From contig NZ_CP039291.1 of the NCBI RefSeq assembly GCF_004798685.1, forward strand, positions 1,240,001-1,304,000: 64,000 bases of DNA. Reading direction: 5' to 3'. This document shows, one piece after another, positions 1-64,000 of the stretch. Made by a program: the position numbers and the translations under genes. The stretch comes from Cellulomonas shaoxiangyii. GTDB taxonomy: Bacteria; Actinomycetota; Actinomycetes; Actinomycetales; Cellulomonadaceae. The notes under the pieces were generated by a model that had not been told where the DNA came from, made no database searches, and worked only from the letters and a program-made list of their open reading frames with translations. How positions within the stretch are numbered: the first letter of the stretch is position 1; each line of letters opens with the position of its first letter.

Positions 1-3000
1 ATCCGCAGCGGCGCCGGGCCCGCCGCGTCCGGTGCGCCGGCGAGCCGCCGGTCCTCGGCGTCACCGCCGGGCGCGGGCGGGAGCGCGACCTGGCACAGCC
101 GGGCCGGGCCGGCACCGCAGACGACGCCGCGGCCCGGCGTCGAGCGCGCCGCGGCGAGACCGGGCGGGACGCCCGCCAGCGCGTCGGCGGACGGGTCCAC
201 GACCGGCAGCACGAGGCGCGTCGGCACGTCCCCGAGCAGCCGCGTGACCGCGGGGACGACCGCGGCGGAGGCGGCGAGCGCCAGCCCCGGCACCGGGTCG
301 CGCCACGTGGTCGCGAGCATGTCGGCGGCGACGCCGCGGGCGTGACGGCCGAGGGTCTCGAGCAGCACGTCGAGCCGGTCCACGACGAGCACGTCGGGTC
401 GGCGCCCCTCGGCACGGGTGAGCAGCCGGTGCAGCAGGAGCCCGGTGCGGTGGGCGTCGTCGAGGGACAGCACGGTGCCCAGGTGGGAGGGGTAGGTCAC
501 CTGGCGCAGCGCCGCCTCGGGCAGGCCCAGGGCGTGGACGTGGCTGCCGCCGCGGGTCGCCTCCGCCGCGACGGTGAGCAGGGCCGTCGACCGCCCGGAC
601 CCCGGCCCGCCGAGCACGAGGAGGGGCCCCGTGGCGGGGCGCCAGCGCACGGGGGCGCGGCGCTGCTCCTCCGGGACGTCGGCGAGCGCGAGCGCCAGCC
701 CCTCGCCCGCGGGGACGTCGGCGACGGCGACGCGGTCGGGCAGCGCGGGGCACCAGGGGACCGCGGGGCCGGGCCGCCCGTCCGCCGCACCACGGGCCGC
801 GGACACCCAGGCCGCGACGTGGTCCTCGGCGCGGCCCGCGGCGGGCGGCCGCCAGTGCGCCCCCGAACCCGCCCCGCCGGCGACGAGCCGGACGCCGGGG
901 CGCGCACCACCGTGCCGCGCGCGCGCCACCTGGACCGTGCGCGGCTCGCGCGACCCGACCCGCACGACGGCGCGGCCCGGGTGGGCGGGGTCCAGCCGGG
1001 CCGCGTCGGGCACGTCGACGACGTCGCGCGAGTCGGCGTCGTCGGTCACGCGCAGCGCCACGCGCTGCGTCACGTTCGCCCGGAGGTCGGCCGTGACGAC
1101 ACCGGCGGGCCGCTGCGTCGCCAGCAGGAGGTGCACGCCGAGAGCGCGTCCCTGGGCCGCGACGCGGGTGAGCACCTCGACCGCCTCCGGCACGTCGTCG
1201 ACGAGCGCGCGCAGCTCGTCGACGACGAGGACGAGGCGCGGCGGCGTCGCGGCCGCGTCGGGGTCGAGCCGCCGCAGGTCGGCCACGCCGGCCGCGGCGA
1301 GCACCTGCTCCCGGCGGCGCAGCTCGGCGCGCAGGCCCGTGAGCGTCCGCCGGGCGGCGCCGGCGTCGAGGTCGTCGACGTGGTCGACGACGTGGGGCAG
1401 GCCGGCGAGCGGACCCAGCCCGGCGCCCCCCTTGAAGTCCGCCAGCAGGAGCGCGAGCCGGTGCGGCGGGTGCTGCAGCGCGAGGCCCAGCACGAGGGTC
1501 GTCAGGAGCTCGGACTTGCCGGCCCCGGTCGTGCCGCCCACGAGCACGTGCGGGCCGTCGGCGTCGAGGTCGAGGACCACGTGGGTCCCGTCCGCCGCCG
1601 CGCCGAGGGGCGCGCGCAGCGGCGCGTGCCCGGCGCCCGCCCAGCGACGGGCGACGGCGGCCGGGTCGGCGGACGGCACCCCCGGCAGCGTGCCGAGGAC
1701 CGCGGGCGCCGCCCAGGCCACGGCCGCGGCCGGCCGGGACGGCCCCGTCGACGCGCCACCGCGAGCGCTCGCGGGGCTCGGAGTCCTCCAGGCGACCGCC
1801 GCCAGCCGGCGTGCCGCGTCCTCCGCGACGGCCACGCAGACCATCTCCGCGGGGGCGGTGGTGCGCGATCCGTCCGCCTCGGTGCGGATCGCGCGCCCGG
1901 CCCCTACGTGCACGACGGTCCGCACCCACGCGGGCGGGCGGGCGGCCGACGGGACCACCACGACGAGCAGGGGCGGCGGCTCGGACGCGGTGCCGCGCCA
2001 CGTGCCCGGCACCGCGTCGGCGCCGTCCGCGACCACCACGGCCGGAGGACCGCCCCCGGGTGCGACCGCGGCGGGGAGCGCGGTGGCGGGCGCGAGCCAG
2101 CGCGCCCACGCCCAGTCGGCAGGCGCGCCGGACCGGACGACGAGCGACGCGCCCGGTGCCCCCGCCAGGGCGCGCAGCACGATCCCGCGCGCCACGGCCA
2201 GCGTCTGCGCGCGTTCGCCCACGAGCGCGAGCGCCCTGTCGGCCGGCCACGCGGCCCCCGGGGCGCACGGCGGGACGCGCACACCCGTGCGGCACCACCG
2301 CGCCGTGTCGGCGCGCACGGCCGCGACGTCCGGGGGCGGCGCTCCCTGGTCGTCGTCGGCCGGGTCGTCGGCCGTGCTCCGCGTGGGGCCCGGTGCCTGG
2401 CGGCCGCCCGCGAGCAGACCGACCACCCCGACGGCCGCGCCGACGAGCAGGAGCGGCTGGCGCAGCGCGACGGCGAGAGCGACGCCGCCGGCGGTCGAGG
2501 CGAGGGCCGACCAGACCCACGGCGACGGCGCGGCCGGCCACCGCCGGGCGGGGCCCGACCAGGTCGCGCGCAGGCGCAGGACGCTCCCGCCGACGTGGAG
2601 GGCGTCCCCCGGCTGCCACCGGCGGGGGCGTCGGCCCACGCGGGCCCTGCGCACGTCCGCCCGGGGCGCGGCGGCGGGTGCACCCTCGGGGCCGGCCCGC
2701 CCGCGGCGCCGGGGGCGCTCGAGCACCGCGACCGCACCGCGCACGCGCACCCGCACGTGGCGGCCCGAGCGGCGCAGCTCGACGCGCACCCGGTGGAGCG
2801 CGGGGTCGTCCACGAGCAGTGCGTGCGCCGGCTCGCCCCCGCCGTACCCCTCACCCGCGCCGTGCCGCTCACCCGTGCCGGGCCGCGCACCCCTGCCGGG
2901 CGCCGTGGCCGTGACGGTCAGCCGGCCGCCGACGGGGAGTGCCCGCACGTGCCCCGCGTCCGGCCCCGCGACCACCGCGACGTGGGTGTCGGCGAGCGCG

Positions 3001-3269
3001 GCGGCGAGCACGTCGCGCCCGGCGGACCCCGTGCCGTGCAGGGTCGCGCGGGCGCCGGGCACGAGGGGTGGCACGCCCGCGGGGTGGCCGTCGTCGAGCT
3101 CGACGTCGTCCACGGCCAGCCGCGCGGCGCCGGCGGCCCACGCGGCGTCGCCGGTGAGCAGCGCGAGGTGCCGGCGCAGGACGCCCGCCGGCAGGCCGGG
3201 GTCGACCTCGGCGTCGAGGCCGTCGGCTCGGCCGTGGGGAGAGGTGGTGCCGTGGACGGAGATGCGCAC
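1..3269 (-). CDS. FtsK/SpoIIIE-type (EccC/EssC-like) ATPase, 3' end cut by the window
   Basis: Membrane-anchored multi-domain ATPase of the FtsK/SpoIIIE (EccC/EssC) class, normally the motor of DNA translocation or type VII-like secretion. The reading frame is open from GTG at 3269 to base 1, about 1,089 codons, and continues outside the window. Seen: an FHA-like beta-rich N-terminus (about residues 1-230), two hydrophobic segments (about 250-290), a first ATPase domain with Walker A GGTTGAGKSELL (about 577-588), Walker B LVLVVDE and the LLLATQRP sensor, then a second domain with P-loop GGPGSGRST (about 886). A GTG at 3287 is an alternative start. No WXG100, EccB/D/E or mycosin gene lies on the visible side, so a secretion role cannot be shown from this window; partners could lie beyond base 1. 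Confidence 0.85.
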   Translation of the reverse strand, partial: MRISVHGTTSPHGRADGLDAEVDPGLPAGVLRRHLALLTGDAAWAAGAARLAVDDVELDDGHPAGVPPLVPGARATLHGTGSAGRDVLAAALADTHVAVVAGPDAGHVRALPVGGRLTVTATAPGRGARPGTGERHGAGEGYGGGEPAHALLVDDPALHRVRVELRRSGRHVRVRVRGAVAVLERPRRRGRAGPEGAPAAAPRADVRRARVGRRPRRWQPGDALHVGGSVLRLRATWSGPARRWPAAPSPWVWSALASTAGGVALAVALRQPLLLVGAAVGVVGLLAGGRQAPGPTRSTADDPADDDQGAPPPDVAAVRADTARWCRTGVRVPPCAPGAAWPADRALALVGERAQTLAVARGIVLRALAGAPGASLVVRSGAPADWAWARWLAPATALPAAVAPGGGPPAVVVADGADAVPGTWRGTASEPPPLLVVVVPSAARPPAWVRTVVHVGAGRAIRTEADGSRTTAPAEMVCVAVAEDAARRLAAVAWRTPSPASARGGASTGPSRPAAAVAWAAPAVLGTLPGVPSADPAAVARRWAGAGHAPLRAPLGAAADGTHVVLDLDADGPHVLVGGTTGAGKSELLTTLVLGLALQHPPHRLALLLADFKGGAGLGPLAGLPHVVDHVDDLDAGAARRTLTGLRAELRRREQVLAAAGVADLRRLDPDAAATPPRLVLVVDELRALVDDVPEAVEVLTRVAAQGRALGVHLLLATQRPAGVVTADLRANVTQRVALRVTDDADSRDVVDVPDAARLDPAHPGRAVVRVGSREPRTVQVARARHGGARPGVRLVAGGAGSGAHWRPPAAGRAEDHVAAWVSAARGAADGRPGPAVPWCPALPDRVAVADVPAGEGLALALADVPEEQRRAPVRWRPATGPLLVLGGPGSGRSTALLTVAAEATRGGSHVHALGLPEAALRQVTYPSHLGTVLSLDDAHRTGLLLHRLLTRAEGRRPDVLVVDRLDVLLETLGRHARGVAADMLATTWRDPVPGLALAASAAVVPAVTRLLGDVPTRLVLPVVDPSADALAGVPPGLAAARSTPGRGVVCGAGPARLCQVALPPAPGGDAEDRRLAGAPDAAGPAPLR

Positions 3270-3331
3270 GTCGGCACCGTGCCGCACGCGCCACCGCGCC
3301 GGCGGCCCGGCCGCCGGCGGCGGGGAGCGGG

Positions 3332-3456
3332 CGGCACGCCCCGCGGGCTGTGGTCGGCCGGACACGGCACGCCCCGCGGGGTGTGGTCGGCCGGCGTCCG
3401 GACCCGCCGGTCCCGCCCGGGCCGCGGACCGCCCCGCGGGGCGCCCGCGGCCGGCC
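3332..3456. repeat. 33-bp-period direct repeat in the gap between the FtsK-like gene and the ABC permease
   Basis: The non-coding stretch 3270-3495 contains two 30-base copies (3332-3361 and 3365-3394) that differ at one base and are separated by ACA, followed by a partial third copy (about 3425-3456). Each contains the palindromic core GCCCCGCGGGG. It lies upstream of the FtsK-like gene start and downstream of the permease stop (3496). It could be an operator, part of a terminator or simple duplication; nothing decides between these. Confidence 0.6.
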
Positions 3457-3495
3457 GTGAGCGCCCCGTGCGGACCGGCCGCGGCGTGCACGGCG

Positions 3496-6026
3496 TCAGT
3501 CGACCGCGAGCGCCGCCACGGGCGGCGTGCGGGCCGCCGACCGGGCCGGCAGCACCGACGCGGCCAGACCCGCGAGGAGCGCGACGGCCAGCACGATCGC
3601 CAGCTCCGTCCACGGCACGGCGAGGCGGAGGTCGCCCGCGGTGCCGAACACGGTGGCGGCGCCGGCCCAGCCGTACAGGAGCCCCAGACCGACGCCGAGC
3701 GCGGCGCCGACGCCCGCGATGAGCATCCCCTCGACCGCGAGCATGAGGCGCAGCCCGCGCCGGGACAGGCCGATCGCCCGCAGGGTCGCCGACTCCCGGC
3801 GCCGCTCGATGACGGACAGCGACAGGGTGTTCGCCACGCCCACGAGGGCGATGACCACCGCGACGGCGAGCAGGCCGACGACGACCGCGAGCAGCGTGTC
3901 GATCATCCGCTCGTCGGACTCGCGCGACGCGGCCGGGCTCGTGACGTGCACCTCCGCGTCGCTGATCCCGTTCTGGACCGACGTGAGGACCTGCCCCGCG
4001 GGGGCACCGGCGGCGATGCGCGCGAACAGCAGGGTCCGCTCGCCGTCGATCGCCAGCCGGTCGCCCGCGGCGGCGGGCAGGTAGGCCTCGTCCGCCCCGC
4101 CGGAGCGGACCCGCAGCTGTGCGCCCGGCCCGCTCGTGGCGCCGGTGTCGTCGGCGGGGTGCGCCGTCACCGTCCCGTCGAGCCCGGTCCACGAGGGCAC
4201 GACCGCGACGCCGTCGGCGAGCGACGCGACCACGGTGTCGTCCTCGAGCACGGCCGGTGCGTCGTCCGGGTCGAGGACGTAGGCCCCCACGAGGTGCCCG
4301 TCGAGGGCGACGCGAGCCGTCGCCACCTCGAGGACCTGCTCGACGCCCGGCGTGCCGGCGACCAGGTCCACCACGTCCGCCGGGACGGCCGAGGCGCCGT
4401 CGGCGGGGACGACGAGCAGGTCCACGGGGTACCGCTCGTCCATCACGCGCGCGAGCGACGTGCGGGCCGACGCGGCCCCCGTGCTCATCATCGCGACCAG
4501 GGTCACCCCGATGAGCAGCGCCGTGCTGGTGGCGGCCGTCCGGCGCGGGTTGCGCAGGGTGTTCGCGGCGGCGAGCCGTGCGCTCGGCCCGGCGCGGCGC
4601 AGGAGCGCCCCGACGGCCGACACGACGCGGGGCAGCCACAGCACCGCACCGAGCAGGATGCCGACGAAGGACGTCGCCCCACCGAGCACCCCGACGAGCA
4701 GGGGCAGCATCTCGTCCACGCCGGTCCCGGCGACGGCGAGCGCCACGGCGCCCAGCAGCGCGGCGACGCCGCCCGTCGTCAGGAGCAGGGACAGCGCGAG
4801 GCGGAGGCGGCCGGCCCCTGCTCCGAGCGAGGGGGCGTCGACGGGACGCAGGGCGGCGACCGGGGACACCCGTGTCGCGACGCGCGCGGGCACGAGCGCC
4901 GCGAGCACGGTCACGACGGTCCCGACGACGACGGGGAGCAGGAGCACCGCGGGGGTGACGGCGACCGTGGCGGGCAGCGGCACGCCCAGGTCCATGCGGG
5001 CCAGGACGCTGAGCGCGGCCTGCGCCAGGCCGACGCCCAGGAGCAGGCCGACGACCGACGAACCGACCCCGAGCAGGGCCGCCTCGGTCAGCACCGAGGC
5101 GCGCAGCTGCCCGCGCCGCGCACCGACGCAGCGCAGCAGGGCGAGCGTCCGGGCCCGTTGCGCGACGAGCACCTGGAACGTGTTGGCGATGACGAGCGCG
5201 GCGACGAGCAGCGCGATCGCGGCGAAGCCGAGGGCCACCGTGACGAGGACGTTCCCGGCGCCGGTGATCCGCCCGACCGCCTCCGCGGCCGCCTCGTCGC
5301 GGGTCTGCACGGTGGCGCCGGCGGGCAGCACGTCGGGCAGGCCGGCGCGGACCTCGTCGGCACGGCCGGGGTCGGCCGCGACGAGCACGCGCACGGGGTC
5401 GGCCTCCTCGACCGAGGGCAGGCCGCTCCAGCGCAGCGCCGACGCGGGCGTCGCGAGACCGGCACCGCCGTACTCGCTCCACGCGCCGGCGGGGTCCTCG
5501 ACGATGCCCACGAGGCGCACCTCGGCCGTCTCCTCCGCGGGTGCCGCGGTGCTGCCGCCCTCCTGCAGCGGGTACCAGGAGACCTCGACCAGGTCCCCGA
5601 CCCGGGCGCCGAGCCGCTCGGCGGTCGTGGCCGACAGCGCGATCTCGTCGTCGGCGGAGGGCGCGGCGCCGTCGACGACCTCGAGGGTGCCGAGCCGCGG
5701 GTCGGACGGCGTGCCGAGCAGCCGCTCGCTCGTCTCCCGCGGACCGACCCCCACCTGGGTCCAGCCGAGGATCACGGGGTCGGCGCCGGCGACGCCCGGC
5801 ACGGCGCGCAGGTCGGCCAGCTGGTCGTCGGTCGTGCCGTCGGGCACGCCGACGACGAGGTCGGCCCGGCCGTAGCCGGCCGTCACGGCGTCGTAGCCGG
5901 TGCGCGTGATGACGTCGCCCGCGATGAGCGTCGCCGCGACGAACGCGGCGCCGAGCGCGATGGCGACGCCGGCCGCGGCGAGGCGGCCGAGGCTGCGGCG
6001 CATCTGGGACAGCGTGAGTCGCAGCA

Positions 6027-6027
<1 letters not shown>
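3496..6027 (-). CDS. ABC transporter permease, MacB/FtsX family with two FtsX domains
   Basis: Membrane subunit of a type VII (MacB-like) ABC exporter, 843 residues. Seen: an N-terminal membrane segment near residues 17-40, a first FtsX domain near 260-390 (three helices, beginning with the run ending ALVIANTF), a large extracytoplasmic segment, and a second FtsX domain near 705-840 containing ANTLSLSVIERRRE, typical of the family. The start is fixed by context: ATG at 6027 shares one base with the TGA of the upstream ATPase (TGATG), so the two are translationally coupled. Lies downstream of a NarL-type two-component system, as do many peptide/antibiotic-responsive exporters of Firmicutes and actinomycetes; substrate unknown. 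Confidence 0.9.
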
Positions 6028-6839
<812 letters not shown>

Positions 6840-6992
6840 GAGGGGGCGCTCCTGTTCCGGTGAGGATGCCCCCAGCCTCGCCCGCGGCGGTCCGGCGCCG
6901 CGTCCGGCCGGCGGTGGGTCGTCCGGCCCCGGCCGTCATACCTGGGCCGCACGTCACGCGCGACGCGCGGGGGAGCGGCGCGCCCGCGCGCG

Positions 6993-7748
6993 TCAGGCGC
7001 CCGGCCGCACCAGCCCGGTCTCGTACGCGACGACGACCGCCTGCACGCGGTCGCGCGCGCCGAGCTTGGCGAGGATGCGGCCGACGTGCGTCTTGACCGT
7101 CGCCTCGGCGACGAACAGGTCCTGGCCGATCTCCGTGTTGGAGCGCCCGCGAGCCATGAGCAGGAGCACCTCGCGCTCGCGCTCGGTGAGCAGCGCGACG
7201 GCGCGGTGCGCGGGGTCGTCGGCGGCGGGCGCGTCGGACGGCAGCGCGGTCACGAGGTGCTCGAGCAGTCGGCGGGTGCTGGAGGGCGCGATGACGGCGT
7301 CCCCGCGGTGCACGGTGCGGATCGCCGCGAGCATCTCCTCGGGCGGGGCGTCCTTGAGCAGGAAGCCGCTCGCTCCCGCGCGGATGGCGCTGAGCACGTA
7401 CTCGTCGAGGTCGAACGTGGTGAGCACGATCACCCGCGGTGCCGGTCGGTCCGCGGTGCCGCGCGCGACGATCTGCTCGGTCGCCTGCAGCCCGTCCATC
7501 GTCGGCATGCGCACGTCCATGAGGACGACGTCGACCGGGCCGGTGGCAGTGCGGGCCGCGGGGTCGAGCGCGCGCACGGCCTGCACGCCGTCACCTGCCT
7601 CGAGGACCACCTCGAGGTCCGGCTGGGAGTCGATCACCATGCGGAACCCGGCGCGCACGAGCTGCTGGTCGTCGACGAGGGCGACGCGCACGGGGCCGTC
7701 GAGATCGGGGCCGTCGAGGTCGGTTCCGTCGAGGTCCGTGGTGCTCAC
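6993..7748 (-). CDS. Response regulator, NarL/LuxR family
   Basis: DNA-binding response regulator, 251 residues, partner of the DesK-type kinase immediately upstream. Seen: acidic pair VDD (about 25-27), phospho-acceptor in VVLMDVRMPTMDG (Asp78), the LTTFDLDEYV and LLKDAPPEEM receiver motifs, and a C-terminal LuxR helix-turn-helix (LTEREREVLLLMARGRSN ... VKTHVGRILAKLGARDR, about 185-240). The GTG start at 7748 overlaps the kinase stop by four bases (GTGA). The N-terminus carries a short DLDG repeat (TDLDGTDLDGPDLDGP). Probably controls the ABC exporter downstream. Confidence 0.95.
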   Translation of the reverse strand: MSTTDLDGTDLDGPDLDGPVRVALVDDQQLVRAGFRMVIDSQPDLEVVLEAGDGVQAVRALDPAARTATGPVDVVLMDVRMPTMDGLQATEQIVARGTADRPAPRVIVLTTFDLDEYVLSAIRAGASGFLLKDAPPEEMLAAIRTVHRGDAVIAPSSTRRLLEHLVTALPSDAPAADDPAHRAVALLTEREREVLLLMARGRSNTEIGQDLFVAEATVKTHVGRILAKLGARDRVQAVVVAYETGLVRPGA

Positions 7749-9142
7749 GCGGGGGTTCCTTCCGTGGGGACCGGGGCGCTGGTGGCCCGGGGGGCGGGCG
7801 CCGCGGGCGGTGCCGGGGCGGGCCGGCGCGGCGCGGCGCGCCGGGGCACGTCGCGCCCGGGCGTCGCGGGCACCGCGCGTCCGGACGAGGGCGTGGGCAG
7901 CTGCGCGCGCACACGGTAGCCGCCGCCGGGCCGGGGCCCGGCGCTGACGGTGCCGCCGAACATCGCGGCGCGCTCGCGCATGCCGACGAGCCCCTGGCCG
8001 AGCCCGTCGCTGTCGGCGGCGGCCCCGCGCCCGTCGTCGCTGACCTCGAGCGTGACCGCGTCCGGCAGCCACTGCAGCATCACGGTCACGGACGGGTCGG
8101 GCCCGGCGTGCTTGAGCACGTTCGTGAGGGACTCCTGCGCGATCCGGTACACGGTGAGCCCCGCGCCGGGCGGCAGGTGCCGAGCGGCGCCGAGGCGGAC
8201 GAGGGAGGCGCGCATGCCGCTGGCGCGCATCTGCGCGACGAGCGTCTCCAGGTCGTCCACCGCGGGCTGCGGCGTGGTCACGAGCGCGGCCGCGCCGCCC
8301 GGGTCCGGCTCGCGCGCCCCGGTCCCGGACGCGTCCGGCACGGCCGAGCCCGGGCGCACCGTCCCCGCGTCCGTGCGCAGCACGCCGAGCAGCCGGCGCA
8401 TGTCGGTGAGCGCCGCGCGCCCCGTCTCGGCGATCGTGCCGAGCGCCCGGGTCGCCGCCGCGGGGTCCGCGGCGGCCGCGTACCGGCCGCCGTCGGCCTG
8501 GGCGATCATCACCGAGAGGCTGTGCGCGACGATGTCGTGCATCTCGCGCGCGATGCGCGCACGTTCCGCGGCCGCACCGATCACCGCCTGCTGGTCGCGC
8601 TCGACCTCCAGCCGGTGCGCCCGGTCGACGAGCGCCTCGAGGTGCTCCCGGCGGCTGCGGCGCACGAGCCCGAACGCGAACACGGCGAGGAACATCGAGC
8701 CGACGACGACGCAGACGACCAACGCGGCGGGCCAGTAGAACGCGCCGTCGACGGCGAGCAGCACCGCGAGCAGCAGGGTGCCCACCGCGGCGCCGGCCAC
8801 GCCCACGCGGTACGACCACCGCGGACCGTGCACCGTCAGCGAGTACAGCGCCACCAGCACGACGAGGTCGGACGGGAGGAGCAGCGGCAGTCCCAGCAGC
8901 ATGTGGACGAGGGCCGCGGCGTAGACGGCGGCCGCGCTCATCACGGGTCGCACGCGGCGCCACGCCAGCGGGGCGATCATCGCGGCCGCCGCGAGGCGGG
9001 TCCCGGCGTCGATGCTCGCGGCGGCGGTGGACAGGTCCATCGCCACGGTGCCCAGGAGCAGCCACAGCAGGGCCGCGCCCGTCGCGTCGACGGCGAAGCG
9101 GTGGGAGTCCTCCCACCGCAGCAGGCGGTCCCACCACGTCAC
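7745..9142 (-). CDS. Sensor histidine kinase, DesK/NarX-like (HisKA_3)
   Basis: Membrane sensor kinase, 465 residues. Seen: four to six N-terminal membrane helices (about 25-180), a dimerisation/phospho-acceptor segment ERARIAREMHDIVAHS with His202, and a C-terminal HATPase with N-box ESLTNVLKHAG, DDGRG and GLVGMRERA. The tail after residue 425 is Ala/Pro/Arg-rich and probably disordered. The GTG start is supported by a TACGCT minus-10 box ending six bases upstream (9149-9154), implying a leaderless mRNA. A longer frame exists to 9277 but that extension is low-complexity Arg/Pro/Gly. Forms one operon with the response regulator. Confidence 0.92.
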   Translation of the reverse strand: MTWWDRLLRWEDSHRFAVDATGAALLWLLLGTVAMDLSTAAASIDAGTRLAAAAMIAPLAWRRVRPVMSAAAVYAAALVHMLLGLPLLLPSDLVVLVALYSLTVHGPRWSYRVGVAGAAVGTLLLAVLLAVDGAFYWPAALVVCVVVGSMFLAVFAFGLVRRSRREHLEALVDRAHRLEVERDQQAVIGAAAERARIAREMHDIVAHSLSVMIAQADGGRYAAAADPAAATRALGTIAETGRAALTDMRRLLGVLRTDAGTVRPGSAVPDASGTGAREPDPGGAAALVTTPQPAVDDLETLVAQMRASGMRASLVRLGAARHLPPGAGLTVYRIAQESLTNVLKHAGPDPSVTVMLQWLPDAVTLEVSDDGRGAAADSDGLGQGLVGMRERAAMFGGTVSAGPRPGGGYRVRAQLPTPSSGRAVPATPGRDVPRRAAPRRPAPAPPAAPAPRATSAPVPTEGTPA

Positions 9143-9148
9143 GCCCCG

Positions 9149-9154
9149 AGCGTA
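9149..9154 (-). promoter_or_regulatory. Minus-10 box of the DesK-type kinase operon (leaderless)
   Basis: TACGCT on the minus strand, six bases before the GTG at 9142. The next gene is divergent at 9336, so 9143-9335 is a divergent promoter region. Confidence 0.55.
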
Positions 9155-9323
9155 GGCGGGCCGCGCGGGGCCGGTCGTGCGCCCCGGGGCGGACGGCCGG
9201 CGGCGCACCGTCCTCCCGCGGGCCCACGCCGCGGTCGTGGGTCCGGGCGCGCGCGGTCCCGACGTGACCCGCGGCACGTGCGCGAGGGGACCTGGGTCTG
9301 GCGGACGTGGGGAGTCCGTGACC

Positions 9324-9329
9324 TAGCAT
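9324..9329 (+). promoter_or_regulatory. Minus-10 box for the OmpR-type response regulator (leaderless)
   Basis: TAGCAT ending six bases before the ATG at 9336; no Shine-Dalgarno can fit, so a leaderless transcript is expected. Confidence 0.6.
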
Positions 9330-9335
9330 GGCCCG

Positions 9336-10064
9336 ATGACCCAGGTGCTGCTGGCGGAGGACGACCCCGCGATTGCCGAGCCTTTGGCACGCGCGCTCGG
9401 TCGTGAAGGTTATGACGTGCGTGTGCAAGGCACGGGTCAAGGAGCGATCGACGGTGCCGCGACCGCGGACCTCGTCGTCCTCGACCTCGGGCTGCCCGAC
9501 ATGGACGGTCTGGACGTGGCCCGTGCGATCCGGAGCCAGGGCCTGACGACGCCCGTCCTCGTCCTCACCGCCCGCGCCGACGAGGTGGACCTCGTCGTCG
9601 GCCTCGACGCGGGCGCCGACGACTACGTCACCAAGCCGTTCCGCCTCGCCGAGCTGCTGGCGCGCGTGCGCGCGCTGCTGCGCCGCACCGTCGGCGACCC
9701 GCAGGACGAGGACGAGCTGCACGCCCAGGACGTCCGCGTCGACGTCGCGGCGCACCGCGCCTTCCAGGGCGAGCGCGAGCTGCACCTGACCGCCAAGGAG
9801 TTCGACCTCCTGCGCGTGCTCGTCGGCGCCGCCGGCACGGTGGTGTCCCGTGACGCCCTCATGCGCGAGGTGTGGGGCTCCGACCCCACCGGGTCGACCA
9901 AGACGCTCGACATGCACGTGTCGTGGCTGCGCCGCAAGCTCGGTGACGACGCGAACGCCCCCCGCTACGTCACGACCGTGCGGGGCATGGGGTTCCGGTT
10001 CGAGACGGGTGCCGCGTCCGACACCTCCGCCTCGCCGGGCGCGGAGCGGCTCGACCGGGCCTGA
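9336..10064 (+). CDS. Response regulator, OmpR/PhoB family
   Basis: Winged-helix response regulator, 242 residues. Seen: Asp9/Asp10 in LLAEDDPAI, phospho-acceptor Asp50 in VVLDLGLPDMDG, LVLTAR, and Lys in DDYVTKPF; a C-terminal OmpR domain with LTAKEFDLLRVLV, the recognition region STKTLDMHVSWLRRKLG and the closing hairpin YVTTVRGMGFRF. The last about 20 residues are a Ser/Ala-rich tail. Followed after three bases by its kinase gene. Target genes are unknown; it is not adjacent to a transporter. Confidence 0.95.
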   Translation: MTQVLLAEDDPAIAEPLARALGREGYDVRVQGTGQGAIDGAATADLVVLDLGLPDMDGLDVARAIRSQGLTTPVLVLTARADEVDLVVGLDAGADDYVTKPFRLAELLARVRALLRRTVGDPQDEDELHAQDVRVDVAAHRAFQGERELHLTAKEFDLLRVLVGAAGTVVSRDALMREVWGSDPTGSTKTLDMHVSWLRRKLGDDANAPRYVTTVRGMGFRFETGAASDTSASPGAERLDRA

Positions 10065-10067
10065 CCC

Positions 10068-11387
10068 GTGCGCCGCCGCGTCCTGCAGGCGACGATCGCC
10101 GCCGTCACGGTGGCCGTCGTCCTCCTGGGCTTCCCCCTGGCCTTCCTCGGCGCGCACCTGGTGCGCGAGAACGAGGTGCGCGGGCTCGAGGTGCGCGCCG
10201 AGTCGGTCGCGCGGACCGTCGACTTCCGCATCGAGCAGGACATCGCGCTGAGCGACCGCATGCTCGAGCCCTACACCGGCGGTGAGGGAGAGATCCCCGC
10301 CTCGGTGTCGGTGCGCACGGCCGACGGCGACACCTACCGCGCCGGACCCGTCATCGAGGACCGCGCGGTGTCCGTGTCGGTCACGTCCGACACCGTGGCC
10401 ACGGTCGTGCTGCAGGTCTCGTGGTGGGAGGTGTTCTGGCTGTCGGTGCGCGTCATCGCGCTGGTGGTCGTGGCGGCGTTCGTCGCGTTCGGCGCCGGGA
10501 TCGCCATGGCGATCTGGCAGGCCAACCGGCTGGCGGCGCCGCTCGTCTACCTCGCGGCCTCGGCCGAGCAGCTGGGGTCGGGGCAGGTGCGCCCGCAGCT
10601 GGAGCCGTCGGGCGTCGAGGAGATCGACCTGGTGGCGGCCGAGCTCGCACGCAGCGCCGACCGCATGGCGGGGCGCCTCGCGGCCGAGCGGCAGTTCGCG
10701 TCCGACGCGTCGCACCAGCTGCGGACCCCGCTGACGGCGCTGTCGATGCGGCTCGAGGAGATCATGCTCGCCTCCGGTGAGCCGGAGGTCCGCGAGGAGG
10801 CACGGATCTCCCTCGAGCAGGTCGAGCGGCTCGTGCTGGTGGTCGACGACCTGCTGACCCGCTCGAGGCGCGCGCAGGGAGGGACGACCGAGGCCGTCCA
10901 CCTGCTCGAGGTCGTGCACCAGCAGGAGGAGGAGTGGGCGCCGACGTTCGCCGCGGCCGGGCGGCGGCTCGTGGTCGACGTCGACCCCGCCCTCCAGGTG
11001 CTCGCCACGCCCGGCGCGCTGGCCCAGGTGCTCGCGACCCTCATCGAGAACTCGCTGAAGCACGGCGCGGGGACCACCACGGTGCGTTCCCGCCCCGGCG
11101 GTCCGGCCCGGACGGTCGTCGTCGAGGTGGGGGACGAGGGTGCCGGCGTGCCGGACGACATCGCGCCCCGGATCTTCGAGCGCGAGGTCACCTCGGGTGC
11201 CGGCACCGGCCTCGGCCTGTCGCTCGCGCGCGACCTCGCGAACGCCGACGGCGGGCGCCTGGAGCTCGCGCAGCGGCGGCCCGCCGTGTTCGCCCTGTTC
11301 TTGTCGGGCGTCCCCGCGTCGCTGCGCCCCGAGGTCGTGCTGCCGCGCGGCGCGATGGTCTCCGTGCGCCGCGACCGGCGCAGGTAG
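10068..11387 (+). CDS. Sensor histidine kinase, HAMP/HisKA family
   Basis: Partner kinase of the OmpR-type regulator, 439 residues, GTG start three bases after its stop. Seen: N-terminal membrane helix (about 5-30), an extracytoplasmic loop of roughly 90 residues, a second helix (about 122-147), a HAMP-like segment beginning NRLAAPLVYLAASAEQLG, HisKA with FASDASHQLRTPLTAL (His216), N-box TLIENSLKHG, G1 box EVGDEGAGVPDDI and G2 GTGLGLSLARD. Small extracellular loop and Tcs-like architecture resemble cell-envelope sensors of actinobacteria; the signal is not deducible. Confidence 0.94.
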   Translation: MRRRVLQATIAAVTVAVVLLGFPLAFLGAHLVRENEVRGLEVRAESVARTVDFRIEQDIALSDRMLEPYTGGEGEIPASVSVRTADGDTYRAGPVIEDRAVSVSVTSDTVATVVLQVSWWEVFWLSVRVIALVVVAAFVAFGAGIAMAIWQANRLAAPLVYLAASAEQLGSGQVRPQLEPSGVEEIDLVAAELARSADRMAGRLAAERQFASDASHQLRTPLTALSMRLEEIMLASGEPEVREEARISLEQVERLVLVVDDLLTRSRRAQGGTTEAVHLLEVVHQQEEEWAPTFAAAGRRLVVDVDPALQVLATPGALAQVLATLIENSLKHGAGTTTVRSRPGGPARTVVVEVGDEGAGVPDDIAPRIFEREVTSGAGTGLGLSLARDLANADGGRLELAQRRPAVFALFLSGVPASLRPEVVLPRGAMVSVRRDRRR

Positions 11388-11428
11388 GCGCGCGCGGGAC
11401 GCAGCCGCTGGTGCGGGACCCCGTGCCC

Positions 11429-11434
11429 TAGGCT
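11429..11434 (+). promoter_or_regulatory. Minus-10 box of purKE (near-leaderless)
   Basis: TAGGCT ending eight bases before the GTG of purK at 11443. No purine riboswitch or PurR-like palindrome is visible in the 55-base gap. Confidence 0.5.
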
Positions 11435-11442
11435 CGTCGCCC

Positions 11443-12630
11443 GTGACACCACCGACCGTGGCCGTGGTGGGCGGCGGCCAGCTCGCCCGCATGATGGCCG
11501 GACCCGCCACCGCGCTGGGGCTGCACCTGCGCGTCCTCGTCGAGGAGCCCGCGTCGTCCGCCGCGCAGGCCGTCGCGGACGCACCCGTGGGGGCGGCCGC
11601 CGACGCGGCGGCCGTGACCGCGCTCGTCGCGGGCGCCGACGTCCTCACCTTCGAGCACGAGCACGTGCCGGCCGAGGTGCTCGCCGCCGTCGCCGCCGCC
11701 GGCGTGCCCGTGCAGCCCGGCCCGGACGCGCTCCTGCACGCGCAGGACAAGGTGGTCATGCGTGAGCGCCTCACGGCGCTCGGGGTGCCGTGCCCGCGCT
11801 GGGCGCCGGTCGTGTCGGCCGAGGACCTGGCGGGCTTCCTGGCCGCCGTGGGCGGGCGCGCGGTCGTCAAGACAGCGCGGGGCGGCTACGACGGCAAGGG
11901 CGTGCGCGTCGTGCGCCACGCCGACGACGTCGCGGACTGGCTCGCCGCGGCGGCCGACGGCAGCGGCCCACGTCTGCTCGTCGAGGAGCTGGTGCCGTTC
12001 CGGCGGGAGCTGGCGGCGCTCGTCGCACGTACCCCGTCGGGCGCGTCGGCCACGTGGCCGGTCGTCGAGTCCGTGCAGCGCGACGGTGTGTGCGCCGAGG
12101 TCGTGGCGCCCGCGCCCGACCTCGACCCGGTCACCGCGGCGGCCGCCGAGGACGTCGCGCGACGCGTGGCGGAGGGGCTCGGCGTCACCGGCGTGCTGGC
12201 CGTCGAGCTGTTCGAGGTGGCGGACCCGGACGGCGGCGCGCCGCGGGTGCTGGTGAACGAGCTCGCGATGCGACCGCACAACTCGGGGCACTGGACGATC
12301 GACGGCGCCGTGACCAGCCAGTTCGAGCAGCACCTGCGTGCCGTGCTGGACCTGCCGCTCGGTGCGACCGGCACCCGCGCCCCCTGGACCGTGATGGTCA
12401 ACCTCCTCGGCAGCGCCCTCGACGACCCGACCGACGCGCTGCCCGCCGTGCTGGCCGCGGACCCGGACGCGAAGGTCCACCTCTACGGCAAGGCGGTGCG
12501 GCCCGGGCGCAAGCTCGGCCACGTCAACATCAGCGGCCACGACCTCGAGGACGTCCGCGCCCGTGCGCGGGCCGCCGTCGCGCTCCTGCGCGGCGAGACG
12601 TCCGCCCGGCGCGACGGAGGAACGGCATGA
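11443..12630 (+). CDS. purK: N5-carboxyaminoimidazole ribonucleotide synthase PurK
   Basis: ATP-grasp enzyme that carboxylates AIR to N5-CAIR in de novo purine synthesis; 395 residues, normal for the family. Seen: N-terminal [13 protein letters not shown], the FEHEHVP motif, [25 protein letters not shown] (ATP-binding lysine loop), [29 protein letters not shown] (substrate/metal region). It overlaps purE by four bases (ATGA), so the two consecutive enzymes of the pathway are translationally coupled. Confidence 0.97.
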
Positions 12631-13163
12631 GCGGCTCGCCCCTGGTCGGCATCGTGATGGGGTCGGACTCCGACTGGCCGGTGATGCAGGCGGCCGCCGA
12701 CGCGCTGGGCGAGTTCGGCGTGCCGGTCGAGGTCGACGTCGTCTCGGCGCACCGCCAGCCCGACAAGATGGTCGCGTACGGCCGGTCCGCCGCCGAGCGG
12801 GGCCTGCGGGTCGTGGTCGCCGGCGCGGGGGGCGCCGCCCACCTGCCCGGGATGCTGGCCGCCGTGACGCCGCTGCCGGTGATCGGCGTGCCGGTGCCGT
12901 TGGCGCACCTCGACGGCATGGACTCGTTGCTGTCGATCGTCCAGATGCCCGCAGGGGTACCGGTCGCGACGGTCTCGGTGGGCGGCGCGCGCAACGCGGG
13001 GCTGCTGGCGGTGCGGGTCCTGGCGTCCGGCACCGACGCCGAGGCGCAGCGCCTGCGGAACGCGATGACGACCTTCCAGGAGGGCCTGCGGGCGCAGGCG
13101 GACGCCAAGGGGGAGCGTCTGCGCGGCCTCGCGCAGCGCCCGCCGACGGGGTTCAGCGCCTGA
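12627..13163 (+). CDS. purE: N5-carboxyaminoimidazole ribonucleotide mutase PurE (class I)
   Basis: Converts N5-CAIR to CAIR; 178 residues. Seen: [14 protein letters not shown] (phosphate loop), [13 protein letters not shown] with the catalytic His of [19 protein letters not shown] and the PAGVPVATV loop. ATG at 12627 overlaps the purK stop. Conserved purK-purE order supports class I. Followed by a hairpin at 13171-13191. Confidence 0.97.
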
Positions 13164-13170
13164 CCCCCGG

Positions 13171-13191
13171 CCGCGCCCCCGGGCGGCGCGG
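13171..13191 (+). terminator. Possible terminator after purE
   Basis: Seven-base stem CCGCGCC / GGCGCGG with a seven-base loop, starting eight bases after the purE stop. No U-tract, as is usual in high-GC actinomycetes. Confidence 0.45.
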
Positions 13192-13251
13192 ACGGGGCCG
13201 CGGACCGGGGGTGGGGGCACGCCTCGCGCTGCGGCACCGAGGCGGCATGCC

Positions 13252-13257
13252 TACCGT
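13252..13257 (+). promoter_or_regulatory. Minus-10 box for the first acyltransferase (leaderless)
   Basis: TACCGT ending six bases before the GTG at 13264. Confidence 0.55.
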
Positions 13258-13263
13258 CGTGCG

Positions 13264-14580
13264 GTGAGCCCCGCCCCGCCCCGCTCGACGGAGGTGGCAC
13301 CCGCCGCGCCCTCCCGTGCGGCGGCGACGCCGCCCCGCGCCCCGCGTCTCGTCGCGCTCGACGGCCTGCGCCTGCTCGCCGCCCTCGCCGTCGTGGGGTA
13401 CCACTTCACGGCGCGCGAGGCGTCCGTGTGGGGCCCGGACCAGGACCGGCTCGTCGGGCCGGTGGCCGCCTGGACGTCGTACGGCTCGCTCGGGCCCGAG
13501 CTCTTCTTCGTGATCTCGGGGTTCGTCATCCTCATGAGCGCCTGGGGGCGCACCACGGTCGCGGTCGTGGCCTCGCGGATCGGGCGGCTGTACCCCTCGT
13601 ACTGGGTGGCGGTGCTGCTGACGGGCCTCCTGCTGCTCGTCGTCTGGCCCGAGGGCAAGCACGTCACGCCCGGTCAGGTCGCCGTGAACCTCACGATGCT
13701 CCAGGCGGTGGCGGGGGTGCCGCACGTCGACGGCGTCTACTGGACCCTCTGGACCGAGCTGCGGTTCTACCTGCTCGTGGGGGTCCTCGTGCTCGTCGGC
13801 GTCACCCGGCGCCGCGTGCTCGCGGTCGCGCTGCTGTGGCCGCCCGTCGCGCTCGGCGCGGCACGCCTCGGTCTCGACGACCTCGCGACGCTGCTCGTCG
13901 CCGACTACGCCCCGCTCTTCGCGGCCGGCATGGCGCTGTTCGTCGTGCACCGCGAGGGGCACCGGCTGCTCCCGTGGGTGGCGGTCGCGACGAACACCGC
14001 CCTGGCGGTCCACCTCGTGCCACCGTCCCGCGCGGCGGTGCTCGAGCGGGTCACCGGCATCGCGCCGTCGACGACCGGCCTGGCGCTCGCCGTGGCCCTG
14101 TGCGTGGCGCTCGTCGCGCTGGTCGCCCTCACCCCGGTCGCGCGCCTGGACCGGCCCTGGGTCGTCGCGGCGGGCGCCCTCACGTACCCGCTGTACCTCG
14201 TGCACCAGTACTGGGGGCTGTGGACGATCGGGCTGGTGGTCGACCACGTGCCGGCGTGGGCGGCGGTGGGGGCGGCCGTGGGGGTCTCGCTCGCGCTGGC
14301 GTGGGCCGTGCACCGGCTGGTGGAGGCGCCGTACGCGCCCGCCCTGCGCCGGCGTGCCGAGCAGGGACTCGTCCACGTGCGCGACGCGGTGCTCACGCGG
14401 GTGAACCACGGGCCCCGCGCGCTCGACGAGGCGGACCGGCTGGGGATCGTCCGGGGTCAGGTGCCGGGCGCGCCGCCGACGGCGCCGGCGGGGAGCGTGC
14501 CGTCGCGCACGGCGACGAAGAACGGGGGCGCGGCGGCCTCGTCGAGCAGGACCGCGGACCCGATGCCGCCCGGCCGGTAG
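13264..14580 (+). CDS. Membrane acyltransferase, acyltransferase-3/OafA family
   Basis: Polytopic enzyme (438 residues, about ten membrane helices) of the family that O-acetylates surface polysaccharides and peptidoglycan. Seen: LDGLRLLAALAVVGYHF with the family His (about residues 35-51), PELFFVISGFVILMSAWG, the RIGRLYPSYW motif and TYPLYLVHQYWGL near the C-terminal helices. The last 60 residues are hydrophilic and run antiparallel into the LCP gene: the stop (14580) lies 124 bases inside the convergent gene, whose stop is at 14457. Substrate unknown; the LCP/rhamnose context suggests a wall glycopolymer. Confidence 0.9.
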   Translation: MSPAPPRSTEVAPAAPSRAAATPPRAPRLVALDGLRLLAALAVVGYHFTAREASVWGPDQDRLVGPVAAWTSYGSLGPELFFVISGFVILMSAWGRTTVAVVASRIGRLYPSYWVAVLLTGLLLLVVWPEGKHVTPGQVAVNLTMLQAVAGVPHVDGVYWTLWTELRFYLLVGVLVLVGVTRRRVLAVALLWPPVALGAARLGLDDLATLLVADYAPLFAAGMALFVVHREGHRLLPWVAVATNTALAVHLVPPSRAAVLERVTGIAPSTTGLALAVALCVALVALVALTPVARLDRPWVVAAGALTYPLYLVHQYWGLWTIGLVVDHVPAWAAVGAAVGVSLALAWAVHRLVEAPYAPALRRRAEQGLVHVRDAVLTRVNHGPRALDEADRLGIVRGQVPGAPPTAPAGSVPSRTATKNGGAAASSSRTADPMPPGR

Positions 14581-15968
14581 TCCAGGTCGGCGATGGGCGG
14601 GGTGCCGGTGACGCCGCCCGGGCCGTTCGCGGCGCGGAAGGCGAGCGCGAGGCGCGCGACGTCGAGCACGCCGCTCCGCTCGTCGAACGTCAGGGCACCC
14701 GTGCCGGCGTCGACCAGCGCGACCTGCGCACCCGGACGCGTCACGAGCGCCTTCGGGTCCACCTTCCCGACGACGGCGGCGATGAGCTGGCGCTGGCGCA
14801 GCGCGCGCCCCACGTCACCGAGCGGGTCCGCCTTGCGCATGCGGGCGAACGCGAGGGCCTGCGTGCCGCCGACGTCGTGGCAGCCGGGGGTCCACACCAT
14901 CCCGGAGTCCGGGTCGTCCACGGCGGCGTCGTAGCAGAGGTTGACGCCACCGACGGCGTCGACGACGTGCGCGACCCCGCCCATCCCGATCTCGGCGTAG
15001 TGGTCGACCGTGAGGCCGGTCAGGCCCTCGACGGTCTGCACGAGCAGGGGCGCCCCGCCCAGGGCGAACGCGGAGTTGAGCTTCGCGCCCCCGTGCCCGG
15101 GCACCTCGACGTACGTGTCCCGCGGCAGCGAGATCAGCGCGGTGGGCCCGCTCTCGGGCACGTGCAGCAGCAGGATGGTGTCGGTCCGCCGGCCCTCGGT
15201 GCCGTCCTCGGCGATGCCGCCCTCGTCGCCGCGCGCGTCCGAGCCGGCGAGCAGGTACGTCGTGCCCGCGGTGTCCGCCGCGCCCGACAGCGCGGGCGTG
15301 TGCTGGAGCTTGCCGCCGGCCCAGAGCAGGAGACCGACGGGCCAGGCCACGAGCGCCACGAGCGCCAGGACCGCCACGACGCCCGCCAGGCGCCGGGGGC
15401 GCAGGCCGCGCCGCGTCGCCGCACCCGCGGGTGGGGCGGCCACGGGCGGGCCGGCAGGCCGCGCCGGGGGACGCGACGGAGCGGGCCGTACGGCAGCGGG
15501 GGCGGTCGGCGACGGAGTGCGGCGGGCCGGGGCCGCGGCCCCGGCGGCGCGCGGCGGGGCGGGTCGCCCGGGACGGGCCGCCGTCGGCGGGGTGCGGCGG
15601 GCGCCGGTGCCCTCGACCGCGGCGGACCCGGCGGCGCCCTTGCCCGGCACGGCGACCGGCTCGGCGGATCCGTCGGGGCGGACCCGGCCGGCGGGCCGGA
15701 ACGAGGCGGGCGATCCCTCCGGCGGTGTGGTCGCCCGGTCGGCCGGCCTGCGGACGGGCGCAGGTGCCGGCCGCGGCGTCGTCGCGCCCCCGGGCGGGGC
15801 CGGACGTGCCGCCGGCGGGCGTGCGGACGACCGGGGTGCGCGCCGCGGGGCGGGCGGTGGTGCGCCGTCGGCGCCGACGGGGCGCGCGTCCGGCGCGTCC
15901 GGCCGGGCGCGCCCCCCGGTGGGGCTGAAGCTCGGCGGCGCGTCCTCCGGCCGGTTCTGGTGGGCCAT
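14457..15968 (-). CDS. LCP (LytR-CpsA-Psr) family wall polymer ligase
   Basis: Phosphotransferase that moves a lipid-linked glycopolymer onto peptidoglycan, outside the membrane. 503 residues: a 185-residue Pro/Ala/Arg-rich cytoplasmic region, one membrane helix (about 190-212, VVAVLALVALVAWPVGLLLW), then the LCP domain with LLAGSDARG, RRTDTILLLHV, LISLPRDTYVEVPGHGGAKLNSAFA, VDHYAEI and ALAFARMRKADPLGDVGRALRQRQLI. The Arg and Asp residues of the pyrophosphate site (SDAR, RRTD, LPRD) are present. Starts six bases after the stop of the upstream LCP gene; second gene of an LCP pair. Confidence 0.93.
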   Translation of the reverse strand: MAHQNRPEDAPPSFSPTGGRARPDAPDARPVGADGAPPPAPRRAPRSSARPPAARPAPPGGATTPRPAPAPVRRPADRATTPPEGSPASFRPAGRVRPDGSAEPVAVPGKGAAGSAAVEGTGARRTPPTAARPGRPAPPRAAGAAAPARRTPSPTAPAAVRPAPSRPPARPAGPPVAAPPAGAATRRGLRPRRLAGVVAVLALVALVAWPVGLLLWAGGKLQHTPALSGAADTAGTTYLLAGSDARGDEGGIAEDGTEGRRTDTILLLHVPESGPTALISLPRDTYVEVPGHGGAKLNSAFALGGAPLLVQTVEGLTGLTVDHYAEIGMGGVAHVVDAVGGVNLCYDAAVDDPDSGMVWTPGCHDVGGTQALAFARMRKADPLGDVGRALRQRQLIAAVVGKVDPKALVTRPGAQVALVDAGTGALTFDERSGVLDVARLALAFRAANGPGGVTGTPPIADLDYRPGGIGSAVLLDEAAAPPFFVAVRDGTLPAGAVGGAPGT

Positions 15969-15974
15969 GGCGCG

Positions 15975-17228
15975 TCAGCAGGTCGAGGAGACGTCGGCCG
16001 CGGTGAACGGCTCCTGGCCCGGCGTCTTCGTCGGCGCGGGCACCGGGGGGTCGACGGCCGGGGGGACGCCCCCGCCGCCGGCCGGCGCGGTGGCCGCGGG
16101 CTCGTCCGCCGCCCCGGCCTGCGGCGCCGCGGTGGGGTCCGGGGTCGGCGCGCCGAGCATCGGGCGGTCCGCCGCGATGTTCGCCCACAGCTCGTCCGCC
16201 TCGGGCGTCCACTCGACGCGGTTCGCGTCGCTGCGTGCGGGCGCCCACGGCACCGTGGTCAGCGCGATGTTCTCGCGGTCGATGCCGCGCAGGCTGAACG
16301 CGAGACCCGTGAGGTCGCTGACGGAGATGTTCGTCGTCAGCGACTGCGTGGCCGCGCTGAGGAACTGGAGGAGCTGCGGCGCGTCGGTGAGCAGGTTCTT
16401 CGAGAGCACCTCGTTGGCGAGGTTCGCGATGAGCCGCTGCTGGCGGCCGGCTCGCTTGATGTCCGACCCGTCGAGGCCCGTGCCGTGCCGGGCGCGCGCG
16501 TACTGCAGGGCGGTGACGCCGTCGAGCCGGTGCACCCCGGCGGTGATGTCGAGGCCGGTGTAGCGGTCCTTGATGTCGTTCTCGATGCACATCTCGACGC
16601 CGCCGACGGCGTTGATCATGCTCTGGAACCCGGCGAAGTCCACGACCACGACGTGCGTGAGCGGCACGCCGGTGTTGTGGACGACCGTGCTCATGGCGCA
16701 GGCGGCGGCCGAGTCGACGTCCTGACCCGTCTTCCAGCCGGTCGCGAACGCCTCGTTGAACATGCCGTCGAACGGCTTCGTCGTCGAGCCGTCGGTCATC
16801 GTGCAGGACGGGATCTCGACGAGGGAGTCCCGCGGGATGGACACCATCTCGACGCGGGTGCGGTCGGCGGACACGTGCAGGAGGATCGTCGTGTCGGACC
16901 GCATGCCGCCCTCGTCACCGCCGATCACGCCGTTCTCGCCGTCGCGCTGGTCGGAGCCGAGGACGAGGACGTTGACGGGCTCCCCGGCGCGGGCGTCGGC
17001 CGGGTCGGCCGGCTCCGTCGGGCTCGGCGCCGCGGCGACCAGGTCGGCGACATCGATCTGGTCGACGTTCCCGGTCAGGCGCGCTGCCATCGCCACGCCG
17101 CCCGCCGCACCGAACACGAGCACCGTCGTGGCCGCCAGCGCGACGCCGCGCATGACCCCGTGCGAGCGCAGGTCGCGGGCGTGCCGGGGCGCTCGACGGC
17201 GCCGGGCTGCGGCGTGGCGGGAGGTCAC
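15975..17228 (-). CDS. LCP family wall polymer ligase
   Basis: First LCP enzyme of the pair, 417 residues. Seen: Arg-rich N-terminus, membrane anchor (about 26-48, GVALAATTVLVFGAAGGVAMAA), then VLVLGSDQRDGENG, MRSDTTILLHV, MVSIPRDSLVEIPSC, FDGMFNEAFATG, VVVVDFAGFQSMINAVGGVEMCI and YARARHGTGLDGSDIKRAGRQQRLI, all hallmark LCP motifs. Three extra Cys in the domain and a C-terminal Cys probably form disulfides. The Pro/Ala-rich C-terminus ends SSTC. GTG start supported by a TACCAT minus-10 box seven bases upstream. Confidence 0.94.
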   Translation of the reverse strand: MTSRHAAARRRRAPRHARDLRSHGVMRGVALAATTVLVFGAAGGVAMAARLTGNVDQIDVADLVAAAPSPTEPADPADARAGEPVNVLVLGSDQRDGENGVIGGDEGGMRSDTTILLHVSADRTRVEMVSIPRDSLVEIPSCTMTDGSTTKPFDGMFNEAFATGWKTGQDVDSAAACAMSTVVHNTGVPLTHVVVVDFAGFQSMINAVGGVEMCIENDIKDRYTGLDITAGVHRLDGVTALQYARARHGTGLDGSDIKRAGRQQRLIANLANEVLSKNLLTDAPQLLQFLSAATQSLTTNISVSDLTGLAFSLRGIDRENIALTTVPWAPARSDANRVEWTPEADELWANIAADRPMLGAPTPDPTAAPQAGAADEPAATAPAGGGGVPPAVDPPVPAPTKTPGQEPFTAADVSSTC

Positions 17229-17235
17229 GAGTCAG

Positions 17236-17241
17236 ATGGTA
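17236..17241 (-). promoter_or_regulatory. Minus-10 box of the LCP pair (leaderless)
   Basis: TACCAT on the minus strand ending seven bases before the GTG at 17228. Confidence 0.6.
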
Positions 17242-17338
17242 GGAGCGTGCCCGCGCCCCGCGGGGGAGCCGGCGCAGCCGGGCCGTGAATGATGTGTGCA
17301 GATGCCCGGCGCGCCCGCGGTCTGCCGGGCCGGCACGG

Positions 17339-20709
<3,371 letters not shown>

Positions 20710-20854
20710 GCTGGTCCTGTCGTCGTCCTCGTCCCGCCCGACGGGCGTCCGTCGTCGCGCTGTGGTGCGCCGTCCTCTGCGGTGCCGGCGGCGCGTCAGG
20801 CGACGGTCGCGGGCACCGGCGTCGCCGTCTCCGTCGCAGGACGATACCCGACCG

Positions 20855-21796
20855 TCAGGGTGCGGCCTCCACGAGCAGTCGACGCAGGTCCTCGGCCGTC
20901 GCATGGATCCCGTGGGGCAGCGTCGTAAGCGACCGCCGATCGAGCTCAGGCCAGACGAGGGAGCGGAAACGCAGGTCACGCGCCTGGCGGCCCGCCAGGG
21001 CCGACGTGCCGAGGGTGACCGGGATGCGCGGGCCGAAGACCTGCCGGCACGCGCCGAGCAGCGCGCCGATCGTCGCGGACTGCTGCGCGGCCAGGATCTT
21101 GACCACGGGCGCCCCGCCGGTGCCGGGCGGATGTGCGCGCAGCACGTCCATGCCGTCGAGGAGCAGCGCCGCGCAGTCGTCGACGAACAGGTAGTCGCGG
21201 ATCGTGTCGAGCGACACGTAGATGCTCGCGGGGTCGCGCATCAGGTGCGCGCGGCACAGCCGGGAGATGAGGCCCTGCTCCTTGTGCAGGTTCTGCCCCG
21301 GCCCGTAGAGGTTGGAGATCCGACCGACGAGGACGTCGGTGCCGGCCTCGGCGAGCCGCTCGGACTGGGCCTCGAGCCGGAGCTTCGCGTGGCCGTAGGG
21401 GGCGAGCGGGCGCGGTGGCGTGTGCTCGGTGAAGGGGGCGTCGTCGACCCCCGCGTACACGGCGCCCGCCGACGAGGCGAGGAACATCCGTGCGGGTCGT
21501 GCGGCTCCCTCGACCACGAGCCCGTCGACGAACGAGGTGAAGGTCGCGACCTCGACGTCGGTCTGCTCTGCCGTGGCACCGGTGACGGCCGACCCCGCGC
21601 ACCACAGGAGGTCCCAGTCCGTCCCGTGCTCGTGCGCGGTCCCGGCCACGGCGTCCAGCAGCGCCGCCACGGCGTCGGGGGGCTCGCTCCACGGGACGCG
21701 GGCAGTGACCGCCGGCCGGCCCTGTGCCGCGAGAGCGCGTACGACGGCCTTGCCGAGCAACCCTCGCGCCCCGACGACGAGGGCGGCGCGGGTCAC
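20855..21796 (-). CDS. NAD-dependent epimerase/dehydratase family protein
   Basis: Extended SDR of 313 residues. Seen: VVGARGLLGKAVV (Rossmann glycine loop), LASSAGAVYAG, the YGHAK catalytic Tyr-Lys pair, and RISNLYGPGQNLHKEQGLISRLC, DTIRDYLFVDDCA typical of nucleotide-sugar 4-epimerases or reductases. GTG at 21796 overlaps the upstream GT2 stop by four bases. It is the only SDR in the rml region that might replace RmlD, but it lacks clear RmlD features, so the nucleotide-sugar substrate is left open. Confidence 0.85.
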   Translation of the reverse strand: MTRAALVVGARGLLGKAVVRALAAQGRPAVTARVPWSEPPDAVAALLDAVAGTAHEHGTDWDLLWCAGSAVTGATAEQTDVEVATFTSFVDGLVVEGAARPARMFLASSAGAVYAGVDDAPFTEHTPPRPLAPYGHAKLRLEAQSERLAEAGTDVLVGRISNLYGPGQNLHKEQGLISRLCRAHLMRDPASIYVSLDTIRDYLFVDDCAALLLDGMDVLRAHPPGTGGAPVVKILAAQQSATIGALLGACRQVFGPRIPVTLGTSALAGRQARDLRFRSLVWPELDRRSLTTLPHGIHATAEDLRRLLVEAAP

Positions 21797-22806
21797 CGGG
21801 TGCGGGGGACGCGGCCCTGCGGACCAGACGCCGGGTCGCTCACGAGCAGGTACGTCGGCTTGCCCATGGCCATGTTCACGGCCACGCCGATGTACTCCGC
21901 GATGATGCCGAGCGCGAAGAGGACGGCGCCGGACGTCACGAGCACGACGACGATCGTGGACGTCCATCCCTCCGGCACGGCGTCACCGGTGATGCGCAGC
22001 ACGACCAGCCACGCCGCCATGACGAACCCCAGCAGGGCGAAGGCCACTCCCATGAAGCTGACGGCGCGCAGCCCGCGCGTGCCGGAGGAGAGCACCATGC
22101 GCCAGAAGTGCGACAGGAGGCGGCGCGTCGAGTAGCCCGACGCGCGTCCGGCCTCGCCCCGCAGGGCGACGGGCGTCGTCGCCGGCGTCCCTGCGATCCA
22201 CCCGAGCGCGACGTCGAGGTAGACGCCGGAGCCCGCGAAGGCGGCGGTGCTCCGGCCGATCTCGCCGAGCACGAGCCGGAAGCTCTGGTACTTGGACGTG
22301 TCCGTGCCGCCGAGGCCGATCTCGATCACGCGCTTCGCGCCGCGGGAGGCCACGTTGCGCAGCACGCCGTGCGGCGCCTCGTTCGTCGGCTCGGCGTAGA
22401 CCACGGCACGCCCGGTGCGCATCGCGGTGTCGAGCAGGTCGCCCATGGCCGCGGGGTCGTGCTGCCCGTCCTCGTCCATCGTGACGATCCAGTCGCCGCC
22501 GCTCGAGGCCATCCCCGCGAGAGTCGCCGGGTGCTGACCGTAGTTGCGGCTGAGCCACAGCAGCCGGACCCACGGGAACTTCTCGGCGAGGGCGCGCATG
22601 GTGGCGGGGGAGTCGTCGGGACCCTGGTCGTGGACCAGCAGGACCTCGGTGACGACGGCGTCGTGGCCTTCCGGCGTCCGGAACGTCTCCGTCAGCGGCT
22701 GGAGCTCCGCCACCACGTCGGGCAGCGAGTGCTCGCCCTGGTAGACCGGTATGACGACCGAGAGCCGGTGGGGCTTCGCATCGACGGACACGGGGGAGGG
22801 GGGCAC
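21793..22806 (-). CDS. GT2 glycosyltransferase with two C-terminal membrane helices, GtrB/DPM-like
   Basis: 337 residues. Seen: HRLSVVIPVYQGEHSLPDVV (GT-A start), LLVHDQGPDDS, WLSRNYGQHPATLAGM, the metal site VTMDEDGQHDP, and two C-terminal helices (about 240-265 and 285-310, the second ending YIGVAVNMAMGKPTYLL). This matches the GtrB/ArnC family that loads a sugar on polyprenyl phosphate. A GtrA-like protein is encoded divergently at 22882, which strengthens the GtrB reading. The GTG at 22806 is seven bases after a TATAGT minus-10, so the mRNA should be leaderless; GTG at 22791 is an alternative. Confidence 0.88.
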   Translation of the reverse strand: MPPSPVSVDAKPHRLSVVIPVYQGEHSLPDVVAELQPLTETFRTPEGHDAVVTEVLLVHDQGPDDSPATMRALAEKFPWVRLLWLSRNYGQHPATLAGMASSGGDWIVTMDEDGQHDPAAMGDLLDTAMRTGRAVVYAEPTNEAPHGVLRNVASRGAKRVIEIGLGGTDTSKYQSFRLVLGEIGRSTAAFAGSGVYLDVALGWIAGTPATTPVALRGEAGRASGYSTRRLLSHFWRMVLSSGTRGLRAVSFMGVAFALLGFVMAAWLVVLRITGDAVPEGWTSTIVVVLVTSGAVLFALGIIAEYIGVAVNMAMGKPTYLLVSDPASGPQGRVPRTR

Positions 22807-22809
22807 GGC

Positions 22810-22825
22810 ACCGACTATAGTCGGT
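22810..22825. promoter_or_regulatory. Palindromic bidirectional promoter between the gtrB-like and gtrA-like genes
   Basis: ACCGACTATAGTCGGT is a perfect 16-base palindrome. Its centre reads TATAGT on both strands (plus 22816-22821, minus 22819-22814), so one element offers a minus-10 box in each direction. On the minus side it is seven bases from the GTG at 22806; on the plus side the start at 22882 is about 55 bases downstream of the predicted transcript start. It may also be an operator. No good minus-35 was found on either side. Confidence 0.7.
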
Positions 22826-22881
22826 GGGTCGAACGCGGCCGGTGCGTCGCTCCCCGACCGCGACAGACAGGACGAGGCGGC

Positions 22882-23463
22882 GTGAGCCAGACGAAGGACG
22901 GGCCCGACCGGTCCGCGCAGCTCCGTGCCGATGGCACGCCGCGCCCCGGGGGCACGTCCCCCGGCGACACCGGCCCCACTGCTGGTGGCGGCACCGCTGC
23001 CGCCCGCGAGGTGGGCCGTCCGCCCGCCGGCATGGAGGGCGACCCCGGCCTGCTGTTCCGCCTCGTGCGGGACCAGCGGACCGCTTTCCTGGTGGTCGGC
23101 GCTCTCAACACGGCCATCGGCATGGGGTGGTTCGTGCTCTTCCAGCAGCTGATCGGCGTGCGCGCGGGCTACATGGTCGCGCTCGTCGCGGCGCACGTCG
23201 CCTCGGTGCTGTGCGCGTTCGTGCTGTACCGCCGGTTCGTCTTCCGCGTCCGCGGTCACGTCCTGCGCGACCTTGCGCGGTTCGAGGTCGTCAACCTGAC
23301 ATCTCTCGGCGTGAACCTGGTCACGCTGCCGTTCGCCGTCGAGGTGCTGGGCGTGCCGCCCATCCCGGCGCAGCTGCTCGTCACGGTGGTCACGATGGTG
23401 ATCTCCTTCCTGGGCCACAAGGGCTTCTCCTTCCACCGGCCCGCGCAGGCGGGGGTCCGGTGA
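22882..23463 (+). CDS. GtrA family membrane protein
   Basis: 193 residues: a 50-residue Gly/Pro/Thr-rich N-terminus, then the GtrA domain with four helices. Seen: LVVGALNTAIGMGWFVLFQQL, FVLYRRFVFRVRG, LTSLGVNLVTLPFAVEVLG and VVTMVISFLGHKGFSF, diagnostic of GtrA. The family is proposed to flip polyprenyl-phosphate sugars across the membrane. GTG start; its TGA overlaps the GTG of rmlC (GTGA). Divergent from the GtrB-like gene. Confidence 0.9.
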   Translation: MSQTKDGPDRSAQLRADGTPRPGGTSPGDTGPTAGGGTAAAREVGRPPAGMEGDPGLLFRLVRDQRTAFLVVGALNTAIGMGWFVLFQQLIGVRAGYMVALVAAHVASVLCAFVLYRRFVFRVRGHVLRDLARFEVVNLTSLGVNLVTLPFAVEVLGVPPIPAQLLVTVVTMVISFLGHKGFSFHRPAQAGVR

Positions 23464-24083
23464 GCGTCGTGCGGCCGTGCGCCGTCGAGGGTGCCTGGGT
23501 CGTGGAGCCGGACGTGCACGAGGACGACCGCGGGTCGTTCGTGGAGGCGTTCTCGTACGCGCGCGTCGAGGAGGCCACGGGGCGCCCGTTCGATGTGCGG
23601 CAGGTCAACTCCTCGGTCTCCCGCCCGGGCGTGCTGCGCGGGATCCACTTCGCGCAGATGCCGCCGTCCCAGGCCAAGTACGTGACGTGCACCAGCGGGT
23701 CGGTCTTCGACGTCGTGGTCGACCTGCGCGTCGGGTCGCCGACGTTCGGCGCGTGGGACGGGGTCGTCCTGGACGCGTCGTCGCGCCGGTCGATCCTCGT
23801 CAGCGAGGGCCTGGGCCACGGCTTCCTCGCGCTCGACGAGGGCGCCACCGTGGTGTACCTGTGCACCGCGCCCTACGCTCCGGGGCGTGAGCACGGGATC
23901 GACCCGTTCGACCCCGCCATAGCGATCGCGTGGCCGTCGGTGCGGGGCGTGGCGCGGCCGCTGCTGTCCGACAAGGACCGCGACGCGCCGTCGCTCGCGG
24001 AGGTGCGGGCGGCCGGTCTGCTCCCCACGGCCGCCGAGGTCCAGGGTTTCCTCGAGTCCCTCGTCGGCGCGCCACTGTCCTGA
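23460..24083 (+). CDS. rmlC: dTDP-4-dehydrorhamnose 3,5-epimerase RmlC
   Basis: Cupin epimerase of dTDP-L-rhamnose synthesis, 207 residues. Seen: EDDRGSFVEAF, VNSSVSRPGVLRGIHFAQMPPSQAKYVTC (active-site His and Lys), FDVVVDLRVGSPTFG, EGLGHGFLAL and the active-site Tyr in CTAPYAPGREHGI. The C-terminal 25 residues extend beyond the core cupin. GTG start overlaps the gtrA-like stop. Compare the paralogue at 32225-32794, which has Phe at that Tyr position. Confidence 0.95.
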   Translation: MSVVRPCAVEGAWVVEPDVHEDDRGSFVEAFSYARVEEATGRPFDVRQVNSSVSRPGVLRGIHFAQMPPSQAKYVTCTSGSVFDVVVDLRVGSPTFGAWDGVVLDASSRRSILVSEGLGHGFLALDEGATVVYLCTAPYAPGREHGIDPFDPAIAIAWPSVRGVARPLLSDKDRDAPSLAEVRAAGLLPTAAEVQGFLESLVGAPLS

Positions 24084-24099
24084 GGCGCGAGCACCGCTC

Positions 24100-24105
24100 T
24101 ACCGT
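24100..24105 (+). promoter_or_regulatory. Minus-10 box for the lysozyme-like repeat protein
   Basis: TACCGT about 33 bases before the ATG at 24139, with GGAGG at 24127-24131; a leadered mRNA. Confidence 0.45.
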
Positions 24106-24138
24106 GTGCGGGCCGTCGTGTCTACCGGAGGACCTGAC

Positions 24139-26958
24139 ATGCCCCGCACCGCCCGCTGGATCGCGCGCGCGACCGCGCTCGCCGTCGTACTGACCGGTGT
24201 GGTCCTGCAGCCGGCGGCCGTCGCGCCCGCGGAGGCCGCGGACCCGGCGGCCTTCCGGTCCGGCAGCATCATCAGCGACGCCCTGTTCTTCGACGGCGGC
24301 GCGATGACCCCGGCAGACGTGCAGCAGTTCCTCGAGCTCAAGCGGCCGACGTGCACGGCCGGCTACGTGTGCCTCAAGGACTACGTCGCGCCGACGACGG
24401 CACAGCCTGCCGAGCCCGGCATGTGCGCGGGCTACGCCGCGTCCCCCGGGGAGTCGGCGGCGACGATCATCGCGAAAGTCGGCGCCAGCTGCGGGATCAG
24501 CCAGAAGGCGCTCCTGGTCACGCTGCAGAAGGAGCAGGGACTCGTGACGGCGACGGCGCCGGGGGAGACCCGCTACCGCACCGCCATGGGGTTCGGATGC
24601 CCTGACACCGCACCATGCGAGGCGCAGTACTACGGCTTCTTCAACCAGGTCTACCGCGCCGCCCGGCAGTTCAAGCGCTATGCCGCCAACCCGACGGCCT
24701 ACAGCTACCGCGCGGGTCGCACCAACACGATCCTCTTCCACCCGTCGGGCGCCGCGGCGTGCGGCAGCAGCTCTGTGTACATCGAGAACCAGGCGACGGC
24801 CGGTCTCTACATCTACACGCCGTACCAGCCGAACAGCAGCGCGCTGACGAACCTGTACGGCACCGGGGACGGCTGCGCCGCGTACGGCAACCGGAACTTC
24901 TGGCGCGACTACACCGACTGGTTCGGCTCCACCCAGGTCGGCGCGAACCTCGTCCGGACCGTCGGCGACCCGCAGGTCTACCTCGTCACGCTGGACCGCA
25001 AGCACCCGGTCGACGACGTCGAGACGCTCGACTCGCTCAGCTCCCTCGGCCCCGTCGGCTACGTGAGCCAGGCGTTCCTCGACAGCCGTCCCACGGGCAC
25101 CCGGCTGGGCCGGTTCCTCCGGGACCGCGCCGGGCTGGTGTATCTCGTCGACCGCGGGTGGCTCTTCCAGGTGCGCGACTGCGCGCAGCTGTCGGCCTGG
25201 GGCGCCCGCTGCGAGGACTACGCGGCGATGCAGCTCTCCGACGCGCAGATGGCCGGCTTCGTCAAGGGCGGGGCCCTCAGCGACTCGGTGGTGACGCACG
25301 AGGGCAAGCGGTTCGTCGTCTACGGCGGGCAGCGGCACGAGGCGGCGGACGAGGCGTCCCTCGCGCTCGCGCCCGTGGCGCCGGGGCCCCCGATCGCCGT
25401 GCGCGAGGCCGCGCTGGCCGCCCTGCCCCACGGCGCGCCGCTGGTGCGGCCGGGGCTCGTGGTCCGGGACCGGTCCACGGGCGTCGACGCGCTCGTCGAC
25501 GAGGGGGCGACGTACGCCGTCGCCGCCGGGCTGACCGACGCCACCCGTCTCGGCGCGGCGCTCGGGGTGCGTCTGCTCGACACGCAGAGCTTCGCGCGAC
25601 TGCCGGCGCGGGCGGGCACCGTCGGCGGCGTCCTGCGCGCGCCCGAAGGGAGCCTGCTCGCGCTCACGCCTGCCGCGCCCGTGCGCCTGACCGCCGGCCA
25701 GCTGCCTCAGGCGGCGGCCGGGGCCCCGGCGGTGTCGGCACGTGTCGTCGCGGCGCTCGGCACGCCCACGGAGGGTCCGGTGTTCGCGCGGACCCCGCAG
25801 GCGCCCGAGCTCTTCCTGGCCGCGGACGCCGCACGCCGTCCGGTCGCGGCGATGGAGACGGTGAGCGCCCTGCTCGGGTCGCAGCCGCTGCGGGTGGTCA
25901 TGCTGTCTGCCGAGGTGCTGGCCGCCGTGCCCGTGGGGGCACCGCTGCTCACCCCTGGCATCGTCGTCAAGGCGGCGGGTGCACCGGAGCTCTACCTCGT
26001 CGACGGGACGAGCACGAAGGTCTTCGTGCCGTCGTTCGCCGTGCTCGACCGGCTCGGCGTCACCGGGTGGCGCGAGGTGCCTGCGACGTCGCTCGCCGGG
26101 TACGTGAGGGGCGCGCACCCGCTCGGCACGGCACTGGCGTGCGGCGACCTGCGCTTGGTCGGCGTCGGCGGCGGCGTGGCGACGGCGACGCGGGCGACGT
26201 TCGACGCCGCGGGCGTCCCGACGACGGTGCTCGATCCGTCGACCTGCGGCGCTCTGCCGCGTCGGGGCGACGTCGGTGCCGCGCCCTTCTTCGTGCGCTC
26301 GACGTCGTCCACGGACCTCGCCCTCGTGGCGGACGGCCGGCGTCGCCCCGTCGACGCGATGAGCACCGTCTACGCCGTCGCGGGGGACGCGCCGCTCGTC
26401 GTCGTGGAGGTGGACGCCCCGCGCCTGGCGGCGCTCCCGGCCGGGGCCCCGGTCCTCGCGCCCGGGCGTCTCGTCAAGGCTCAGGGTGCACCCGAGCTGT
26501 ACCTCGTCGACGGCGCGTCCCGCGTGGTGTTCCTCCCCAGCTTCGAGGTCTCAGCCGCACTGGGCGTGTCCGGCTGGACCGAGGTGCCGGCCTCCACGCT
26601 CGCCGCGTACGAGCGCGCGGTGGACCCGCTCAGCAGCGCCGTGTCCTGCGGTGCGCAGCGCTACGTCGGTAGCGGCGGCACCCTGCAACGGATTGGCGCC
26701 GACGTCGTCGACTCCTCCGGCGTGCCCGTGACCCGGCTGCAGACCGGCACGTGCGGGACGTTCCGCACGGTCGCCGGAGCCGGCCCCGTCTTCGTGAAGT
26801 CGTACGACGCGCCGACCGTGTACCTCGCCGCGGGTGGCCAGCGGCGGCCCGTCGCGAACATGACGCGGCTGTACGAGCTGACCCAGGGGAGGGCGCCCGC
26901 GATAGCCGTCGTGGCCCCCGCAGCCCTGGCTGCGATGCCGATCGGCGGCGCCGCGTGA
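24139..26958 (+). CDS. Secreted protein: lysozyme-like N-terminal domain plus C-terminal repeat module
   Basis: 939 residues, secreted (signal peptide about 1-35, ending AEAA before DPAAF). Residues about 40-260 contain four conserved Cys and a stretch resembling muramidase/glucosaminidase folds (ISQKALLVTLQKEQGLV, then YYGFFNQVYRAARQFKRYA and FWRDYTDWFG); the Glu of KEQG is a candidate acid, but this is inference. From about 270 to the end the protein matches the amidase-repeat protein at 33766-37083: a 270-residue shared region, then two full units (548-716, 717-883) and a partial third (884-939). Each unit carries a VFxR start, RRPVxxM, LYLVDG, FxPSF and a Cys pair. Function unknown; the rfbH operon starts 81 bases downstream. 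Confidence 0.85.
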   Translation: MPRTARWIARATALAVVLTGVVLQPAAVAPAEAADPAAFRSGSIISDALFFDGGAMTPADVQQFLELKRPTCTAGYVCLKDYVAPTTAQPAEPGMCAGYAASPGESAATIIAKVGASCGISQKALLVTLQKEQGLVTATAPGETRYRTAMGFGCPDTAPCEAQYYGFFNQVYRAARQFKRYAANPTAYSYRAGRTNTILFHPSGAAACGSSSVYIENQATAGLYIYTPYQPNSSALTNLYGTGDGCAAYGNRNFWRDYTDWFGSTQVGANLVRTVGDPQVYLVTLDRKHPVDDVETLDSLSSLGPVGYVSQAFLDSRPTGTRLGRFLRDRAGLVYLVDRGWLFQVRDCAQLSAWGARCEDYAAMQLSDAQMAGFVKGGALSDSVVTHEGKRFVVYGGQRHEAADEASLALAPVAPGPPIAVREAALAALPHGAPLVRPGLVVRDRSTGVDALVDEGATYAVAAGLTDATRLGAALGVRLLDTQSFARLPARAGTVGGVLRAPEGSLLALTPAAPVRLTAGQLPQAAAGAPAVSARVVAALGTPTEGPVFARTPQAPELFLAADAARRPVAAMETVSALLGSQPLRVVMLSAEVLAAVPVGAPLLTPGIVVKAAGAPELYLVDGTSTKVFVPSFAVLDRLGVTGWREVPATSLAGYVRGAHPLGTALACGDLRLVGVGGGVATATRATFDAAGVPTTVLDPSTCGALPRRGDVGAAPFFVRSTSSTDLALVADGRRRPVDAMSTVYAVAGDAPLVVVEVDAPRLAALPAGAPVLAPGRLVKAQGAPELYLVDGASRVVFLPSFEVSAALGVSGWTEVPASTLAAYERAVDPLSSAVSCGAQRYVGSGGTLQRIGADVVDSSGVPVTRLQTGTCGTFRTVAGAGPVFVKSYDAPTVYLAAGGQRRPVANMTRLYELTQGRAPAIAVVAPAALAAMPIGGAA

Positions 26959-26994
26959 CCTCCGGCGGTGTCGTCACGCCGGCACGCGCTCGCC

Positions 26995-27000
26995 TATGCT
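26995..27000 (+). promoter_or_regulatory. Minus-10 box of the rfbH-rfbG-reductase operon
   Basis: TATGCT, about 40 bases before the GTG of rfbH, with GAGGAG at about 27026-27031. Confidence 0.5.
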
Positions 27001-27039
27001 GAGGCGCCCCCCGCCCCCCGATCTGAGGAGTCCTGCGCT

Positions 27040-28365
27040 GTGAACGAAGCGCTCCACGCCCGCCGCGAGTCCATCCTCGAGAGCGTCCGCGCCTACGCCG
27101 AGGAGTCGCTCGCCCCGGGGGGCTTCCGTCCCGGGGAGTCGACCGTGCCGGTGTCGGGGAAGGTGCTCGACGCGGACGACATGGTCGCCCTCGTCGACTC
27201 GTCGCTCGACGGGTGGCTGACGGCGGGCCGCTGGACCACGGAGTTCCAGGCTGCGCTCGCGGAGTACGTCGGCGCGCGGTCCGCGTCGTTCGTGAACAGC
27301 GGCTCGTCCGCGAACCTCGCTGCGTTGTCCGCCCTGACGAGCCCGAAGCTGGGCAAGCGGCGCCTGCAGCCGGGCGACGAGGTCGTCACCGTCGCGGCCG
27401 GGTTCCCGACGACGGTCAACCCGATCATCCAGAACGGCCTCAAGCCCGTGTTCGTCGACGTCGAGATCGGCACGTACGACGCGATCGGCGACCAGCTGCG
27501 GGAGGCCATCGGGCCCCGTACACGCGCGATCATGATGGCCCACACGCTGGGCAACCCGTTCGACCTCGACCTCGTGCAGGAGCTCTGCAAGGAGAACGAC
27601 CTGTGGCTCGTCGAGGACTCCTGCGACGCCCTCGGCTCGACGTACCGCGGCCAGCGGACCGGGTCGTTCGGCGACACGGCGACCGTGTCGTTCTACCCCG
27701 CGCACCACATCACCACGGGTGAGGGCGGCGCAGTCTTCTCGAAGAACCCGCTCGTGACCCGGCAGGTGGAGTCGTTCCGCGACTGGGGCCGCGACTGCTA
27801 CTGCGAGACCGGGCAGGACAACACCTGCGGCAAGCGTTTCGGCTGGTCGCTCGGCGAGCTGCCGTTCGGGTACGACCACAAGTACACGTACAGCCACATC
27901 GGCTACAACCTCAAGGGCACGGACATGCAGTGCGCCCTGGGGCTCAGCCAGCTGCGGAAGGTCGACCACTTCGTCGCGCGCCGCAAGGAGAACTTCGCGT
28001 ACCTGTATGAGCGGCTGCGGGACGTCGAGGGCCTGATCCTGCCGCAGGCGACGCCGAACTCGGACCCCGCATGGTTCGGGTTCCCGATCACCCTCGCGGA
28101 CGACCTCGACGTCGACCGTGAGGAGCTGATGCGCTACCTCGAGTCGAAGAAGGTCGGCACGCGCCTGATCTTCGCCGGCAACCTCCTCCGCCAGCCGGCG
28201 TACCGCGGCCTCGACTGCCGCGTCGTGGGCGACCTGCGCAACTCCGACACCGTCATGACCCGCTCCTTCTGGCTCGGTGTGTACCCGGGCCTGACGCCGT
28301 CGATGCTCGACTATGCCGCCGACTGCGTCATCGAGTTCATCGAGGAGCAGGGCGAGGGCATCTGA
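27040..28365 (+). CDS. rfbH: CDP-6-deoxy-D-xylo-4-hexulose-3-dehydrase RfbH (E1)
   Basis: PMP- and [2Fe-2S]-dependent dehydrase that removes the C3 hydroxyl of CDP-4-keto-6-deoxyglucose, the committed step to 3,6-dideoxyhexoses. 441 residues. It has the DegT/DnrJ fold, but the PLP lysine is replaced: FYPAHHITTGEGG has His-His (222-223) where aminotransferases have Lys, the signature of this enzyme. Fe-S ligand candidates are the Cys of VEDSCDALGS and three in RDCYCETGQDNTCGKRF. GTG start with GAGGAG upstream. The stop touches the rfbG ATG (TGATG). Needs an electron donor; the usual RfbI/AscD ferredoxin-reductase is absent and a different reductase lies two genes on. Confidence 0.95.
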   Translation: MNEALHARRESILESVRAYAEESLAPGGFRPGESTVPVSGKVLDADDMVALVDSSLDGWLTAGRWTTEFQAALAEYVGARSASFVNSGSSANLAALSALTSPKLGKRRLQPGDEVVTVAAGFPTTVNPIIQNGLKPVFVDVEIGTYDAIGDQLREAIGPRTRAIMMAHTLGNPFDLDLVQELCKENDLWLVEDSCDALGSTYRGQRTGSFGDTATVSFYPAHHITTGEGGAVFSKNPLVTRQVESFRDWGRDCYCETGQDNTCGKRFGWSLGELPFGYDHKYTYSHIGYNLKGTDMQCALGLSQLRKVDHFVARRKENFAYLYERLRDVEGLILPQATPNSDPAWFGFPITLADDLDVDREELMRYLESKKVGTRLIFAGNLLRQPAYRGLDCRVVGDLRNSDTVMTRSFWLGVYPGLTPSMLDYAADCVIEFIEEQGEGI

Positions 28366-29399
28366 TGCACTACCTCGTCACCGGGCACACGGGGTTCAAG
28401 GGGGCGTGGCTCACCGTGCTGCTGCGGCAGCTCGGGCACGAGGTGTCGGGCCTGGCGCTCGACCCCGCGCCGGGCTCCCTCTTCGAGCGCGCCGGCCTGG
28501 CGGCGCAGCTGGACCACGACCTGCGCGTCGACGTGCGCGACGCCGAGGCGACGGCCGATGCCGTCTCCGCCGTCGCGCCCGACGTAGTGGTGCACCTCGC
28601 GGCCCAGCCCCTCGTGCGCGAGTCGTACCGCGACCCGCGCGGCACGTGGGAGTCGAACGTGAACGGCACGTTCAACGTGCTCGAGGGCGTGCGTGCCACC
28701 CCGTCGGTGCGGGCGCAGGTCGTCATCACGACCGACAAGGTGTACCGCAACGTCGACCAGATCTGGGGCTACCGCGAGACCGACGCGCTCGGTGGAGTCG
28801 ACCCGTACTCCGCGTCGAAGGCGGCGGCGGACCTGCTCACGCAGTCGTGGATCGCCACCTCGGCCAGCACGGTGCCGACCGCGATCGCCCGGGCGGGCAA
28901 CGTCGTCGGCGGCGGCGACGTGTGCCCCGAGCGCCTCATGGTGGACCTCGTCGCCGCCTTCGCTGCAGGCGACCCGGTCCGCCTTCGCTTCCCGGACGCG
29001 GTTCGTCCGTGGCAGCACGTCCTCGACTGCGTCCAGGGCTACGTCGCGCTGGCGGACGCGCTGGTGGCGGGCCGTCACGCGGGCGAGGCCTTCAACTTCG
29101 GCCCGGGGACCGGGTCGTTCGTGCGGGTGGGGGACGTCGCGCAGCAGGTGGCCGACCTGTGGGGTGGCGGGGCGCGCATCGAGCTCGACGAGCAGCCGGC
29201 CGTGCACGAGGCAGGACTCCTGGCGCTCGACTCCCGGAAGGCGGAGCTGCTGCTCGGCTGGCGTGACCGCCTGAGCTTCCGTGACGCGCTGCGCTGGACG
29301 GTCGACTGGTCGCGCGCCGTGCACGACGGCGCGGACGCGCGCGAGCGGACCATGGCCCAGGTCGACGAGTACCTGGCTCTCGGAAGGACGACGGCATGA
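28365..29399 (+). CDS. rfbG: CDP-glucose 4,6-dehydratase RfbG
   Basis: Extended SDR that makes CDP-4-keto-6-deoxyglucose, the RfbH substrate; 344 residues. Seen: LVTGHTGFKGAWL (the GHTGFKG loop is typical of CDP-glucose dehydratases), VVHLAAQPLVRESY, ESNVNGT, TTDKVYRN, DPYSASKAAAD (Tyr/Lys) and ARAGNVVGGGD, RPWQHVLD. ATG shares one base with the rfbH stop and its TGA overlaps the next ATG, so the three genes are translationally linked. Confidence 0.95.
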   Translation: MHYLVTGHTGFKGAWLTVLLRQLGHEVSGLALDPAPGSLFERAGLAAQLDHDLRVDVRDAEATADAVSAVAPDVVVHLAAQPLVRESYRDPRGTWESNVNGTFNVLEGVRATPSVRAQVVITTDKVYRNVDQIWGYRETDALGGVDPYSASKAAADLLTQSWIATSASTVPTAIARAGNVVGGGDVCPERLMVDLVAAFAAGDPVRLRFPDAVRPWQHVLDCVQGYVALADALVAGRHAGEAFNFGPGTGSFVRVGDVAQQVADLWGGGARIELDEQPAVHEAGLLALDSRKAELLLGWRDRLSFRDALRWTVDWSRAVHDGADARERTMAQVDEYLALGRTTA

Positions 29400-30397
29400 C
29401 CCACCACCACGACTTCACCCACCGTACGGCGTGCGACGTCGCCATCGTGGGGGCCGGCCCGACGGGCCTCTTCGCGGCCTACTACGCCGGTTTCCGTGGG
29501 CTGTCCGTGGTGGTGGTCGACTCGCAGTCGGCTCCCGGGGGCCAGGTCTCCGCGCTCTACCCGACCAAGATCATCCACGATGTCGCCGGCTTCGCCGGCG
29601 TCTCCGGCGCCGACCTGGTGGCCGGGCTGGCCGAGCAGGCGCGGCAGTACGAGCCGCGCATGGTGTTCGACGCGAACGTCGTCGACGTGATCCGGGAGGA
29701 CGAGGACGGTGGCTTCGCCGTGTCCCTCGGGGACGGCCGGGCCATCGACGCGCGAGCGGTCATCCTCGCGACGGGCGTCGGCGGTACCCGTCCGCGCATG
29801 CTCCCCGCTGCCCACGGCTGGGCGGGCCGCGGCGTGACGTACGTGGTCGACGACCCGTCGCAGCACGCGAACCAGGACGTCGTGATCGTCGGCGGCGGTG
29901 ACACCGCGCTCGACTGGGCGATCCAGCTCCGCCCGATCGCGCGCTCCGTCACGGTCGTCCACCGTCGGCGCGCGTTCCGCGCGCACGGGTCGCAGATCGC
30001 CCGTGCGGAGTCGGTCGGCGTGCACCTGCTCACCGACAGCGAGATCCAGTCCATCCACGGCGACGACGTCGTGCGGTCGGTGGTCGTGCGCGACGGAGCC
30101 GGGGGCGAGCGGGAGATCCCTGCGGAGACCGTCATCGGCGCCCTCGGGCTGGTGCAGGCGCCGCCGCCCTTCGCTGCGTGGGGCCTGGAGATGCACGACC
30201 GCAAGCTGCTGGTCGACCGTACGATGCAGACGAACGTGCCGGGGATCTACGGTGCAGGTGACGGCACCACGTACCCCGGCAAGGTGACCCTCATGGTCAC
30301 CGGCTTCGGCGAGGCGGCCAGCGCGGTCAACAACGCGGCCGTCTTCATCGACCCGGAGCTGTCCCTCACCCCGGGCCACTCGACCGACTTCGACTGA
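29396..30397 (+). CDS. Thioredoxin-reductase-like ferredoxin/flavodoxin-NADP reductase
   Basis: FAD/NADPH oxidoreductase, 333 residues. Seen: FAD loop VAIVGAGPTGLFAAYY, GGQVSALYP, ATGVGG, NADPH loop VVIVGGGDTALDWA, HRRRAFRAHG, and the second FAD motif YGAGDGTTYPGKVTLMVTGFGEAA. It lacks the CxxC redox pair of thioredoxin reductases, as in type-2 ferredoxin-NADP reductases (YumC family). ATG overlaps the rfbG stop by four bases. Position suggests it delivers electrons to RfbH in place of the plant-ferredoxin-type RfbI/AscD; a direct or ferredoxin-mediated route cannot be told from sequence. Confidence 0.9.
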   Translation: MTHHHDFTHRTACDVAIVGAGPTGLFAAYYAGFRGLSVVVVDSQSAPGGQVSALYPTKIIHDVAGFAGVSGADLVAGLAEQARQYEPRMVFDANVVDVIREDEDGGFAVSLGDGRAIDARAVILATGVGGTRPRMLPAAHGWAGRGVTYVVDDPSQHANQDVVIVGGGDTALDWAIQLRPIARSVTVVHRRRAFRAHGSQIARAESVGVHLLTDSEIQSIHGDDVVRSVVVRDGAGGEREIPAETVIGALGLVQAPPPFAAWGLEMHDRKLLVDRTMQTNVPGIYGAGDGTTYPGKVTLMVTGFGEAASAVNNAAVFIDPELSLTPGHSTDFD

Positions 30398-30412
30398 GCG
30401 GCTCCCCGCAGG

Positions 30413-30451
30413 ACGACGGCCCGGTCCCGCGCGAGCGGGCCGGGCCGTCGT
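30413..30451. terminator. Strong bidirectional terminator between the two dideoxyhexose operons
   Basis: ACGACGGCCCGG (30413-30424) pairs perfectly with CCGGGCCGTCGT (30440-30451); inside, CCCGC pairs with GCGGG around a GCGA loop with a single T bulge. It sits between the convergent stops at 30397 and 30478, so it can serve both operons. Confidence 0.85.
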
Positions 30452-30477
30452 GGTGCGGCAGGACGCTGGGACGCCCG

Positions 30478-31341
30478 TCAGGCGTCCGTCGTCGCCGGCG
30501 CGGACGTGCCGCGACGGGTCCAGGCTGTCACGACGTACGCGGTCTTGCGCAGCAGGTCCTGGACCCGCACGCCGACCCGCGACACCGCGAGGTCGACGCG
30601 GGAGAGGTCGGCGAGCCCGGCCGTGCGGACGCGGTCGACCCAGCCGTCGATGTGGCGCGCCTGGACGTCGGAGAGGGACGACGACCAGGAGCCGTGCGCC
30701 ATCCGGAAGCGGGCGAGAGGGGCGCGCGTGACGACGAGCGTCCCCTCCTGCAGGACCTTGGAGTACATGTCGACGTCGATGACGTAGCCGAGGGAACCGT
30801 CCCAGGGCAGGTGCGCGACAAGAGCGTCGCGACGGAACATGACCGCCGACGGCTCGCCCAGGAGGTTGCTGCCCACGAGCACGCACCGACGGACGGCTGT
30901 CCGGCCGTCGATCTCCCCGCGCAGCGTGGTCAGCCCTCGGCGCGCGACCACGACACGGCCGTCGTCGTCCACCACCTTCCGCATCGCCGCGGCCATGACG
31001 GCGCGGGGGTGGGACTCCAGCTGGGCGCCCTGGACCTCGAGGGCGTTGGGCTCGAGCACGTCGTCCGCGCAGACGAGCTTGACCAGGTCGCCCGTCGTGT
31101 GCCGGATCGCGTCGGACCAGTTCGTCGCAGCGTCGACCAGCCGGTCCTGGGTGACGACGCGGACGCCGGCGGGCGCGTGCGCCACGAGCCACTCGGCCGT
31201 GCCGTCCGTCGAGCCGTTCTCGAGGACGATCACCTCGTCAGCCGGACGGGTCTGCCCCAGCACGCTCGCCAGTGTCGCCGGCAGGTGCGGCATCCCATCG
31301 TGCACCGGGATGACGACACTGAGCCTGCTCCTCGTGCTCAT
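30478..31341 (-). CDS. GT2 family glycosyltransferase
   Basis: Cytoplasmic GT-A transferase, 287 residues, no membrane helix. Seen: RLSVVIPVHDGMPHLPATLASVLGQ, VIVLENGSTDGT, the metal site VKLVCADDVLEPN and GEPSAVMFRRDALV, ending in a basic tail. ATG overlaps the upstream SDR stop (ATGA). Last gene of the rfbF operon, so it is the best candidate to transfer the dideoxyhexose to the growing chain; the assignment rests on position only. Confidence 0.9.
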   Translation of the reverse strand: MSTRSRLSVVIPVHDGMPHLPATLASVLGQTRPADEVIVLENGSTDGTAEWLVAHAPAGVRVVTQDRLVDAATNWSDAIRHTTGDLVKLVCADDVLEPNALEVQGAQLESHPRAVMAAAMRKVVDDDGRVVVARRGLTTLRGEIDGRTAVRRCVLVGSNLLGEPSAVMFRRDALVAHLPWDGSLGYVIDVDMYSKVLQEGTLVVTRAPLARFRMAHGSWSSSLSDVQARHIDGWVDRVRTAGLADLSRVDLAVSRVGVRVQDLLRKTAYVVTAWTRRGTSAPATTDA

Positions 31342-32228
31342 CGGTCCTCTCCTCCGTCGCGGGCGGCCCAGACGTCGGCCAGGCCGGCTTCCAGGGACAG
31401 CTCCGGCGACCAGTCCCACGGCTCGGACGTCACGCGCCAGTCCTCGCGCATCTCGCGCGGCCGGTCGGGACGGGTCCCCCAGCGCACGTCGAGCGGTCGC
31501 CCGGTCACGTCGCGCACGACGTCGGTGAGCGCGCGCACCGTGACGGGCGCACCCGAGCGGAGCACGAACCGTCCCCGGACGGGTCCCGGGTGCTCGGCCG
31601 CCACGCGCAGGCCCGCGACGACGTCGCTCACGTGCGTGAGGTCGACGAGCTGGGTGCCCGACGACATGTCGAGCGTGGCGCCGGTCACCGCGCCGTCGAG
31701 CAGCACGTCGACGAGCTTGTGCCGGTCGTCGTCCGGCCCGTAGGTGTCGAACAGGCAGACCTCGCGCGCGTCGAGCCCGTCGACCTCGGCGAAGTAGCGG
31801 ACGACGTCCACGAATGCCTGCTTCATCGCCGCGTACAGCGACACCGGGTCGTACTCGGCGCCGCCGTGGTGCTGCCAGGCGGACGTCGTGTGCACGAGCC
31901 GTGCGCCCGCGGCAACGGCCGCCTCGGCGACGACCGTGCCCAGCGTGACGTTCGAGTCGACCATGTCGGCCAGCTCCGCCGGCCGGTGCCGGGCGACGAA
32001 GTGGGTCGCGAGGTGGAACACCGTGTCGGGTTCGACGCGCGCGATCAGCTCCGCCACGTCGACGCTCGGCCGCTCCAGCGGGTGCAGCAGCGTCGCCGCG
32101 GGCAGGGCCGGCCGGCGGGCCGACGTGGCGCGCGTGGGCACGTGGACCTCGATCCCGTCGGCGGCGAGCGAGCGCACGAGGTGCCGGCCGACGAAGCCGG
32201 TCCCGCCCGTGACGAGCACGCGCTTCAT
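31338..32228 (-). CDS. NAD-dependent SDR, probable CDP-4-keto-3,6-dideoxyhexose reductase (RfbJ/AscF-like)
   Basis: 296 residues. Seen: VLVTGGTGFVGRHLV, DTVFHLATHF, TTSAWQHHGG, YAAMKQAF (Tyr/Lys), CLFDTYGPDDDRHKLVDVLLD and LVDLTHVSDVV. The layout (HLAT, then Y-x3-K, then a YGPxD...K stretch) resembles CDP-abequose synthase RfbJ. Between the RmlC-like gene and a glycosyltransferase in the rfbF operon, the last reductase of a CDP-3,6-dideoxyhexose pathway is the likely job. ATG at 32228 overlaps the upstream stop by four bases; a start at 32240 is less likely. Product stereochemistry cannot be read from sequence. Confidence 0.8.
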   Translation of the reverse strand: MKRVLVTGGTGFVGRHLVRSLAADGIEVHVPTRATSARRPALPAATLLHPLERPSVDVAELIARVEPDTVFHLATHFVARHRPAELADMVDSNVTLGTVVAEAAVAAGARLVHTTSAWQHHGGAEYDPVSLYAAMKQAFVDVVRYFAEVDGLDAREVCLFDTYGPDDDRHKLVDVLLDGAVTGATLDMSSGTQLVDLTHVSDVVAGLRVAAEHPGPVRGRFVLRSGAPVTVRALTDVVRDVTGRPLDVRWGTRPDRPREMREDWRVTSEPWDWSPELSLEAGLADVWAARDGGEDR

Positions 32229-32794
32229 GCCGCGTCCCACACGAACGGCGAGGCGAACTCCTCCAGACGCGGGAGGCCCGCGTCACGGTCGGAGGTGATC
32301 GGCTCGGTGGTCTCCCACGCGATGCCCGCGGAGTCCCAGCGCACACCGGCGTCGGTGGCGGGGTCGAACGGCACGTCCTGGAGGTAGCACAGGACGGCGT
32401 CGTCGTCGCCCACCACCTCGAAGCCGTGGGCGCACCCCACCGGGACCACGACGGAGCCCGCGCCCGGCGTGAGGTCGAAGCGGGCGTGCTGCCCGTACGT
32501 CGGGGAACCGACGCGGAGGTCGACGACGACGTCCGTCACGCGTCCGGTGACCGCGAACACGATCTTCGCGACCGCGGTGGGGGGCGTCTGGAAGTGCAGG
32601 CCTCGCACCGTGCCGGGGTGCGAGCTGCTCCAGTACACCTCAGCGACACCCATGTCGATGCCGGCAGCCGCCAGCGCGTCGGGGGCGTACGGCTTCGTGA
32701 AGGAGCCGCGGCGGTCGCTGTGGAAGGGCGTGACCAGGAGGCCGACGCCCGGCAGGGCGGAGGACTCGAACCGGGGTGCGACCACCCGCTTCAC
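32225..32794 (-). CDS. RmlC-like cupin nucleotide-sugar epimerase
   Basis: 189 residues of the RmlC family. Seen: DRRGSFTKPYAPDAL, SHPGTVRGLHFQTPPTAVAKIVF (active-site His and Lys kept), VVVDLRVGSPTYG and PVGCAHGFEVVGDD. Where RmlC has the active-site Tyr (PYAP in the paralogue at 23460), this protein reads PFDP, so the Tyr is a Phe. In the rfbF operon it could be the C5-epimerase needed for an L-3,6-dideoxyhexose such as ascarylose. GTG overlaps the rfbF stop (GTGA). Confidence 0.85.
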   Translation of the reverse strand: MKRVVAPRFESSALPGVGLLVTPFHSDRRGSFTKPYAPDALAAAGIDMGVAEVYWSSSHPGTVRGLHFQTPPTAVAKIVFAVTGRVTDVVVDLRVGSPTYGQHARFDLTPGAGSVVVPVGCAHGFEVVGDDDAVLCYLQDVPFDPATDAGVRWDSAGIAWETTEPITSDRDAGLPRLEEFASPFVWDAA

Positions 32795-33561
32795 CACAGC
32801 TTCCACGGCGCGGTGCCGTCGGCCCACATCTGGTTGAGCATCGTCGACTCGCGCAGCGTGTCCATCGGCTGGAAGAAGCCCTCGTGCTTGTACGCCATCA
32901 GCTGGCCGTCGGCGGCGAGGCGCTGCAAGGGCTCCTGCTCGAGGACGCACTCGTCGTCGAGGTAGTCGATGACGCCGGGCTCGAAGACGAAGTAGCCGGC
33001 GTTCACCCAGCCGTCCGCCTGCGGCTTCTCGCGGAAGCGGTCGACGCTGCCGTCGTCGTTCAGGTCCATGACGCCGAAGCGGCTCGGTGGGCGCACCGTG
33101 GTGACCGTCGCCATGCGCCCGTGCGACTCGTGGAACGCAAGCAGGGCGCTGACGTCGACGTCGGCGAGCCCGTCGCCGTACGTGCAGAGGAACCGCTCGC
33201 CGGTGAAGTACTTCGACGCCTTGAAGACGCGGCCGCCCGTCATGGTGAGCTCACCGGTGTAGGCGACCGTCACGGTCCAGTCCGTGTCCTCGTGCGCGCC
33301 GTGGTACGTGAGCGACTCCCGCTGACCAAGGTGCACGGTCACGTCGTTGTTCCGGGCCTCGTAGTTGAGGAAGTAGTCCTTGATCGTGTCGCTCTTGTAC
33401 CCGGTGCACACGACGAAGTCGTCCTGCCCGTGGTGCGCATAGAGCTTCATGATGTGCCAGAGGATCGGGCGTCCCCCGACCTCGACCATCGGCTTCGGAC
33501 GGTACTCGGTCTCCTCGCGCAGACGCGTGCCGAGACCTCCGGCCAGCAGGACGGTCTTCAT
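32791..33561 (-). CDS. rfbF: Glucose-1-phosphate cytidylyltransferase RfbF
   Basis: Makes CDP-glucose from glucose 1-phosphate and CTP, first step of the CDP-sugar pathway; 256 residues, full length. Seen: VLLAGGLGTRLREETEYRPKPMVEVGGRPILWHIM (nucleotide loop), FVVCTGYKSDTIKDYFLNYEA, FLCTYGDGLADVD (metal Asp), RPPSRFGVMDLNDDG, FREKPQADGWVNAGYFVF and the HEGFFQPMDTLRE end, all characteristic of RfbF. First gene of a four-gene operon in which every junction overlaps by four bases. AGGAG lies just upstream of the ATG. Confidence 0.96.
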   Translation of the reverse strand: MKTVLLAGGLGTRLREETEYRPKPMVEVGGRPILWHIMKLYAHHGQDDFVVCTGYKSDTIKDYFLNYEARNNDVTVHLGQRESLTYHGAHEDTDWTVTVAYTGELTMTGGRVFKASKYFTGERFLCTYGDGLADVDVSALLAFHESHGRMATVTTVRPPSRFGVMDLNDDGSVDRFREKPQADGWVNAGYFVFEPGVIDYLDDECVLEQEPLQRLAADGQLMAYKHEGFFQPMDTLRESTMLNQMWADGTAPWKLW

Positions 33562-33723
33562 CGTCTCCTCATTCGTCGGGGGTCTCCGCCGCGGCGGGCG
33601 GGCGAACGCGCGCCAGGCTATCCCAGAAGGAATGGCGCCCTGCCGTGGCCGTGGCGCCGGCCCACCGGATCGGGAGCGCGCCGGCGCGGCCCCCCTCGGG
33701 CGGTGGGCGCGAGGCCGGCGGTG

Positions 33724-33751
33724 CCTCCCACCCCGAGCCGGGGCGGGGAGG
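33724..33751 (-). terminator. Possible terminator after the amidase-repeat gene
   Basis: Interrupted stem CCTCCC-A-CCCCG, loop AGC, CGGGG-CG-GGAGG-like right arm, starting 15 bases past the stop at 33766. The rest of the 204-base gap 33562-33765 holds a TAGCCT box near 33618-33623 that could serve rfbF. Confidence 0.45.
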
Positions 33752-33765
33752 GACCCCCGTGCGGC

Positions 33766-36700
33766 TCACCGCAGCGGCGCGCCCGTGGGCAGGCGATCGA
33801 GCGCCGGCTGCGGCACCACCGCGACGACGAGTGCGCCCCCGGCCGCTGCCCGGTACGCCGCGTCCATCGTCGTGACCGGCCGCCGTGTGCCGCCCTCGAG
33901 CAGGTACAGCGTCGGGTCGCCGGCCGAGCGCACGAACACCGGGCCCGTCAGCGGGGTGCCCTGGCGCAGGGCGCCGCACGTGACGGTGTCGACGGTGGTC
34001 GCGGGCGTGCCGTCGGCTGCCACGGTGCCGGCAGGCAGCGGCCGCAGGACGCCGCCGACGCCGACGAGCGAGGTGCCCCCGCAGCGCAGCAGCTGCGACA
34101 GCGGATTCGCCGCCCGCGGGTAGGCGGTCGTCCACGCCGTCGGCACCTCGGTGAAGGTCGTCGGGACACCTAGTGCCTCGGCGACCGCGAACGACGGCAG
34201 GAACACCGAGCGCCCGAGCCCGTCGACGAGGAGCACGTCCGGCCGGTCGGGGGTCTTCACGAGCCGCCCCGGGGGCAGCACCGTCGGGCCGGTCGGCACC
34301 GCCGCCAGGGCGGCCGCCGGGACGGTGGCGACGCCGAGGGGGCGGCCGCCGAGCAGTGCGGTCACGGTGTCCATCGTCGGTACCGGACGGCGCACAGCGT
34401 CCGTGAGCAGGTACAGCGTCGGATCGTCCGCGGTGCGCGCGAAGACCGGTGCCTGCCACGTGGCGGCCGCCCGCGGGGCTGCCGCGCACGTCAGGTCGTG
34501 CAGCGCCTGCGCGGGCGCACCGGACGCCGGGAGAACGCCCGACGGCAGCGGGTGGAGCCGGCCCTCCCGTGCGAGGTGGTCCGTGCCACCGCACCGCCAC
34601 AGCATGCCGAGTGGCTGCGGTGCGCGGCGGTAGGCCGCGACGGTCGCGGCCGGCGCCTCCGACCACGAGGTCGGCACCCCCGCAGCGAGGGCCTGGTCGA
34701 ACGAGGGCAGCGGGACAAGGCGGTCCAGACCGTCGACGAGGTAGACCGTCACGGCGTCGGGAGCCTTGACGAGCCGGCCCGGACCGAGGGCCGCGGGACC
34801 GGTCGCGAGCTGACCGAGGCCGGCCGCCGACACGAAGGCGGCGACCACGCCGCGGCCCCCCGTGAGCGCGTTCGCCGCGTCCATCGTCAGCACCTCGCGG
34901 CGCACCGAGCCGTCGATGAGGAACAGGGTCGGGTCGGCCCCCGTCCGTGCGAACAGCGTCGAGGCGGGTGCCGCGGGCGAGAGTGCGGACACGACCGCGT
35001 CCTCCACCGGGACGCCCGGGTCGCCCGGCACCTGGCTGCTCGTCAGACGAACCGCGCCGCCCGCGGTGAGGGCGACGCGACCGCCGTCGGACGTCCGCAG
35101 GGCCCCGTCCAGCACGCCCCGCGGCGTGACTAGCGCCGCCATGCTGCCTGGGTCCAGGGGGCGCAGCGGCAGCCGGTCGGTGATGCGCGACGCCGAGACG
35201 AGCGACGCGGACAGGCGCAGGCCCGCCGGCCGGTCGAGCAGCACGGCGTCGCCCGAGGCGCGGTCCTGCACGACCACCCCGGTCCGCACCACCGGAGCCC
35301 CGTACGGCAGGTGGAGGCCGACCGAGGCGTCGAGCTCGACGGCTGGCCCGTTCGACTGCACGGGCCAGGCGGCGAGCGCCTCGGCGTCCGTGATCTCGTG
35401 CCGGCGTCCCTGGTGCACGAGGAAGTACTGCCACTGGGGCGTCACGTAGGCGGTCGTGAGGTCCGGGCCGGGTTGCAGGAGAGACATCACGGGATCGGGC
35501 ACCGCCATGGCGCCGTAGTCCCCGCAGCTGCGTCCCCAGGCCTCGAGCTCGGCGCAGCTGTCGACGCGGTGCAGGCGCCCGCGCTCGACGAGCGCGACGA
35601 CGCCGTCACGGTCTCGCAGGAAGCGCCCCACGGGCACCCCGTCCCCGAGCTGGTCGACCTGCACCTGCTGAACCACGGTGATCGCCCCGAGCGGGCGCAG
35701 TGCGTCGAGCATCGTCGCGTCCGTCAGACGGTGCTTCGTCGTAGCGGTCGTGAGGTAGACGTCGGGAGCTCCGGAGGCGCGCACCAGGGTGCCTCCGAGC
35801 CGGGACGTGCCGTACCCGTCGACGATCTGCTGCGCGCGGGCCCGGATCGCACCCATGGCGGCGTAGCCCGCGTTGCCCGGGCAGGTCGTGTACGCGACGT
35901 CACGGTGGGCGAAGACCACGGGCAGGCGCACCGTGCTGTTGGGCCCGTAGCGGGAGTTCTCCCCGCCGTTGGTGTGGATGACGACCTCTCCGCCGGGTGA
36001 GCGTCCGTACGCGGCGAGCCGCCACGCGACGATGCGGGCGATCGCGTCGGTCGTCGCGGGCGTGAAGCCGACGTCCGTGTACGTCCCCAGCACGGAGACG
36101 CCGAGTGTGCCGGTGTTGAAGCCACCGGCGTGCACACCGACGACGGGGGAGGTGAGCGACCCCACGCGGCCCTCGTAGAGCGTGCCCCACTTGTCGACCA
36201 CGATGTTGTAGCCCAGGTCGCACCACCCGCGGGAGTCCATGTGGTACCGCTGGTCGTTGCGCAGCTGGGCCATCGCCTCGGCGGGCGACGCGTAGTCCGG
36301 GCCGGCGGTGTGGTGCACGACGGCACCGACGAGCGTGGACGCGGTGTCGGGAGTGCACGAGGGAGCGCGGGCCCCCCACTGCGCGCGGGTGACGACGCCC
36401 GGCGCGGAGGCCGCCGTCGCTGTGACCGCGGCCGCCGGCGCGGGGACCGCCGCCCCGCGGACGGCACCGGCCCCACCCGCGGGGGCGACGGCAGCACCCG
36501 TGATCTCGGTCGACAGGAGCGCGACCTCGACGTCCTGCGGTGCCTCGGCGCCCGGTGCCACCGTGAAGGCGACCTGGACCCCGTCCGCGTCCCCGACCCA
36601 CAGCGACGACGTGCCGTCGCGGCGCTGCCGGGCGGCGTCCGGCGTGCCGGGGTCCGGCCCGCCCGCGTCGGTCTCGAGCGCGAGCCACGGGGACCACGTG

Positions 36701-37083
36701 CCGTCCGACAGGTACCGGACCTGTGCGTCCAGGGCGCCGTCCCCGGTGCCTTCGGCCCACGTGATGCCGACCGTCTGCACGGTGTCGTCGCTCTCCACCA
36801 CGGGCCCCTCGAGGCGTGTCGCACCCGGCGGGAGCGGCAGCGCGTCCGGGTCACGGCCCTCCGCGAGCACGGGCGCGTCGGCGGGTGCGGGCGCGTCCCG
36901 GAGCGGGACGGCCACCTCGTCGAGCGCGACGTCGGGGGTCGCGGCCGTGCGGACCGCGGCCGCCGGCGCGCGCGCACCCGCCGCCGACGCCGCGGCCGTC
37001 GGAGCTGCCCACGCCACGTGCGTCGTGCCGACGGGGGCGACGAGCGCGAGCGTGAGGACTACGCACGAACGGGTGATCCGCAT
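33766..37083 (-). CDS. Secreted PGRP-type N-acetylmuramoyl-L-alanine amidase with C-terminal repeat module
   Basis: 1,105 residues. Signal peptide about 1-26. Residues about 75-200 form a beta-rich region (WSPWLALETDAG...DGVQVAFTV) found N-terminal to PGRP domains. Amidase_2/PGRP domain about 225-410: VVHHTAGPDY (first Zn His), RYHMDSRGWCDLGYNIVVDKWGTLYEGR, GVHAGGFNTGTLGVSVLG and AHRDVAYTTCPG (second Zn His, Zn Cys), so catalytic residues look intact. The rest matches the protein at 24139-26958: shared region about 420-700, then repeats from about 711, 880 and 1049 (period 169). Located upstream of rfbF on the same strand. Likely wall-associated autolysin; role of the repeats unknown. Confidence 0.88.
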   Translation of the reverse strand: MRITRSCVVLTLALVAPVGTTHVAWAAPTAAASAAGARAPAAAVRTAATPDVALDEVAVPLRDAPAPADAPVLAEGRDPDALPLPPGATRLEGPVVESDDTVQTVGITWAEGTGDGALDAQVRYLSDGTWSPWLALETDAGGPDPGTPDAARQRRDGTSSLWVGDADGVQVAFTVAPGAEAPQDVEVALLSTEITGAAVAPAGGAGAVRGAAVPAPAAAVTATAASAPGVVTRAQWGARAPSCTPDTASTLVGAVVHHTAGPDYASPAEAMAQLRNDQRYHMDSRGWCDLGYNIVVDKWGTLYEGRVGSLTSPVVGVHAGGFNTGTLGVSVLGTYTDVGFTPATTDAIARIVAWRLAAYGRSPGGEVVIHTNGGENSRYGPNSTVRLPVVFAHRDVAYTTCPGNAGYAAMGAIRARAQQIVDGYGTSRLGGTLVRASGAPDVYLTTATTKHRLTDATMLDALRPLGAITVVQQVQVDQLGDGVPVGRFLRDRDGVVALVERGRLHRVDSCAELEAWGRSCGDYGAMAVPDPVMSLLQPGPDLTTAYVTPQWQYFLVHQGRRHEITDAEALAAWPVQSNGPAVELDASVGLHLPYGAPVVRTGVVVQDRASGDAVLLDRPAGLRLSASLVSASRITDRLPLRPLDPGSMAALVTPRGVLDGALRTSDGGRVALTAGGAVRLTSSQVPGDPGVPVEDAVVSALSPAAPASTLFARTGADPTLFLIDGSVRREVLTMDAANALTGGRGVVAAFVSAAGLGQLATGPAALGPGRLVKAPDAVTVYLVDGLDRLVPLPSFDQALAAGVPTSWSEAPAATVAAYRRAPQPLGMLWRCGGTDHLAREGRLHPLPSGVLPASGAPAQALHDLTCAAAPRAAATWQAPVFARTADDPTLYLLTDAVRRPVPTMDTVTALLGGRPLGVATVPAAALAAVPTGPTVLPPGRLVKTPDRPDVLLVDGLGRSVFLPSFAVAEALGVPTTFTEVPTAWTTAYPRAANPLSQLLRCGGTSLVGVGGVLRPLPAGTVAADGTPATTVDTVTCGALRQGTPLTGPVFVRSAGDPTLYLLEGGTRRPVTTMDAAYRAAAGGALVVAVVPQPALDRLPTGAPLR

Positions 37084-37180
37084 GCCTACAGGATGGCCCG
37101 ACCTCGTCGCCTGTGGGGGCGACGCGCCGGGACCTTCACATCCGAGGGGGCCCTCCCCGTCGGCATCGCTCGGATGGCCG

Positions 37181-37684
37181 TCAGCCCGTGGTCACCGGCA
37201 CGTCGACCGAGGAGGAGCCCGACGGCACCCAGACGAGCCGCGCCCGCCACGACGAGGGGTCACCGGCAGGGGCGGGCACAGTCACGGCCGGGCACACCGT
37301 GACCGTCGCGTCGGCGAGCGACGTGCTCTCGGCGTGCACCGTCGTGCCGCCGCCGTCGAGCTCGAACCGGCAGACGCCGCCCTCGGTGACGACGCCCGCC
37401 ACGAAGCCGACCATCTCGACCTCGTCACCGACGAGGGTCGCGGCGCTCACCGTGGGCAGTGCCCCTGGGGCGACGAAGCCGTCGTCGCCCGCGCCGTCCC
37501 CCGGGCCGTCCGTGCCCGTCGTCGGCAGGGACGTCGGGCGGTCGGTGGCCGGATCGGTCGACTCCGCCGGGCTGGACGTCCCCCGTGTCGCTCCGCCTGC
37601 CCCTGTGCAGCCGGCGACCAGGACGAGGAGGACGGTGGCACAGGTGGTGGCCGCCCTGGGGTGCACCGGGGGGTGGATCGGCAC
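37181..37684 (-). CDS. Small predicted lipoprotein
   Basis: 167 residues. Signal peptide with lipobox VLLVLVAGC (Cys about residue 26), then a Thr/Ser/Pro/Gly-rich linker and a C-terminal domain of about 90 residues with two Cys (EGGVCRFEL and VTVCPAV) that may form a disulfide; family not recognised. GTG at 37684 is chosen because AGGAGG lies four bases upstream and TAGCAT (37716-37721) is a suitable minus-10. Ninety-seven bases upstream of the amidase-repeat gene on the same strand, so possibly co-transcribed. Confidence 0.75.
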   Translation of the reverse strand: MPIHPPVHPRAATTCATVLLVLVAGCTGAGGATRGTSSPAESTDPATDRPTSLPTTGTDGPGDGAGDDGFVAPGALPTVSAATLVGDEVEMVGFVAGVVTEGGVCRFELDGGGTTVHAESTSLADATVTVCPAVTVPAPAGDPSSWRARLVWVPSGSSSVDVPVTTG

Positions 37685-37715
37685 GGGTCCTCCTGGGCTC
37701 GACGACGGCGGTGCC

Positions 37716-37721
37716 ATGCTA
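37716..37721 (-). promoter_or_regulatory. Minus-10 box for the lipoprotein gene
   Basis: TAGCAT on the minus strand, 31 bases before the GTG at 37684, which has its own AGGAGG; this is a leadered transcript, unlike most promoters here. It faces the divergent acyltransferase promoter at 37776. Confidence 0.5.
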
Positions 37722-37775
37722 GGCGGGGCGAGCACCGCCCCGCGGGAGGCGCTTCGGGGCGCGTCGCGCGGCGAC

Positions 37776-37781
37776 TACCCT
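37776..37781 (+). promoter_or_regulatory. Minus-10 box for the second acyltransferase (leaderless)
   Basis: TACCCT ending six bases before the GTG at 37788. Confidence 0.6.
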
Positions 37782-37787
37782 GTCCCG

Positions 37788-39368
37788 GTGACTCGAGCCG
37801 ATGCCCCCGACTCGGAGCCGCTCGCGGCGCCCGTGCCCGGCGCGCCCGCGAGCGCGCGCGCCGACGCCGCCCGCGGGCGCCCGGCCCGGCCTGCCCGCGA
37901 GCGGGTAGCGAGTCCCGCCGCCGTTCCCGGCGTACCTGCGCAGACGCGTACCACCGCGAGCGCGGGCCGTTTCGACTTCCTCGACGCGCTGCGTGGCATC
38001 GCCGCCATGGCGGTCGTCCTGCAGCACGCGGCCGAGTTCCTGTGGCCGGGGTACCTGCGCTTCTCGATCGACACGTTCCGGTTGGGCGAGTACGGCGTCG
38101 TGCTGTTCTTCCTGGTCAGCGGGTTCATCATCCCCGCGTCGCTCGAGAAGTACGGCTCGGTCGGCCGGTTCTGGGTGGGCCGCTTCTTCCGGCTCTTCCC
38201 GCTCTACTGGTTCTGCCTGCTCGCTGCCCTCGTGCTGGCGTGGTGGGGCCGGTTCCACCTGTCCGAGGACTTCCTGGCCTCGCCCGTGGCGTGGGGCGTC
38301 GTGAACGCGACGATGGTGCAGCAGTTCATCGACGGGCCGCTCGTCATCGGGGCGAGCTGGAGCCTCGCGTACGAGCTGGTGTTCTACCTCGGGATGTCCA
38401 TCCTCCTGCTCGTCGGTCTCAATCGCCGGTCCGTCCCGATCGCGGTGACGCTCCTCGGGGCGGCCGGTGTGGTCGGCGCCTGGGTGCCGGGACGGCTCGT
38501 CACGGGAGACCACGGCGCGGCAGGGCTCCTGACCGTGGCGAGCGCGACCGCTGCCGTCGTCGTGTTCATCGCGTTCCGCGCCGGGGGGCCGAGGTCGGCG
38601 ATCGTCGGCGCCGGCCTGGCGGTCCTCGCGGTGCCCCTGGCGCTCAACCAACCCGAGCGTGCGTGGTTCTCGCTCCTGCTGTTCGGCACGATGGCGGTCG
38701 GGACCGTGATGTATCGGATGATGACCGCCGACCTGCGGCCGTGGATCGGCTGGACCGTGCTGGGCGGCGCGGTGCTCGTCGCCGCCGTCCTGCACCGGGT
38801 CTACGTCACGCCGCACGTCGAGCCGATCGCCGGGGCCTTCGTCACGTGGAAGCCCGAGGCCCTGACGTTCGCGGCCGCGTACGGGACGTTCGCGCTCGGC
38901 TACCTCCTGCGGGGCCGGCGCTGGCCGGGCGTCCTCGCGTACCTGGGCCGGATCAGCTACTCGCTGTACCTCGTCCACACCCTGGTGCTCTACGCCACGC
39001 CGTGGTGGTCGCCCGCCGTCGCGGAGCGCGTCGGCGTGGACCAGAGGGTGCTCACCTTCCTCACGTGGGTGGGAGTCACGGTCGCGGTGTCGGCCGTCAC
39101 CTACCGTTTCGTCGAGGCGCCCTTCCACAACCTCGGCCGGCGACTCACGCGCCGCCCGCCCATCGTCGTAGCGGCTCCCGTGTCCGGTGCGGCGACGGTC
39201 ACGACACTCGCGGAACCGCGTCCCACGATGTCCCAGGCACCGACGGAGCCGGCCGTGGAGGCAGTGGTGGTCGAGGCTCCGACGCCCGTCGAAATCGACC
39301 CTGCGACCGGGCTCACGGCGCACCGTGCGGGTGGCGACGTGCCGGGTCCGGGACCCGTCGACCGCTAG
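37788..39368 (+). CDS. Membrane acyltransferase, acyltransferase-3/OafA family
   Basis: 526 residues, about ten membrane helices between 65-70 residue N-terminal and C-terminal hydrophilic extensions. Seen: FDFLDALRGIAAMAVVLQHAAEF (family His), YGVVLFFLVSGFIIPASLEKYG, FWVGRFFRLFPLYWF, SWSLAYELVFYLGMS and ISYSLYLVHTLVLY, VEAPFHNLGRRL. Probably O-acylates an exported glycan. The C-terminal tail (Val/Pro/Thr-rich) is unusual. GTG start supported by the leaderless promoter. Divergent from the lipoprotein gene. Confidence 0.9.
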   Translation: MTRADAPDSEPLAAPVPGAPASARADAARGRPARPARERVASPAAVPGVPAQTRTTASAGRFDFLDALRGIAAMAVVLQHAAEFLWPGYLRFSIDTFRLGEYGVVLFFLVSGFIIPASLEKYGSVGRFWVGRFFRLFPLYWFCLLAALVLAWWGRFHLSEDFLASPVAWGVVNATMVQQFIDGPLVIGASWSLAYELVFYLGMSILLLVGLNRRSVPIAVTLLGAAGVVGAWVPGRLVTGDHGAAGLLTVASATAAVVVFIAFRAGGPRSAIVGAGLAVLAVPLALNQPERAWFSLLLFGTMAVGTVMYRMMTADLRPWIGWTVLGGAVLVAAVLHRVYVTPHVEPIAGAFVTWKPEALTFAAAYGTFALGYLLRGRRWPGVLAYLGRISYSLYLVHTLVLYATPWWSPAVAERVGVDQRVLTFLTWVGVTVAVSAVTYRFVEAPFHNLGRRLTRRPPIVVAAPVSGAATVTTLAEPRPTMSQAPTEPAVEAVVVEAPTPVEIDPATGLTAHRAGGDVPGPGPVDR

Positions 39369-39713
39369 AGCCGCGGCAGCCGAGCTCGTCGACGCGCTCG
39401 TCCGCCAGGAGGCGTTCGCCGTCGTGGTGGTGATCAGGTGGCCCTGCTCGCTCCTCGTCGGCGACGACGGCGTCGAACCGATCCTTCCGCACGACGGACG
39501 CGTGCATCGGCCGTCCGCGGGTGCGCTCCTCGCGATGCGGTCCCCACCTCCGGTGGGTCGACTCCGTCAGCCCACCGCCCGGCCTCCAGGCGGCGAGGCC
39601 ACCGCAGGCCGACGCTGCGGAGGTGGACGACGCCGTGTCCCCGGCTGTCCGTGCGGCGTCGTCTCGGCGATCGTCCGGTCGACGGGTCAGCCGCCGCGCA
39701 CCGCCGCGCCGGC
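39369..39713. other. 345-base stretch with no recognisable gene
   Basis: Lies between the convergent stops of the acyltransferase (39368) and the methyltransferase (39714). Frames through it give Arg/Pro-rich or mixed peptides with no motif and no start signal. A weak inverted repeat (GGCCTCC...GAGGCC near 39583-39601) could act in termination. It may be a decayed gene end, but nothing supports that directly. Confidence 0.4.
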
Positions 39714-40967
39714 TCAGTCGTCCGGGTCCTCCCCGACGCGTGCGACCACCGTGTACTCCTGCGCGCCGAAGAGCACGTCGTTGAGGCGGCGGAAGCCCGT
39801 GTCCACCGCGGTGGCCACCTCGCCCAGCGCGGGATCGACGGTCGGCAGGTGGTAGGCCTCGGCGGGGGAGTAGAAGTTCAGCCGCACGTCGCGGAAGCCG
39901 GCGTTCTCGCACAGGAACGCCATGAGCGACGGGTGCAACGGCCGCACGTGAGTCGGGTCGAGGATGTAGCTGTTGCCGAGCACGACGAGGGACGCAGGGT
40001 TGGGCGTCTCGGCGACGAAGAGGCCCCCGGGCCGCAGGCGTGAGTAGGCCAGGTGGATGAACTCGAGCAGGTAGTCGAGCTCGACGTGCTCCACGACGTG
40101 GGCCGAGAAGATCGCGCCGAGCGAGCCCGGCTCGCAGCTGCGCAGGAAGGTCGTGGCGTCCGTCTCCTCGACCCGCATGCCGCGGGCACGGGCCTCGGCG
40201 GCCATGCCGGGCTCGGGCTCGACCCCGATGCCCTCGGTGCCGACCTCGGCGAGCGCGCTGAGCAGCTCCCCACGACCGCACCCGATGTCGACGACCGGGC
40301 CTTGCCCGGCCAGCAACGGCACGTAGCGCTCGCGCTGGATGCGCAACACCTCGGCGGGGTCCCCGCGGAAGCGGCGCTCGAAGCCGACGTAGTCGAAGCC
40401 CGGGACGTCCTCCGACCGCTTCGGTGCGGGCGCCGCCGCAACGGCGACGTCGCCGGTCGCGGGGGCCTGCAGCCGGCTGACCCGTTCGTCCAGCAGCCGG
40501 AGGCGGCGGTCGAGCGACGCGAGGTGCTCGCGCTGCTCCGCGAGGCGCGGCGCGGCGCCCTCGATTCCGCTGGCGGGGGCGATCGCCATCCCGAGGTCGT
40601 CCATGCGGGTCAGGACGTCGCCGAACTCGGCCTTGAGCAGCGTCTGGTTGATCGTGTTCGTGCGGACGTGCTCGAGCAGGAGCGCCGTGTCGACCCGGGA
40701 CGGTGCGCTGCCCGCGTCGCGGGCCTCGAGGCGGTCGAGCCGGCGTTGCACGTCGTCGAGGCGGCGCGCGAGGGTGTCGACGGACCGGGCGACCGGCGCG
40801 AGCACGCGCTGGTAGACGGGCTTGAGCACGACCTTGGCCGCTCGCTTGGCACGGGTGCGCACGCCGCCGGACGGTGCGTGCGGCGGGTCTACCGGGCCGG
40901 GCGTGGCTGCCGACACCTGCGGGAGCCGATTGGTCGCCTCCTGGCTCACCTCTGCGGGCAGCGTCAT
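39714..40967 (-). CDS. SAM-dependent methyltransferase with N-terminal coiled coil
   Basis: 417 residues. Residues about 30-185 are charged heptad-rich segments (SVDTLARRLDDVQRRLDRLEARD and LASLDRRLRLLDERVSRL) predicted coiled coil. The class I methyltransferase domain follows: VVDIGCGRGELLSALAEVG (SAM loop, about 225-243), GVEPEPGMAAEARARG, FSAHVVEHVELDYLLEFI and a C-terminal YTVVARVGEDPDD. The coiled-coil plus methyltransferase design recalls polysaccharide chain-terminating methyltransferases (WbdD-like), but the kinase domain of WbdD is missing. Third gene of a tightly overlapping operon (42816 to 39714). Confidence 0.85.
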   Translation of the reverse strand: MTLPAEVSQEATNRLPQVSAATPGPVDPPHAPSGGVRTRAKRAAKVVLKPVYQRVLAPVARSVDTLARRLDDVQRRLDRLEARDAGSAPSRVDTALLLEHVRTNTINQTLLKAEFGDVLTRMDDLGMAIAPASGIEGAAPRLAEQREHLASLDRRLRLLDERVSRLQAPATGDVAVAAAPAPKRSEDVPGFDYVGFERRFRGDPAEVLRIQRERYVPLLAGQGPVVDIGCGRGELLSALAEVGTEGIGVEPEPGMAAEARARGMRVEETDATTFLRSCEPGSLGAIFSAHVVEHVELDYLLEFIHLAYSRLRPGGLFVAETPNPASLVVLGNSYILDPTHVRPLHPSLMAFLCENAGFRDVRLNFYSPAEAYHLPTVDPALGEVATAVDTGFRRLNDVLFGAQEYTVVARVGEDPDD

Positions 40968-41806
40968 CGTCGACTCCTCAGTGCGTCGCTCGCGGCATGC
41001 GCGCGGTCCCGGATCCGGGCGTCCGGTGGCGTGCCGAGCCGGTCCAGTACCGCAGCGTAGCCCCCGTCCCAGGGTCGAGCTGGACGCAGGACCAGGAGGT
41101 CGGTCAACTGCGCCAAGGCGCTGTCCGGGTCGTGGTCGAGCTCGAAGGTGCGGCGGCAGGTGCGGGCCAGCCGGGCGGCCCGTGCGTCGTCCGCGAGCAC
41201 GGCGTCGGCCGCCGCCTCGAGATCGTCACCGGCCGACGGCAGTCCGGTCCGCGACGCGACGTCGGCGGGCACGACGACCGGCGCGGACCACGCGGCGGCC
41301 AGCACGGCGGCGTCGTCGTCGTCGGTCACGACGACCGACGCGAGCGCGGCGGCCGTCGACGACGCCTCGTCGTCGAGGTGCCGACCGTCCCACGTCCAGG
41401 CGCCGTCGAGGTACCGCGCCACGGCTGGTCCCTGCAGGTGCCGGGCGCGACGGATCCGGGCCCGCGTGAAGGGCAGCACGGGCCGGGCCGTGACGTGCAC
41501 CGCGGGCGGGCCGAGCGCGACCACCGGCCTGCCCGCCGTGCCGCGCAGCCGGCGCGCCACGGGGGGTGGTGCGAGCAGCGCGACGGCGTGGTTCGCGGCC
41601 GGGGGCGGCGCGTCCGCGGCCTCCACCCACAGCAGCGTGCGCTCGCCGTACGCCGAGGGGATCTGCGGCGTGCGGACGACGGCGTCGAAGTGGCCGCCGT
41701 CGGACAGCGCCGCGACCTGGCACCGCTCGGCCAGGCGGGAGAGGGCGGCGTGGAGGTCGTGGGAGGCGGGAGCCCGCACGGCCACCGCGATGCGTGCGTC
41801 GATCAT
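40964..41806 (-). CDS. Hypothetical protein, degenerate GT4-like
   Basis: 280 residues, not firmly recognised. ATG at 41806 overlaps the upstream GT4 stop and its own stop overlaps the methyltransferase ATG (both ATGA), so it is surely translated. The C-terminal half (AAWSAPVVVPADVA...DDLEAAADAVLADDARAARLARTCRRTFE) has the pattern of the GT-B C-terminal domain, but the nucleotide-sugar Glu-x7-Glu motif is absent and the N-terminal domain is short. It may be a glycosyltransferase remnant with a structural role. Confidence 0.7.
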   Translation of the reverse strand: MIDARIAVAVRAPASHDLHAALSRLAERCQVAALSDGGHFDAVVRTPQIPSAYGERTLLWVEAADAPPPAANHAVALLAPPPVARRLRGTAGRPVVALGPPAVHVTARPVLPFTRARIRRARHLQGPAVARYLDGAWTWDGRHLDDEASSTAAALASVVVTDDDDAAVLAAAWSAPVVVPADVASRTGLPSAGDDLEAAADAVLADDARAARLARTCRRTFELDHDPDSALAQLTDLLVLRPARPWDGGYAAVLDRLGTPPDARIRDRAHAASDALRSRR

Positions 41807-42816
41807 GCCGACAGCAGCCGCTCGACGACCTTCGACCACGACAGCTCGGCGGCGCGGCGGCGGCCCTCCTCGCCCATGGCGCGGGCGTTATCGCGGTCGG
41901 CCGCGAGTCGCTCGACGGCGTCGGCGAGCCCTTCGGGTGTCCCGTCCGTGACGTAGCCCGTGACGCCGTCCTCGACCCACTCCAGGACGCCACCGGCGTC
42001 GTGGGCCGTGATCACCGGCTTGCCGGCGAGGAACGCCTGCAGGGTCACGTAGCCGTAGTCCTCGTCGAAGGGCGCGTAGATGACGCCGAGGGCACCGGCG
42101 TAGCGGTCCACGAGCTCCGCGTCCGGCACGAACCCGGCGAGCTCGACCCGGTCGCCCAGGTTCTGCCGCTCCACCCCGGCCGCCAGGTCCGCCGCCATCG
42201 AGCCACGCCCCGCCACGACGGCGCGCACCCCGGATCGCACGTGCGCCATGGCGTCGACGATGCGGTCGGGACGCTTGTTCGTCTCGAGCCGCGTGGGCGT
42301 GAAGACGTAGTCCCCCATCTCGCCGGTGCGCAGCCGGTCCGCGAGGGGCGGCGGGTGGTACAGGGCCTCACCGTCGAGTCCGTTGAAACGGGCCAGCCGG
42401 TCGGCGACGACGTGCGAGGTCGTGAAGACGTGCCGTGCCTCCTCGAGCGCACGGGTGTCCCACTCGGTCAGCTGGCGCTGCACCTCGAGCGCGTCGTCGT
42501 CGAGCCCGAGGTCCGACCACGGCGCGTCGATCGCGTCGTACGCGCCCCGGTGCTGGTGGAACAACCAGACGACCTTGTGGTCGTGCCGGGCGAAGTAGGA
42601 CGGGAAGTTCGTGGCCACCACGACGTCCGCGTCGAGGGGCAGCATGCGCCACGCGAGCGGGGCGTCGAAGAGCCGGTCCTTCTCCCACGCGGTCGGCAGG
42701 TGCACCAGCTCGCTGCGGTGCCCCGCCTCCTGCATCGCGCGGACGATGTTCTGCATGTGCAGCTCGGCGCCGCCGCTGACGAACGGGACCTGCGCTCCGC
42801 AGACGATGACGTCCAC
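41803..42816 (-). CDS. GT4 family glycosyltransferase
   Basis: 337 residues. Seen: VDVIVCGAQVPFVSGGAELHMQNIVRAM (GT-B N-terminus with the GGAE loop), FTPTRLETNKRPDRIVDAM, VELAGFVPDAELVDRYAGALGVIYAPFDEDYGYVTLQAFLAGKPVI with the E/GYVTLE-like donor motif and a C-terminal helix. GTG at 42816 chosen because of GAGG eleven bases upstream and homology onset; GTG at 42828 is possible. First gene of the operon with the GT4-like protein and the methyltransferase; divergent from the ABC exporter. Confidence 0.9.
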   Translation of the reverse strand: MDVIVCGAQVPFVSGGAELHMQNIVRAMQEAGHRSELVHLPTAWEKDRLFDAPLAWRMLPLDADVVVATNFPSYFARHDHKVVWLFHQHRGAYDAIDAPWSDLGLDDDALEVQRQLTEWDTRALEEARHVFTTSHVVADRLARFNGLDGEALYHPPPLADRLRTGEMGDYVFTPTRLETNKRPDRIVDAMAHVRSGVRAVVAGRGSMAADLAAGVERQNLGDRVELAGFVPDAELVDRYAGALGVIYAPFDEDYGYVTLQAFLAGKPVITAHDAGGVLEWVEDGVTGYVTDGTPEGLADAVERLAADRDNARAMGEEGRRRAAELSWSKVVERLLSA

Positions 42817-42979
42817 GCGGGATCTCACCTCGTTCTTGGCTCGGGGGTCCGGGGGGCCGGACGGACGGCCGCGGGGCCCGGGCGAGGGCGCGGGCCCGGA
42901 CCTGCGCGGCGCGCCCATGGTAGCCGCGCGGGTGCGGAGCGGGATGCACCGGACGTCCCAGGACGAGCCTGCCGCCGAG

Positions 42980-42986
42980 GTAGGCT
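42980..42986 (+). promoter_or_regulatory. Possible minus-10 box of the polysaccharide exporter operon
   Basis: A TAGGCT hexamer lies about 33 bases before the ATG at 43019, which has AGGAG upstream. The 202-base region 42817-43018 is the divergent promoter for the GT4 operon and the exporter. Confidence 0.45.
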
Positions 42987-43018
42987 CTGGTTTTCGTGCG
43001 TGGAAACAGGAGCAGGGG

Positions 43019-43954
43019 ATGAGGGCGGCTGACGTGAGCGGCACGCGCGCCGCGGTGCCGTCGGCCGAGGGGTCGATGCAGCGGGTCTTCACCCGGCCCC
43101 GCTGGTTCCGAGGGAGCCTGCGGGACTGGGCGGACGTGTGGCGCTACCGCGAGCTCCTGAGCAACCTCGTCCGCAAGGAGCTCAAGGTCAAGTACAAGGA
43201 CTCCGTCCTGGGGTTCTTCTGGACGCTCGTGCGTCCGCTGCTGCAGCTGCTCGTGTACTCGGTCGCCATCGGCATCTTCCTGGGCAGCGGCCGGGTGATC
43301 CCGCAGTTCGGTGTCTACCTCTTCACCGGTCTGCTCGCCTGGAGCCTGTTCACGGACATCATCGGGGGCTCCACCGGTTCCATCGTGGGAAACGCCGGCC
43401 TGGTGAAGAAGGTGTACCTGCCGCGCGAGCTGTTCCCGTTCTCGGTGGTCGGCGCGAGTGCCGTCAACTTCGTCCTCCAGCTCGTGGTGCTGATCGGCGC
43501 CTACGTCGTGACCCGGTCCTGGCCGCAGCCGGGCGACCTGCTCCTCGTGCCGCTCGCGCTCGCGGTGCTGCTGGTGTTCGCCACCGCCCTCGGCCTCGTC
43601 CTCGCCGCCGCGAACGTCTACCTGCGCGACGTGCAGTACCTCGTGGAGGTGGGGCTGCTGCTGTGGTTCTGGATGACGCCGATCGTCTACGACTGGACGA
43701 AGGTGCGCGAGAACCTCTCGGGCGCGCAGGAGTGGCTGTTCCACCTGTACATGGCCAACCCGATGACCAACGTCGTCCTCGCCTTCCAGCGCGCGCTCTG
43801 GCCGGGCGGCCGCACCGAGGAGGGTGCGGCGTTCTACTACGACGGCGACCTCGTCACCCGGCTGCTGGTCGTCGGCGGCGTCAGCCTCGTCCTCCTGTGG
43901 TTCGCGCAGCGGGTCTTCGCGCGCGCCCAGGGCAACTTCGCGCAGGAGCTGTGA
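43019..43954 (+). CDS. ABC-2 polysaccharide exporter permease (Wzm/TagG-like)
   Basis: 311 residues, six membrane helices. Seen: VWRYRELLSNLVRKELKVKYKDSVLGFFWTLVRPLLQLLVYS, the conserved amphipathic KVKYKxSxLGxxW start of Wzm/TagG permeases, VYLPRELFPFS, AAANVYLRDVQYLVEVGLLLWFWMTPIVYDW and MANPMTNVV. Exports undecaprenyl-linked polysaccharide chains. ATG chosen over an in-frame GTG at 43034 because AGGAG sits eight bases upstream. Followed after two bases by its ATPase. Confidence 0.94.
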   Translation: MRAADVSGTRAAVPSAEGSMQRVFTRPRWFRGSLRDWADVWRYRELLSNLVRKELKVKYKDSVLGFFWTLVRPLLQLLVYSVAIGIFLGSGRVIPQFGVYLFTGLLAWSLFTDIIGGSTGSIVGNAGLVKKVYLPRELFPFSVVGASAVNFVLQLVVLIGAYVVTRSWPQPGDLLLVPLALAVLLVFATALGLVLAAANVYLRDVQYLVEVGLLLWFWMTPIVYDWTKVRENLSGAQEWLFHLYMANPMTNVVLAFQRALWPGGRTEEGAAFYYDGDLVTRLLVVGGVSLVLLWFAQRVFARAQGNFAQEL

Positions 43955-43956
43955 GC

Positions 43957-45141
43957 ATGTCGAGCGACGTCATCCGGGTGCACGACGTGTCCAAGCAGTT
44001 CCGGCTGCGCAACGACAAGAGCCTCAAGGAGCGCCTCGTCAACCGGCGCGCCTCCCGCGAGCACGAGAACTCCTTCTGGGCGCTGCGCGACATCGACCTC
44101 AGCGTGCCCGCCGGCTCGACGGTCGGCTTCGTCGGGCACAACGGGTCGGGCAAGAGCACCCTGCTCAAGGTCATCGGCGGGATCCTCGCGCCGACGTCGG
44201 GGTACGTCGAGCGGCGGGGGCGGCTGGCGGCCCTGCTCGAGCTCGGCGCCGGCTTCCACGGCGACCTCACCGGGCGCGAGAACGTGTTCCTCAACGCGTC
44301 GCTGCTCGGCATGAGCCAGAAGCAGACGGAGCGGTACTTCGACGCCATCGTCGACTTCTCGGGCATCGGCGAGTTCATCGACACGCAGGTGAAGTTCTAC
44401 TCGTCGGGCATGTACGTCCGCCTGGCGTTCTCCGTGGCCGTGCACGTCGACCCCGAGATCCTGCTCGTCGACGAGGTGCTGGCGGTCGGCGACGAGCCGT
44501 TCCAGCGCAAGTGCCTCGAGCGGATCCGGCGTTTCCAGGCGGAAGGGCGCACGATCGTGCTCGTCACGCACGCGCTCGACCAGGTGCGCGAGCTGTGCGA
44601 CCGCGCGGTCATGCTCGACCACGGCCGCATGGTCGAGGAGGGCACGCCCGCCCAGGTCATCCGCGCCTTCCGCGAGGCCAACGAGGAGGTCGTCGCCGCC
44701 GACGCCGACGCCGAGGTCGCGTCCGGCGAGCGTCCCGTGACCATCTCATCCGTGCGCGTCACGGGGGCCGACGGCACCCCGCTGATCACCGCGGGGCCGG
44801 ACGAGCCGCTCGAGATCCGCATCGCGCTCGAGACCGCCCGCCCGGTCGAGGACTACGTGGTGGGCGTCGCCCTGACGGACCACATGGAGCGCCTCGTCTA
44901 CGGCACCAACACGCACCTCCTCGGCATCGCGACTCCGCGGGTCGACGGGCACGCCGAGGTGCGCTTCTCCGTCGACCGCCTGCCGGTGGTCGAGGGCCAG
45001 TACTTCGTCACTGCGGCCGTGCACCCCGTGCGCGGCCCCGAGTGGCACCGTGTGGACCGTGCCGCCGTCGTGCGGGTACGGACGACGATCCAGGAGGACG
45101 GTGTGGTGCATCTGGCACCCCGTATCGAGGTGACGACGTGA
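43957..45141 (+). CDS. ABC polysaccharide exporter ATPase (Wzt/TagH-like) with C-terminal carbohydrate-binding domain
   Basis: 394 residues. ATPase domain about 1-245: GFVGHNGSGKSTLLKVIGGILAPTSG (Walker A about 62), GAGFHGDLTGRENVFLNASLLG typical of this subfamily, FYSSGMYVRLAFSVAVHVDPEILLVDEVLAVGD (signature and Walker B) and LVTHALDQV. Residues about 255-394 form a beta-sandwich Wzt-C domain (VTISSVRVTGADG...YFVTAAVHPVRGPEWHRVDRA), which in E. coli O9a-type systems binds the modified chain end before export. Its stop overlaps the next GTG by four bases. Confidence 0.94.
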   Translation: MSSDVIRVHDVSKQFRLRNDKSLKERLVNRRASREHENSFWALRDIDLSVPAGSTVGFVGHNGSGKSTLLKVIGGILAPTSGYVERRGRLAALLELGAGFHGDLTGRENVFLNASLLGMSQKQTERYFDAIVDFSGIGEFIDTQVKFYSSGMYVRLAFSVAVHVDPEILLVDEVLAVGDEPFQRKCLERIRRFQAEGRTIVLVTHALDQVRELCDRAVMLDHGRMVEEGTPAQVIRAFREANEEVVAADADAEVASGERPVTISSVRVTGADGTPLITAGPDEPLEIRIALETARPVEDYVVGVALTDHMERLVYGTNTHLLGIATPRVDGHAEVRFSVDRLPVVEGQYFVTAAVHPVRGPEWHRVDRAAVVRVRTTIQEDGVVHLAPRIEVTT

Positions 45142-46331
45142 GCGGGCGGCGCGGGAAGCTGGGCTTCGTGCCGGCCCGGTACGGCGACAAGATCGTCGGT
45201 GGGGCCGAGATCGTGCTGCGGCAGATGGCCTTCGGCCTGCAGGAGCGCGGCTGGGACGTCGAGATCCTCACCACGACGGCGCTCGACCACCACGGGTGGG
45301 CGAACGAGCTCCCGGCGGGCCTGCAGGACGAGGGGGGCATGGCCGTGCGTCGCTTCGAGGTCGACCCCGGGGGCAGCCCGGAGCGAGGAGACCTGGAACG
45401 CCGGATCCTGCACGGCGAGCGGCTCACCATCACGGAGCAGCAGCGGTGGATGAACGGCGGGATGCGCTCGCCGCAGTTGTACCACCACCTCCTCGACCAC
45501 GCCGACGACTACCGGGCGCTCGTCTTCACCCCGTACCCGTTCTGGGTCACCTACGCCTGCTCGCAGGTGGCGCCGTCGAAGAGCGTCCTGTGGACGTGCC
45601 TGCACGACGAGCCGTACGCGTACCTGGACCTGTTCCAGCCCGTCTTCAGCGGCGTCGCGGGCCACCTGTTCCAGTCGGCCCCGGAGCAGGACCTCGCGGA
45701 GCGGATCGCGCCCTCGCTGGCGCCGCACGCGGTCGTGGGCTGCGGCGTGGAGGTGCCGGAGCGCTACGACGCCGAGGGATTCCGCGAGCGGTACGGCATC
45801 GAGGGGCCCTTCCTGCTCTATGCCGGTCGGCGGGAGGGCGCCAAGGGGTGGGACGACCTGCTCACGTCCCTGGCCGACATCGACGAGCGCCGCGGGCTGC
45901 CGTTCTCGGTGGTCACGATGGGTGCCGGTGAGGTCCGTCCGCCGGAGCGGCTGCGCGGTCGGGTCGTCGACGTCGGCTTCCTGCCCGACGACGAGCGCGA
46001 CAACGCGTTCGCCGCGGCGACCGCGTACATCCAGCCGAGCCGGTTCGAGGCCTTCTCGCGCACGATCATGGAGGCGTGGCTCGCCGGCACGCCGGTGATC
46101 GGCAACGCGGGCAGCGAAGTCGTCGCCTGGCACTGCGAGCGGTCCGGCGCCGGTCTCACCTACGACGACGCGTACGAGCTCGAGCAGTGCCTGGCCTTCC
46201 TGGCCGACGCGCCCGACGAGGCGGCCGCGATGGCGGCGTCCGGTCGTGCGTACGTCCTCGACAACTACCGGTGGGACCTCGTGCTCGACCGTGTCGAGGA
46301 GCGCATCGAGGAGTGGACGGTGGCGCCGTGA
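45138..46331 (+). CDS. GT4 family glycosyltransferase
   Basis: 397 residues. Seen: KLGFVPARYGDKIVGGAEIVLRQMAFGLQERGWDVEILTT (GT-B N-terminus), FLLYAGRREGAKGWDDLLTSL, DVGFLPDDERDNAFAAATAYIQPSRFEAFSRTIMEAWLAGTPVIG with the Glu-x7-Glu-type donor motif (FEAFSRTIMEAW). GTGA overlaps at both ends with the exporter ATPase and the next glycosyltransferase place it in the export operon. Confidence 0.93.
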   Translation: MSGRRGKLGFVPARYGDKIVGGAEIVLRQMAFGLQERGWDVEILTTTALDHHGWANELPAGLQDEGGMAVRRFEVDPGGSPERGDLERRILHGERLTITEQQRWMNGGMRSPQLYHHLLDHADDYRALVFTPYPFWVTYACSQVAPSKSVLWTCLHDEPYAYLDLFQPVFSGVAGHLFQSAPEQDLAERIAPSLAPHAVVGCGVEVPERYDAEGFRERYGIEGPFLLYAGRREGAKGWDDLLTSLADIDERRGLPFSVVTMGAGEVRPPERLRGRVVDVGFLPDDERDNAFAAATAYIQPSRFEAFSRTIMEAWLAGTPVIGNAGSEVVAWHCERSGAGLTYDDAYELEQCLAFLADAPDEAAAMAASGRAYVLDNYRWDLVLDRVEERIEEWTVAP

Positions 46332-47704
46332 GGATCTTGATGGTCAGCCCGTACCCGCCGCTGCGGGACGGCATCGCGGCGTACGCGCAGCAGTCCGTGA
46401 TCGCGCTGCGCTCGGCGGGGCACGACGTAGAGGTGCTTTCTCCTGGCCCTTCCGCGGCGCACCACCACCTGGACCTGGTCGGGCCGCGCGGCGCGCTGGC
46501 GCTCGCGAAGCGGGTGCGCGCGTACGACTCCGTGGTGGTCCAGTTCCACCCGGACTTCTTCTACCCGGTCGGCGCGTCGCCGACGGAGCGCGCGGCCGTC
46601 AGCGCGGCGCTGACCGTCGCGTTCCGCCTGGCCGCGCGGGTCGAGGTGGTCGTGCACGAGATCGACTACCGGCACGGCCGGGGCGGGTCGCCGACGGCGC
46701 TGGCCGCGCGCGCGCTGTGGCAGCAGGTCGACCGCGTGACCGTCCACTCGGAGTCCGAGGCGCAGGCGTTCGTCGAAGCGTTCGGCGTGCCGCGCGACCG
46801 CGTGCACGTCACCGAGCACGGCGCGGCGTTCGTGCCCCGCTCCCGCGCTGACCGGCCCACCGCGCGGCGCAGCCTTGGCATCGACGACGAGGCGTTCGTC
46901 TTCCTGTCCATCGGCTTCGTCCAGCCGCACAAGGGGTATGACCGCGCGGTGCGCGCGTTCCGCGGCCTGCCCGCGCCTGCGCGCCTCGACGTGGTCGGCT
47001 CCGTGCGCGTCGAGGAGCCGCAGTTCGTCGCCTACGCGGAGGAGCTCGGCGAGCTGGCGGACTCCGTGCCGGGTGCCTCGCTGCACCTCGGCTACGTGAG
47101 CGACGAGCTGTTCGACCGGTGGCTGACCGCGTGCGACGTGGTCGTCCTCCCGTACCGCGAGATCTGGTCGTCCGGCGTGGTCGAGCGCGCCCGGCTGCTG
47201 AACCGGCCCGTCATCGCCACCCGTGTCGGGGCGCTCGCGGAGCAGACGGCCGGGATGGCCGACGTCCGGCTCGTCTCGTCCGACGCGGAGCTCCGCGAGG
47301 CGATGTGGGAGGCCGCCGGGCATGCGCGGCGCGACCGCGACGCCCTCTCGTGGCCCTCGGCGCAGGAGGGGCGCGACGCGATCCAGGCCGCCATCGTGGA
47401 GCGCGCTGCCGTCGCTCGCGGCGGTCCGGCCGTGACCCCCGCGACCGGTGCGCCCGTCGCGGGCCGTCACCGGGCGCGGGTCACCGCGCCGCTGCGGCGA
47501 GTCGGCGAGGTGCACCTGCCCGACCCGGGACCGGGTCGCGGCGCGCGGCCGCTGGCCCGCCGCGTGGTGCGGCGCCTGACGGCGTGGCAGCTGCAGCCTC
47601 TGGTCGACCAGCTCAATGCGCTCGGCCGCGCGGCGACGGAGTCGGTCGACCGCGCGGCGGTCCGGGACGAGGACGACGCGTCCTCGACCGGCACGCGGGC
47701 CTGA
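46328..47704 (+). CDS. GT4 family glycosyltransferase with C-terminal extension
   Basis: 458 residues. Seen: ILMVSPYPPLRDGIAAYAQQSVIALR, VVQFHPDFFYPVG, FLSIGFVQPHKGYDRAVRAFRGL, LGYVSDELFDRWLTACDVVVLPYREIWSSGVVERARLLNRPVIA. About 85 residues after the GT-B fold (from residue 375) are basic and Pro/Ala-rich and may bind the membrane or a partner. GTG overlaps the previous stop (GTGA). Confidence 0.92.
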   Translation: MRILMVSPYPPLRDGIAAYAQQSVIALRSAGHDVEVLSPGPSAAHHHLDLVGPRGALALAKRVRAYDSVVVQFHPDFFYPVGASPTERAAVSAALTVAFRLAARVEVVVHEIDYRHGRGGSPTALAARALWQQVDRVTVHSESEAQAFVEAFGVPRDRVHVTEHGAAFVPRSRADRPTARRSLGIDDEAFVFLSIGFVQPHKGYDRAVRAFRGLPAPARLDVVGSVRVEEPQFVAYAEELGELADSVPGASLHLGYVSDELFDRWLTACDVVVLPYREIWSSGVVERARLLNRPVIATRVGALAEQTAGMADVRLVSSDAELREAMWEAAGHARRDRDALSWPSAQEGRDAIQAAIVERAAVARGGPAVTPATGAPVAGRHRARVTAPLRRVGEVHLPDPGPGRGARPLARRVVRRLTAWQLQPLVDQLNALGRAATESVDRAAVRDEDDASSTGTRA

Positions 47705-47707
47705 GCA

Positions 47708-48802
47708 GTGGGGGACCGGCTGCGCGTGGCCCTCGACGCCACGCCGATGCTCGGCGCCCGTACCGGCATCGGGACGTACGTCGAGCGGCTCGTGCACGAG
47801 CTGGCCGACGACGCATCGGTCGAGCTGACCGTCACGGCCTTCTCCGGGCGGGCACGCCGACCGGCGGACCTCCCGGCGGCGGTGGCGTTCCGCGCCTCGC
47901 GGGTCCCCGCGCGCGTGCTGCGGGCCGCGTGGCTACGTGGTGACGTGCCGCCCGTGGAGCTCCTCGCAGGCCGGGGTGACGTGTTCCACGGGACCAACTT
48001 CGTGCTGCCCCCGGGTTCCGGCGCCGGCGTCCTCACGGTCCACGACCTCACGTACCTGCGCTACCCGGAGCTCGTCGCGCCGGCGTCCCGCGCGTACGCG
48101 ACGCTCGTGCCGCGAGGGCTACGCCGCGCGCGTCTGGTCCTCACGCCGTCGCAGGCGGTGGCCGCCGAGGTGGTGGAGGCCTACGGCATCGCGGCCGAGC
48201 GCGTCCGTGTGACGCCCCTCGGGGTGGCGGCCGACTGGCACCACGCGGTGCCACTGCCCCTCACCCGGCGGCGCGAGCTCGGCGTCGACGAGCGCAACGT
48301 CGTGTTCCTCGGGACGCGCGAGCCGCGCAAGAACCTCGCGACGCTCCTGGCGGCCCACGCGGCGCACCGCGCCGGCGGTGGGTCCCTGCAGCTCGTGCTG
48401 GTCGGCGCCGCGGGGTGGGGTGCAGAACTCGGCGCCCGGGACGGCGTGCGGGTCCTGGGCCACCTGTCGTCGACGGACGTCCGGGGTCTGGTCGCGGGGG
48501 CCCGCGCGCTCGCCATGCCGTCGGTCTACGAGGGGTTCGGTCTGCCGGTGCTCGAGGCGGCCGCCGCCGGCACCGAGGTGCTGTGCTCCGACCTGCCGGT
48601 GCTGCGCGAGGTCGGCGGCACGTCCCCCACCTACCTGCCGGTCCGCGACGTCGATGCGTGGCGTGCCGCGCTCGACACGTGCGAGACGGCACGGCCGGAC
48701 GCGGAGCTGGTGGCCGCGGCGCGCGCGCGTGCGGCCGGGTTCACGTGGGGCCGGTGCGCCGGTCTGACGGCGGCGGCCTACCGCGACGCGACCGCTGCGT
48801 AG
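47708..48802 (+). CDS. GT4 family glycosyltransferase (mannosyltransferase-like)
   Basis: 364 residues. Seen: [117 protein letters not shown] ([10 protein letters not shown] donor motif). These are hallmarks of the WbaZ/MtfA-like mannosyl/rhamnosyl GT4 group. GTG three bases after the previous stop. Its last 25 bases overlap the convergent glycosyltransferase. Confidence 0.93.
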   Translation: MGDRLRVALDATPMLGARTGIGTYVERLVHELADDASVELTVTAFSGRARRPADLPAAVAFRASRVPARVLRAAWLRGDVPPVELLAGRGDVFHGTNFVLPPGSGAGVLTVHDLTYLRYPELVAPASRAYATLVPRGLRRARLVLTPSQAVAAEVVEAYGIAAERVRVTPLGVAADWHHAVPLPLTRRRELGVDERNVVFLGTREPRKNLATLLAAHAAHRAGGGSLQLVLVGAAGWGAELGARDGVRVLGHLSSTDVRGLVAGARALAMPSVYEGFGLPVLEAAAAGTEVLCSDLPVLREVGGTSPTYLPVRDVDAWRAALDTCETARPDAELVAAARARAAGFTWGRCAGLTAAAYRDATAA

Positions 48803-49878
48803 ACGGCGGTGGTGGCGCGGGCCGCCTCCCCCCACGAGAACGCGGTGGCTCGCTCGAGGGACGCGGCGGCCAGGGCGTGGTGCCGGCCGCCGGTGGCGGT
48901 TGCCAGGCCCTCCGCGACCGCGTCGGGGTCGAGCGGGTCGACGAGGACCCCGGCCGTGCCGGCGACCTCGGCGCACGCCGTCCCCGCGGAGGTCACCACG
49001 GGCACCCCGGCGGCCATCGCCTCCAGCACGGGGAGGCCGAAGCCTTCGCGCAGGGACGGGAAGCAGAACGCGCGCGCACCGGTGTACAGCGCGGGAAGGT
49101 CGGTGCGCGGCACGGCGCCGAGCACGCGGACGCCGGGGGCGCCGGTGGGGGCGGCGTCCTCGCCCCAGCCCTGCGGGCCCACGAGCACCAGCTCCGCACC
49201 GTCGAGCCGGTCGCGCGCGCGCTCGTAGGCGCGCAGCACGACGTCGAGGTTCTTCCGCGGCTCGCGCGTCCCGACCCACAGCACGTACGTGCCTGTCAGC
49301 GCGTACCGGGCGCGGACCCGCGCGACGTCGTCGGCGGCGGCGGGTCGGACGTCGGTGCCGTGCGGCACCACGTGGAGCCGGCTCGACTCGATGCCGGCAC
49401 GCCGGCACGCCGCGGCGGTGTCCTGGGAGGGGACGACGACGGCGTCAGCCCGCTCGACCACGGCGGTGAGTGCGCGGCGGAAGAACGCGACGCCGTGCGC
49501 CGTGAAGTGCGACGGGTCGTCGAGGAAGGCGACGTCGTGCACCGTGACGACGAGCGGCCGCCGCGTCGGCGGCACCGCCCATGTCGTCGCGTGGACCACG
49601 TCGGCGTGCGGCACGAGGTGCTCGGCGCGCGGGGCTCCGACGCGCTGCCACGCCTCGTACAGGGCCCGCCGGGGGAGCGGCGCGCGCCGCACCGGCACCC
49701 GAGGGTCCAGCTCGGAGGGGCGTCGAGCGCGGTGCCAGGCGCTGAGCCCGGTGACGGGGAGCCGGTCGGCGAGCGCTGCCGCCAGTGCGGTGACGTACGT
49801 CCCGGAGCCACCGGGCACGCGCTGCCACAGCTGCTCGACGGTCAGTGCGACGGCCGGGGTCGGTGCGGTCGCGGACAT
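48778..49878 (-). CDS. GT4 family glycosyltransferase (mannosyltransferase-like)
   Basis: 366 residues, close relative of its two neighbours. Seen: [114 protein letters not shown]. Opposite strand to both neighbours: tail overlaps the gene at 47708 by 25 bases. ATG at 49878 has TAGTCT six bases upstream, so it is its own leaderless transcription unit. Confidence 0.93.
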   Translation of the reverse strand: MSATAPTPAVALTVEQLWQRVPGGSGTYVTALAAALADRLPVTGLSAWHRARRPSELDPRVPVRRAPLPRRALYEAWQRVGAPRAEHLVPHADVVHATTWAVPPTRRPLVVTVHDVAFLDDPSHFTAHGVAFFRRALTAVVERADAVVVPSQDTAAACRRAGIESSRLHVVPHGTDVRPAAADDVARVRARYALTGTYVLWVGTREPRKNLDVVLRAYERARDRLDGAELVLVGPQGWGEDAAPTGAPGVRVLGAVPRTDLPALYTGARAFCFPSLREGFGLPVLEAMAAGVPVVTSAGTACAEVAGTAGVLVDPLDPDAVAEGLATATGGRHHALAAASLERATAFSWGEAARATTAVYAAVASR

Positions 49879-49884
49879 GGTGAG

Positions 49885-49890
49885 AGACTA
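49885..49890 (-). promoter_or_regulatory. Minus-10 box for the minus-strand GT4 gene (leaderless)
   Basis: TAGTCT on the minus strand ending six bases before the ATG at 49878; within the 77-base divergent gap to the plus gene at 49956. Confidence 0.6.
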
Positions 49891-49955
49891 CGGCGTGCCC
49901 GCGACGACCCCGTCCCGTCCCACAGCCCGTGCGACCGAGGGGGCGGTGGGCTGAC

Positions 49956-51122
49956 ATGCGGGTGCTCGTCGACGCGACGGCCGTGCCGGACGACCGCGGC
50001 GGGGTGGGGCGCTACGTCGACGACCTCGTCCCGGCGCTGGTCCGGGCCGGCGCCGACGTCGTCGTGGCGTGCCGGCCGTCGGGTGTCGGTGCGCTCGCCG
50101 CGTCGGGCGCGCGCGTGCACGAGGTCCCGGACGCGTTGGACCGGCGGCCCGTGCGGCTGGCGTGGGAGCAGGCGGGGCTGCCCGGGCTCGTGCGGCGCGT
50201 CCGCCCCGACGTCCTGCACAGCCCGCACTACACGGTCCCGGTCGCCGCGGGCGTGCCTGCCGTCGTCACGCTGCACGACGCGACGTTCTTCTCGCACCCG
50301 CAGTGGCACCTGCCGGTGAAGGCGCGCTTCTTCCGTGCGGCGACGCGGGTCGCGGTCGGCCGCGCCGACGCGCTCGTCGTGCCCTCGGCGGCGACGCGCG
50401 ACGCCGTGCTCGACGCCGTCCCCGCCGCCCAGCGCCGCGCCGACCGCTTCCACGTCGCGTGGCACGGCGTCGACCGGGACGTCTTCCGACCGGTCGACGC
50501 GGCCGCGCGGGCACGCGCCGCGGCGGCTGTGGGTGCGGACCGACCCGCCGTGGTGTTCCTCGGGACGCTCGAGCCGCGCAAGAACGTCGTCGCGCTGGTC
50601 GACGGCTGGGTCGCGGCCTGCGCCGGGCTGCCCGACCCGCCACCCCTCGTGCTGGCTGGTGCGCGAGGCTGGGACCAGGGCGTCGATGCCGCGCTCGCGC
50701 GGGTGCCCGACGGCCTGCGGGTGCTGGTGCCGGGCTACGTCCCCCTGGACGACCTCGCGGGCCTGCTCGGCGGTGCGCTGGTGGTCGCGTACCCCAGCCT
50801 CGGGGAGGGCTTCGGCCTGCCCGTGCTGGAGGCGATGGCGTGCGGGGCAGCCGTGCTCACCACGCGCCGGCTGTCGCTGCCCGAGGTGGGCGGGGACGCC
50901 GTGGCGTACACCGAGACGGACGCGGCGTCGATCGGCCGAGCGCTCGCCGCCCTGCTGGCGGACCCCGCGCGGCGCGAGCGGCTGGGCCGGGCCGCGCTCG
51001 AGCGCGCCGCCGGCTTCACCTGGGACGCGTCCGCCGCGGTGCACCTCGAGGCGTTCGCGGCCGCAGCCGGCCGCCGCTCCGGCCGCGACCGTCAGCCGCG
51101 CTCGAGCAGACCCAGCAGGTAG
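49956..51122 (+). CDS. GT4 family glycosyltransferase (mannosyltransferase-like)
   Basis: 388 residues. Seen: [119 protein letters not shown]. Third member of the same subgroup in a row, suggesting local duplication. ATG with GAGGGGG about fifteen bases upstream; an in-frame ATG at 49929 is less likely. The last 31 bases overlap the convergent rmlA. Confidence 0.93.
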
Positions 51123-51958
51123 CTGCCGTACCCGGACTTCACGAGGGCCTCGCCCCGCGCCCGCAGCTCGTCGTCGGAGAGGAACCCCCGACGCCACGCC
51201 ACCTCCTCGGGGGCGCCGACCTTCAGGCCCTGGCGTGCCTCGACGGTCCGCACGAACTCCGACGCCTCGAGCAGCGAGTCGAACGTGCCGGTGTCCAGCC
51301 ACGCCGTGCCGCGGGGGAGCAGCTCCACCTGGAGCCGGCCCGCCTCGAGGTACGTGCGGTTGACGTCGGTGATCTCGTACTCGCCCCGCGCCGACGGGCG
51401 CAGGTCGCGGGCGATCGCGACGACGTCGTTGTCGTAGAAGTACAGCCCCGGAACCGCGTAGGGGGAGCGCGGCCGGCTCGGCTTCTCCTCGAGCGACAGC
51501 GCCTGGCCCGCCCCGTCGAACTCGATGACGCCGTAGGCCGTCGGGTCGGACACCCGGTAGGCGAACACGGCGGCGCCGTCGACGTCCGCGAAACGCTGCA
51601 GACGAGTGCCTAGCCCGGGGCCGTAGAAGATGTTGTCGCCGAGGACCAGCGCGGCGGACTCCTGGCCGAGGAAGTCGGCGCCCAGCACGAACGCCTGGGC
51701 GAGGCCGTTCGGCTCTGCCTGGACGGTGTAGGAGATGTCGATGCCGAACTGCGACCCGTCGCCGAGCAGGCGCCGGAACTGGTCCGCGTCGTGCGGGGTC
51801 GTGATGACCAGCACGTCCCTGATCCCGGCCAGGATCAGCGTCGACAGCGGGTAGTAGATCATCGGCTTGTCGTAGACGGGCACGAGCTGCTTGCTGACGC
51901 CGAGCGTGATGGGGTGCAGCCGTGTGCCGGACCCGCCGGCCAGGATGATTCCTCGCAT
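51092..51958 (-). CDS. rmlA: Glucose-1-phosphate thymidylyltransferase RmlA
   Basis: First enzyme of dTDP-L-rhamnose synthesis; 288 residues, the short form. Seen: [53 protein letters not shown] (metal Asp), [69 protein letters not shown]. Single gene on the minus strand between divergent manA and convergent GT4. Confidence 0.97.
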
Positions 51959-52063
51959 GGTCGGCCATTCTGGCGCATCGGTGCCGGTGTGGGATCCTGC
52001 ACGGCGGCGCGGCGGCGAGCTCGCGCCACGCCACGCCCCGTCGTCGACGTCCCGGGAGGGTTC

Positions 52064-53251
52064 GTGCAGAGGATCCAGCACGCGGTCCAGGAGTACGCCT
52101 GGGGGTCGCCCCACGCGATCCCGGAGCTGCTGGGCACGCGCCCGACCGGCCGGCCTCAGGCCGAGGCGTGGTTCGGCGCGCACGCCGGCGCACCGTCCCG
52201 CACGGAGGACGACCGCCCGCTGACGGGCGTCGTGGCGGAGGACCCCGAGCGGGTGCTCGGTGTGGACGTCGTCGCGCGGTTCGGCCCTGCCCTGCCCTAC
52301 CTGCTCAAGGTGATCGCCGCCGAGCGGCCGTTGTCGCTGCAGGTCCACCCGCACGTGGCCCGCGCGCGCGAGGCGTTCGAGGCGGAGGAGGCGGCCGGAG
52401 TCCCGCGGGACGCACCGCACCGCAACTACCGGGATCGCAACCACAAGCCCGAGCTGGTCTACGCACTGACCCCCTTCGAGGCCGTGTCGGGCTTCCGGGC
52501 GCCCCGTCGGGCGGCGGAGCTGCTCGTGACGCTCGACGCACCGCTCGCCTCGGCGCTGCACGCCCTCCTGATCGCCCAGCCGTCCGCGGACGGCATCCGC
52601 GCCGCGTTCACGCGCCTGCTCGACCCGGCGACGCGGCCGGGCCCCGACGCCGTCGCCGAGGTGGCGGCGGCAGCGGAGCGACGCCTCGCCACCGGCTCGC
52701 CCTCTCCCCGTGCCGACCGGACGGTCGTGCAGCTGCAGACGGAGCACCCGGGGGACCCCGGTGTGGTGACGTCGCTGCTGCTCAACCCCGTGACGCTGCA
52801 GCCGGGGGAGGCCATGTTCGTCCCCGCGGGCGGCGTGCACGCGTACCTGCACGGCGTGGGCGTGGAGATCATGGCGAACTCGGACAACGTGCTGCGTGCC
52901 GGGCTGACCCCCAAGCACGTGGACGTCGAGGAGCTGCTCCGCAACGTGGACTACGTCGCGGCCCCGCCGATCCGCATCGCACCCGAGATCTTCCACGGCG
53001 CCACCAAGGTGTTCTACGCGCCCGTCGACGACTTCGAGCTCTCGGTGACGGAGATCGATGACGAGTACCTTCACCCGCTGCCCGGGAGGGGACCACGGAT
53101 CCTCCTGTGCCTCGACGGCGAGCTCGAGATCTCCACCGCGCACGGCGAGATGCTCACGCTCACGCGCGGTCGGTCCGCGTTCGTGCCGGCCGGCGACGGC
53201 CCGCTGCGGGTCCAGGGGCACGGCCGGGTCGTCCAGGCCGACGTGCCCTGA
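52064..53251 (+). CDS. manA: Mannose-6-phosphate isomerase, class I (ManA)
   Basis: Zn enzyme interconverting fructose 6-phosphate and mannose 6-phosphate, supplying GDP-mannose; 395 residues. Seen: [47 protein letters not shown] (Zn His), [13 protein letters not shown] (Zn His/Glu), [43 protein letters not shown] at 52064 has GGGAGGG upstream. With the phosphomannomutase at 62904 it gives the mannose arm. Ends in a hairpin shared with the convergent gene. Confidence 0.96.
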
Positions 53252-53267
53252 CGCGCAGCTCGCGTCA
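53249..53267. terminator. Bidirectional hairpin containing both stop codons of convergent genes
   Basis: TGACGCG (53249-53255), loop CAGCT, CGCGTCA (53261-53267). The left arm begins with the manA TGA; the right arm ends with the complement of the TGA of the TIGR03089 gene. Intergenic distance is 13 bases. Confidence 0.65.
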
Positions 53268-54020
53268 GCGCGCCGTGTCGACGTCCACGCGCTCGCCCCG
53301 CACCGCGCGCTCGCGCTCCGCGGGGTCGTGCGCAGCGGCGTCGAGGAGGACGAGCGAGCCGTCCCGCGCCCACGCGGCGAGCGCGGTCGTCAGCGTCGCC
53401 TCGAGCGCTGCCGCGCGCGACGCGGCGCGCGGGACGTCCAGCGCCACGCGCGGTCGCGTCGGGGCCCACGTGTGCTGGGCGAGCGCAGCGGCGACGAGCT
53501 CCGCGTGCGCGGTCGCACCCGTCGCCGTGACGAGGGCCGGCGCGTCCACGTCCGTCGGCGGCACCCACCCGAGCGCGTCGGCGTAGGTCATCACGGAGGA
53601 CGCCGCGTCGAGGGCCCCGGCCGGCAGAGCGCCCGGCCAGCTGCGTGCGAGCGCGGCCGGCGCGACCGCGACGAGGGGCGAGCGGGGGTCGTGCGCGTCC
53701 GGCCGGTCGGTGACCACGACGTCAACGGGGCGTGCGTCGACGGAGCCGCCGTCGTCGCCCGGGAGCACGACGGTCGCGCCGCACCGCCACACCGCGGGGG
53801 CCCAGGTCAGCGTGCGCCAGTACGCCGGCAGGTCGAGCAGCACGCGGGTACCCGGTGCTGCGTCGAGCTCCTCGACGAGCAGGTTCGTGGTCTTCGTGAC
53901 CCAGTTCAGGAGGACCGTGCCCGACAGCTCGACCCGCTCGCCGTCGCCGTACCAGGTCACCCGCGGGCGGCCGGGGTCGCGCGCGAGGCCGTCGAGGAGC
54001 TGCGGGAGCATGGTCGTCAC
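53265..54020 (-). CDS. TIGR03089 family protein (AMP-binding-like fold)
   Basis: 251 residues. Seen: an N-terminal segment like the start of acyl-CoA synthetases ([53 protein letters not shown]), then DVVVTDRPD and a short C-terminal part. The ATP-binding P-loop and the adenylation core of AMP-binding enzymes are missing, as is normal in this actinobacterial family, whose function is not known. It commonly sits near LCP, rml and whiB genes. GTG at 54020 has GAGG eight bases upstream; ATG at 54011 is an alternative. Confidence 0.85.
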
Positions 54021-54094
54021 GCGGTCATCCTCGCAGGCGTGCGGCCCGTCGGCGGTCGCACCGCCGCCCTGCCGGTCGACGTACGAGAGCGGGG

Positions 54095-54480
54095 TCATGG
54101 GTCCGGGGTCGTCGGGTTCGTGGCGGAGGCGATCGTGTCGTGCCACGTGAGCCGCACCAGCAGAGCGGGCGCCCGCCCCTGCGGGCCAGGGCGCCCGACG
54201 CCATCCGGTCCCGGTGGCCGAGGCGGCCGGTCTCGCGCCGCCGTGGAGGGCGTGCACCGCGTCCGACCAGTCCGCCGTCACGTCCTGGCTGCCCGGTACG
54301 TGCCCGCGCACCGGCCGGGGTAGCCCCCGGGTGCCCCCGTGGACCATGTCGAGCAGCCGGGTCGTCGTGGTGCCGCCCAGGTCCACGACCTCGAGCAGGT
54401 GCGGGCGCCACGACGGCTGCTGCACGCAGGACGGAGGCGGGTCGGGGGCCACCGAGCCCACGCGCGCCCGAGAGTGGGGC
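54095..54480 (-). pseudogene. Possible frame-disrupted small gene of unknown family
   Basis: On the minus strand the stretch about 54480-54240 reads in one frame as a plausible protein (PHLLEVVDLGGTTTTRLL, then DMVHGGTRGLP and QDVTADWSDAVHALHGG) with strong third-position GC, but that frame then becomes low-complexity, while about 54180-54095 in another frame reads PALLVRLTWHDTIASATN before a TGA. The two halves would join with one indel near 54180-54240. No start could be fixed and no family was recognised. The 784-base interval 54021-54804 has no other gene. Confidence 0.3.
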
Positions 54481-54663
54481 GACGTGGAGCGCGGCGACGA
54501 CGCGTGCCGGCTCGGCGGGAGACGGGGGCCTCCGGCGTGGAGGCACCGGCACCGACGCCTCGGCGCGCGGCGCATGCCCACCCCCGGGTCTGCCTCCGTG
54601 GGACGCCACGCCGAGCACACACAACTTTCACCCGGACAACTCGGGCATCTAGCACGCCTGCGG

Positions 54664-54692
54664 TTGACTGCAGCGAACGACACGCGTGTAAT
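54664..54692 (+). promoter_or_regulatory. Sigma-70-like promoter of whiB
   Basis: TTGACT (54664-54669), 17-base spacer, TGTAAT (54687-54692): the best consensus promoter in the window, in a locally AT-richer region. The leader to the ATG at 54805 is about 105 bases and contains the perfect palindrome CGAACGCGTTCG (54711-54722), a possible operator. GGAGG lies six bases before the ATG. Confidence 0.65.
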
Positions 54693-54804
54693 TCCTGAGA
54701 ACTGATTCATCGAACGCGTTCGTCGCGGCCTCCGCGCCGCACGGCCGGCTTCGACGGAGCCAGCCAGGCCGAGGACACCGAGCAACACTCCCGCGGAGGC
54801 ACGC

Positions 54805-55131
54805 ATGTGGCACCTGCTCGACGACGAGGGACTGCCCGACGACGTCGCCACCCCCGTCACCGCACCGACCGGCAACGTGCTGTCCCTGTTCGGGGCGCCC
54901 GACGACGACGGCCCCATGGGATGGCAGGAGCGCGCGCTGTGCGCGCAGACCGACCCGGAGGCGTTCTTCCCCGAGAAGGGCGGCTCCACCCGCGAGGCCA
55001 AGAAGGTCTGCACGTCCTGCGACGTGCGTGCCGAGTGCCTCGAGTACGCGCTCGCCAACGACGAGCGCTTCGGGATCTGGGGCGGGCTCTCCGAGCGCGA
55101 GCGCCGCAAGCTGAAGCGGCGCGTGGTCTGA
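54805..55131 (+). CDS. WhiB family transcriptional regulator (WhiB2/WhmD-like)
   Basis: Small Fe-S transcription factor, 108 residues, that binds the primary sigma factor. Seen: four cluster cysteines in RALCAQTDPEAFFPEKGG and KKVCTSCDVRAEC, the GIWGGLSERERRKLKRR turn and basic tail. The pattern MGWQERALC...ERRKLKRR and the position before a large GT2 gene match WhiB2/WhmD, implicated in septation in mycobacteria and streptomycetes. A 37-residue N-terminal extension precedes the conserved part; the chosen ATG has a good GGAGG. Confidence 0.95.
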   Translation: MWHLLDDEGLPDDVATPVTAPTGNVLSLFGAPDDDGPMGWQERALCAQTDPEAFFPEKGGSTREAKKVCTSCDVRAECLEYALANDERFGIWGGLSERERRKLKRRVV

Positions 55132-55210
55132 ACGTCCTGACCGGCGGGTCACGCCACGCCGGGTGCGGCTGCGCCCCGGGGAGCGGGCCCGACGGCATGA
55201 TGGCGCGAGC

Positions 55211-58200
55211 ATGACAGACACGCTGTCCCCCGTGGACCTCCCCACCACCGCAGCCGTCCCGCTGACGACGCCCGTGACGGCGGTCGTGGTGACCCACGGG
55301 CGCACCGGCTACCTCGCGACGACGCTGCGCGCGATCGCCGCACAGACCCGCCGCCCGTTCCGGGTGCTCGTCGTCGACGTCGCGGAGCGCGCGGCGGGGG
55401 AGCCCGACCCGCACCTCGGCGCGGTCCTCGACGACGCCTTCGCCGCCGCGCCCGCGCCGGTGCCCCGGCTCTCGACCGCCGCCGCGCCCGGTGCGCGCTC
55501 GTTCGGCGAGGCCGTGTCCGTCGGGCTCGCAACCCTCGCCGGTGCGCTGGACGAGCGCCCGACACCCTGGCTCTGGCTCCTGCACGACGACAGCGCGCCC
55601 GCCCCCGGCGCCCTGGCCCAGCTCGTGAAGACCGTGGGGCACGCGCCGTCCGTCGCGGTGGCCGGCTGCAAGCAGCGGACGTGGACCGAGCCCGAGCGCC
55701 TGCTCGAGGTGGGCCTGCGCACCACCCGCTCCGGCCGCCGCATGACCGACGTCGACCCGGGCGAGCTCGACCAGGGCCAGCACGACGGGCGCACGGACGT
55801 CCTCGGCGTCGGCCTCGCCGGCGCCCTCGTGCGGCGCGACGTGTGGGACGCCCTCGGCGGCACCGACGCCGCGCTCGGTCCCTTCGGCGACGGCCTCGAC
55901 CTGTCCCGCCGCGCACGGCTCGCGGGTCACCGCGTCGTCGTGGTGCCCACCGCCGTCGTCCGGCACGCCCAGGCCGCCTACCACGGGCTGCGTCCCGTGC
56001 GCGGGCCCGCGCCGGCGCCCCGCGGCGCCCTCCTCGACGGCGCGCGCGACGTCGACCTCGACGGCGACGGCGAGCCGGACACCGCGGACCCCCGTCGCTC
56101 GTTCGCCGCTCGGCGGGCCGCCCTCCTGCACAGCAGGCTGGTCGGCTGCCCGGTGGCGCTCCTGCCGCTCGTGGTGCTCATGACGCTCGCCGCGGGCACC
56201 GTGCGCGCGCTCGGGCAGCTCGCGGTCAAGCAGCCGCGGCTCGCCGTCGCCGAGGTGCGCGTGGCCCTGCAGGTGCTGCTGCGCCCGGCGGTGGTCGTGC
56301 GCGCCCGGCAGCGCGCCCGGGCGTCCCGCGTGGTGCCGCGCCGCACGCTGCGCCCCCTCCAGGCGACGTGGCGCGACGTCTGGCGCCAGGCGCAGGACCG
56401 CCGTCTCGCACGCCGGGAGGCCCGCCGCGTCGTGCAGGCACCCAGCGAGCTCGAGCTGCGCGAGCTCGCCGCGCTGGCCACGCGGCGGCGCGTGACGCTC
56501 GCGGTCGTCACGGCTGCGCTGCTGGCCGTCACCGCCCTGGCCGTGGGTGGGCTCGTCAGCCCGGTGCTCGGCGGGGCACAGCTCGTGGGGCCCGCGCTGG
56601 CCCGGGCGACGACCGACCTCGGCGAGCTGTGGTGGGCCGCGACGTCGGGGTGGGTCGCCGGCGGCCTCGGTGCGCCCGGGCCCGCCGACCCGCTGCTGCT
56701 CGTCCTGCTGCCGCTCGCCGCGGTCCTCGACGGCGAGCTCGGCGCCGCCGTGGGACTCGTCGTGCTGGGCGGCGTCCTGCTCTCCGGCATCGGTGCGTGG
56801 GCGGCCGCGGGTGCCGCGACGCGGTCCGTCGCCGTGCGCGCGTGGGCGGCCGTCGTCTGGGCAGCCGCACCGGCGCTCCTGCTCGCGGTGGGCCACGGTC
56901 GCATCGGGGCCGTGCTCGCGCACGCCGCCCTGCCGTGGGTCGTGCTCGGGCTCGTGCGCGCCGTGGGCGTGCAGCGGGTCGACCAGGTGCTGTCGGGTCT
57001 GGTGACCCTGCGCCGCGACCTCGACGAGCCGGTCGTCCGGCACGTCGACGACGCCGCGGACGGCGGGCTGGTCCCGCCCACGACGGCCGGCGCCGGCCCG
57101 ACGTCGCCCGACGAGGGCGACGTCACGACGCCCGTGCGGGGCGTCGCGGCCGTGCCCCACCCGCGTGGCGCGCCGTCGGGCGCCGTGCCGGCTGTCACGC
57201 CGGGTGCCGCGGTGGCGTCGGCCGCCGCAGCCGGGGCGTCCGGCGACGGCGCCGGGGACGCCGGGCACGACCTGGCGCCCGCGCGGGTGCTCGTCGGGGC
57301 GCCCGACCCGACCGGCTCGCTGGCGGCGGCGGCCGGCGCCGCCCTGGCTCTCGCGGTCGTCGCCGCGGGGGCGCCCGTGCTGCTCGCGCCCGGGCTGCTC
57401 GTCCTGCTCGTCGTCGCGGTCCTCGTGCCGCGCGGCCGGGCTCGCGTGCTGCTCGCCGCCGTGCCCGCGCTCGTGCTCACGCTGCCGCTGCTGCTGGAGG
57501 CCGTCCGGCGCGGACCGCAGGGCGTGCGGCTGCTGCTCGCGGAGCCCGGTCCCGTCGCCGCGGTGCCGCCGGCCGGCGCGGTCGCACGCCTCCTCGGCGT
57601 CCCGGCCGACGCGTCCGCGCTCGTCCCGGCGGGACTGCCCGGCGTCGTGACCGCGGCGTGGCCGTACCTCTCCGGCGGGGTGCTCCTGGCCCTCGCACTG
57701 CTCGCGCTGTGGCGCGGCGAGGCCGTGGCGCGCGGTGTGCGCGCGTGCTGGGTCGTGGCCGCGTCCGGCGTGGCCACGGCGGGCGCCCTCGCGATGCTGC
57801 CCGCGGCGGTCGGCGTCGAGGCCGTCGCGCCGGCGTGGACCGGCGCGGCCGTCTCGCTCACCACGCTGGGACTGCTCGGCGCCGCCGTGCTGGGCGCCGA
57901 CCGCCTGCCGGAGCGCCTCGCGCAGCACACCTTCGGCTGGCGGCAGCCGGTCGTCGGCCTGGTGACGGCGGTCGTCGCGGCCGTCGCGATCGTCGGCCCG
58001 GTGTCGTGGGCGTGGACGGCGCGCACGGGCGAGGCGGTCGCGCTGCGGGCCTCGACTGCGCCCGTCGTCCCCGTCGTCGGCCAGCAGGGGGGCAGCGCGC
58101 CGGCCGCGTCGCGCGTGCTGGCGCTGACGCTCGCACCCGAGGACGACGCGTCGGGCGCCGTCGGCTGGTCCCTGCTGCGTGCCGACGGCGACCAGCTCGT

Positions 58201-58891
58201 CGACGCGGCCGCCGCGGTGTCGACCGCACGCGTGACCGGTGCGCTGGACGCCCCGGCCGCGGTGGTCGACGACGCCTCCGCCGAGGTCGCGGCCGTCGCG
58301 GCACGCCTCGCGGGTGGCGCGGCGGACGACGTCGCACCCGCCCTGGCGGCGCTGGGGGTCGCCGACGTGCTGGCCCCGCCCGCGGCGGACGACGACGCCG
58401 GCACGCGCGCGGCGCGCGCACGCCTGGTGGGCACGCTCGACGCGACCCCGGGGCTCGAGCGCGTGACCCACGACGGCGGGGGAACGCTGTGGCGGGTCCG
58501 TCCTGCGGGCGACGGCACGACCGCAGCGTGGGCGCGGCTGGTGCCGTCCGCCGCCGCGGCGAGCGCGCCGGCCGAGGCGCCCGGCGCCGAGCCGGTCGCG
58601 GCCGCGGGGCGCTCCGTGGACTCCGACGTGCCGCCCGCCGCTGCCGGCCGCGTGCTCGTGCTGGCGGAGCGCGCCGACCCGCGGTGGCACGCGTGGTTGG
58701 ACGGCGAGCGCCTCGACCCCGTCGACGCGGGCTGGCGGCAGGCCTTCACGGTCGGCGCCGACGCCGGGCGGCTGGAGGTGCGCTACGACGCGCCCGGCCG
58801 CACCGCGTGGCTCACCGGCCTCGGCGTGACGATGCTCGTGACGGTGCTGCTGGCGCTGCCGCTGCGCCGGCGACGGGGGGTGCGGACATGA
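55211..58891 (+). CDS. Giant GT2 glycosyltransferase fused to a polytopic membrane domain
   Basis: 1,226 residues. Residues about 15-270 form a GT-A domain (VTAVVVTHGRTGYLATTLRAIAAQ, WLWLLHDDSAPAPGALAQLV with the metal Asp pair, DVLGVGLAGALVRRDVWDALGG). A membrane helix near 315-340 and a basic linker follow, then about ten helices (roughly 425-960) interrupted by a Gly/Ala/Pro-rich loop near 630-690, and a C-terminal extracytoplasmic domain of about 230 residues. The family is an actinobacterial marker next to whiB and DUF5719; its acceptor is unknown. ATG; the stop overlaps the next ATG by four bases. Confidence 0.9.
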   Translation: MTDTLSPVDLPTTAAVPLTTPVTAVVVTHGRTGYLATTLRAIAAQTRRPFRVLVVDVAERAAGEPDPHLGAVLDDAFAAAPAPVPRLSTAAAPGARSFGEAVSVGLATLAGALDERPTPWLWLLHDDSAPAPGALAQLVKTVGHAPSVAVAGCKQRTWTEPERLLEVGLRTTRSGRRMTDVDPGELDQGQHDGRTDVLGVGLAGALVRRDVWDALGGTDAALGPFGDGLDLSRRARLAGHRVVVVPTAVVRHAQAAYHGLRPVRGPAPAPRGALLDGARDVDLDGDGEPDTADPRRSFAARRAALLHSRLVGCPVALLPLVVLMTLAAGTVRALGQLAVKQPRLAVAEVRVALQVLLRPAVVVRARQRARASRVVPRRTLRPLQATWRDVWRQAQDRRLARREARRVVQAPSELELRELAALATRRRVTLAVVTAALLAVTALAVGGLVSPVLGGAQLVGPALARATTDLGELWWAATSGWVAGGLGAPGPADPLLLVLLPLAAVLDGELGAAVGLVVLGGVLLSGIGAWAAAGAATRSVAVRAWAAVVWAAAPALLLAVGHGRIGAVLAHAALPWVVLGLVRAVGVQRVDQVLSGLVTLRRDLDEPVVRHVDDAADGGLVPPTTAGAGPTSPDEGDVTTPVRGVAAVPHPRGAPSGAVPAVTPGAAVASAAAAGASGDGAGDAGHDLAPARVLVGAPDPTGSLAAAAGAALALAVVAAGAPVLLAPGLLVLLVVAVLVPRGRARVLLAAVPALVLTLPLLLEAVRRGPQGVRLLLAEPGPVAAVPPAGAVARLLGVPADASALVPAGLPGVVTAAWPYLSGGVLLALALLALWRGEAVARGVRACWVVAASGVATAGALAMLPAAVGVEAVAPAWTGAAVSLTTLGLLGAAVLGADRLPERLAQHTFGWRQPVVGLVTAVVAAVAIVGPVSWAWTARTGEAVALRASTAPVVPVVGQQGGSAPAASRVLALTLAPEDDASGAVGWSLLRADGDQLVDAAAAVSTARVTGALDAPAAVVDDASAEVAAVAARLAGGAADDVAPALAALGVADVLAPPAADDDAGTRAARARLVGTLDATPGLERVTHDGGGTLWRVRPAGDGTTAAWARLVPSAAAASAPAEAPGAEPVAAAGRSVDSDVPPAAAGRVLVLAERADPRWHAWLDGERLDPVDAGWRQAFTVGADAGRLEVRYDAPGRTAWLTGLGVTMLVTVLLALPLRRRRGVRT

Positions 58892-60591
58892 CCGCGGACG
58901 GCGACGCCTCGACCGGGCGGGAGGCCGCGGCCACGCCCGACGCCCACGCCGCCACCACGATCGACGGCACCACGACCGACGGCACCACGACCGCCGGCAC
59001 CACGACCGGCACCACGACCGCCGGCACCACGACCGCCCCCGCCCGTACCGGCCGCCGCGGTCGCGCGGCGCGCGTGGCGGGCGGGCTCGCCGTGCTCGCG
59101 CTGACCGCCGGTGCTGTCGGCGCGGGCGCGCGGATGGGCGCTGCCGACGCCGTGCCGCTCGCTGCGACCGCCGTCGAGGCGCCCCCGACCCCGACGACGC
59201 TCGCGTGCGTCGGCACGCTGCAGCCACCCGCCGAGCGCGAGCGTGAGGACGCGGCCTTCGACCCGACGCCGGTCGAGCCGAGCACCGCGGTCGACGCGGT
59301 CGTCGCGGCCGGCCCCGGCGCGGGCGCCGTCCAGGTGCTGGGGCCCGGCACGGACGGGACCGACCGGCTGACGCCCGGCGGGGGTGCCCTGCGCGTCGAC
59401 GGCCTGGGCGCCCCGGTCGTCGTGCGGGGCGAGCCCGCCGGCACGGCCCCCGTCCTCGCTGCCGCGACCACCTCCCTCGTGACGGCCGGAGACCAGCGCG
59501 GCCTCGCCGCGGCGTCGTGCGTGCAGCCGGGCGTCGACGTATGGCTCGTCGGCGGCGCGACCACCGTCGGCGCGACGGCCACGCTCGTCCTGACCAACCC
59601 GGGCCTGACCACCGCCGAGGTCACGCTCGCCGTCTGGGGTCGCAACGGCCCCGTCGAGCCGACGACGGACCGGCACGTCGTCGCGCCGGGAGCGACGGAG
59701 GTCGTCGACCTCGGCGGCGCGGCGGCGGAGCAGCGTGGTCTCGTCCTCCAGGTGAGCGCCGCGGGCGGTCAGGTCGCCGCACACGTGCAGGACACCGCGG
59801 TCGAGGGCTTCACGCCCGCGGGCACCGACCTGGTCGTGCCCGGCGCCGCCCCGGCCACGCGCCAGCTGGTCCCGGGGGTCGTCGTCGAGGAGTCCCAGGT
59901 CGGTGCGGCGGTCGGTCCCGAGCTGCGCCTGCTCGCGCCGGGCGACGCGGGCACGAGCGCCCGCGTGACGCTGCTCGGCAGCGACGGACCGGTCGCGCTG
60001 CCGGGCGTCGACGAGGTCGAGCTGGCCGCCGGCACCGTCGTCGACGTGCCCCTCGGAGGGCTGCCGGCGGGCGCGTGGACCGTCGTCGTCGACGCCGACG
60101 AGCCGGTGGTCGCGGCCGCGGTGACGACCCGCACGGGCACGGCCGGCGAGCTGGACGACCGACCGCGGGTCGAGCGCGCGTGGTCCGCCGCCACGGCGGC
60201 CGACGCGCACGGTGCCGTCGCACTGCCCTCGGGGGTCGGCGCGACGCTCGTCGTGGGTGCGGTGGCGGACGGTCCCGACCCGACCGCGACCGGGGAGGGG
60301 CGCGCCCGTCTGCGCGTGCTGGACGAGGACGGGCGGGAGCTGTCCGCGCACGACGTCACGGTGGACGCGGGCACGACCGGCTCGTGGCCCGTCGCCGACC
60401 TCGTCGACGGCGCACGCGCCGCGGCCGGCCTCGAGCTCGAGGTGCTCGGCGGGGCGCACGTCGTGTGGGCCGTGGGCCTGCAGCTCGACCAGGAGGACGG
60501 CCCGCTCGTGTCCGTGCTCGAGCCGGTGCCCGTGCGCGACGCGGCCGCCACGCTCCGGGTCCGCGAGGACGGACGCCCCGCGCGGGGCTGA
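58888..60591 (+). CDS. DUF5719 family membrane-anchored protein
   Basis: 567 residues. N-terminal cytoplasmic segment with a Thr-rich repeat (DGTTT/AGTTT, residues about 27-50), one membrane helix (about 58-80, VAGGLAVLALTAGAVGAGA), then a large extracytoplasmic beta-rich region with two Cys (TTLACVG and AASCVQPGVDVWLVGG) and repeats such as ATLVLTNPGLTTAEVTLAVWG and ATRQLVPGVVVEESQVG. Function not known. Coupled to the giant GT2 gene by an ATGA overlap, so the two probably act together. Confidence 0.88.
   Translation: MTADGDASTGREAAATPDAHAATTIDGTTTDGTTTAGTTTGTTTAGTTTAPARTGRRGRAARVAGGLAVLALTAGAVGAGARMGAADAVPLAATAVEAPPTPTTLACVGTLQPPAEREREDAAFDPTPVEPSTAVDAVVAAGPGAGAVQVLGPGTDGTDRLTPGGGALRVDGLGAPVVVRGEPAGTAPVLAAATTSLVTAGDQRGLAAASCVQPGVDVWLVGGATTVGATATLVLTNPGLTTAEVTLAVWGRNGPVEPTTDRHVVAPGATEVVDLGGAAAEQRGLVLQVSAAGGQVAAHVQDTAVEGFTPAGTDLVVPGAAPATRQLVPGVVVEESQVGAAVGPELRLLAPGDAGTSARVTLLGSDGPVALPGVDEVELAAGTVVDVPLGGLPAGAWTVVVDADEPVVAAAVTTRTGTAGELDDRPRVERAWSAATAADAHGAVALPSGVGATLVVGAVADGPDPTATGEGRARLRVLDEDGRELSAHDVTVDAGTTGSWPVADLVDGARAAAGLELEVLGGAHVVWAVGLQLDQEDGPLVSVLEPVPVRDAAATLRVREDGRPARG
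58966..59037 (+). repeat. Short in-frame tandem repeat in the DUF5719 gene
   Basis: Five copies of the 12-mer GGCACCACGACC, four spaced with a period of 15 bases (extra GAC or GCC codon) and one adjacent copy with a period of 12. Encodes (D/A)GTTT units; copy number could vary between strains without shifting the frame. Confidence 0.85.
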
Positions 60592-60602
60592 CGCGACGGG
60601 CG

Positions 60603-60635
60603 CCTGCCGCAGCCGCGGGCCGCTGCGCCGGCAGG
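60603..60635. terminator. Hairpin between the convergent DUF5719 and GT2 genes
   Basis: CCTGCC / GGCAGG outer stem with an inner GCAGC / GCTGC stem, in the 49-base gap between the stops at 60591 and 60641. Confidence 0.5.
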
Positions 60636-60640
60636 TGGCG

Positions 60641-61525
60641 CTACGCCGCCCCGGTCGAGCGCAGCTGGGCGCGCTCGCGCATCGCCAGACCGGCGTCGAT
60701 CGCCACGCGCAGGGGCGCCTGCCACCAGTGGCGGTAGCGCCGGTGCAGGTACTGACGGGCGCTCGCGTGGTGCGCACGGATCATCGGCGCCGGCTTGTCC
60801 CGCCAGGACGTGCCCCCGACGTGCGTGATCCGGACGTCGGGCACGTAGAGGTTCTCCCAGCCGGCGCGGCCGAGCCGCTCGCCCAGGTCCACGTCCTCGA
60901 AGAACATGAAGTAGGACTCGTCGAAGCCGCCGACCTCCTCGAAGGCCTCGCGGCGCAGCACCAGGCACGCGCCCGACAGCCACCCGGCCTCGCGCAGGTA
61001 CCCGCCCACCGACTCCTGGCGCGCGTGGTACCCCTGCGTCCACGGGTTGCCGGGCCAGACGCGCGCGAAGAGGGCGTGCCCGGCGCCCTGGCGCAGCGAC
61101 GGCAGCGCACGGGCGGAGGGGTACATCGTGCCGTCGGTGTTGAGCAGCATCGGGCCGAGCGAGCCGGCGCGGGGCTGCTCCTCGCCCGCGTCGAGCAGCT
61201 CGTCGAGGGAGCCCGGCGTCCACTCGAGGTCGGAGTTGGCCACGACGAGCCACGGCGTGGTGGCACCGCGCGCGCCCGCGTTCGCCCCGGCGCCGTAGCC
61301 GAGGTTCCTGCCGGGGACGACCAGGCGTCCGCCCGCCTCCGCGACGACGGCCTGCGCGAGCGCGTGGTCGGTGCCGTTGTCGACGACGACCAGCTCGACC
61401 GGGCGCGCCGAGGCTGCTGCGAGCGTGGCGACGAAGCGGCGCAGCTCGTCACCGGGGTGGTAGACGACGCAGACGACACGGACGCGGGGGCTCGCCGGGG
61501 CGCCGGCAGGGGGTGACGTGCTCAT
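60641..61525 (-). CDS. GT2 family glycosyltransferase, rhamnosyltransferase-like
   Basis: 294 residues, cytoplasmic GT-A fold. Seen: RVRVVCVVYHPGDELRRFVATL, LVVVDNGTDH, VPGRNLGYGAGANAGARGATTPWLVVANSDLEWTPGSLDELL (donor region with Asp), AGWLSGACLVLRREAFEEVGGFDESYFMFFEDVDLGERLGRAGWENLYVPDVRITHVGGTSW. The FFEDVDLGERLGRAGW motif is typical of WbbL-like rhamnosyltransferases that build the linkage unit of actinobacterial wall glycans. ATG start; a TAGGGT box nine bases upstream overlaps the neighbouring stop codon. Confidence 0.93.
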   Translation of the reverse strand: MSTSPPAGAPASPRVRVVCVVYHPGDELRRFVATLAAASARPVELVVVDNGTDHALAQAVVAEAGGRLVVPGRNLGYGAGANAGARGATTPWLVVANSDLEWTPGSLDELLDAGEEQPRAGSLGPMLLNTDGTMYPSARALPSLRQGAGHALFARVWPGNPWTQGYHARQESVGGYLREAGWLSGACLVLRREAFEEVGGFDESYFMFFEDVDLGERLGRAGWENLYVPDVRITHVGGTSWRDKPAPMIRAHHASARQYLHRRYRHWWQAPLRVAIDAGLAMRERAQLRSTGAA

Positions 61526-61534
61526 CGACGACCC

Positions 61535-61540
61535 ACCCTA
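61535..61540 (-). promoter_or_regulatory. Minus-10 box of the rhamnosyltransferase-like gene overlapping a stop codon
   Basis: TAGGGT on the minus strand, nine bases before the ATG at 61525. Its first three bases are the TAG stop of the zincin-like gene upstream. Confidence 0.45.
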
Positions 61541-62065
61541 GTGGCCGTCGTCGTAACCCGGGTCCACCTCCTCGGGCGCCCGCCCGAGGAGGTGGGCGAC
61601 CTGCTCGACGACGACGTCGCGCACGAGGTCGGGGAGGTCCGCGGCGTCGTGCGCCCGGGCCTCGACGGGGCGGCGGTAGACCACGACGCGGTGCGGCAGG
61701 CCCGTGTCGGCCGGGAAGTACCGGCCGAGCGGCACGCCCCCGCTCTCCCAGGGGGCGGGGTCGGACGGCGGCACGTCCTCCACCGCGAACTCGACGCCCT
61801 CGAGCTGACGCGCCCAGCGGCGCTCGAGGTCCTCGACCGCGTCCAGCACGAGGTCGTCGAACCGCTCGGCGCGCGTGCGGTACGCGGGGGTCGTCATGGG
61901 CAGGACCGGTCCGCGCAGGCCGCGGCCCCGGCGGTCGCGACGGCGGACGGACCCGGTGCGCGGGGCGGGGGCGTGCGTGTCGGCGTCGCGACGGGCCGAC
62001 AGCGAGCGGTCCGAGGGGCCGGGGACGGGCCCCGGGGCGGGGCGGGGCGGGCCGGCGTGGCTCAT
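61538..62065 (-). CDS. Zincin-like metallopeptidase family protein with degenerate HExxH
   Basis: 175 residues. N-terminal half basic and Pro/Arg-rich; C-terminal domain (about 85-175) of the small zincin-like family: RAERFDDLVLDAVEDLERRW, GVEFAVEDVPP, VVYRRPVEA and a terminal VVVEQVAHLLGRAPEEVDPGY. Where family members read HExxH, this one reads VEQVAH: Glu and the second His remain but the first His is Val, so zinc proteolysis is doubtful. ATG at 62065 follows TACAGT by six bases (leaderless); a longer frame to 62152 is not supported. Confidence 0.85.
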   Translation of the reverse strand: MSHAGPPRPAPGPVPGPSDRSLSARRDADTHAPAPRTGSVRRRDRRGRGLRGPVLPMTTPAYRTRAERFDDLVLDAVEDLERRWARQLEGVEFAVEDVPPSDPAPWESGGVPLGRYFPADTGLPHRVVVYRRPVEARAHDAADLPDLVRDVVVEQVAHLLGRAPEEVDPGYDDGH

Positions 62066-62071
62066 CCGGTC

Positions 62072-62077
62072 ACTGTA
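62072..62077 (-). promoter_or_regulatory. Minus-10 box for the zincin-like gene (leaderless)
   Basis: TACAGT on the minus strand ending six bases before the ATG at 62065; fixes the start of that gene. Confidence 0.6.
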
Positions 62078-62199
62078 CGGCGGGGTGCCGGGCCGGGGCG
62101 CCGTCGCACGACGGGCGCGCGCGGGGGGCGCGTCCGGTCCGGGCCGCGACACGGCCGCGCACGACGGGCGCGCACACGCCCGCGCAGAGGGCCACGGGG

Positions 62200-62205
62200 T
62201 ACCGT
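62200..62205 (+). promoter_or_regulatory. Minus-10 box for the DUF3499 gene (leaderless)
   Basis: TACCGT ending six bases before the GTG at 62212. Faces the zincin-like gene promoter 123 bases away. Confidence 0.6.
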
Positions 62206-62211
62206 CTGCAC

Positions 62212-62592
62212 GTGAGATCCGTCCGGCAGTGCTCGCGCACCGCGTGCCCGCACGCTGCGGTCGCCACGCTCACCTACGTCTACGCGGACTCGACGGCCGT
62301 CCTGGGCCCCCTCGCGCAGCTCGCGGAGCCGCACTCGTACGACCTGTGCGTCGAGCACGCGGAGCGGCTGACCGCCCCGCGCGGCTGGGAGGTCGTCCGG
62401 CTGCTGCCCGACCTCGAGGCGGCGGCACCCAGCCACGACGACCTGCTGGCCCTCGCGGACGCCGTGCGCGAGGCCGGCCGCCGCCGGGCGCCCGAGCCGG
62501 CCCCGGCGCTGACGCCGGTGCCCCCGCCGACGTCGCCCACCGACGGCCGCCGCCGCGGCCACCTGCGGGTCGTCCCCGGCGAGGCGCCGTGA
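62212..62592 (+). CDS. DUF3499 family protein
   Basis: 126 residues. Seen: RQCSRTACPHAAVATLTYVYADSTAVLGPLAQLAEPHSYDLCVEHAERLTAPRGWEVVRL, the conserved core of DUF3499, with Cys/Cys/His and Cys/His pairs (CSRTAC-PH and LCVEHA) suitable for metal binding. The C-terminus is Pro/Arg-rich. Actinobacteria-specific, function unknown, habitually beside phosphomannomutase. Stop overlaps the next GTG by four bases. Confidence 0.92.
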   Translation: MRSVRQCSRTACPHAAVATLTYVYADSTAVLGPLAQLAEPHSYDLCVEHAERLTAPRGWEVVRLLPDLEAAAPSHDDLLALADAVREAGRRRAPEPAPALTPVPPPTSPTDGRRRGHLRVVPGEAP

Positions 62593-62846
62593 CGGGACGC
62601 GGCCGGGCGCGGCGCACGCCGGACGACGAGCCGCTCGGCTCGGTCACGCGGCCCGTGGTCGACGACTCGGCCGTCGTGGCCGGCTGCCACCGCTGCGCGT
62701 CCTCGACGCTGACGCGCGTGCGGCTCGCGCTGCCCGACGGGCGGCCGGCGGTCTTCGCGTCGTGCGGGGCGTGCGAGGCCGCGGCCTGGTACGCCGTGGG
62801 CGGGGACGGCACGCCGCTCGGGCCCGACGGCTCGCGGCGCCTCTGA
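62589..62846 (+). CDS. Small zinc-ribbon-like protein
   Basis: 85 residues, not recognised by family. Two CxxC pairs (AGCHRCASS and ASCGACEAA) about 31 residues apart flank a beta-hairpin segment (LTRVRLALPDGRPAVF), a zinc-ribbon pattern. The arrangement echoes the neighbouring DUF3499. GTG overlaps its stop (GTGA), so the pair is co-translated. Confidence 0.75.
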   Translation: MTGRGRARRTPDDEPLGSVTRPVVDDSAVVAGCHRCASSTLTRVRLALPDGRPAVFASCGACEAAAWYAVGGDGTPLGPDGSRRL

Positions 62847-62903
62847 CGCGTCGCGGCGTCGCTAAGGTAGAGCGACCCCTGCTGCTCGACGAAGGACCAG
62901 ACG

Positions 62904-64000
62904 TGCCGACACCCGTGGACCTCTCCGCGCTCATCAAGGCCTACGACGTCCGGGGCACCTACCCGGACCAGCTCGACGCCGGCGTCGCCCGCGCCATCGG
63001 CGCGGCGTTCGCGGACGTGGTCGTGCTGCCGGAGGTCGCCGAGGGCGCGCGTCCGCGGGTCGTGATCGGCAACGACATGCGACCGTCCGGCCCCGAGCTG
63101 GTCGGCGCGTTCGCCGACGGCCTCACCGCCCGCGGCGTCGACGTGGTCCTCATCGGGCTGTGCTCGACCGACGGGCTCTACCACGCGTCCGGTGCGCTGG
63201 GCGTGCCCGGCGCGATGTTCACGGCCAGCCACAACCCCGCGCAGTACAACGGCATCAAGCTGTGCCGGGCGGGTGCGCGACCCGTCGGGCAGGACTCCGG
63301 GCTGACCGAGGTCCGCGAGCTCGCCGGTCGCTACGCGGCCGAGGGCGTCACGGCGGTCGCCGAGCGCGGCGTCGTCACCGAGCGCGACATGCTCACCGAG
63401 TACGCGCAGTTCCTGCGCTCGCTCGTCGACCTGTCGGGCATCCGTCCGCTCAAGGTCGTCGTCGACGCGGGCAACGGCATGGGCGGGCACACGGTCCCGG
63501 CCGTCCTCGGCACGGGCGCGGGCCTGCCGGCGCTGCCGCTCGACATCGTCCCGCTGTACTTCGAGCTCGACGGCACGTTCCCGAACCACGAGGCGAACCC
63601 GCTGGAGCCGGAGAACCTGCGCGACCTGCAGGCCGCCGTCGTCGAGCACGGCGCCGACCTGGGCCTGGCGTTCGACGGCGACGCGGACCGCTGCTTCGTC
63701 GTCGACGAGAACGGCGACGCCGTCAGCCCCTCGGCCATCACGGCGCTCGTGGGCCTGCGCGAGGTCGAGCGCGAGCGGGCCGCGGGCCGCACGCCGACGG
63801 TGATCCACAACCTCATCACGTCCCAGGTCGTGCCGGACCTGCTGCAGGCGGCCGGCGCCCGTACCGTGCGCACCCGCGTGGGGCACTCGTTCATCAAGGC
63901 GCAGATGGCCGAGCACGAGGCCGTGTTCGGCGGCGAGCACAGCGCGCACTACTACTTCCGCGAGTTCTTCTTCGCGGACACCGGCATGCTGGCCGCGATG
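62904..64000 (+). CDS. manB: Phosphomannomutase/phosphoglucomutase ManB, 3' end cut by the window
   Basis: Interconverts hexose 6- and 1-phosphates, feeding GDP-mannose; alpha-D-phosphohexomutase fold, 365 codons visible. Seen: LIKAYDVRGTYPDQL, VVIGNDMRPSGPEL, the phosphoserine loop GAMFTASHNPAQYNGIKLC, the metal loop LAFDGDADRCFVVDENG and the sugar-binding loop VFGGEHSAHYYFREFFFADTG. GTG at 62904; TAAGGT near 62860-62865 is a plausible minus-10 and GAAGGA the ribosome site. The C-terminal phosphate-binding domain lies beyond base 64000. Confidence 0.95.

Follow-up and report, generated by a model that had tools for sequence, protein, structure and literature searches.

An array of EccB-type repeats is shared by two secreted proteins with unrelated hydrolase-like heads in Cellulomonas shaoxiangyii and is replaced by other tails in relatives

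Two secreted proteins, A and B, encoded within a stretch of 64,000 nucleotides of Cellulomonas shaoxiangyii DNA (hereafter the window), combine unrelated catalytic heads with a common tail of about 12 small units related to the repeats in EccB, a type VII secretion protein; in relatives the same two heads carry LGFP, ChW, CWB2, DUF4214 or Ig-like tails. We consider it probable that A and B are paired hydrolases tethered by a matched array to a conserved part of the wall glycopolymer. Both would be directed at peptidoglycan, A as a lysozyme-like glycosidase and B as an amidase, and be encoded in a locus that makes and exports this polymer, and their EccB/PlyCB-type units would hold them to it by many weak contacts; the ligand would most likely be a conserved, perhaps rhamnose-containing part (perhaps a rhamnan) rather than a dideoxyhexose branch. 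The tail would act as an interchangeable label, since the heads bear different tails in relatives, including some known wall binders; the two heads of one cell tend towards the same tail type, a likeness that may follow the ligand.

Both reading frames singled out by an earlier, sequence-only reading of the window were recovered, at 24139-26958 and 33766-37083 (Table 1); protein B is encoded on the minus strand, so that the pair of genes converges on the dideoxyhexose cassette between them. The common tail proposed for them extends over about 675 residues at about 40% identity (696 columns, 40%, E 6e-116 in a single BLASTP comparison). The catalytic heads are unrelated: that of protein B scores above the cut-off of the Amidase_2/PGRP model (PF01510), and in the putative lysozyme/GH73-like head of protein A, Glu132 is invariant in all 39 aligned heads (39 of the 43 lysozyme-like heads were used). 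This head differs from the GH73 glucosaminidases LytB and AtlE in that a Pfam search gave no GH73 match, and Foldseek alone gave no significant match to either enzyme (E ≥ 1.9). A whole-genome search with protein A matched only A and B; with P0015, a distant relative, there was one extra weak match, to the protease-like part of P0015 and not to its repeats. No Rfam family was found at 15000-45000, and a scan for the exact sigma-70 consensus gave 0 matches.

Table 1. Features of the window, with the evidence for each assignment
Feature	Position	Strand	Evidence or remarks
RmlC-like dTDP-4-dehydrorhamnose 3,5-epimerase domain	23481..24002	+	
Secreted protein A, 939 aa	24139..26958	+	signal peptide (by eye), lysozyme/GH73-like head, 12-unit EccB-type array
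Head of protein A, residues 31-266	24229..24936	+	Glu132 invariant among aligned family heads
Array of protein A, residues 267-939, ~12 EccB-type units	24937..26955	+	five divergent units, then repeated three-unit blocks of 167-169 aa; borders drawn from model
RfbH	26968..28365	+	NF011936, 689 bits (cut-off 423)
RfbG, CDP-glucose 4,6-dehydratase	28365..29399	+	TIGR02622, 373 bits (cut-off 278)
Thioredoxin-reductase-like flavoprotein	29396..30397	+	below the cut-off of each of 25 NCBIfam models listed
GT2 glycosyltransferase	30478..31359	-	start estimated
Short-chain dehydrogenase, probable CDP-dideoxyhexose synthase	31338..32240	-	putative role
RfbF, glucose-1-phosphate cytidylyltransferase	32791..33561	-	TIGR02623, 347 bits (cut-off 300)
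Secreted protein B, 1105 aa	33766..37083	-	signal peptide (by eye), Amidase_2 PGRP head, ~12-unit array
Array of protein B, ~12 EccB-type units	33769..35811	-	comparison with protein A and self-comparison
Amidase_2 (PF01510) domain of protein B	35872..36327	-	55.7 bits (cut-off 26)
ABC-2 type exporter permease	42611..43954	+	domain in second half of the frame; putative polysaccharide substrate
Sugar nucleotidyltransferase domain, putatively RmlA-like	51248..51952	-	

The sequence-only reading had divided the tail into a shared region of 270 residues, units of about 167 residues and a truncated third unit. Self-comparison and the structural model point to a true unit of about 56 residues, with about 12 per tail; the offsets in relatives lie near 55, 111, 167, 221, 275 and 332, and in the model of protein A the order E-E-E-H-E-H recurs with a period of about 56 residues over positions 268-939, so that 167 residues was rejected as the fundamental unit. 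The 270-residue region consists of five more copies of the same unit, and the supposedly truncated unit is one complete copy. (An initial self-BLAST had given no matches.) Arrays among the module proteins range from 176 to 844 residues and cluster near 3, 5, 7, 9, 12 and 15 units, with exceptions at 439, 726 and 800 residues; strict multiples of three units were rejected. The array sizes come from 42 rows, in which one protein appears twice (as L019|9130 and as P0020) and further duplicates between the P and L sets were left in; a protein of G103 with fewer than two units is absent from these rows. Among the 28 module proteins, those of G051 and G080 have only about two units, and the two from G027, on two contigs, may be one gene assembled twice.

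The unit is predicted to fold as β-β-β-α-β-α, and in the predicted model the tail matches the EccB repeats unit by unit. Profile-profile alignment of the tail with EccB gave four matches with scores of 30-39, the best of 200 shuffles reaching 19. An EccB-type repeat, by which we mean a unit of about 56 residues that has the fold of an EccB repeat and resembles it in profile, was found for eight pooled unit positions; the pooled profile was built without units 4, 5, 8 and 11, which align poorly with EccB when taken singly (best 13-23). As a whole, the model compares poorly with EccB (TM-scores of 0.06-0.08 by query and rmsd of 31-43 Å in Foldseek; rmsd of 9.8-44 Å in VIA), and with a pTM of only 0.52 for the whole protein we make no claim on the overall shape of the array. 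A viral fold library gave two matches at E ≤ 0.001. At the sequence level, neither A nor B matched the EccB Pfam model T7SS_ESX1_EccB (PF05108) at E ≤ 0.01, sequence-only HMMER searches of the PDB missed EccB, and the tail is uncovered by any Pfam or NCBIfam model. The module had been called undescribed: the literature searched gave no account of it as the tail of a hydrolase, but the fold of its repeat is known from EccB.

The module occurs in 14 of the 121 family genomes, and a second search for homologues brought in just three further proteins. The module does not always accompany wall hydrolases: there are also two metalloprotease heads and one relative with S-layer-homology domains. By eye, one further module relative looks trypsin-like, with no Pfam match.

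Such a long array could instead serve to carry the head outwards through the wall, as a spacer or a scaffold for protein-protein contacts without glycan binding, much as a structural part of the ESX complex would. The length of the arrays and its variation, together with their occurrence on varied heads, are consistent with this, as is the structural role suggested for EccB (PMC4769845). Against it, the slot of the EccB-type tail is filled on the same heads in relatives by CWB2, ChW and LGFP repeats, of which CWB2 and ChW are listed as cell-wall-binding repeats, and after EccB the two best fold matches are to wall-binding domains. The wall-binding domains of the endolysins LysIME-EF1 and PlyC match weakly and in fold only (a weak Z, in the range that the tool calls middling), and PDB searches gave no sequence match to PlyCB or LysIME-EF1. 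A spacer or scaffold alone seems unlikely to us. The part of the sequence-only reading that saw a wall-directed recognition module thus still looks correct, from this fold likeness and from the slot shared with CWB2, ChW and LGFP; its dideoxyhexose ligand does not (see below).

The two heads of one genome carry similar tails more often than expected by chance (0 of 5000 shuffles; 1 of 5000 within genera), with clear exceptions. Of 43 genomes with a lysozyme-like head, 42 have a tail of at least 100 residues on it and 28 of these also a PGRP tail of that length, the rest being dropped before the likeness tests. The tails match by cluster in 16 of the 28, under single-linkage clustering in which cluster 1 joins Ig-like and FG-GAP tails (most of the former labelled by eye, with Big_7 over its cut-off in one) and cluster 5 joins ChW and CWB2. 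Among the 16, G063 and G080 lack direct similarity (the Pfam assignments in G080 are ChW for one head and CWB2 for the other) and G090 has a short similarity only, which leaves 13 with similarity above 0.2; the 12 genomes with no cluster match are ten from three genera plus G018 and G106. Within the 121-genome sample, the nearest match of the lysozyme-type tail is its own partner in G000, G016, G051 (narrowly), G067 and G089. G000 belongs to this group only inside that sample, because P0001 has relatives at 70-71% against 42% to P0002; by the same values, the window pair has not been recently homogenised.

Likeness of this kind might arise from recombination between neighbouring genes alone, with no common ligand. 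Near-identical DNA occurs in G016 and in G067, as would be expected after a recent conversion or transfer, and in 11 of the 16 cluster matches both genes lie within one 20-kb stretch (counted from the listing). Yet both proteins of G445 have an EccB-type tail about 110 kb apart, in G009 (genes about 50 kb apart) and in G091 (genes on different contigs) the two tails are alike although the genes are not neighbours, and the tails exchanged on both heads belong to unrelated sequence families. Recombination as the sole cause seems improbable to us, and it is compatible with tethering by a matched array, which we prefer.

Homologues of glycosyltransferase, ABC-exporter or rhamnose genes lie within 10 kb on either side of 50 of the 66 EccB-type-tail loci, and equally of 14 of the 14 loci with other tails, among the best 80 of at least 553 relatives, a set biased towards the EccB-type tail. 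Glycan-gene company is thus common for the module, but the setting goes with the head and not with the EccB-type tail. In 8 of 9 stretches having a PGRP with the module and no lysozyme-type head, including all seven g21 genomes, there are no glycan genes. Neighbours were sought as relatives of the window genes, so that absence means no relative of those, and some contigs are short. The 16 control stretches came from 11 genomes at positions that we chose; one (L034) shares its contig with a module locus and includes a PGRP, and another (L043) was chosen for its protease match. The enzymes might act on the walls of other bacteria, the tail aiming them at competitors, in the manner of bacteriolysins, which secreted hydrolases with variable targeting tails resemble. 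The glycopolymer-type genes beside 29 of the 43 head loci argue against this, and we give it little credence.

The genes between A and B are, as the sequence-only reading had it, a CDP-3,6-dideoxyhexose set, with RfbF, RfbG and RfbH (the last of which we take to be the CDP-4-keto-6-deoxyglucose 3-dehydratase) over curated cut-offs. Their position invites the idea that the array recognises a 3,6-dideoxyhexose polymer, and in G022 too a PGRP head adjoins RfbF; the tail of that protein, however, is 40% identical to that of G067, which is DUF4214. RfbH is over its cut-off in 3 of the 121 family genomes and coincides with the module only in the present one, RfbH was found in the flanks (≤10 kb each side) of 0 of the 80 loci just described, and Cellulomonas sp. 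Root485 has a syntenic locus encoding both proteins with EccB-type tails and no cassette between or beside them. A dideoxyhexose-specific module was rejected on these three grounds, and such a ligand is very improbable.

More broadly, and tentatively, Actinobacteria may keep a conserved pair of heads (sometimes a trio with a metalloprotease), often in a glycopolymer locus, whose tails are exchanged together, the tail type labelling the wall polymer. The EccB-type array would count among these labels and would correspond, in covalent form, to the PlyCB ring, with a rhamnose-type backbone as its target; EccB, too, would use this fold to bind wall polymer. The present findings link an unclassified repeat, carried by secreted proteins of Actinobacteria, to the repeats of EccB and, less firmly, to the wall-binding domains of phages; the question of what EccB repeats bind can thus be put directly to EccB-type arrays. 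Should tails prove to follow the polymer, tail type could allow wall chemistry to be predicted from sequence, and the tails could be a source of modular, non-phage wall binders.

In related genomes, CWB2, ChW, LGFP and DUF4214 tails take the place that the EccB-type tail has on both heads; LGFP and DUF4214-like tails differ from it in that no sequence relation is seen (profile scores at shuffle level). The tail resembles EccB repeats R1-R4 (PF05108) in unit length, strand and helix order and, at four places, profile similarity. According to the article cited above, each of the four EccB repeats has a four-stranded sheet and two helices, and experimental support for peptidoglycan binding by EccB was not yet there (PMC4769845). 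EccB has four repeats around a core domain, and a membrane helix, whereas here about 12 consecutive units follow the hydrolase head of a secreted protein. PlyCB and the wall-binding domain of LysIME-EF1 each consist of a single domain, and eight (PMC4769845) and four (PMC7098653) copies, respectively, form a ring; in the tail described here, the copies are covalently linked.

The sequence-only reading had proposed that the two secreted proteins encoded in the window, protein A (24139-26958, +; lysozyme-like head) and protein B (33766-37083, -; PGRP head), end in a common tail; this was borne out, the two frames being 40% identical over 696 columns. With protein A as the query, no third copy came up anywhere in the 3.9 Mb genome. 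Self-comparison of relatives revealed an offset of about 55 residues, together with its multiples. The AlphaFold2 model, for which nine sequences served as input, has block pLDDT values of 70-94 from residue 271 onward, and since an E-E-E-H-E-H pattern recurs along the modelled tail, the tail consists of about 12 units, each some 56 residues long. In relatives the shortest tail has 176 residues and the longest 844, the commonest sizes being near 500 (9 units) and 673 (12 units). The window genome also codes for the type VII secretion protein EccB itself (L059, G000:C1:2735656-2736978).

Tails with EccB-type units were found in 14 of the 121 genomes of the family and in at least 10 of 345 genomes of the class, two of which are already among the family's 14; the class figure is a lower bound because few candidates were scored in each genome. 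Among 28 module proteins from 22 genomes, the head is lysozyme-like in 13, of the PGRP type in 13 and a metalloprotease in two; the module proteins of two sampled genomes, G051 and G080, have just about two units each. Database relatives extend this range: P0016 combines the module with S-layer-homology domains, and the head of P0015, trypsin-like by eye, gave no Pfam match. When the best 80 of 553 relatives of protein A were considered, 66 of the 80 named loci had the EccB-type tail, many of them in Microbacteriaceae genera. Zinc-metalloprotease-like heads joined to an EccB-type tail are encoded at L019:9130-12198 (-) and L191:1-2469 (+), in genomes from two different families; such a protein is a possible third member of the head set.

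Genes for a CDP-3,6-dideoxyhexose lie between proteins A and B, and the product of this cassette had been put forward as the source of the ligand for the tail. The distribution of the cassette argues against this proposal. RfbH scored over the cut-off in 3 of the 121 family genomes, just one of which has the module, and it adjoins none of the 80 named loci (best 80 of 553 relatives) whose flanks were examined. The corresponding locus of Cellulomonas sp. Root485 is flanked by GT2a, GtrA, MT, GT4a, ABC2 and an SDR that are 57-79% identical to those of the window (39% for GT2b), and the EccB-type tail is kept on both proteins, at 48-49% to their own counterparts and about 42% to each other; at this locus the gap between the two proteins holds one long frame that, by eye, resembles a membrane protein, and none of the cassette genes has a relative in it. 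At L147:9119-11077, in G022, the PGRP head that adjoins RfbF shares 66% identity with the head of protein B, yet carries a DUF4214-like tail. As for the remaining features of the window (see the table), the flavoprotein fell under the cut-off of every one of the 25 NCBIfam models listed, and may supply RfbH with electrons; the tRNA-Asp may be a false call, because an Rfam scan of window positions 15000-45000 returned nothing at gathering scores.

Additional features of the window
Feature	Window position	Setting	Remark
Thioredoxin-reductase-like flavoprotein	29396-30397	directly after rfbH and rfbG	
tRNA-Asp call	30445-30538	between two genes	ARAGORN
Open frame, 2457 aa	574-7947	close to window edge	third positions 90% G+C

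Glycan genes are frequent neighbours of the heads. Homologues of exporters, glycosyltransferases or rhamnose-pathway (Rml) proteins occur within about 10 kb of the head at 29 of 43 loci, as compared to 1 of 16 control stretches, and Rml homologues at 18 of 43 against 0 of 16. Such genes flank 50 of the 66 named loci with an EccB-type tail and all 14 of those with other tails (same best 80 of 553 relatives, flanking DNA examined); therefore, the glycan-gene setting belongs to the head.

Within the family, the lysozyme-like head was found in 43 of 121 genomes and a match to the PGRP head in 100 of 121. The tails that these heads bear group into clusters, some with the Pfam labels LGFP, ChW, CWB2, DUF4214, Ig-like or FG-GAP; PMC6403190 lists ChW and CWB2 among wall-binding repeats. 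One lysozyme-like head, at L126:8573-10951 in G019, is divided between two frames in a frameshift-like manner.

Twenty-eight genomes have tails on both heads, and in these the two tails of one genome tend to resemble each other: their mean relative similarity was 0.219, against 0.050 with shuffled genomes (0 of 5000 shuffles; n = 28 genomes), and 0.245 against 0.143 when shuffling was confined to genera (1 of 5000; n = 25 genomes). Both heads carry a tail of the same cluster in 16 of the 28 genomes (mean 5.0 and maximum 10 in 2000 shuffles); of the 28, 14 show a direct tail-to-tail BLAST match and 13 a similarity above 0.2. The tails of unrelated heads are 94% identical in DNA in G016 (1189 bp), 96% in G067 (577 bp) and 77% in G089, where a third protein, a metalloprotease placed between the other two, has the same tail as its neighbours. 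Counter to this likeness, however, the tails are unmatched in ten genomes from three genera as well as in G018 and G106, and the heads of G080 bear ChW and CWB2, one each.

The array would tether both enzymes to a portion of the wall glycopolymer that is conserved; we infer that the tail binds, and what it binds, as well as that both enzymes are active. The rival explanations are not all mutually exclusive. With regard to known proteins, the preferred reading of the tail is a row of covalently linked EccB/PlyCB-type units.
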